A stretch of 28,015 nucleotides of DNA from a virus. Made by a program: the position numbers and the translations under genes. The stretch is taken from positions 1 through 28,015 of the IMG/VR virus record IMGVR_UViG_3300025137_000202; one strand, given 5' to 3'. The notes below the pieces were generated by a model, which made no database searches, was not told where the DNA came from, and saw only the letters and a list, made by a program, of their open reading frames with translations. Of this stretch, positions 1 through 28,015 are shown piece after piece. Within the stretch, counting starts at the first letter, position 1. The number at the start of each line of letters is the position of its first letter.

Positions 1-11
1 GTTTCCTAAGT

Positions 12-20
12 GTATTTATG
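12..20 (-). promoter_or_regulatory. Putative gp55-type late promoter for a gene beyond the left edge
   Basis: Read on the minus strand this is CATAAATAC, one base from the T4 late promoter consensus TATAAATA. It overlaps the TAA stop of the 219-residue gene. Six bases further on is AGGAAA (minus strand, from position 7), a plausible ribosome binding site, so the next leftward gene should start just outside the window. The same nonamer occurs at two other gene junctions here (17723-17731 and 18141-18149). The role is inferred from motif and position. Confidence 0.6.
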
Positions 21-675
21 TTGCACTCAAGTTAGTTAATGTTTGTATACGAACTGTATAATCAATTTGTATCTGTCTGTTCAATGATTTTTGAACAGGA
101 TGAAAGATAACGTGTGTTATCAATCTAAGTTCTGTTGCACTTCCGTTCCAGGTCTTTAAACCTAGTTCGTCAAATACATAGTCGCCGTTAAAGTCTGTGC
201 TATTATCAAAAGCCTGTTGCCCACTTGGCTCGCCATAGTCTAATAAACAACTTACAAGTATATCTGAATATACCTTTCCTGTTGTATGCGTAACTGTGAG
301 ATTGTTCCTACTGGTATCTGTATTTGCTGAACTATTATCGTCTACTACTTTTGAATATGTAGGATTATATAGGTTAGCATTTTGTCCTGTTGTATTTGGT
401 GGTAGGTATGTAATCACACCAGTTGGATCAACACTACTTCCGCCGTTGCCAAAAGACATACTATAGATTTGCCCAACGGTTTTATTAGCTAGACTATTTG
501 CTAACGACTCGCTTATATTTTCGTAGTGTATAGCATTTCTTTTATCAACAATTACTTCATTGGTGTTAGGATCAAAGATTTTTATATGCCCACTGATAGC
601 AAGTTGTCCTTCTTCGTTAGGACGTTTTTCTTCTTCTTGATCCACTATGGCCTCTTTATTTGTTTCTTGTTCCAT
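16..675 (-). CDS. Conserved structural-type protein of unknown function (219 aa)
   Basis: The last complete leftward gene of the baseplate block. The first ~22 residues are rich in Glu, Lys and Gln and probably disordered. The rest looks like a compact beta-rich domain with the segments GHIKIFDPNTNEVIVDKRN (about residues 29-47), VTHTTGKVYSDILVSCLLDYGEP, YVFDELGLKTWNG and THVIFHPVQKSLNRQIQIDY near the C-terminus. No signal peptide, membrane segment or catalytic motif is visible. The start ATG is preceded by TAAGG with a long 10-base spacer, and by AAATACAGT, the same string that precedes the gp25 start. The gene lies 31 bases after the giant gene, so a virion role (baseplate rim or fibre attachment) is likely. 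I cannot assign it to a named T4 protein. Confidence 0.85.
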   Translation of the reverse strand: MEQETNKEAIVDQEEEKRPNEEGQLAISGHIKIFDPNTNEVIVDKRNAIHYENISESLANSLANKTVGQIYSMSFGNGGSSVDPTGVITYLPPNTTGQNANLYNPTYSKVVDDNSSANTDTSRNNLTVTHTTGKVYSDILVSCLLDYGEPSGQQAFDNSTDFNGDYVFDELGLKTWNGSATELRLITHVIFHPVQKSLNRQIQIDYTVRIQTLTNLSAT

Positions 676-678
676 ACT

Positions 679-687
679 GTATTTACC
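679..687 (-). promoter_or_regulatory. Degenerate late-promoter-like element before the 219 aa gene
   Basis: Minus-strand GGTAAATAC, in the 31-base gap between the giant gene and the 219-residue gene. It matches the other late elements only in the TAAATAC part. The string AAATACAGTATG, which includes the start codon, is identical to that at the gp25 start (18135-18146). It may be a weak late promoter or simply a conserved translation-start context. Confidence 0.35.
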
Positions 688-706
688 TTACTACTTAACC
701 TGGGTT

Positions 707-3700
707 TTAACTCTTTAGAAACACTGCTGCCGCAGTTGTCTGATCTTGTAAAGGTATTCCGTTACTGGCAGTACTAGAACCTTGTGCATACATTACGTTA
801 GCAGTTACCTGGCTAAACCAAACTTCAACTCCATTTAATGGTGCAGTTGTAAGAGTAACTTCAGTAAATGTACTATCAATACCTGTTACTGTATAATCAG
901 TTTCTGGAACAAGTATTGTGCCACCTACTGTTACAGTAATCGATTCGGTGTGTTCAGTGCTGTCAATACCAGTTGGTACTATAATACTTGTAGTAAATCT
1001 TGTTTCAGACCCGTTTCCTACGTTTGTTTTGTCAGTGGTTGTTTTCTCTTGGTATGTGCTTGGTAATTGCTCACCTGGTCCAACATCAGTAACACTTTCA
1101 CCTGCACTGTGAACATACACTCCTGTTCCTGCAGTACCACGTCTAATGTCACTTACTGTATTATTACCTGTATCTCTTACTCTGTATGTAATTCTTTCTG
1201 CGCCAACCATAAGTTGTCCAAAAATATTAGCTTCCAAGTTTGGCTCACTTAATTTTGATACATCTTTTAAGTAAATTACTGACGCCTCTACTGCAAGATC
1301 TTGTGCAAGTTCAGTTGTATTATTAGAGTTCATCCTTAATAGCTTTTGATTACCAAGCATATCCTGGAAGATTCTAAAGTTTAAACTATTAGGTACCACT
1401 GTGTTTGTAAACATAGTCACTGCTAAAACATCTGCGGCATTTATAACGTTTCTATTAAGTACCAGCGTAGTTTTGTTGTTGGCATCAGTTGATAGATCGT
1501 ATTCGGTTTGTTGAATGTAAATTCCGTTAAGTGTGACTATAAGTCTTTCTGGACTAGACACAAGTCTACCAAGTGCAAAGTTATTGGTGTCAACTGTGGT
1601 TCCTATGGTTTTATCAAATTCTGCACTATCATATGGCACTTCGTCATATGCGTCTCCAGTTGTAACACCAGTTGATGTTGGTCCAACAAAAACTTTTGTT
1701 AAAATATTTTGTTGTGCAGTATCATTATAGGTATACACTGCAAATTGTGCGTTTGATACTGCACTAACACGTAAGTCTATCTGATCACCAAGTATAATAT
1801 AATCTGATTCAGTTGTGGTAAAAATCTTAATGTCTGAGTTTGCAGGTGGCATACTGCCCACAGTAAATTCTATAAATCTATCACTCGATCCATCCCAAGC
1901 ACTTAAATTGAAATCAACTGCTAAATTCTGTTTTACGTTATCTACATATACCAGCATATCGTTGTCTGCTATTAGTGCTTGATTACTAATACCAGTAGTA
2001 CTAATATAATAAGGACCAGCACTAGAACCGTCGCCTGTGTACTCTATACCTTCTGGTGGACGTAGTCTCAATCCTTCACGTTGTACTGATAAGTTTGCTA
2101 TATTTGTTCCTTGCAAACTATTTGTCAAATTCTCTAACAGGCTTGATCCGTCATATGTCATATATTGTACTAACGGTGTACTCCACGAATACTGTGTTGG
2201 TGTAGTTGCTCCAAGTGGTACGATCGTTACCCAGTCAGTTGCACTGGGTTGAGTTGTAAATGAGATAGTGGTTGCAAAACTGCCGTCCGCAGCAAATGTA
2301 TAGCCTGTAGTGACTGCTCCATTTATGAATATAACCATTTCATTAATTTCTGTAAACGCTACAGGAATTGTTTGCACTTTATTTGTAATAGCAGACCCAA
2401 CAAAACTTTCTTTGTACAATTGCGAGCCGCCACCTAGTCCGTAAACTTTTACTGCAATTATGTTTCCAATCGAACTTGGCATGGTTGCCCCAAATGTTAC
2501 AATTTTGGTTACCCAATTAATTGAGTATGCAGTGTTTACTACACTTTGTCCAATTGTGTCATCAACAATTTCAATGCCAACTGGATGTAACATAGCGTTT
2601 GCAAAACTAATTTTTGTGCCAGTCCCAGCAAATGTTGTAGTAGTAGTAACTATATTAAAACCGTGTCCATCATTACTCCAGTCGCTTCCTGGACGAGTAA
2701 AAACTTTAAGGTCTAATGTGTCAAACTCACTACCAGGTATCAGCTCTTCTGGTGCATGTGAACTATAGGTGTCAATAAACTCACCACCATCAACATTTAT
2801 ATCTGTTGATCTAGTACCAAGATAGGTATCAACAAATGAACTCTGATATATTACATCTAATATGCCCGGGTCATAGGTTGGTAAACCTTCAGGACCAAAG
2901 TCAATGTTGTCATATGGATTAATATCAAAGTTACCTACATCATAGCCTGTATTTTGATTAAAATTTGGACCTTCGACTTGTACTCCAGGATAATCTATAC
3001 CTGTCATCACCTGTGCAAGTTCTCTGCCTGGTTCGTTTGGTTCCGGAGTGTACAAGCCTATTGTTCTGTCTGCACCATCAAGTGTGTTTTGATCAACTTT
3101 AGTATATTTTTCAGGATCAAATGAACTGCCGCTTGTAAAATTTGCAGTGACGCTATACACTTCGGGTAAACTTGCATTTATCACACCAACAGTTGGCACT
3201 GGAAAACGTACTAATTGTCCTGCGGTGTAAGCTGTATTTGCAGACCAGTCAACTACTTGGCTTGTATATGTAATTCTATCGTACGCTATTGTTGTTGTAA
3301 AATCACGTACTTGTTGTGGTTCTAGCACTGCAACCGCAGTAGCACCAGTTCCATTTCCACCTGATATCGTAACAGTTGGTGTTGTAGTGTAACCGGTACC
3401 AGCAGTAATTAAATTAACTCTTATCACTACTCCAGCAGTGTTAACCGTCGCAGTCATTGTTGCTTGTGTAATTGCATCGCCAGTGACAATCACCTGTGGA
3501 GCAACTGTGTAGCCTGTACCGCCATCTATGACAGTTATACTTTTTACTTCAAGTTTATAGTTGTTATACCATTGACTCCATGGAAATGTTTGCCAAACAA
3601 CACTTGTGCTTGGTACGGCACTCAATGATTTTGGATTAGTACTATCGTCCAGTATTGGAGATACAAACTGTTGTCTGAGACTATCATAGTAAGCTGGCAG

Positions 3701-6700
3701 ATCAAAATCAGTGATACTACCATTATATGTGTCTTCGCCTTCGTAGCGTAAGTTAAATTCTCTAACTTGAACATGATATGGTTTGACTTCTTGTATGTAT
3801 TGACTTACAAAGTCTTGATTATCACGTCTGTAAATAGGATATTCAATAAGATCTCGTATCTTATGATTTACGTCAATTAGACTTGTTTTGAATAACCAGT
3901 CTGGAGCAGGTTGCTCGCTCATAATAAATTCAAAAGTTAATATTAAAAGGTCGTTTCTAAATTTACGTAGATTTGTTGTAAATATCTCATCGTTAAGTGC
4001 TTGTAATATTTGTCTTGTTTCTATATTTGGTGCCTGGTCAAAACGTTGTGCATCAAACACTTCAACATCAAATCCATAATTTCCGTCAGTGTAATTCCAA
4101 ATAGTACTATCAATCGCAATTGTTCCATCTTCTAAGAAAACTCTTGTCCACTCGCTTGTAGTTGTGCTATACTGATATACTTCTTGTTTTCCAAAACTGT
4201 TTGCTTGAACTGTGGCCCATACTCCGTCTGACACATTCGTCAATGCTAATAAGTCACTATATAAACCTACATCATATGTGCTGGCATTTGCTGTACTATA
4301 AGTTGTAAAGTCTGCATTTATTCCGTTCCAGTCTATATAACTCCAATATAGTTTTGTATCATAGTTTTGTACTCTTGATAGCAGTAACTTTTGTTCAGCC
4401 TGCACGGTATAAATTGTCCATAGTCCTTCTTGTGTACTATCACTGGCAATAATATACTTGTAACCAACTGCTACTTGTCTCAAGTCTTGATATGTAAGTT
4501 CTGCATATGTTAGTAAGCGTTTGTCCCATTCTCCGCTGGCAGAAGTTGGCTCTGGCTCTTCACTGTTTAATAATTTAAAACTTTTGCTATCTGAAATCGG
4601 ATACAGTTTCATAATTGCATTTGCACGTTTCATGTAGTTTTCGAGGGCAAGGAAGCGATTTATAAAGAAACTTTGTCTTGGTCTAAAACTTACACCGTAT
4701 TTGTCTGCAACACTTAATGTTGGGTCTGGCACAAGGTTACCCAGTGTATCTTCGCCACAAAAACTGTCAAGAAATTTTCTATACAATCCTGCACCTAAGA
4801 AACTTTTTGCATCTCCAACAGTAATTAAGTCATATTCACTATGAACATTATCGTTATTTGCAATCTTGTCAAATTCTATATGTAAGATAGTATCAGTTGC
4901 TGAAAATAAATTTCTACAGTTGTATAAACTAATTGTACTTTGGCTTATGGCAGCACTGTATGCAACTCCACTTGAACGAGGATTCTCAATATACTGTGCA
5001 ATTCCGCTTGAACTGAGTGTTTTATTAGTACTAACTGCTGTCAACCCTTTTACCCAGAAGTAGTAATATGTAACAAAGGTTCCTGCACTATCAAGTTCAC
5101 TGCTTATAACATAACTGGTTGTGGTGTATACAGTTCCTTCTCCGATATAAGCATCAGGTGCAACTGTATTCTTTGTCCATTGATATACATCTACAGAAGA
5201 ACCAGGAAACAATTGTCCCCAACGTCTGGCTTTATATTCTATGGTGTCTTGATGGTAATCAATAAATCTTACCGTGCTTAAATCCCACCAAATCTTTCCA
5301 AGGTATTCATCTCTCCACTGTGAACCATAATTGTTTACAGTGCCTGTGTTGTAAGCCGCAGGATCGATACCGCCGGTATAGTCTATATTAGCCTGTGCTG
5401 CTCCTAGTATCTTGCCTTGTAATGGATCAATAAAGTCTAAATATGTAGTAATTTCGTTATTAACCTTATTATAGGTAAAAACACTATTCAGTAAAGATGC
5501 ATCAACAATTGGTTGCTGATTGTATAAGCGTTTCCAGGCTGACTCTTTGTTTGTGTTTACAAGTTGTACCACTCTTCCATAGTCACCTGTAGCAAGATTT
5601 AAATCATCATTTGGCGCACCAACTAACAACACACCGTCGTAATAGTCAACTGCACTACCAAACTTGTCAAAACTTGTAATACTTGTATCAAATATTTGTT
5701 GTCCAAATGCAAACTTGCCAGGATTGGTTGCACTCGCATTTGCACTTGGTAAGAAGTTATAGGTATACGCTACACCTGATTCATTAAGAGGATCAATTAT
5801 AGATGTGCTTTTTGAGTCAAAGAAGGTAGCACCAAGGTCAAATGTTGTTGGAAGATTAGCAGTTGCATCCGGAGAACCAACTACCAGAGTTGTCGCAGTA
5901 CTATCAATTTTCAAACTTTTACCAAAGTGTCCATAATCATTTGCAATTGGTGCAGTAATAGTTTGAGCATAAATTATTGGTGTCAGCCCAAGATCTGCAA
6001 ACGCAGTTCCGGCTCCTGGGGCAATCTGTAACTTTATAAAGTCTTCGGCAGCTTGTACATCTGTAAGCGTCACTTGTAAAGCACCGTTTACACTGGTTGC
6101 AGTAATATTTGGTATGTTTGCGGTAGTAATATCAGTTACTAAACTAGCAACGGTTGTACCAGTGAGAGTCACATAATAGTTGTTAATTCTAATTGAATTT
6201 GTTGCAGTCAATACTGGATTAGTCGCAGTACCTGTTATAGTTCCAAATAATCTTGCTTGGTTAATCCATCTGTCAACGCTACCGCCTTCTGGAACTAGCA
6301 AACTATCATTTGGTTCAGCAATATAAAGGCTACAGTTTGTAGAACACATATCAACAACACTTCCAAATTGATAATTTTGACCTAAAGTGGTTGCATTAAT
6401 TGTTTGGACTAGTCTAAATATATTTGTTTCAATTTCTACTATATCACCAATATTAAGTGTGAATGGATTTGTTGTAGTACCTATTGTTACAGTAGTTCCT
6501 GCTACACTAAACTGTGCGTTGTTAGCGTTAGCAGTCGGAATCAAATATGTGCCATTGACAGTAACAGTAACAGCTCCAACTGGTGTATCTGTGGTTGTAA
6601 AATTTTGTGTAGTTGTAGAAGCGACAGTAACTTGAAAACGTTGTACACTTCTGTCGTATATCGATACTTTACCAGCCTCGGTAGTTGTAACTGCGCCAAC

Positions 6701-9700
6701 GGTTACGTCAGTTTTAGGAGCACCAATTATTAAATGCCGTCCGTCGGTTGTGGTGCTTATACTTTCCCCTGCTAAGTCACCAGCACTAGCACCCGATACT
6801 GCAATGGTCGATACAAAATCCCAACTATCTTTTGAATCTATTAAAAGTGTTCCTGAGTTTATACCTGATATTAATGTTACAGTGCTACCAGCAAAGGTAT
6901 AATCAAATATTGGGCGTAACAATGCTCCATTATAGTTGACTGAAAAACTATATATGTCATTCACTGTAAATAATTTTGCAGTACTAAACGCAGTAGTTGA
7001 TACACTTGGCAGATATGTAATGCCTTGCAATCTTGTAATTCTTATTTTATCGTTATCATTAGGAGCAGTTGTAAACCTAACTATTTGTTTACTATTAGCG
7101 TCATCAACTACTGTAAAGGCAACACCAGCAGTTTGAGCTACATTGTTTCTTGTAACTCCAATTTGTGTTTGTGCAGTCCCATTGATTGCACTTACAACAA
7201 TGCTTCCTTCTATTAGAAAATCTGTGGTTGTTCCGTTTCCAGTATAATTTAGTGTTTGTCCTTGTACATCAACTTTGTTGTATGCATAAATTTTGTTATC
7301 TTCAGGAGCACTTATATATAGCCAACGCTCATCATCACTTAGTGCAACATCCTGGCCAAACTTATCTGCGTCGGCTGTCCCTGTGTTAAAAAGTTGCGTC
7401 TGCGTATATTCACCGTTTGAACTGTTACGTTTAATTGTAATAGCATACCCTTTATTACTATCACTTGCAGGTGCACCAGTTGCCACCCACTCGGTATTTC
7501 CAACACTTAAACTTGTACCGGTACCTACAAAACCTGTTGCAGTTGGTGTCATTATAGTTACTTCTTTGTACGTATTGGTATCTGATTTTCCATAACAGTA
7601 TACGGCACCTTTGCCACTTGCATAACCTGGAGCACCAATTGCTAGTCCTTGACCTATCAATCCTTGTGCTACTGTGGTTCCATAAAGATCGTTTAACACA
7701 GGTGTATCAGCGTCAATTTCTGTCGGAGTTCCAAAAGGATTAATTTTTTGTAGTACTGCCCAGTTTCCATCACCATAGTCATCTACCCATGCCTGATTTC
7801 CTGGAACAATATTATTTGCAAAACTTAAAGAGGCAACATCACTTGCTTGTTTTACACGCACACTTTCTAGTGTAAAACATCGTCCGTCACCGGTAAGTGT
7901 AACAGTTTCACCTGCAAGACTAAGAGGCACTGTCAGTGTTTTTAAACTAGGCACAGTACTTACTATGTAGGCTCCATCAACTCCTGTGCCAAAATATTTT
8001 ACAACAATTCTTGCACCTGCTAACAAGTTGTGATTGACATCAAAAGTTAAAGTACACGTGCCATTTAAATTGTCAGTAACTGAAACAATACTTGCGTTGA
8101 CTAAGTTTGTCCTATATATGTTCCAATCGTAACTGTTAGCTTTTGCAACCCATATATTTGTCCCAAGTGTGATTATATCTATGTTAGAAATGATATCAGT
8201 AAGGTCGTCATAGTCAAAAACCTTAATATCAACGTCATCAAAGTTTACATAACCGGCACTTGGCAGAGCTATATCTTCTGGAATCTTACCAACAGTTGGC
8301 AAAATATTTTTATTTGTTATCTTGTAACTTTGTTTCCAAATTCCGTCTATTAATACTGTTTGGTTTGCAGTAGACACTTCTTGATTATCAATTACTGCAA
8401 TAGTGCTAGGATTACTTAACAATTTGCTTTCATCCGTACGGAGCTCGAAGTAACTACGATTTGCGTTTGCTCCGTATATACCGCGTTGTATGGCCCAGTT
8501 CTCAAAAATCTCATATTCTGCTTCTTCTTTGCCGAGATTTGCACTTGTAAATGTTTCTGCAGCCTGTAAAGTGCCTTTTGTTCCGAGAAACTGTGAGTAC
8601 AAGCCAGCTTGAGAAATATCATCTAAGTTTAAATTTTGCATATACTGTCTTGGTCGAAAGCCGATTAATCCTAAACCTAATAGCGTTGCGTCACTTTCTA
8701 GGTTTGCAGTATGTATATCATAATTTTCGCGTAAGTTATCTGCTTTTGTGGCAAGGTTTGGTAGTAAGCCAGTTTGTATTTGTGCATAATCGCTTTTTAT
8801 CCAATCAGCAAAAACAAATGTTTCGCTTGGCGATAACAGAGTAGTTGCACTCCAATATGCATTTTTATATAGAACTATTTGACCCTTTGTATATGCGGCA
8901 TTTGGCTCCCATTCTTTAATATTATCTTGATTTAAGATAAAACCTTGAGCATCCAAAGTACCATTCCACTCGAACACTGTTTGACCATTTAGTAATAATC
9001 TATTCTGCCTAGCACCTGTTATTGGTTGATAAATCAAGTCATTAAAAATACTTACATTATCAAATACTAGTATATGTTCATATGAAGTAAATCTTGCTAA
9101 TAATAGACTAAACGTTTCGTTGTTTATTCCTATAAGTTTAAGTTCGTTTCCTAATCGTTCTACTGCATAATCTTTTGTTGTCATTGGTCCAAAATTTTGA
9201 CTGAGCATTACATCATTTATATTTTCACTTGCTAGGCTTTCAACTACGCTATTGGCCTTTTCTAATTTTAAGACATCGGCTGCAGGATTTAGATTAATAA
9301 TACTTCCTACTGTCCAGCTTTGTCCAGACCAGTACAAAAACTCTTGTGCCATTTGTGTCCAGTTTAAGATATACTCATTTTCCACACTGTCAAACGTTAG
9401 TCCTTTTTGTGTAAGCAATTGACCGTAACTTACTAAGAAATCAACCACACTAGTTGTACTTGTAAACACATATCCATACGGTACTTGAACAACATTATTG
9501 GTAAATGTTTCTGGTATACGTACTGCTTGTCCGTTCACTGTGATTGTACTAAACGTTCCTGCAGGAGTGCTTTGTAATATTTCAAAAAAGGGTTTAATAG
9601 TTGAATAGCCTGCAACTGAATATCCTCCGGCAACTCTTTGGACAGTCACAGAAGAATACTGCACTTCTGCAAAACTTGGATTTTTATAGAGAAACAGTTG

Positions 9701-12700
9701 ATAACTCTCATCTGGAAGTAGAAGACTACTATTCAAACTATTTGGTGATGACTTTTCAGAAAATATTTTTAAATAATTTTGATCACTAAAAGCAGCCATT
9801 CTGTAACAGAGCCTTACATCCATGTTAGACAATGAAGTTTTTAATAAAGTAGTGCTATCTAGTCCAGTGACTCTGTTGTAATCAACAATAAAATTTATAT
9901 AACTTTTTTTAATTGTTCCGTTTCCGTATACGCTTATAACGCTAGGATCAATACGAAATCTATTATCATACAAATACTGACTAAACTCGGTATTGTATTT
10001 GTATAGGTCTCGGTCGGCAAATAATGAAAAGTATTTTGCTGGTTTTGTTAGTGCTAATAATCTTTGAATTGCAAATGGATAATAACTGCTTCGACGCCAT
10101 GCATCTTCAGTTGGTGCCATATCACCTGGTACCCAAGATTTTACAAAACTATTTTTATCATAAGAACCAACAATAGTATCTATTGGTGCTAAAAGATTAC
10201 CTTGTGAGTCAGTTGGTATACAGTCCAAAAGTTGCGGACGTATATACTGATTTCTAACTACATTTCCTGTTGGATATGCAACAATTCCTTTTGCTAAGTC
10301 GTCCCATAATACAGTGTTTCCTGATGTATAAGGTGCTGGACCGTAAGTTGTCTGCCACCAAGTTGGTTCTTCGGTAAGCCCGACCATTTCCCATGGTCTT
10401 GTATGCGGAGAGTCTGTGTCATATAATTGAAAGTAAATTCCGCGCCATGCTCCTAGTAGAGGTTGATCACTTAATTTGTTGCCACTTTGGCTATAATTCC
10501 ATGTAAACGCATTATCTTCGATATAGGTTTGTTTCTTATACGGGACACGGTTGTCTCCTACCCATGCTAGAAAACTTAGGTTAAGTATATTGTTTGTTTC
10601 TGTTAATGTGTATTCTGTAGTTCTGAACTGTCCTGGGATCACATCCACTGCCTGGAGTGGAATATTGTATTTGTCATATGCACTACATTTTATATTGTTG
10701 TATATTCTTTTTTCAAACTCTAATAAAACTGCATTTCTATAATCGCCTGTTTCAAATGCTACAGTTAAACTACCATCATGTCCTTGTATAACATTTGTTG
10801 GTGTCACATACGTATTATCTAAAAACTCTTTAGGTCGATACACTCCGTACATACCCATCATACTTGGAGTTGCTGGGACATAACTTCCATAAGTCGTGGT
10901 GTATTCATTTATCGTAATTATGTCACCGTTTACCAGTGTAATTTTATCTGTATTAATTGTGATGCGAGGGCCATCTGTAGCTACTGTATACTCGTAACCA
11001 TCTCCAGTTAAGATAGTTTGGATACCGGTACTCTTTTGAGTAAGATAAACCAAAATGCCTTTATAGTTTGCAGTTGTTAAGTCATAGCTGAATAAAGTGT
11101 CAAACACATTAGTTGTAATTGGCGATACTGTATATGTAGTAGTCTGGAAAGTATTACCGTTTGGTATTGAATCAGTCCAATAAAACGGGCTCGATTCGCT
11201 CTTGCCTGCATTTATACCCAACAACGTACTATCTAATATTTGTGCAGTGGTTTTTCCCTCCCAGTCGTTGTTTGCAACATACTCTAAAATTTTGTTTTTT
11301 GTTTTTGCATATTCTGAACTGTTAAAATCATTGGCACGGAAAAATTCAAAGTCTCTGCCATTAATAAAGTTAGTCATTAATGTAACCGGAGAACTTTGTT
11401 GTAAAATAAGCGAACCAAAGGGTACAACGTTACCCAGGTCTCTTACATTATTGTTACCATGTATCTTTCCAGTAAAATTTTCTAAGTTTTCGCATATGCT
11501 TTCATAGTGTGTACGTATAGTGCCAAGTGTAAAACTTGTACTATTTTCATTCATAGCATTGGATTCAAGATTTGAAGGAATAGTATAAAACGCCACACTA
11601 CTGGCCGCATCACTTAGTACCTGTATTTCAACTATAGCACCGATATCTGGTTGTGTACTTGGTTGTCCCACAATATTTTGATTAAAAGTTACAACAGTAA
11701 CAGCATCAGTGTTTGTACTGTAGGTATAAGTGCTAGGAAGAACAAATTGTCCGTCAACATAAACCTTGACTGGAATTTTTGAAACATCACTCAGTACCTC
11801 AACGTCTAAGACTAATGAATTGCCAGCATAGGTGAAACTAAAACTTTGGCGTTGTGTGTATGTTTCAAAAGATGTTTGCCATCCTAGAAGTTTATTATAG
11901 GTTGTTATACTATTATACTGTCTTACTGACCCTGTGTCAACCTTTTTTGTTACACTTACTGTTCCGTTTACATATACAAAGGTATCTGTATATAAATTAT
12001 TATCAAATACAATATCACCTACATTTGCAATTGTTAGGTATTTCAACGGCTGGTCAATTACTGTGTCAGTTGCACCAGTACCAACGGCATAACTGAAAAG
12101 TTTTGATCCAGCAAAGGTTGTACTGGGATAAACTGTGATATCACTGAAACTATAGCCACTGCTATCAAATATATCAAATAGTGGTGCTTGATTCACACCA
12201 GTTTTTTGTTGAGCCGACTGCCAAGTTGTTCCATTGTACCAATATGCTTTTCCTTGTAGAGTCGTTCCTGAGGTTACTACAACATTAGTGTTTGTAGGAG
12301 TATCAGGTGTAGTTAAACTTGCTGGTTGCAAGTCTATTACATCAACACTACTATCGCCAAAGTCTACAAAACTTACTGTATAAATTTTATTACGTACTTC
12401 TGCATCGATATCAGCCGCAAATATAATTCTCGATCCTGCTACTAGTGTGTAACCATCAACACTATATCCTATAGTACCATTGATATTCGAAAATGCATCG
12501 GTCTCTGTAAAATCAATTATATCTACTGGTTGCGTTGCTACTGTTCCATAGTTGAAAAGTTTCAGACTTTTTCTATATTCTAATATTGGGCGTTTAGCAC
12601 GATTATCATTGTTTATTTCTAAGGGCACTTTATTATAAATTGCAGTTGCTTCAAGTACACCTATGTGAAACCATCTGTTACCTCTACTCCATGCATTTTG

Positions 12701-14296
12701 ATCTAAACTTGCTCTGTTTATAGTCATATAGTCTTGAGCCGTCGGAGCATTATTTGTGGCATCAAAATTACCTTCATCAAATGCGGTACTATCAAACGGC
12801 ACAGTTGTCGATACAGTAAACGTCTCTGGCGTAATAAAATTTGTAACTGGCAATAGTTCTATTGCAGTGCCTACTCCTTCTATATAATATTCTAAATTTT
12901 CGTAACTTGCAGGAACCACTGCACCAATAAATTGTACTTTAAGTCCGTTTGTAAACACAACGCCGTTTGGTGATGTATAAGTTGGTTTGCCAACTATATC
13001 TTCAATGCGTAAATCAGAAGCATTTGCTTGGTCAACAAGACGTATTACACCAAAGTTTGTTGAATCACTTTGATCCTGATAGTAAACTATATCAAGATTA
13101 GCAGTGATTAGCGGCTGACGCTCAAACAATCCTGTAGCATTTTTATAAAAAGTAACACCAGCATAGTCAGTACCGTATTCTATAAGGGTTTTACTTTGAT
13201 TGGCAATATTTTTTACTTTTGTAAGTTCGATAAAAGGACGAAGTGGATTTGTATAATTGTAATTTATTCTCCACTGTACATAACGCTCTGAATCTGTTGC
13301 CAACGGTACACTATTATCAAATCCTGCATTTGGGATACCAGGATTATCTTGATCAAACAAAGTTTCATCAAAAGGAGTGAGTGTTTCCCAACCAGTATCG
13401 GTGTCAGTGGTAATAATAAGTGTTCTGTTTTGTAGATCTGTTATGCCGTCAATGCCACCATGTGCGGCTAAAAATACATCCACAAACTGATTATTAATTT
13501 GATTAAACTGTAATTTGTCTTCTAGTAGATCTGTACTTCCAATATCTGTTAATGTAAAATAATAATTTTGTGCAGTTTTATCTGGCACTGTAAATTTAAC
13601 TGTACCTACATCGTCGCCATTGTTGCTTACACCTAGTACTTCACGAGAACTTTGGTTTGGTTGTTGTGGTAATGTACCTGATACACCAGGCGTACTTTGA
13701 ATCCAGAAGTTACGTCCATTTGCATTGACATCAAAAGTATATTCACCTTGTCGGACAAAAGTAAGTGTTGGCAATGCACCTGCTACACCAGAAAACGTAT
13801 AACCACTAGGACTATAAGCAACATCAAATGTGTCTCGTATCGCTATAGTGTTTGCAAAAACGTCAACACTATTTGGGCCTTCTGGCACCCAATAATATTG
13901 ACTAAAATTAATATATTTGTCGTAATCCACAAAAGGATCAAAACTATAATATTCGCTATTAAATAGCCTGTCATCTCTGGTTACATTTGCACCTTGTAAC
14001 TCTAAACTATCAATTATTCCAGGGTATGTAATTGCATCTGCAACTTTATTTGTATTTGGTGTAAGTTGAACAACTCCAGGTTCAAGTTGATAGTCAGTTC
14101 TTGTAGCAGTTGGTTCAAGAACATAGCTATCAGATGCAGTGACACCAGGACCAATTTTACGTCCTATATAACCTTCTGTTGGTTTTAATTTTGGATTTTG
14201 TGTTAACTGATCAAGTGTACTACGCAACAACTGCTTGTTTGCAGGTGTTTGAAATATTTCGGGTAGGAAGTCTTCAGAGCGTATACGCTTAGCCAT
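707..14296 (-). CDS. Giant modular baseplate/tail structural protein (4529 aa)
   Basis: A single open frame of 13,590 bases with no stop, starting one base after the gp6 stop; GGAG (14306-14309) lies 9 bases upstream of the ATG. Visible parts: an aromatic-rich N-terminal third (residues 1 to ~1790); a CBM5/12-like segment beginning at W1796; seven FG-GAP-like blades between about 2205 and 2910 with 50-195 residue spacing; a conserved-looking region ~3000-3520 (contains YIQEVKPYHVQVREFNLRYEG); two GxGYTxxPxV repeats at ~3585-3660; a second CBM5/12-like segment from W3684; and tandem Ig-like modules up to the C-terminus, including an RRGTAGT motif. No signal peptide or membrane helix is seen. 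T4 has gp7 and gp8 after gp6, so this may be a replacement or expansion of the wedge/rim proteins, or carry host-contact surfaces. Function is inferred from context only. Confidence 0.93.
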   Translation of the reverse strand: MAKRIRSEDFLPEIFQTPANKQLLRSTLDQLTQNPKLKPTEGYIGRKIGPGVTASDSYVLEPTATRTDYQLEPGVVQLTPNTNKVADAITYPGIIDSLELQGANVTRDDRLFNSEYYSFDPFVDYDKYINFSQYYWVPEGPNSVDVFANTIAIRDTFDVAYSPSGYTFSGVAGALPTLTFVRQGEYTFDVNANGRNFWIQSTPGVSGTLPQQPNQSSREVLGVSNNGDDVGTVKFTVPDKTAQNYYFTLTDIGSTDLLEDKLQFNQINNQFVDVFLAAHGGIDGITDLQNRTLIITTDTDTGWETLTPFDETLFDQDNPGIPNAGFDNSVPLATDSERYVQWRINYNYTNPLRPFIELTKVKNIANQSKTLIEYGTDYAGVTFYKNATGLFERQPLITANLDIVYYQDQSDSTNFGVIRLVDQANASDLRIEDIVGKPTYTSPNGVVFTNGLKVQFIGAVVPASYENLEYYIEGVGTAIELLPVTNFITPETFTVSTTVPFDSTAFDEGNFDATNNAPTAQDYMTINRASLDQNAWSRGNRWFHIGVLEATAIYNKVPLEINNDNRAKRPILEYRKSLKLFNYGTVATQPVDIIDFTETDAFSNINGTIGYSVDGYTLVAGSRIIFAADIDAEVRNKIYTVSFVDFGDSSVDVIDLQPASLTTPDTPTNTNVVVTSGTTLQGKAYWYNGTTWQSAQQKTGVNQAPLFDIFDSSGYSFSDITVYPSTTFAGSKLFSYAVGTGATDTVIDQPLKYLTIANVGDIVFDNNLYTDTFVYVNGTVSVTKKVDTGSVRQYNSITTYNKLLGWQTSFETYTQRQSFSFTYAGNSLVLDVEVLSDVSKIPVKVYVDGQFVLPSTYTYSTNTDAVTVVTFNQNIVGQPSTQPDIGAIVEIQVLSDAASSVAFYTIPSNLESNAMNENSTSFTLGTIRTHYESICENLENFTGKIHGNNNVRDLGNVVPFGSLILQQSSPVTLMTNFINGRDFEFFRANDFNSSEYAKTKNKILEYVANNDWEGKTTAQILDSTLLGINAGKSESSPFYWTDSIPNGNTFQTTTYTVSPITTNVFDTLFSYDLTTANYKGILVYLTQKSTGIQTILTGDGYEYTVATDGPRITINTDKITLVNGDIITINEYTTTYGSYVPATPSMMGMYGVYRPKEFLDNTYVTPTNVIQGHDGSLTVAFETGDYRNAVLLEFEKRIYNNIKCSAYDKYNIPLQAVDVIPGQFRTTEYTLTETNNILNLSFLAWVGDNRVPYKKQTYIEDNAFTWNYSQSGNKLSDQPLLGAWRGIYFQLYDTDSPHTRPWEMVGLTEEPTWWQTTYGPAPYTSGNTVLWDDLAKGIVAYPTGNVVRNQYIRPQLLDCIPTDSQGNLLAPIDTIVGSYDKNSFVKSWVPGDMAPTEDAWRRSSYYPFAIQRLLALTKPAKYFSLFADRDLYKYNTEFSQYLYDNRFRIDPSVISVYGNGTIKKSYINFIVDYNRVTGLDSTTLLKTSLSNMDVRLCYRMAAFSDQNYLKIFSEKSSPNSLNSSLLLPDESYQLFLYKNPSFAEVQYSSVTVQRVAGGYSVAGYSTIKPFFEILQSTPAGTFSTITVNGQAVRIPETFTNNVVQVPYGYVFTSTTSVVDFLVSYGQLLTQKGLTFDSVENEYILNWTQMAQEFLYWSGQSWTVGSIINLNPAADVLKLEKANSVVESLASENINDVMLSQNFGPMTTKDYAVERLGNELKLIGINNETFSLLLARFTSYEHILVFDNVSIFNDLIYQPITGARQNRLLLNGQTVFEWNGTLDAQGFILNQDNIKEWEPNAAYTKGQIVLYKNAYWSATTLLSPSETFVFADWIKSDYAQIQTGLLPNLATKADNLRENYDIHTANLESDATLLGLGLIGFRPRQYMQNLNLDDISQAGLYSQFLGTKGTLQAAETFTSANLGKEEAEYEIFENWAIQRGIYGANANRSYFELRTDESKLLSNPSTIAVIDNQEVSTANQTVLIDGIWKQSYKITNKNILPTVGKIPEDIALPSAGYVNFDDVDIKVFDYDDLTDIISNIDIITLGTNIWVAKANSYDWNIYRTNLVNASIVSVTDNLNGTCTLTFDVNHNLLAGARIVVKYFGTGVDGAYIVSTVPSLKTLTVPLSLAGETVTLTGDGRCFTLESVRVKQASDVASLSFANNIVPGNQAWVDDYGDGNWAVLQKINPFGTPTEIDADTPVLNDLYGTTVAQGLIGQGLAIGAPGYASGKGAVYCYGKSDTNTYKEVTIMTPTATGFVGTGTSLSVGNTEWVATGAPASDSNKGYAITIKRNSSNGEYTQTQLFNTGTADADKFGQDVALSDDERWLYISAPEDNKIYAYNKVDVQGQTLNYTGNGTTTDFLIEGSIVVSAINGTAQTQIGVTRNNVAQTAGVAFTVVDDANSKQIVRFTTAPNDNDKIRITRLQGITYLPSVSTTAFSTAKLFTVNDIYSFSVNYNGALLRPIFDYTFAGSTVTLISGINSGTLLIDSKDSWDFVSTIAVSGASAGDLAGESISTTTDGRHLIIGAPKTDVTVGAVTTTEAGKVSIYDRSVQRFQVTVASTTTQNFTTTDTPVGAVTVTVNGTYLIPTANANNAQFSVAGTTVTIGTTTNPFTLNIGDIVEIETNIFRLVQTINATTLGQNYQFGSVVDMCSTNCSLYIAEPNDSLLVPEGGSVDRWINQARLFGTITGTATNPVLTATNSIRINNYYVTLTGTTVASLVTDITTANIPNITATSVNGALQVTLTDVQAAEDFIKLQIAPGAGTAFADLGLTPIIYAQTITAPIANDYGHFGKSLKIDSTATTLVVGSPDATANLPTTFDLGATFFDSKSTSIIDPLNESGVAYTYNFLPSANASATNPGKFAFGQQIFDTSITSFDKFGSAVDYYDGVLLVGAPNDDLNLATGDYGRVVQLVNTNKESAWKRLYNQQPIVDASLLNSVFTYNKVNNEITTYLDFIDPLQGKILGAAQANIDYTGGIDPAAYNTGTVNNYGSQWRDEYLGKIWWDLSTVRFIDYHQDTIEYKARRWGQLFPGSSVDVYQWTKNTVAPDAYIGEGTVYTTTSYVISSELDSAGTFVTYYYFWVKGLTAVSTNKTLSSSGIAQYIENPRSSGVAYSAAISQSTISLYNCRNLFSATDTILHIEFDKIANNDNVHSEYDLITVGDAKSFLGAGLYRKFLDSFCGEDTLGNLVPDPTLSVADKYGVSFRPRQSFFINRFLALENYMKRANAIMKLYPISDSKSFKLLNSEEPEPTSASGEWDKRLLTYAELTYQDLRQVAVGYKYIIASDSTQEGLWTIYTVQAEQKLLLSRVQNYDTKLYWSYIDWNGINADFTTYSTANASTYDVGLYSDLLALTNVSDGVWATVQANSFGKQEVYQYSTTTSEWTRVFLEDGTIAIDSTIWNYTDGNYGFDVEVFDAQRFDQAPNIETRQILQALNDEIFTTNLRKFRNDLLILTFEFIMSEQPAPDWLFKTSLIDVNHKIRDLIEYPIYRRDNQDFVSQYIQEVKPYHVQVREFNLRYEGEDTYNGSITDFDLPAYYDSLRQQFVSPILDDSTNPKSLSAVPSTSVVWQTFPWSQWYNNYKLEVKSITVIDGGTGYTVAPQVIVTGDAITQATMTATVNTAGVVIRVNLITAGTGYTTTPTVTISGGNGTGATAVAVLEPQQVRDFTTTIAYDRITYTSQVVDWSANTAYTAGQLVRFPVPTVGVINASLPEVYSVTANFTSGSSFDPEKYTKVDQNTLDGADRTIGLYTPEPNEPGRELAQVMTGIDYPGVQVEGPNFNQNTGYDVGNFDINPYDNIDFGPEGLPTYDPGILDVIYQSSFVDTYLGTRSTDINVDGGEFIDTYSSHAPEELIPGSEFDTLDLKVFTRPGSDWSNDGHGFNIVTTTTTFAGTGTKISFANAMLHPVGIEIVDDTIGQSVVNTAYSINWVTKIVTFGATMPSSIGNIIAVKVYGLGGGSQLYKESFVGSAITNKVQTIPVAFTEINEMVIFINGAVTTGYTFAADGSFATTISFTTQPSATDWVTIVPLGATTPTQYSWSTPLVQYMTYDGSSLLENLTNSLQGTNIANLSVQREGLRLRPPEGIEYTGDGSSAGPYYISTTGISNQALIADNDMLVYVDNVKQNLAVDFNLSAWDGSSDRFIEFTVGSMPPANSDIKIFTTTESDYIILGDQIDLRVSAVSNAQFAVYTYNDTAQQNILTKVFVGPTSTGVTTGDAYDEVPYDSAEFDKTIGTTVDTNNFALGRLVSSPERLIVTLNGIYIQQTEYDLSTDANNKTTLVLNRNVINAADVLAVTMFTNTVVPNSLNFRIFQDMLGNQKLLRMNSNNTTELAQDLAVEASVIYLKDVSKLSEPNLEANIFGQLMVGAERITYRVRDTGNNTVSDIRRGTAGTGVYVHSAGESVTDVGPGEQLPSTYQEKTTTDKTNVGNGSETRFTTSIIVPTGIDSTEHTESITVTVGGTILVPETDYTVTGIDSTFTEVTLTTAPLNGVEVWFSQVTANVMYAQGSSTASNGIPLQDQTTAAAVFLKS
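3100..3250 (-). other. Second CBM5/12-like (chitin-binding type) segment of the giant protein
   Basis: From W3684 the protein reads WSANTAYTAGQLV, followed after an insertion by VYSVTANFTSG and, later, KYTKVD. The pattern W-x5-Y-x2-G-x2-V ... Y-x-V-x-A-x-F is that of short carbohydrate-binding modules of the CBM5/12 type found in chitinases and in many phage tail proteins. The assignment rests on pattern only. Confidence 0.4.
5569..7684 (-). other. Predicted seven-bladed FG-GAP (integrin-alpha-like) beta-propeller in the giant protein
   Basis: Seven blade-like motifs occur in order: IGAPG (G2221), TGAPASD (G2274), FGQD...ISAPED (F2313), IIGAPK (G2525), FGSVVD...IAEPND (F2644), FGKSLK...VGSPDA (F2791), FGSAVD...VGAPND (F2879). 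Each resembles the FG...(V/I)GAP(x)D core of FG-GAP repeats. The gaps between blades 3-4, 4-5 and 5-6 are enlarged and hold Ig-like strand-rich inserts with the pattern VTVNG...I.F...P....I.I. Seven is the expected blade number for integrin-alpha heads. The fold is inferred from motif spacing. Confidence 0.65.
8780..8915 (-). other. First CBM5/12-like segment of the giant protein
   Basis: From W1796 the protein reads WEPNAAYTKGQIVLYKNAYW, followed by SATTLLSPSETF and a closing FADWIKSD. This fits the short carbohydrate-binding pattern W-x5-Y-x2-G-x2-V-x-Y-x3-Y-W-x-A with a final tryptophan. Such modules often bind chitin-like or other surface glycans. Here it could bind host glycan or simply be a small structural domain. 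Confidence 0.45.
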
Positions 14297-14297
14297 A

Positions 14298-17200
14298 CTA
14301 GACTACTCCACTATTAGTTGCAGTTCTTAGTTGACTGCTAGTAAGTGCATCAATTACTTCAATATCATTTACTGTGGCCGCATTTACAAATATCTCATTA
14401 GCTTGAGATCGGATTTCATACAGGTCTCCAAATGATTTTAATGGATCAGTCGGCACAAGAACCACAGTACTAATAATGCTTCCTAATTGATCATGTAGAT
14501 AAGCACTTAATTCTGAGAAGAAGAAGGTATCGCCAAAGTCCCAATTTTCTATTGTAAAGTATGTGTTCATACTTGCTACAACTTGACTTTTTATTTCGCT
14601 TATACTTGCAGTACTAGCAGGATTTTTAACGCACTTGATTGTTGCACGTAATTCAACTGCAGACTTAGTGCCAAATAAAGGCTTAAATGTTACACTGTTT
14701 AATATTATATTATCTGAAATCATTTTATACTGATCAAGTGTACTATAACTAGTGGTGAGTTCATCTATAGTCGGCTTTGCTGGTTCAGGTACAGAGCCTG
14801 TACTATCTCTTACATAATTTTGATATGCAATATAATACGATTGAGTTACAAGATAAATGTCAATAATATTTGTAGTACCTGGGTCAATACGTCGGCTTAA
14901 CGGAGCATTGTGTCTATATTGAAAGTACAACCCTTGTCGGCCAACAAATGTTTGATAACCAGTAACGACTGCAATAGTTCGTACACCATCATAGGCGACA
15001 GATAATTTATAAAACTTTTTATCTGTATAAGCATAAAAAACTTGTGCATCGGGATATTCGCTCTTTACTAATTCAATAGCGGCACTTGTTGCTAAACTAC
15101 CAATTATCACACCTGATGCTAATGGCAAATATCTTTCTAAGTTATCAAAATCAATTGTTTGTTGTAAAAATATTCTTTTGTTGTTTGGGTTTACTGTTGG
15201 TGCAACAAGTGTTTCAAAATAATCAGGATTATCTGGGACGCCGTCGTTATCAGAGTCTTTATAAGATATACGTACTCTAAAATCATCAATGAAGCCATCT
15301 GTCTCTACAGGCTGGTCAATTATGTCTAATATCTCATCACTGTTAAGTGTTGAACTTGAATCTGGTAAGTTGTTTGTTTTTAAAACATTTATAAAGTCGT
15401 TTATAACTGTTCCTGTTTTTGGATCATAAACTTTTTGTGTGCCGTCATAAAAGAAACGTGTCTCAAGTACACTAGCCCAAAACCGTTGTAAACTACGCGA
15501 GCTCACAGTATAAGTGACTCCGTCTGTTTCAAATGCAATTAACCAGCTATTATCTAATCCAGCACCTGTAGTGTTTTGTGCATTTGCAAGACTAAATGTA
15601 ATTGCTGAATTTAAGTTTGTACTTGTAATAACGTACCAAGTGCCTGTTAGATTATTATAACCTAATCCAAAGTTTCTATACAGTTCAATGTTCTCACGCA
15701 TAGTTGTTTCTATGCTTGTTGGTAAGTCTGTGACAAAGTTTGGAATAACTTCAGTTGGCACTGCATTTGTAGGAATAAAATTATTTAAAGTTACTGGGCC
15801 TGTTCCATCTGTATTGTTTCCTGTGCCAAAATTTGTGCCATCAAGTTCGAGTGCAGTCACAGTTGCCCACAATATCATTTTATCTCCAGGTAATGTAGGC
15901 GAACCAACGGCTAGTCTGTTAGTTGCGGTAAAATATTGTCCTGCTGGGGGTATGAATTTTACTAGTCCGCCTTTAGCAATATACTGTTTATTATCACTTG
16001 CTTGTGGTCCAACTGGTGCCGGAGCATTACTAGCCACAAATCTAAAGAATCCTGTAGTTTCGTTATTGCTAGTTGTACTTTGACTCCAATTTAGATTTAG
16101 GCTTGTAAGACTTGGACGCAAAAAGTTTTGGTAATAAAACTCTTGCATACCTCGGCCCGCTAGTACTGGTTCAACTTGATTTTGTATAACATCATTTATA
16201 TCATTCTGATCAATAAAAGTAAAGGTAAAACTAGGTACTTCTGTGTTTTCATAAACCATTCCGTCTGATGCAAACACGTTTGTACTTGAGTATTTTCCAG
16301 TGATGTCAACAAGATCCAAATATCTACTAGTGCCAATTGAGCTACGATTAACTGCCTTGGACTTGATTATAGTTGAATAAAGTGTATATGGAAAATTATT
16401 GTAGTCTTCACCATTAACCATGCGATTTTGCGTATAGTATCTTGCTGGTGCACGTTGTTTAATATCGTTTATATTTTCTCTGTTCGCGGCATTACTAACT
16501 GGTGATGTTAAAGCACAGGTCAGTGATAAAGTTTCATTGCGTCCGGTTCGACTAACATATCCAATACTGATCGAAACATTTTGCATCTCGTCTGGATTAA
16601 TAATATAACTCAAACCATTTGAAGAACGAACATAAGTTCTAAAACTGCCAACTGGAATACTACTGAAAACACCATCACCAAAGTTTAAATTAATTTGATC
16701 ATTGGTTCTTGAACTTATATTAAAATATCGGCGTTGTTCTGGCGTAAGTTCCTCAACTGCACCACTGTAGATGTTTTCTACTTTGGTCCATTCATTCTGG
16801 ATGTTGCCAGTTGCATCTAGTTGATATAACCAAGTATCTTCATTGTTTATACCTTCAATGTTTACGTTTACAACCCTGTTAGAAATACGTTCGCCAAGAT
16901 TAAAATCAAGATCCTGTAAACTGCCTTGTTTGAATAAAAAGAAGAAGCCGGTATTCGCACTTGCATATCCTTGTTTGTCATTACGATATAATACATTAAA
17001 TGCTCCATTAGGCGCAGGCGCTGGCTCGTAAAGATATGTTTTATCTTGCGATGTAGCACATACTGCTTCAAATGCCATTGCAGTTCCATTAATGGTATTT
17101 GTAAATGGTACAATCGGAAGGAAACCTTGTATAAGGTTAATTGCATACTCGTCTGTTTGGACTCCAAGCAATGTTTGTGTATTTCCAGGTCGACCAAATC

Positions 17201-17705
17201 TTTGACTGTTTGTTAACGCACTATTTACAATTACTGTAAATTGCTCTAGCCAATTTGCATTAGTGGTGTCATTCCAGTTCACTGTAATATTTGAAAGATT
17301 TACACCAGTAAAATCTGTCACACCTTCTGTAGTACTAATACTTTGTACTTTTAAAAATCCTTGTGCTGCAGTGTTACGCTTTGGTGTGTAACTTACTAGT
17401 TCTGCTAGCCTGTTGACACTGTCTCTTCTTTCAGCAGTGTCAATAAAATTTTCTCTTGTGTTTAGATCATTTCTAAAACTACCTGCTTGACCCATAAATG
17501 CCATTACATCAAGAAGTGCAATAAATTCACTTGACTCAATATAGTCGTTAAAACTTTCTGGATAATATAGACGTATGTAATCTATAAAACTTTTACGAAG
17601 TGTTTCAAAATCATAACTTTGAAAATCTGCTTCACGATATGTTTGGTAGATTCTCTTCCAATCTTCAACACCAAATATACTTGTTTGTCTTGTAGTTTTA
17701 GCCAT
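14298..17705 (-). CDS. gp6: Baseplate wedge protein gp6 (J-like), enlarged
   Basis: The N-terminus (DWKRIYQTYREADFQSYDFE; then IALLDVMAFMGQAGSFRNDL, residues ~14-83) and the segment NRMVNGEDYNNFPYTLYSTI (~427-446) are typical of T4-like gp6, the wedge protein whose dimers form the inner ring of the baseplate. The C-terminal part (~995-1110) is the conserved domain SVTFKPLFGTKSAVELRATI...WDFGDTFFFSEL. At 1135 residues it is much longer than T4 gp6 (660), the extra length lying roughly between 500 and 990. Residues 817-828 form a DxDxDGxxDxxD calcium-loop motif. The ATG is supported by GGTAAGGAAA (17711-17720) and a late promoter directly upstream. It follows gp25 by 51 bases and abuts the giant gene. 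Identification is firm; the role of the insert is unknown. Confidence 0.96.
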   Translation of the reverse strand: MAKTTRQTSIFGVEDWKRIYQTYREADFQSYDFETLRKSFIDYIRLYYPESFNDYIESSEFIALLDVMAFMGQAGSFRNDLNTRENFIDTAERRDSVNRLAELVSYTPKRNTAAQGFLKVQSISTTEGVTDFTGVNLSNITVNWNDTTNANWLEQFTVIVNSALTNSQRFGRPGNTQTLLGVQTDEYAINLIQGFLPIVPFTNTINGTAMAFEAVCATSQDKTYLYEPAPAPNGAFNVLYRNDKQGYASANTGFFFLFKQGSLQDLDFNLGERISNRVVNVNIEGINNEDTWLYQLDATGNIQNEWTKVENIYSGAVEELTPEQRRYFNISSRTNDQINLNFGDGVFSSIPVGSFRTYVRSSNGLSYIINPDEMQNVSISIGYVSRTGRNETLSLTCALTSPVSNAANRENINDIKQRAPARYYTQNRMVNGEDYNNFPYTLYSTIIKSKAVNRSSIGTSRYLDLVDITGKYSSTNVFASDGMVYENTEVPSFTFTFIDQNDINDVIQNQVEPVLAGRGMQEFYYQNFLRPSLTSLNLNWSQSTTSNNETTGFFRFVASNAPAPVGPQASDNKQYIAKGGLVKFIPPAGQYFTATNRLAVGSPTLPGDKMILWATVTALELDGTNFGTGNNTDGTGPVTLNNFIPTNAVPTEVIPNFVTDLPTSIETTMRENIELYRNFGLGYNNLTGTWYVITSTNLNSAITFSLANAQNTTGAGLDNSWLIAFETDGVTYTVSSRSLQRFWASVLETRFFYDGTQKVYDPKTGTVINDFINVLKTNNLPDSSSTLNSDEILDIIDQPVETDGFIDDFRVRISYKDSDNDGVPDNPDYFETLVAPTVNPNNKRIFLQQTIDFDNLERYLPLASGVIIGSLATSAAIELVKSEYPDAQVFYAYTDKKFYKLSVAYDGVRTIAVVTGYQTFVGRQGLYFQYRHNAPLSRRIDPGTTNIIDIYLVTQSYYIAYQNYVRDSTGSVPEPAKPTIDELTTSYSTLDQYKMISDNIILNSVTFKPLFGTKSAVELRATIKCVKNPASTASISEIKSQVVASMNTYFTIENWDFGDTFFFSELSAYLHDQLGSIISTVVLVPTDPLKSFGDLYEIRSQANEIFVNAATVNDIEVIDALTSSQLRTATNSGVV

Positions 17706-17710
17706 GTGTA

Positions 17711-17731
17711 TTTCCTTACCTAGTATTTATG
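17711..17731 (-). promoter_or_regulatory. Late promoter plus ribosome binding site for gp6
   Basis: On the minus strand CATAAATAC (17731-17723) is followed by GGTAAGGAAA (17720-17711) and then ATG at 17705. If transcription starts about six bases after the promoter element, as at T4 late promoters, the leader is only about 13 bases and begins at the ribosome binding site. This is the largest intergenic gap inside the block (17706-17756). Confidence 0.7.
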
Positions 17732-17756
17732 AAAAGAATAAACTGGGTAGTTTATA

Positions 17757-18137
17757 CTACACGTCTGAGTAAGCGGCTCTTTGTTGTTGTTGATCAAAAA
17801 ACACTTGTAATAGTTCAGCATCTTGCCCAGCAACTGTTTGTACTTCAAGTTCAATTAGGATGCCATTTTCTTGTGCAAATACATTTATGTCACTGATAGA
17901 GATTCGCGGATCCTGAGCACATACCCTTTGTATCTCTGTATTGATAGCTCTTGTGGTTTCAGCACTTTGTGGTTCGTAGATTAATGCCCACATACTTGTA
18001 CCAACATTAGGACGCCCTGGCATTTCTCCTTGGCGTATGTTTAAGGCATTAAGTAAATCACGCTTAATTAGATCAAAGTCTGTAACAGTAAAACTTTTGT
18101 ACTTGTTTATTGTACTATATCCGATAAATGTTGCCAT
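17757..18137 (-). CDS. gp25: Baseplate wedge protein gp25 (GPW/gp25 family)
   Basis: A 126-residue protein, close in length to T4 gp25 (132). It shows the family signature: N-terminal Tyr/Lys-rich strand (KYKSFTVTDFDLIKRDLLNA), then IRQGEMPGRPNVGTSMWALI containing the conserved G...W core, and the C-terminal ISISDINVFAQENGILIELE strands. gp25 is a small wedge component that helps hold sheath and gp6 together in contractile tails and is found in nearly all such systems. It lies between the spike and gp6 genes, the classic order. No clear Shine-Dalgarno sequence precedes the ATG; instead a late promoter element sits 4 bases upstream, suggesting leaderless translation or coupling to gp5. Confidence 0.96.
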   Translation of the reverse strand: MATFIGYSTINKYKSFTVTDFDLIKRDLLNALNIRQGEMPGRPNVGTSMWALIYEPQSAETTRAINTEIQRVCAQDPRISISDINVFAQENGILIELEVQTVAGQDAELLQVFFDQQQQRAAYSDV

Positions 18138-18140
18138 ACT

Positions 18141-18149
18141 GTATTTATG
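18141..18149 (-). promoter_or_regulatory. Late promoter overlapping the gp5 stop codon, upstream of gp25
   Basis: Minus-strand CATAAATAC, in which the TAA is the stop codon of the gp5-like gene. Only CAGT-like bases separate it from the gp25 ATG, so the expected transcription start falls at or within one base of the start codon. The motif is identical to those at 12-20 and 17723-17731. Confidence 0.6.
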
Positions 18150-20379
18150 TACTTACACCGAGGACTTTTTTACTGGCAATGCTAGACTCTACTGCTGTGT
18201 CAATACTATTCCTAATAGTTGTACCAGTCACTCCGCTTGTGCCGGTCGAAAATCCTTGTACTGCATCACTTAATTTTTCTTTGGCTAAACTTATAGCATA
18301 TTGTCCGCCTCGTACTACTGAATTCATATCTGCATTTGTGATAGTTGTGCTGAAAGAACCTGCTAAAGTTGTTCCAAGATTTTCTTGTCCAGTTGACCAT
18401 TTTTTTACTGCATCTACACCAAATTTACTTGCTCCACTTACAAGTCCGGCTAACGATGATTCATTTTCTAACCCAGTTACTATTCCTGCGTTTTGCAAAT
18501 TGCTTAATCCTTTGTTAAACAAATCTGTTTTGGTAAAATCTTGTATTGATTCGTTATTAAGGAAGTCGCTTACACCAGATATACCTTGATTTCCGCTCCA
18601 AACACTTGAACTGCTTAACACAGTATTTAGGTCAGCAGTTGAATCTTTTAAGAAAAAATCACTTGTGCCTGGTTTTAAAAATCCAGCAGTTTCTAATTCT
18701 CTAGCACTGAATCCAAACTTGCCTACACCGAGACCATTTGATATTTCGTTTGCTTTTTGGTTGACTAACTTACTAGACTGTGCAACCATGCCTGTGACTT
18801 TTTCACTAGGTATCTTTCCAACGTTTGTTGATACACCAGTCTGTGCTTCGTAGTCTCCACTATCAATTTTACTTATTTCTGTTGTTTCGGCCTTTGTTAC
18901 TGCTTCTTGGGTTTCTGCATCAAGTGGCACTTCTGTACTTGAGGTTGTCAAGTTAGTACTTGTGTTGACACCTGTACCTCTTTCAGCAAATGGCTCATGT
19001 GTTGGTGCTCTGGTTACAATGGTTTCAATTGCCGCTGGCTCTGGCACCCATCCAACATCGTTTTCAAATTTTGTATCAGCCAAACGTTTTTTTGGAATTG
19101 GTTGAGCTTTGGGTACATCACTTGCTGCACCTGAATTTAATTTTATACAACCAGCTTCTAAAGTAAGTCCACTTCCTGCTCCCCAGGAACCTGTTTTACT
19201 CTTTAGCATCAGTGCCGCGTCACTTTTTAATCCTATCATGCTTTTACTATACGCCAGTAAACTGTTCGTACCGGTTAGGTTTAAACTCCCTGCTTCAAGA
19301 CTCATTGCTGCCTTGGCATGCATGTTTATAGTTCCGTTTTCGCTATTCATATTAATACTTCTGTCGGCATGCATGTTGATTTCACCAGCACTTCGAATAT
19401 TCAAACTATTTGAAGCATACACATCAATAGTACCTTCTTTGCCTAGTTCGACCCAACTTTGTCCATTGGCATGCATTATATGTATTGTAGATTCAGTAGC
19501 ACTGTCATTCATCATAATCTGATGTCCTGAACTGGTTCTAATTCTCACCAGGTTGTCTTCGCCGGCTTGATTGCCGTCATCCATAACAACACTATGACCA
19601 CCTTTACGACCAATAACAGTTACTTCGTTTGCTTGTAAAGTACTACTTGCAAGTTTTGCCTGTAATTGTGCATCTGTAAGTCCACCTGAATATATCGGGC
19701 GTCCTGGAGTGCTAATACCAAAACAAGTGCTAGGGGATTCTCGTTGACTATTAGAACTAATTGGTCCAAGGAGAGGATCTGCTATAACACCTTGCGAAAG
19801 CATTTGTCCTGCAAGGACACTATGAACTGGTTTTGTTTCTTCAAAAAATCTTGGATTCTCAGATATAGCAGGATTGGCATTATTAATTTCTACTACAGGA
19901 AGTTTATCTTTGTTAGCAAAGTATGGTGAACCAGAATCATCGATATACTTTGTACTACTGCCGATTGCCGGAACCATATGATTTAATCCTGGTTCTATTG
20001 GCATACCCATGTAAAAACCATTGTTTGGGTCACCGTTTGCAAAAAAGCAAATTACTTTTGTACCTACATCAGGCGGTGTTCCCCAAAATCCATAACTTTG
20101 ATTATTGCCAGTAAAGGTTCCTGGGCCAGTTGGGTTTGGTGCACTCTGTTGTGTATATCCATAAAAAGGAGTTATATAGCTCACAGTACGCCACAAACTT
20201 TTTACATTCTTATCAGGGCCTGCCAGATCTTCGATGAATACCCCAAGTCTACCAGAACGGGTTGGATCAACGTTGTTCATTACCTCACCAATAAAAGGTC
20301 CTGTTTCAGCAGGTGTACCACCTTTGTCCAGTTTATAATTTTTTGGAGTTCCTATTGTTCTTTGATAATTTTGTACCAT
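18145..20379 (-). CDS. gp5: Baseplate central spike protein, gp5-like, without visible lysozyme domain
   Basis: A 744-residue VgrG/gp5-type spike protein. Residues ~25-135 form the OB-fold (GPFIGEVMNNVDPTRSGRLG; PPDVGTKVICFFANGDPNNG). Residues ~250-415 are the beta-helix, with VTVIGRKGGHSVVMDDG and alternating strands such as INMHADRSINMNSENGT. T4 gp5 has a lysozyme domain between the two; here the linker (~140-250) shows no T4-lysozyme-like Glu-Asp-Thr region. Instead residues ~420-744 form a Ser/Thr/Ala-rich extension holding a predicted helical region (~553-640: KFGFSARELETAGFLKPGT, VWSG, FLNN). The spike trimer pierces the host outer membrane. AAAGGA (20386-20391) overlaps the upstream stop and fixes this start. 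The identification as spike is firm; the extension is unassigned. Confidence 0.92.
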   Translation of the reverse strand: MVQNYQRTIGTPKNYKLDKGGTPAETGPFIGEVMNNVDPTRSGRLGVFIEDLAGPDKNVKSLWRTVSYITPFYGYTQQSAPNPTGPGTFTGNNQSYGFWGTPPDVGTKVICFFANGDPNNGFYMGMPIEPGLNHMVPAIGSSTKYIDDSGSPYFANKDKLPVVEINNANPAISENPRFFEETKPVHSVLAGQMLSQGVIADPLLGPISSNSQRESPSTCFGISTPGRPIYSGGLTDAQLQAKLASSTLQANEVTVIGRKGGHSVVMDDGNQAGEDNLVRIRTSSGHQIMMNDSATESTIHIMHANGQSWVELGKEGTIDVYASNSLNIRSAGEINMHADRSINMNSENGTINMHAKAAMSLEAGSLNLTGTNSLLAYSKSMIGLKSDAALMLKSKTGSWGAGSGLTLEAGCIKLNSGAASDVPKAQPIPKKRLADTKFENDVGWVPEPAAIETIVTRAPTHEPFAERGTGVNTSTNLTTSSTEVPLDAETQEAVTKAETTEISKIDSGDYEAQTGVSTNVGKIPSEKVTGMVAQSSKLVNQKANEISNGLGVGKFGFSARELETAGFLKPGTSDFFLKDSTADLNTVLSSSSVWSGNQGISGVSDFLNNESIQDFTKTDLFNKGLSNLQNAGIVTGLENESSLAGLVSGASKFGVDAVKKWSTGQENLGTTLAGSFSTTITNADMNSVVRGGQYAISLAKEKLSDAVQGFSTGTSGVTGTTIRNSIDTAVESSIASKKVLGVST

Positions 20380-20389
20380 TTATTGTCCT

Positions 20390-23300
20390 TTATTGAAAAA
20401 GCGAGGAACGATCAACTCCACCGCCGCTTGAACCTCGTACAGTAGCACCATTCGCTATTGCCCTACGAGACCTTTCAAGTTTTAATCTGTTTCTCTTTGC
20501 TAATAGTGATTCGCTGAATGGACTAGCAGATTTTCCTGCATCATCGCTTACAGTACTACTGCCCGGCTTAGGTACCACTGTTGGCAAATGCTTTCCTTTG
20601 TTTATTATAGGGTCTACATAGTTAGTACTTGAATTTTGTAGAGTAGCAATTCTTTGATTACGCATAATAGCATCGTCATAGTTTTTAGGTGGAACCACTG
20701 CACTTTTCTTTGTATTATTTGCATTTGGTTTTAAGCCACTACTTGCAGGCACGCCGCCGGTAATCACATCAGGTCCTGGACGCAAGTTTACACCCTTGTT
20801 ATCAGCAGTCCCTCTTTTATCTAAAAACTCTCCACTACCTCTACTTCCTGCTGAAAGATTACTTGTTCTTACTGGTGTATCTTGTTTTTTAATTGGAGGA
20901 CTTGCATGTCCAAAAGCATCTAGCCCTGGATCTTCAATTTGATTCTTTTCCTTAGCTATCTCTTTAGGTGAATTCTTTGCCGCATCAAAGGTTCTCACTG
21001 TGCCTTCTAATTTTTGCGTAAATTTGCCTTCTTTAAAGTAGTTTGTTACTTCTAAGCAGGTAAAAACAATAGATTCTTGTGCTAGATTTTTTTCTCCAGT
21101 TATTTGGCTTATGTCAAGATTATCTTTGAATACTGGTGTTAAGCCCGTTGCCATATCATAGTCGACAACCCTGTTAAAACGTATCTCATACAATGTTTCA
21201 CCAGAGTTAGCATTTATACTTCCATCTGGTTCAAATGGGCCAAGATTTGACGCACTGTAGAATAACTCGCTTTGTAGTATCCAATCTGGATCTCCAACAA
21301 TTTCTATTGTACTTTTTGATACATCAGCTGGATCATATAATCTCGAAGCTAGTTGTGCTGCCGGTCTTGTACTCTCACCATCGCCACCTTGTGTACTTGT
21401 TCCTGGAGCACTTTCAAAAAACTTTTTTTCTGTATATCTTGCATCACCAGTGGTATCGTTATTCAACCCATCATTGCCTATAGACGTAATATAATTTGAA
21501 TTGTTTTCAATTTCAAAACTTATTACTTCAGTATTCTGCCCTGTAAACCAATACTCATATAGTTTTTGTGTACCTCTATACATAGTATCAGGAAAATAAG
21601 GCGAGCGAGGCGTATTAATTTGATACCTGCTTACCTTGTATCTGATATCATAAGCGTAGTCTTGCCTCTTCTCATCAAATGCTATTGGTTCTGCAACTTG
21701 TGTGATTCTATACCATTGCACTGTTTTCACTGGAGGGTTTTGTATTTTTTTATTTGTAATTTCGTCAAATGCAATTGTTTGTTGTGCAGTTACATAGGTA
21801 CTATTCTTCATTACTTGGTCAATTAATTGTACAATCTGTGTCCCAGCACTTATGCTATAAGATCTTGATTCTGTATCAAGAGCTTGTTTTTCTTGATTTA
21901 GTTGTTCATTGGGATTACTAAATGTTTGCAACGGTGTTTTCGACTTTTTCGTTCCGCCTTGTTTTTTCATTTTTGCATCACTAAGCCCTGCGACTTCTTC
22001 AATTTCTATTGTATACTTGTCTGGTACACTATAAGCACCAACTGCTACTAATTGTGCCTGGTGTTCATTTAATGCTTTTGCTAATCCAGATGTAACTGTC
22101 CTGCCAGTTAGTCCTTGTACTTTCTTAGCCGCAGGAGGTGGTGTTCCTTCAGCGGCTGCTTGGGCTTCTTCGAGTTGTGCATCACCATTAAGCAAAGTTT
22201 TTATATCAGGAGCGTTTAGCTGAAAGTTAAAAGGTATGCTGCCTCTGGCAGTTGAATACCCAACCTGTGTTTGCGGGATCACACCAGTAACCATGTAAGT
22301 AACGGCTTTATCTGTAAGTTTGTATGTAATATCATTGAACTGAAAAGGAATAAATTTTTCTACAAGTGCGTTTGGATCACTTGTGGTTTCTCCTCCGTTG
22401 TTTTGTGCATTACTAACAAGATTACCAAACTCATCGTAACCGTAAAAACGTATTACCATCAAGAAGTTTTGCAAGTTTACATTTTCTTTTCCACCACTAT
22501 GTTCTTTCACTGCCGCAGTTAATCTTGGTAAAAGTGTAATGCCTTGGGGTTCAATGATCTCAAATTTTAGATCAACTACATTATGCGGTCCACCAGTGCC
22601 TTGTGAACCAATCACACTGTCAATTTCTAAATTTTCAATATAAAAATCTAAATCAAAAAACTTATTACGTTCACCAAATGGTGCACCACCGCTTTGCATT
22701 ATCAATTGGTTTGTTGGTAAAACTTTCTTATCAGATGCGAGCAATGCTTTATATTCATCGATATTCATTAGATAAATTGAAATTGCATAAGTTTGACTTG
22801 CAAGTCCACCTAGTCTATTAGGACTAGCTATGATCGGCTTTAAAAACTCTTCTGCAATTACTGTACGACCTTCTACAACTTGACTAGCATTTCCAACACT
22901 ATTTGAGATGTTCTGTTGTGCATCGTCATTGGTTGTTGTCACTGTACTGGCATAAGCGTTTCCATTGACCTGTTCAACAGTTACAACTGTTTTATCACCT
23001 CCGACTGTACTTTGTGGTCCACTTCCTTTTGCATCTCCTAATGTTTCAGTATTTCTCAATGACGGAATATTTGCATTTGTTGGTTTATTTTGACTAGCAA
23101 TGACTGGAACAACTTCGCCATTCTCAAATATTTCTCTAGCTCCTGCAATAGGAGAGACGTTTCTCGATAAATTAACTGCACCAACCTGTGCATTCAAAAC
23201 TTCTTGTCCAGAAGAGTTTTTTGCAATATTATCAGCAACACTAGTCACATTCTGATTTCTATATGCTTCAAGTTGAGTTGCTTGGAGATCGCCAATCAGT

Positions 23301-23572
23301 ACATTTGTTTCTGTTATGTTTGTTGTAATTTTAACCTTTGTGCTTACATAACCTGTTTGATTTTTTAGGCCTTCATTTTGTCCATTTAAATTTTGTAGTG
23401 TACCACGGACATTTTTGATGCTCTCATCACTCTTATTCCAATCATCTCTTATGTTATCCCATTTTGCACCGTTACTGGTTCTTTGTTGCAGTGCTTTGAC
23501 GGCAAGTTTTTGTCTGTTAATTTCTAATTGCTGACTAAGTCGAGCAGCATTTAGTTCTGCAGGGCTAGCCAT
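20390..23572 (-). CDS. Putative baseplate hub protein (1060 aa), possible gp27 counterpart
   Basis: Not recognised with certainty. Residues ~8-110 are polar, Gln/Asn-rich and likely helical or coiled-coil. About 225-870 looks globular, with KFFDLDFYIENLEIDSVIG (304-322), FLMVIRFYGYDEFGN (370-384), LYEYWFTGQNTEVISFEIEN (671-690) and GDPDWILQSELFYS (761-774). The last ~190 residues are low in hydrophobics and end in a basic stretch (LLAKRNRLKLERSRRAI). It lies between gp53 and the gp5-like spike, where contractile systems usually encode the hub protein on which the spike sits (gp27 in T4), which is the basis of the guess. Residues 880-888 (EDPGLDAFG) recur exactly in the gp48-like protein. AGGA (23580-23583) precedes the ATG, one base after the gp53 stop. 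Confidence 0.6.
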   Translation of the reverse strand: MASPAELNAARLSQQLEINRQKLAVKALQQRTSNGAKWDNIRDDWNKSDESIKNVRGTLQNLNGQNEGLKNQTGYVSTKVKITTNITETNVLIGDLQATQLEAYRNQNVTSVADNIAKNSSGQEVLNAQVGAVNLSRNVSPIAGAREIFENGEVVPVIASQNKPTNANIPSLRNTETLGDAKGSGPQSTVGGDKTVVTVEQVNGNAYASTVTTTNDDAQQNISNSVGNASQVVEGRTVIAEEFLKPIIASPNRLGGLASQTYAISIYLMNIDEYKALLASDKKVLPTNQLIMQSGGAPFGERNKFFDLDFYIENLEIDSVIGSQGTGGPHNVVDLKFEIIEPQGITLLPRLTAAVKEHSGGKENVNLQNFLMVIRFYGYDEFGNLVSNAQNNGGETTSDPNALVEKFIPFQFNDITYKLTDKAVTYMVTGVIPQTQVGYSTARGSIPFNFQLNAPDIKTLLNGDAQLEEAQAAAEGTPPPAAKKVQGLTGRTVTSGLAKALNEHQAQLVAVGAYSVPDKYTIEIEEVAGLSDAKMKKQGGTKKSKTPLQTFSNPNEQLNQEKQALDTESRSYSISAGTQIVQLIDQVMKNSTYVTAQQTIAFDEITNKKIQNPPVKTVQWYRITQVAEPIAFDEKRQDYAYDIRYKVSRYQINTPRSPYFPDTMYRGTQKLYEYWFTGQNTEVISFEIENNSNYITSIGNDGLNNDTTGDARYTEKKFFESAPGTSTQGGDGESTRPAAQLASRLYDPADVSKSTIEIVGDPDWILQSELFYSASNLGPFEPDGSINANSGETLYEIRFNRVVDYDMATGLTPVFKDNLDISQITGEKNLAQESIVFTCLEVTNYFKEGKFTQKLEGTVRTFDAAKNSPKEIAKEKNQIEDPGLDAFGHASPPIKKQDTPVRTSNLSAGSRGSGEFLDKRGTADNKGVNLRPGPDVITGGVPASSGLKPNANNTKKSAVVPPKNYDDAIMRNQRIATLQNSSTNYVDPIINKGKHLPTVVPKPGSSTVSDDAGKSASPFSESLLAKRNRLKLERSRRAIANGATVRGSSGGGVDRSSLFQ

Positions 23573-23573
23573 A

Positions 23574-23873
23574 TTAGAATCCTAGTACTGATTTTAATGT
23601 AGATATCTGTGGTAGATAGATTGTTGTTCCAGTTGTAAAGTCAAACAACGGGTCTTGTAACTGATTTGGATTACGTTGAGCAAACACCCACCAAAGACTT
23701 GCATCTTCGTATAAGTCAAATGCAAGTAAATCAGGACGTAAGTTATAAGTTTCATTTATAGTCATTGATAAATCATCAATCAGTTTGGGAATAGGCCTAT
23801 CAACCATAATACCCAGATATTGATTACTGATAACCGGAGTATCGAAGTATGAACTAGTGGACGTATAAGACAT
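23574..23873 (-). CDS. gp53: Baseplate wedge protein gp53, short form
   Basis: A 99-residue protein with the gp53 core: YLGIMVDRPIPKLIDDLSMT, YNLRPDLLAFDLYEDASLWW and VFAQRNPNQLQDP, ending in a TGTTIYLP strand like the LysM-type fold of this family. T4 gp53 is about twice as long (196). It helps lock neighbouring wedges together. I chose the ATG at 23873, which overlaps the upstream TAA as TAATG and has AAAGGA eight bases upstream, over a GTG two codons earlier (23879) which would sit only two bases from the same ribosome binding site. Overlap with the gp48-like gene implies translational coupling. Confidence 0.92.
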   Translation of the reverse strand: MSYTSTSSYFDTPVISNQYLGIMVDRPIPKLIDDLSMTINETYNLRPDLLAFDLYEDASLWWVFAQRNPNQLQDPLFDFTTGTTIYLPQISTLKSVLGF

Positions 23874-26149
23874 TACCACATTCCTTTCTTAATCAAGTTG
23901 CCATTTGCATACTCACGTAAACTAAACTGTTGACTTGCCTGTTGTCTGCTTACAATTGGTAACATGTTAATAGTCATTGACATTTTAGTTGGAACATACG
24001 TAGCACCTTTTGTGCCCAAGTTACTTGGTGCAAGTGCAGTAGGTTTTGCTCCTGGAGCCAATGATGGTCCTGGCCCGCCACTGAATGCATTTGTCACTGC
24101 GGTTTTCAATCGATTAAGTGCTGAAAAATTTCCATTGGTTGTGCTTGTTGCTAAAGGTTTTGAAAATTGCAGTCTGTCATCTCTATTGATATGGCGACTT
24201 CTTGCACGAATATAGTTTACATCACTAGGCAGATTATAATTGAATTCTGTTACCACACATGGTGATTCGTTAAATTGATATTCTCCTAAACCAGTGAGAT
24301 ATAATAATGGCGGTGGTGAACCTCGTTCTGCATCCTGTCCATAAAACATTTTACTGGCACTCTTTAAAAAATGTATACACGCTAGGAGATATTCAGCTTC
24401 GATTGTATCTTGAGCAGTGAAATCTGCCTGTAGCTGAACAGTTTGTACACTTGAATTTTTATAAAAATAATGTTGATAGTTGCTATGCGTTGGAGAATAA
24501 TTTTGATATTCGGCTCTGTACTGCACGTCAATAGTTGGAGTATAAGGAAAGATAATTCCATCAGTTATTGCCAATGGTGCAAGTATGCCTGGTTCAGGTG
24601 CTTTATACAAATAAGTTGCTTGTGGAGCTAATCGGAGCTTAACACGCCAATCGCCATCTGCATTTTTTACTCCAGATGCTTCACGCATCTCACTAATAGT
24701 TTGTTGCTGTTGTGCTTTTACTTTCATAGCATTAGCATCAAGTGCTGCCTGTTGTTCAGCAGAGATAGCCGCTTGTTCCACTCCATCGATACCAGCACCT
24801 TCTGCGCCGTCTCCAATGTCAGCCACTGGATCATCACCGACTAAACTTTCACCGTCGTTTTCTACACGTTCTGGTGCGAGTATCGGATCTCCAAATGCGT
24901 CAAACTGTGCAACTTCGGCGTCGCCAAAGTCATCAACTCCAAAAGGATTTACTTCAGCTGGTGAACTGTATTCACCAAAGTCGTCTACCTGTCCTAAAGG
25001 ATTATTATCGCCAAAATCATCTACGCCAAATTGGTTTACATCATTTGGAGATTGATAATCACTAAAATCGTCAACTTGTGCACCAAAGTCGTTATTACTA
25101 TAACCACTGAAATCGTCTACCTGTACTGGTGTATTGATTTCTGCAAAGTCGTCAACTTGTGCACCAAAATTATTATTTGAATATGCACTAAAGTCATCAA
25201 CTTGTGCAGGTGCAGTTTCTTGTACAACATCGCCAAAAGGATCAAACTGAGTGTTATCATATTCTTGTGTAATGGCCGGTGCAGGTGGTGTTGGTCCAGG
25301 ACCAAATGCATCTAAGCCTGGATCTTCTGTGCCAAAGTTATTGTTACTATATGCACTAAAATCGTCTACCTGTGGTGGTGCAGAAAATTCTGCAAAGTCG
25401 TCAACTTGAGCTGGTGCTTGATATTCAGAAAAGTCGTCAACTTGAGCAGGTGATTGGAAGTCAGCAAAGTCATCAACTTGGGTGACCGGGGGTTGGTATT
25501 CTTGAAAGTTGTCAACGGGTGTATCAAAACTTTCTACTGGTCTTGCTGGAGGTGGTGCAGGATATGGATCTGGAGCGGGTGATTCTGTAAAAGCGTTACT
25601 TGCTTCAATGGCAGCTTGTTCTCTTGCACGAACTGCATTTGCCAATCCTGGATCAACTGTATTCTGCGTAAGCTCACTGGTTCTGCTAGTAGGGAAACGT
25701 GTGTCTGTTGGTATAGGTGTTGGTTCTCGATAACTTTCACCATATGCGTCAGGAAAGTCTACATCGCCTTGGGGGACTACTGGTCTTGGAGTAGGCAGTG
25801 CTTGAGTTTGTCCTGCACCGTCAAACTCTTGTTCAAAGGCAGCAGTTTCATCAACGCGGTTATCGAACGCACTGGCTACATTAGTACCTCCACCTTGGAA
25901 TGCAGTGCCTGATCCAGGAGCACTTGTATTGTTAACACTAGAATTTGCATTATTAACTTCTGTGGCTTGTGTTTGCACAATACGTCCAAAGTTTGCATTT
26001 CGTCCTGGAGTTGAAATATCATCTTGGGTATAGTTACCTATTTCACTTGCAGGAATATTAGCCAGTGTTGCTAGAGTACCAATAGGTGCTCGCGGATACT
26101 GCTGTGCAAGTTGATTCATTCTTTGTGCTTTTGCTGGATCGAATGCCAT
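23873..26149 (-). CDS. gp48: Baseplate tail-tube cap/initiator, gp48-like, with repeat-rich insert
   Basis: The C-terminal half (about residues 493-758) is the recognisable domain of gp48/gp54-type tube initiator proteins in marine T4-like phages: GDWRVKLRLAPQATYLYK, DGIIFPYTPTIDVQY, THSNYQHYFYKNSSVQ, SKMFYGQDAERGSPPPLLYL and FNYNLPSDVNYIRARSR. It would join the hub to the first ring of the tail tube. The N-terminal ~490 residues are Pro/Asp/Gln/Asn-rich and probably disordered, with about twelve VDDF-type repeats at 212-422 and EDPGLDAFG at 275-283. I start it at ATG 26149 (758 residues): AGAGGAG (26155-26161) lies five bases away and a late promoter just upstream. An in-frame upstream start at 26182 would lie above that promoter. 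Choice between gp48 and gp54 is not certain. Confidence 0.85.
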   Translation of the reverse strand: MAFDPAKAQRMNQLAQQYPRAPIGTLATLANIPASEIGNYTQDDISTPGRNANFGRIVQTQATEVNNANSSVNNTSAPGSGTAFQGGGTNVASAFDNRVDETAAFEQEFDGAGQTQALPTPRPVVPQGDVDFPDAYGESYREPTPIPTDTRFPTSRTSELTQNTVDPGLANAVRAREQAAIEASNAFTESPAPDPYPAPPPARPVESFDTPVDNFQEYQPPVTQVDDFADFQSPAQVDDFSEYQAPAQVDDFAEFSAPPQVDDFSAYSNNNFGTEDPGLDAFGPGPTPPAPAITQEYDNTQFDPFGDVVQETAPAQVDDFSAYSNNNFGAQVDDFAEINTPVQVDDFSGYSNNDFGAQVDDFSDYQSPNDVNQFGVDDFGDNNPLGQVDDFGEYSSPAEVNPFGVDDFGDAEVAQFDAFGDPILAPERVENDGESLVGDDPVADIGDGAEGAGIDGVEQAAISAEQQAALDANAMKVKAQQQQTISEMREASGVKNADGDWRVKLRLAPQATYLYKAPEPGILAPLAITDGIIFPYTPTIDVQYRAEYQNYSPTHSNYQHYFYKNSSVQTVQLQADFTAQDTIEAEYLLACIHFLKSASKMFYGQDAERGSPPPLLYLTGLGEYQFNESPCVVTEFNYNLPSDVNYIRARSRHINRDDRLQFSKPLATSTTNGNFSALNRLKTAVTNAFSGGPGPSLAPGAKPTALAPSNLGTKGATYVPTKMSMTINMLPIVSRQQASQQFSLREYANGNLIKKGMW
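24884..25516 (-). repeat. Tandem VDDF peptide repeats coding region in the gp48-like gene
   Basis: Encodes residues ~212-422 of the gp48-like protein. QVDDF appears nine times, with VDNF at the start and two GVDDFGD copies near the end. Unit length varies (about 11-18 residues in the dense parts) and typical units are AQVDDFSEYQAP and AQVDDFSAYSNNNFG. The repeat is acidic with regularly placed aromatic residues. At DNA level the copies share a GTCGTCAAC- or GTCATCAAC-type core (plus strand) with synonymous differences, so it is a diverged protein repeat rather than a recent slippage product. Confidence 0.9.
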
Positions 26150-26154
26150 GTATA

Positions 26155-26161
26155 CTCCTCT
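26155..26161 (-). promoter_or_regulatory. Ribosome binding site that fixes the gp48-like start
   Basis: Minus-strand AGAGGAG, five bases before ATG 26149. It is the strongest Shine-Dalgarno sequence in the leftward block, and the reason for rejecting the in-frame start at 26182. Confidence 0.85.
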
Positions 26162-26165
26162 AGTC

Positions 26166-26174
26166 TTATTTATG
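26166..26174 (-). promoter_or_regulatory. Late promoter for the baseplate gene block
   Basis: Minus-strand CATAAATAA. The predicted start of transcription, six bases on (about 26161), coincides with the first base of the ribosome binding site, giving a 12-base leader. It is the first late element of the leftward block in this window. Confidence 0.65.
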
Positions 26175-26200
26175 GTAACCAAAAAGTGCGTAGTTAATGA

Positions 26201-26229
26201 TTGACTTCTGATAAGTAATGTTGTATAAT
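26201..26229 (+). promoter_or_regulatory. Near-consensus sigma70 promoter for the gp55-gp47 operon
   Basis: TTGACT (26201-26206) and TATAAT (26224-26229) are separated by exactly 17 bases. This should be read by the host housekeeping RNA polymerase, so gp55 would be made before late transcription begins. The predicted start lies near 26236, giving a leader of about 23 bases. Confidence 0.85.
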
Positions 26230-26246
26230 GTAACAGTTATTAGGCT

Positions 26247-26252
26247 AAGGAG
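26247..26252 (+). promoter_or_regulatory. Ribosome binding site of gp55
   Basis: AAGGAG, six bases before ATG 26259; near-perfect Shine-Dalgarno sequence and spacing. Confidence 0.85.
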
Positions 26253-26258
26253 AATCGT

Positions 26259-27149
26259 ATGCCACCGGTGAAAGCACCCAGAAAAGTAAATTATCTAAAC
26301 AATAGAGATATACTAAAAGAGATACACAAAAGTAAGAGTACTTACTGTTCTTACTTAGAACGTGAATATGCACAGTTTGATATTATTTTACCAAGCGTAG
26401 ATAAGATAAATCAGCGTACAGTTGCAGAAGCACGACGCAACAAAGCAGATAGAATTAAAAGAGAAACGGGAGAAATAGTTGACCCTGTAAAACTAAGCAA
26501 TCAAGAGCTTGTGTTTCGTATTACAACTTGGGATCATGTCCCAATGGTTCCGAAGAAACTTACCAAGGCACAGGAAAAGAAAAAATCTAAATTAGAAGAA
26601 TTATTAGAAATGGATGATGTAGATATAGAAGAAGATGGGTTACAAGATCTTATTACTGAAACCAAACAAGATTTAAATTATGTAAAATTAAACTTTCCTC
26701 CTTTCTGGCATTATATGATTGATGAAGACAAAGTTCCATATATTGTTGGTAAATCTCATTGGTTAGGCGGTATGGAAAACGGATACTTTTCAAAAGAACA
26801 TGGTAAAATGACAGATAAACTAGCACACATGTTTATAAAACTGTGTGAACGTTATGCTACAAGATCAAACTGGCGTGGATACACGTACAACGAAGAAATG
26901 CGTGGTACTGCGTTGCTACAACTCAGTCAGATTGGATTACAGTTTGACGAAAGCAAAAGCCAAAACCCATTTGCATACTATACTGCCGCTATAACAAATA
27001 GTTTCACTAGAGTATTAAACATTGAAAAGAAGAATCAGAACATACGTGATGATATACTGGAACAAAACGGATTGAATCCTAGTTGGACAAGACAGTTTAA
27101 CAATTCACCAGATGCAAAAAAACTACAACCAGACGTTGCTAAAAAATAG
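26259..27149 (+). CDS. gp55: Late transcription sigma factor gp55, enlarged
   Basis: A T4 gp55-type sigma factor, which directs host RNA polymerase to late promoters. Two blocks match T4 gp55 as I recall it: NYLNNRDILKEI (residues 11-22; T4 has NYVNNKELLQAI) and the region from ~197 to 258, including NWRGYTYNEEMRG, QFDESKSQNPFAYYTAAITN and SFTRVLNIEKKNQ, the sigma region 2-like core. At 296 residues it is longer than T4 gp55 (185); the extra ~160 residues lie between the two blocks and contain a charged helix (about 103-125) and FPPFWHYMIDEDKVPYIVGK. The T4 C-terminal clamp-binding tail (SLDFL-like) is absent; the protein ends in a basic stretch. It is read divergently from the late genes it should control, and is followed 8 bases on by gp47. 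Confidence 0.92.
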   Translation: MPPVKAPRKVNYLNNRDILKEIHKSKSTYCSYLEREYAQFDIILPSVDKINQRTVAEARRNKADRIKRETGEIVDPVKLSNQELVFRITTWDHVPMVPKKLTKAQEKKKSKLEELLEMDDVDIEEDGLQDLITETKQDLNYVKLNFPPFWHYMIDEDKVPYIVGKSHWLGGMENGYFSKEHGKMTDKLAHMFIKLCERYATRSNWRGYTYNEEMRGTALLQLSQIGLQFDESKSQNPFAYYTAAITNSFTRVLNIEKKNQNIRDDILEQNGLNPSWTRQFNNSPDAKKLQPDVAKK

Positions 27150-27157
27150 GAATACAT

Positions 27158-28015
27158 ATGGGTTTGTTTAAGAAAGCTCTAGTGTTTACAGACATCCACT
27201 TTGGCATGAAAAGCAATAGCATCATGCACAACCAGGACTGTGAAAACTTTGTAGAGTGGGCAGTACAACAAGGCAAAATACACAACTGCGAAACTGCTAT
27301 CTTTATGGGAGACTGGCATCATCATAGAGCAAGTTTAAGTTTGCAAACTATGAGCCACAGTTTACGTGCATTGGAGAATCTTTCAAGAAGTTTTGACATT
27401 ACATATTTTATAACTGGCAATCACGACTTGTACTATAGAGACAAACGTGACATATACAGTTTTGAATGGGCAAAGCATATACCAAATCTAAAGATATGCA
27501 ATGATTGGTTTGAACAGGATGATGTAATACTGGTTCCTTGGCTGGTTGGAGATGACCACAAGCAGATAAAAACTGCAAGTGCTCAATATATGTTTGGACA
27601 CTTTGAACTTCCGCATTTTAAAATGAATGCAATGGTTGAGATGCCTGATCATGGAGAAATCAAAAGTGAACATTTCCAACAGTATGGCACAGTGTTTAGC
27701 GGGCACTTTCATTTACGTCAGCAGAAAAACAACATAAACTATATTGGCAATGCATTTCCACACAACTTTTCAGATGCCGGCGATGATCAACGCGGTTGCA
27801 TGATACTTGAATGGGGCAAAGAGCCAGAATACATTGCTTGGCCAGATCAACCATTGTACAAAGTATTAGACTTGTCGCAGGTAATTGACTATGCTGATAC
27901 AATACTAAAGCCAAACATGCACGTTAGAGTAAATTTGGATATTGAAATATCCTATGAAGAGGCAAACTATATCAAAGAACAGTTTGCAACCAAATACAAA
28001 CTGCGTGAGATGGCA
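27158..28015 (+). CDS. gp47: Recombination endonuclease subunit gp47 (Mre11-like), partial at the right edge
   Basis: The frame is open to the window end (286 codons; T4 gp47 is 339), so the C-terminus is missing. It shows the calcineurin-like phosphoesterase motifs of Mre11/SbcD: DIHFG (12-16), GDWHHHR (51-57), GNHD (87-90), GHFE (147-150) and GHFH (182-185), whose Asp, His and Asn residues bind two metal ions. With gp46 (Rad50-like ATPase) it resects DNA ends for recombination-dependent replication and in T4 also degrades host DNA. AGGA (27148-27151) precedes the ATG. It is probably co-transcribed with gp55; in many relatives gene 46 follows gene 47, and it is expected just beyond the edge. 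Confidence 0.97.
   Translation, partial: MGLFKKALVFTDIHFGMKSNSIMHNQDCENFVEWAVQQGKIHNCETAIFMGDWHHHRASLSLQTMSHSLRALENLSRSFDITYFITGNHDLYYRDKRDIYSFEWAKHIPNLKICNDWFEQDDVILVPWLVGDDHKQIKTASAQYMFGHFELPHFKMNAMVEMPDHGEIKSEHFQQYGTVFSGHFHLRQQKNNINYIGNAFPHNFSDAGDDQRGCMILEWGKEPEYIAWPDQPLYKVLDLSQVIDYADTILKPNMHVRVNLDIEISYEEANYIKEQFATKYKLREMA

Follow-up and report, generated by a model that had tools for sequence, protein, structure and literature searches.

TssG, gpI and gp7 have been proposed to be related proteins that form a 2:1 heterotrimer with a gp6-type partner (PMC6300606). In T4, gp7 (1032 aa) is encoded directly after gp6 and ahead of further baseplate genes, and the counterpart order in P2 is gpW-gpJ-gpI. 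P2 gpI/R-pyocin Tri2 (Tail_P2_I), TssG and Mu gp48 all stand after the gp6 counterpart, the P2 and Mu proteins being chains of 176–180 aa in one piece. Far larger is the "baseplate wedge initiator" gp7 of the Kyanoviridae phage SynMITS9220M01 (13443–25646, 4067 aa, PHROG 2885), which follows gp25 and gp6 and is itself followed by a separate gp8 gene. Its clear gp7 motif, the STKG/STRG that it has in common with T4 gp7 (HHalign, 97%), lies near the N-terminus, within residues 1–220, and is followed by beta-modules that extend over thousands of residues.

The DNA analysed here (the window, 28,015 nucleotides) is an entire 28-kb IMG/VR record. Its minus strand encodes, in this order, the PHROG 12050 and PHROG 11190 proteins, gp53, gp5, a gp25-like wedge protein of 126 aa (17757–18137; PF04965, 33.4 bits, above cut-off), the 1135-aa baseplate wedge protein gp6 (14298–17705; PHROG 10646 at 3.5e-276, PHROG 219 at 1.6e-25), a giant baseplate protein (707–14296) and, directly after it, a 219-aa protein with a profile match to PHROG 11259 (16–675); gp55 and gp47 are divergent, on the plus strand. 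This layout recurs in jumbo phages, PA5oct and 121Q among them. The gp6 ORF ends at 14298 and the ATG of the giant gene lies one base further on, opening a single ORF of 4529 codons with zero internal stops that occupies 48.5% of the window and encodes a protein of a predicted 497.5 kDa and pI 4.4; an uninterrupted frame of this length right behind gp6, filling almost half of the window, is what a preliminary description of this DNA had reported. Two other proteins of the minus strand have features of their own. The PHROG 12050 virion protein (23873–26182) contains eleven VDDF motifs at about aa 235–420, spaced 11–56 residues apart in a low-complexity linker, part of which corresponds to a 36-bp DNA tandem repeat (25385–25480). 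In the gp5-like hub protein (18145–20379, 744 aa) no lysozyme domain was found in a Pfam search, whereas Vibrio phage 2.275.O has, in the corresponding region, a protein annotated as glycoside hydrolase family 24.

The giant protein matches PHROG 10938 at 2.8e-301, in four stretches along the chain, and by its sequence it is a further member of this previously recognised family, which is annotated as "virion structural protein" without a specific function. A tblastn search with the N-terminal third of the protein matched at least 86 of 50,697 phage records, the matches listed being jumbo phages (121Q, PBECO4, phAPEC6, PA5oct, Atu_ph07, Phosso, SCTP-2 and others), the C-terminal half added GAP32, RaK2 and K64-1, and a profile search of IMG/VR returned at least 594 matching contig stretches from hundreds of uncultivated contigs. 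Given its length and these homologues, the ORF is not a chance frame; nor is it the special case that the preliminary description implied, since the family is widespread and had been annotated before. New in the present analysis are a functional assignment, a map of the conserved blocks and an insertion hot spot. Relatives are usually single chains of 3300–5050 residues, and 63 of the 69 complete frames recovered from IMG/VR were full-length (3830–5045 aa), so that a single chain of 4529 residues is normal for the family. The six short frames come from three contigs (L126, L128 and L130) that are broken near the same places; gene fission was considered for them and rejected in favour of assembly faults, as sequence seems to be missing at the split points. 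The giants of 121Q, PBECO4, phAPEC6, RaK2, GAP32, PA5oct, Atu_ph07, Phosso and SCTP-2 share with the window protein the family, the core blocks in order and the place after gp6, and core identity between the window protein and isolates of PHROG 10938 is about 22–35%.

Gene order around the giant is nearly invariant. In 178 of 179 IMG/VR loci the giant gene is immediately preceded by gp6, in 145 of 146 gp25 lies upstream of gp6, and in all 27 with enough sequence the PHROG 11259 gene lies downstream. The order gp25-gp6-gp7 expected around a gp7-type wedge protein is the order found for the giant, which stands where the cyanophage has gp7 behind gp25 and gp6 and where P2 has gpI behind gpW and gpJ, in agreement with the earlier placing of this protein at the position of gp7. 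In relatives, the product of this gene is a virion protein. In phAPEC6, gp245 (381.9 kDa) was detected in virions by mass spectrometry with 17 unique peptides, and the adjoining wedge protein gp244 with 21 (PMC7247149); gp245 is the homologue of the giant and, as checked by its position in the record, comes after the gp244 wedge gene. The record of the PA5oct homologue, gp355, is annotated ESI-MS/MS, and in a Ralstonia phage a 2541-aa protein behind a gp6-like wedge gene is annotated as structural and is among the virion gel bands (PMC8504454). Virion presence, which had been named as a check, was thus found for the homologues in PA5oct and phAPEC6. Together, the gene order, the virion data from relatives and the lack of another candidate give good support to the assignment of the giant to the place of gp7, and genuine homology with gp7 is likely.

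Alignments of the full-length relatives resolved eight blocks (B1–B8) that are conserved and occur in the same order in all those compared. B1 (aa 1–150, 13847–14296) is separated by an insert recognised from the block spacing (insert 1, aa 151–525, 12722–13846) from B2 (aa 526–760), B3 (900–1050), B4 (1120–1520) and B5 (1560–1790), which together span 8927–12721; B6 comprises aa 1860–2100 (7997–8719), and B7 (2940–3220) and B8 (3430–3545) together span 3662–5479. The spacing of the blocks differs between lineages. Between B1 and B2 there are 9–14 aa in 121Q/RaK2/GAP32-like proteins versus 335–695 aa in other IMG/VR relatives, and between B5 and B6 there are 20 aa in the 121Q type versus about 70 aa, the extra part being a CBM5/12-like module (aa 1794–1836, 8789–8917; Pfam PF02839 at 22.4 bits, below the cut-off of 26.2). 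The gap between B6 and B7 measures 94–152 aa in 121Q/RaK2/GAP32-like phages and the IMG/VR relatives L104 and L113, versus 714–1123 aa in other IMG/VR relatives, all of which, where tested, have an FG-GAP propeller above the Pfam cut-off; in Atu_ph07 and Phosso it is filled by modules unrelated to these, over about 1400 aa. In the window protein this site is filled by an FG-GAP beta-propeller (about aa 2200–2925, 5522–7699), delimited by motif positions and by FG-GAP_2 (PF14312) at 45.5 bits against a cut-off of 23, with about seven FG-GAP-like repeats recognised by eye and by pattern. An alignment of seven sequences had suggested that Atu_ph07 and Phosso have this propeller in common, which direct BLAST ruled out. 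The window protein thus differs from 121Q-type members, which lack insert 1, the CBM5/12-like module and the propeller, and from the giants of Atu_ph07 and Phosso, whose inserts are different ones.

Behind B8 lies a GTGYT..PTVTI-type repeat module (aa 3581–3685, 3242–3556; phrog_460 at 5.9e-11, hhalign to cyanophage gp7 60%) that is also present in cyanophage gp7 and gp8. The "head closure" function attached to phrog_460 was not transferred to the giant, as the match consists of the repeat module only. A further C-terminal module (aa 4323–4395, 1112–1330) resembles a module of cyanophage gp7, weakly in the window protein and at E 0.002–0.003 in relatives, and the final 1000 residues of the giant vary among relatives. 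Aromatic residues follow the conserved regions: W, F and Y together make up 12.6% of aa 1–1790 and 15.0% of aa 2940–3545 versus 9.0–9.3% of the remaining parts. The aromatic richness noted earlier for the first third and for residues ~3000–3520 is therefore real, both regions correspond to the conserved core, and the description of a specific conserved part combined with mosaic modules agrees with core blocks that alternate with exchangeable inserts. The anatomy also bears on whether the giant might be a tail fibre or adhesin, with the propeller, the CBM-like module and small beta-modules as its functional part. A propeller above the Pfam cut-off, the CBM5/12-like module and C-terminal modules common to other phage structural proteins would fit such a protein, but the propeller site measures only 94–152 aa or holds other modules in the relatives named above, while all eight blocks of the core persist in the same order. 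The conserved function must accordingly sit in the core, and we regard a fibre or adhesin as highly improbable.

Profile searches did not identify the giant as gp7 directly. It has no profile match to T4 gp7 (PHROG 964; Pfam gp7 domains), and in 12 related genomes (six large uncultivated ones and six isolates) the profiles of gp7 (phrog_964), gp8 (PF09215) and P2 gpI (PF09684) gave nothing above chance, although T4 and the cyanophage, used as positive controls, matched the profiles appropriate to them. Clear homologues of gp7 and gp8 elsewhere in the genome, which the preliminary description had said would overturn its reading, were thus sought in these 12 genomes and not found. Sequence searches of the PDB with the giant and with profiles of both its halves returned matches at chance level only, a weak match to All3316 being discarded as the CBM-like module, and a scan of viral contigs for relatives of P2 gpI found near-identical copies only. 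HHalign comparison of the core blocks with T4 gp6, gp7, gp8, gp9, gp10 and gp11 and with cyanophage gp7 and gp8 detected only the shared repeat module. It is conceivable, though unlikely, that the giant is a scaffold or rim protein of the baseplate, specific to this lineage and merely lying beside gp6, and that a small gene elsewhere in the genome encodes the true, strongly diverged gp7, as there is no significant gp7 homology in the giant and many virion proteins of such phages have no assigned function (PMC6102473). The near-invariant gene order over 179 loci, the same as in T4, the cyanophage and P2, speaks against that arrangement.

The same searches bear on a fusion of gp7 with gp8, gp10 or both, the fused wedge and rim chain that had been suggested for this protein. 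The size of the giant would permit a fusion, and the gp8 profiles had no full-length match in the 12 genomes; phrog_438 (gp8-like) matches in relatives cover only the repeat part of the profile. However, neither gp8, whether of T4 or of the cyanophage, nor T4 gp10 aligns with any segment of the giant, which is connected to the gp8 family solely through a short repeat also present in gp7. PA5oct encodes a separate protein with the gp10 C-terminal domain, the cyanophage keeps gp8 separate beside a gp7 of similarly giant size, and simple contractile phages generally function without gp8. A fusion is on these grounds very unlikely, and this part of the earlier interpretation is not upheld.

A more specific comparison was possible through short motifs. 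In P2 gpI, HKGT follows a helix and AKPASRH lies close to the C-terminus. The giant family has the motif FYxGFIxxKGT, whose KG is invariant in all 48 aligned proteins, and, 1600 residues after KGT, a second motif YIxEVKPYH, the same order as that of KGT (P2) and KP (P2 and Mu) in the short proteins. The region around KGT (aa 1832–1951, 8444–8803, with KGT at 1907–1909) and that around KPYH (aa 3473–3540, 3677–3880, with KPYH at 3505–3508) are here proposed to be the first and second halves of a gp7/gpI-type core. With profiles to which divergent members had been added, hhalign aligned the KGT region in register with P2 gpI (P = 0.006) and with cyanophage gp7 (P = 0.0035, a suggestive homology), and the KPYH region with the C-terminus of P2 gpI (P = 0.002–0.005, the value 0.002 being obtained with the 121Q anchor). 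When the two segments, picked after the motifs had been seen, were joined, the score was 31.6 (P = 0.0003) with the 121Q anchor, where the highest of 200 column-shuffled controls reached 20.5, and 21–22 (P 0.012–0.017) with the window or the SCTP-2 anchor. In an unselected segment-by-segment scan of the conserved blocks against a nine-sequence gpI profile, the top three segments, all in the right register, were 1900–2019 and 1860–1979, which cover KGT, and 3470–3545, which covers KPYH. The best location of a gpI HMM was the KPYH region in six divergent relatives and neither motif in the window protein.

The individual motif matches have HHalign probabilities of 4–40%, none of them significant by usual standards, and T4 gp7 gives no convincing match to the giant, any sequence similarity between the two being below detection. 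By the same method gpI is barely detectable from gp7; since these proposed relatives escape each other in this way, the non-significance against gpI is not evidence against homology, and the HHalign motif comparison is weak in both directions. The occurrence of KGT and KPYH in the order and register of gpI suggests that the giant holds a discontinuous core homologous to gpI and gp7, a gp7 core split by inserts, and it counts, as does the absence of any other ORF resembling gpI or gp7 in the window, against a true gp7 encoded elsewhere. Unlike the short proteins, in which this core is one piece, the giant would have it divided by about 1550 residues within 4529 aa. It would also differ from the cyanophage gp7, which resembles it in position, in size and in some beta-modules, but bears its gp7 motif near the N-terminus; SynMITS9220M01 gp7 is a separate case of gp7 enlargement.

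A gp7-type wedge protein would have a helical stem and an alpha/beta domain at its C-terminus. AlphaFold2 was applied to the 121Q homologue, the one whose core has the shortest inserts, in two halves (1–1195 and 1270–2468) that nearly cover the core. Mean pLDDT was 68 for the first half, in which about 670–1100, belonging to the counterpart of B2–B5, was predicted confidently, and 63 for the second half. Neither the moderate model of the first half nor the low-confidence model of the second had a PDB match at E ≤ 0.001, a search that a split domain could escape, and structure therefore lends no support to the gp7 reading; the N-terminal half, where it is well predicted, resembles no known fold over much of its length, a point in favour of a lineage-specific protein beside gp6. 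In a search of BFVD most matches were to members of the family and to other structural proteins of phages, and for the first half mainly to family members. In the model of the second half, helices precede KG and a helix and strands follow it, which is the order expected for gpI, at low local confidence.

Taking these results together, we consider the giant to be probably the wedge subunit at the gp7 position of a jumbo T4-related phage, hugely enlarged and with its gp7-type core split between KGT and KPYH. By analogy with T4 gp7, P2 gpI and TssG, the giant and two copies of the adjoining gp6 would together form the wedge heterotrimer, at which gp25 and gp53 would bind. The two halves of the core would lie around KGT (aa ~1840–1960) and KPYH (aa ~3490–3530); the roughly 1550 residues that separate them, including the FG-GAP propeller, would be looped out, and the core would be preceded by about 1850 residues and followed by about 1000. 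The additional conserved blocks would be a scaffold particular to the family that makes the baseplate thicker and wider, and the inserted modules (the propeller, the CBM5/12-like module and the small beta-modules) would face outwards, in a position to carry fibres or contact the host; a role in host recognition is a guess prompted by the propeller and the CBM-like module. A bolder version, which we consider unlikely, is a single giant scaffold in which the gp7 fold is split by more than 1500 residues, one chain does the work of T4 gp7, gp8 and peripheral proteins, and an integrin-like propeller at the insertion hot spot couples surface contact directly to the gp6-gp7 trigger.

In many jumbo phages, among them some that infect E. 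coli, Klebsiella and Pseudomonas, the giant ranks with the largest proteins, and its annotation has so far been only "virion structural protein" or "hypothetical". Its assignment to the place of gp7 yields a testable model for the construction of large baseplates from the gp6-gp7 wedge that contractile tails have, and it names the insertion site at which lineages swap surface modules.

Follow-up and report, generated by a model that had tools for sequence, protein, structure and literature searches.

Seven short GAP-type motifs follow one another in the middle of a very large protein encoded beside phage baseplate genes, which raises the question of what fold they build and what that fold would do for the virus. 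The protein is encoded on a 28,015-base IMG/VR virus record (IMGVR_UViG_3300025137_000202), which was analysed over its whole length and is called the window below. The initial annotation had read the motifs as a seven-bladed FG-GAP propeller with Ig-like inserts in a baseplate protein. The minus strand of the window carries a T4-like baseplate cluster, in which gp53, a gp5-like hub, gp25 and gp6 are followed by the 4,529-residue protein; gp55 and gp47 are on the plus strand.

23574-23879, minus strand, gp53 of the baseplate cluster
18145-20379, minus strand, gp5-like hub of the baseplate cluster
17757-18137, minus strand, gp25 of the baseplate cluster
14298-17705, minus strand, gp6-like baseplate wedge subunit (phrog_10646, E 3.5e-276; phrog_219, E 1.6e-25)
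707-14296, minus strand, giant wedge-associated virion protein of 4529 aa (phrog_10938 family, E 2.8e-301)

The gp6-like gene is directly upstream of the giant-protein gene, and RaK2 and PA5oct have the same baseplate gene order. The profile match and the gp6-adjacent position together assign the giant protein to the phrog_10938 family, with relatives in RaK2, PA5oct and Atu_ph07. The PA5oct homologue is marked ESI-MS/MS, as a virion protein, in its record. Virion proteomes also include the 382-kDa gp245 of phAPEC6, adjoining the wedge protein gp244 (PMC7247149), and CBB_236, adjoining the wedge protein CBB_237 (PMC5259590); from position and size, both are presumably homologues of the giant protein. 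The synteny with gp53, gp5, gp25 and gp6, with gp6 immediately adjacent, and the virion proteomics of the homologues, including the PA5oct entry, point to a location in the baseplate, in agreement with the initial annotation. Matches to phrog_460 ("head closure") and Sarcoglycan within the giant protein were judged to be repeat artefacts.

As first reported, the seven GAP-type motifs occur in order, and all of them lie inside coordinates 5569-7684 (residues ~2205-2909). They belong to seven FG-GAP/Cage repeats within residues ~2186-2924 and start at residues 2220 (IGAP), 2273 (TGAP), 2327 (YISAP), 2523 (IIGAP), 2658 (YIAEP), 2805 (VVGSP), and 2891 (LVGAP). The spacer from the FG-type Gly to the Pro is 13-16 residues long in 7/7 motifs, and a further Gly follows within 15 residues in 7/7, a pattern that agrees with the published Cage motif of integrin propellers (PMC3192720). 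Because the Gly-Pro spacing is fixed and the following Gly is present in all seven, the series goes beyond chance. The blade profiles match each other (best iE 3e-5). All seven units are matched at iE ≤2e-13 by a profile built from those very units, a result that is hence partly circular. The Pfam family FG-GAP_2 (PF14312; curated cut-off, 23 bits) matches the full-length protein with 31.9 bits (E 1.5e-7, two stretches passing) and the excised region with 45.8 bits (E 6.7e-12, four stretches). The family named for this check in the initial annotation, FG-GAP (PF01839), gave no match up to E 10 in a search whose HMMER filters may drop weak ones; the family is FG-GAP_2 instead.

A template-free AlphaFold2 model of the propeller, based on an alignment of 22 homologues, has a mean pLDDT of 73.8 and a pTM of 0.78, with some low-confidence loops. 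Integrin alpha heads fill the best 50 rows of a VIA-align comparison with this model (Z 34-38.5, 346-366 residues, about 3 Å). The superposed range of the model is 37-775 in the top row (Z 38.5, 355 residues, 3.0 Å) and extends from 36/37 to 766-776 across the 50 rows, so that the predicted ring comes very close in shape to the head with which animal integrins bind their ligands. Ring closure was judged from these whole-ring superpositions, and the motifs pack into one closed propeller in the AlphaFold2 model; the opposite outcome, which had been set in advance as a refutation of the initial annotation, was not seen. Foldseek against the PDB also returned many integrins, with high global rmsd values that we attribute to the inserts. 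The rank 1 Foldseek match, cyanophage A4 chain U, was disregarded because of a TM-score of only 0.15. In a viral structure library, the matches include FG-GAP proteins from giant viruses of eukaryotes, together with one uncultured tailed-phage protein.

The motifs could instead be chance or low-complexity matches with no closed propeller behind them, as might be argued from the low-confidence loops and from the full-length protein giving two passing Pfam stretches only. This is highly improbable, because all of the top 50 structural matches are integrin alpha heads (Z ≥34), the seven Cage motifs are evenly spaced, and a relative, locus L163, has an insert-free version of the seven motifs. As far as prediction can go, that reading is refuted, and the assignment of region 2186-2924 to one closed seven-bladed propeller of the integrin type (FG-GAP_2) is strongly supported by the model. 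The propeller and the other modules of the giant protein are arranged as follows.

8789-8926, minus strand, CBM5/12-like module, residues 1791-1836 (Pfam E 1.2e-4, below cut-off; structural match to 8fqc_P1)
7859-8113, minus strand, small beta-barrel just before the propeller, residues 2062-2146 (Z about 6.5-8.6 over 74-82 residues)
5525-7741, minus strand, entire predicted seven-bladed FG-GAP_2 propeller with its inserts, residues 2186-2924 (Pfam, model, and structural matches)
7550-7675, minus strand, blade 1, residues 2208-2249, IGAP (motif and model)
7388-7513, minus strand, blade 2, residues 2262-2303, TGAP (motif and model)
7274-7348, minus strand, blade 3 strands 1-3, residues 2317-2341, YISAP (strand 4 at 6800-6823)
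6824-7273, minus strand, blade 3 insert in the 3-4 loop, residues 2342-2491, two beta modules (model and profile relatives)
6644-6763, minus strand, blade 4 strands 1-3, residues 2512-2551, IIGAP (strand 4 at 6395-6418)
6419-6643, minus strand, blade 4 insert in the 3-4 loop, residues 2552-2626, all beta (model)
6260-6355, minus strand, blade 5 strands 1-3, residues 2648-2679, YIAEP, 1-2 loop containing CxxxC (strand 4 at 5954-5977)
5978-6259, minus strand, blade 5 insert in the 3-4 loop, residues 2680-2773, alpha/beta, best conserved insert (model and conservation)
5693-5917, minus strand, blade 6, residues 2794-2868, VVGSP, with a long low-confidence 2-3 loop (motif and model)
5555-5653, minus strand, blade 7 strands 1-3, residues 2882-2914, LVGAPNDD (motif and model)
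4307-5509, minus strand, conserved domain after the propeller, residues 2930-3330 (anchor common to propeller-less phages)
1820-2047, minus strand, C-terminal beta module, residues 4084-4159 (related to the first blade 3 insert module, iE 3.4e-5)
830-946, minus strand, C-terminal beta module, residues 4451-4489 (related to the second blade 3 insert module, iE 2.3e-5)

The fourth strand of blade 7 is probably supplied by an N-terminal strand (residues 2192-2194), which would close the ring. Three inter-blade loops are stretched, as had been claimed: the distances from one motif to the next are 196, 135, and 147 residues there. By the strand assignments of the AlphaFold2 model, the long insertions are in blades 3, 4, and 5, each between the third strand and the fourth. 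In integrin-type propellers, the 1-2 and 3-4 loops are opposite the FG-GAP/Cage motif end (PMC3192720); the three inserts, being in 3-4 loops, therefore share that opposite end. Their description as Ig-like stood in part: the blade 3 and blade 4 inserts are all-beta in the model, but that of blade 5 includes a helix and is therefore not Ig-like. Each of the two modules of the blade 3 insert is related to a C-terminal module of the giant protein itself. Searches of the window's insert domains against Pfam and PHROGs gave nothing convincing; the blade 3 insert region of L157 has a weak CBM_X2 match (E 0.0035, below cut-off). The inserts are separable modules, since L028 and L029 are without the first blade 3 module, L132 and L157 are without the blade 4 insert, and L163 has no long insertion at all, its seven motifs being spaced at 57-79 residues (Pfam E 2.3e-21).

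Upstream of the propeller, the CBM5/12-like module superimposes on 8fqc_P1 with Z 8.8 and 1.0 Å over 45 residues, and the barrel resembles both a phage endosialidase barrel and a beta domain found in ubiquitin E1 enzymes. These neighbors thus resemble carbohydrate-binding parts, a likeness that we counted for host contact. A second AlphaFold2 model, covering residues 1560-2170, has a pLDDT of 78 and a pTM of 0.38, and only small modules were matched.

Acidic clusters, at least in blades 3 and 7, had been noted near the expected calcium-loop positions, with the suggestion of calcium binding. This proposal did not hold, as a regular-expression search for a DxDxDG-type loop found it in 0/22 homologous propellers. 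The DD after the GAP motif of blade 7 is invariant in the alignment and sits in the 2-3 loop, outside the calcium loop. The blade 5 loop equivalent to the integrin calcium loop contains CxxxC in most relatives, including L066 and L157. No calcium site, ligand site, or active site was found in the propeller.

We then consider how widely the propeller occurs. When 50,697 phage records were searched with three propeller queries (window, L028, and L163), none matched, whereas the regions flanking the propeller match 55-59 jumbo phage records in the same collection. The wedge-associated family comprises at least 581 confirmed loci in IMG/VR in one scan. Among 111 non-redundant IMG/VR loci with enough upstream sequence, all seven propeller units were detected in 35, at least three in 102, and none in five, counts that are not independent because the profile was built from this family. 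The inserts recur in the same blades across relatives. Insertion of the propeller as a rare event at a hotspot was rejected, because most IMG/VR relatives carry it.

A tree was built from the conserved domain that follows the propeller. Of its 104 rows, 90 have the propeller and four more give a weak signal. Presence of the propeller maps to a single change on a branch with an SH-aLRT of 99; depending on where the root falls, this is one gain or one loss. The isolates RaK2, PA5oct, Atu_ph07, Phosso, SCTP-2, and Vibrio 2.275 are on the propeller-less side. The site is nearly empty in PA5oct, with a very short linker (VWIDSINSDNDWAVAVVSG...RQNLVDSKLF), while the window reads NWAVLQK, the propeller, and then SAWKRLYNQQPIVDASLL around the same site. 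In Atu_ph07 and Phosso, the site is taken by different repeats, of the type GxGY..P.V. Among the close relatives, the more distant ones keep 60-62% identity in the propeller, against 72-79% in the flanking domains. No single face of the propeller is conserved, but hypervariability is absent too, and identity between clades is 80% for the blade 5 insert. The propeller looks like a surface-binding module common to one large branch of uncultivated giant phages, and it was found in none of the phage isolates that were searched.

The most likely role, to which we give an even chance, is that of a peripheral binding disk in contact with the host surface. Computation supports the fold, the place in the chain, and the single change on the tree, whereas the baseplate position and host binding are inferred. 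The propeller is flanked by two conserved halves of the chain, and its entry and exit are near each other; it should therefore project sideways from the baseplate periphery. Blades 3 to 5 bear small extra domains opposite the FG-GAP motifs, and the rigid disk would contact the host cell surface at adsorption, with a glycan or an envelope protein as the probable target. Lower conservation than in the flanks and the lack of a single conserved face are expected of an exposed surface and not of a core interface. There are precedents for propellers in such places: the receptor-binding protein of phi11, Gp45, contains one, and the seven-bladed propeller of PhiKZ gp131 is located at the baseplate periphery (PMC4901313). 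However, a propeller with a constant internal role would also be expected to persist in so diverse a clade, the propeller is not hypervariable, with a blade 5 insert well conserved between clades, and the searches for ligand, active, and calcium sites found none. A tentative but real possibility is that the propeller serves as an internal docking platform, whose faces and inserts would hold tail fibers or peripheral baseplate proteins without touching the host. The gene position is that of T4 gp7, directly after gp6, and T4 gp7 contacts gp8, gp9, and gp10 and swivels on triggering (PMC3004832). Retention of the propeller with its three-insert layout across diverged phages and the strong conservation of the blade 5 insert would also suit docking. 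This explanation is weakened by the undetectable sequence or profile relation to T4 gp7, by the better conservation of the flanks, and by the propeller-less isolates, which build working baseplates with the same wedge-associated gene and, in PA5oct, with a near-empty site.

That near-empty site, like the GxGY..P.V repeats of Atu_ph07 and Phosso, shows that the position can be filled differently, as expected if the propeller were a spacer or ballast domain tolerated at a loop of a modular giant protein, with no specific ligand. We regard this as unlikely, because the single gain or loss with retention in nearly all descendants, and the conserved motif spacing, argue for selection. Host contact could also extend to sensing, with the ring binding a host ligand as an integrin head does and the added domains relaying a signal that helps trigger tail contraction. 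We hold this to be improbable; if true, the ring would help to trigger contraction in uncultivated giant phages throughout the clade.

Both FG-GAP propellers and propeller adhesins of phages have been described before. In the open-access literature that was searched, we found no description of an FG-GAP propeller in a phage tail or baseplate. What is new is an integrin-type ring that is free of calcium loops and bears domains in its 3-4 loops, in a giant protein adjacent to gp6, so far only in uncultivated phages. An integrin-shaped propeller without calcium loops is now placed in the giant wedge-associated protein of a widespread uncultivated clade. Since near-empty (PA5oct) and insert-free (L163) relatives exist, the gain of the ring and that of each domain can be ordered and tested separately. 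The propeller is also a defined, expressible domain for studying the attachment of these phages.

Compared with T4 gp7, the giant protein shares the gene position directly after gp6. However, hhalign gave only chance matches to gp7 (probability about 0.5% or less), PDB profile searches with three conserved regions of the giant protein found nothing, Pfam gp7 domains are absent from it, and no gp7 chain is among the structural matches listed for the 1560-2170 model, a listing that leaves room for structural equivalence. The giant protein is therefore not classified as gp7, as the position is alike but sequence or profile similarity is undetectable. The phrog_10938 proteins of RaK2, PA5oct, 121Q-type phages, Atu_ph07, and Phosso have homologous flanks and the same neighborhood, but no propeller at the site. 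Like the window's protein, phi11 Gp45 (five blades), PhiKZ gp131 (seven blades), and the K1F/phi92 endosialidases contain a propeller in a tail-tip protein, and the endosialidase barrel resembles the barrel that precedes the window's propeller. Unlike them, the window's propeller has integrins as its top structural matches and is part of a giant wedge-associated chain, not of a trimeric fiber or spike.

The propeller matches the PF14312 family above its cut-off, but its blades 3, 4, and 5 carry additional modules of beta or alpha/beta structure, and it is embedded in a 4,529-residue wedge-associated protein. The integrin-type definition includes DxDxDG loops between strands 1 and 2 of blades 4/5 to 7 (PMC3192720). 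Because these loops occur in none of the 22 homologous propellers, the phage propeller is not classified as a strict integrin alpha propeller; it also has 14-19% identity to integrins and is part of a phage protein. The inserts differ as well: those of the phage ring occupy 3-4 loops on the side away from the FG-GAP motifs, and the integrin alphaI domain is an upper-face insertion between blades 2 and 3. With the integrin alpha propellers (alphaM, alphaL, alphaV, and alpha5), the phage ring shares seven FG-GAP/Cage blades and, in the model, superposition over the whole ring.

The divergence of the giant wedge-associated protein (window 707-14296) from its homologue in the relative at locus L021 is mosaic along the chain: identity is 92% in the FG-GAP_2 propeller and 86% in the N-terminal part, and falls to just 70% in the C-terminal 730 residues. 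This sequence pattern suggests recombination. Three further features of the window are:

6332-6346, minus strand: CxxxC motif in propeller blade 5
3242-3556, minus strand: G.GY...P.V repeats (residues 3581-3685) in the C-terminal half of the giant protein
23873-26182, minus strand: protein encoded upstream of gp53

The blade 5 CxxxC motif is present in most relatives and lies at the position of the integrin calcium loop; it is possibly a disulfide or a metal site. The G.GY...P.V repeats resemble those that occupy the propeller site in the Atu_ph07 and Phosso homologues. These repeats give rise to a "head closure" match of the giant protein that is probably spurious. The protein upstream of gp53 contains a low-complexity stretch with many short QVDDF-type repeats.

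Atu_ph07 gp320 (L198:7019-8200) is a free-standing "hemagglutinin" with FG-GAP_2 repeats, and genes annotated as tail sheath adjoin it. In Phosso (PV764938.1, locus L199), the wedge-associated protein lacks the propeller, whereas the same genome contains 42 FG-GAP_2 matches, mostly within two ORFs of ~3,200 and ~3,700 aa at 48338-68978, which are annotated as hypothetical.
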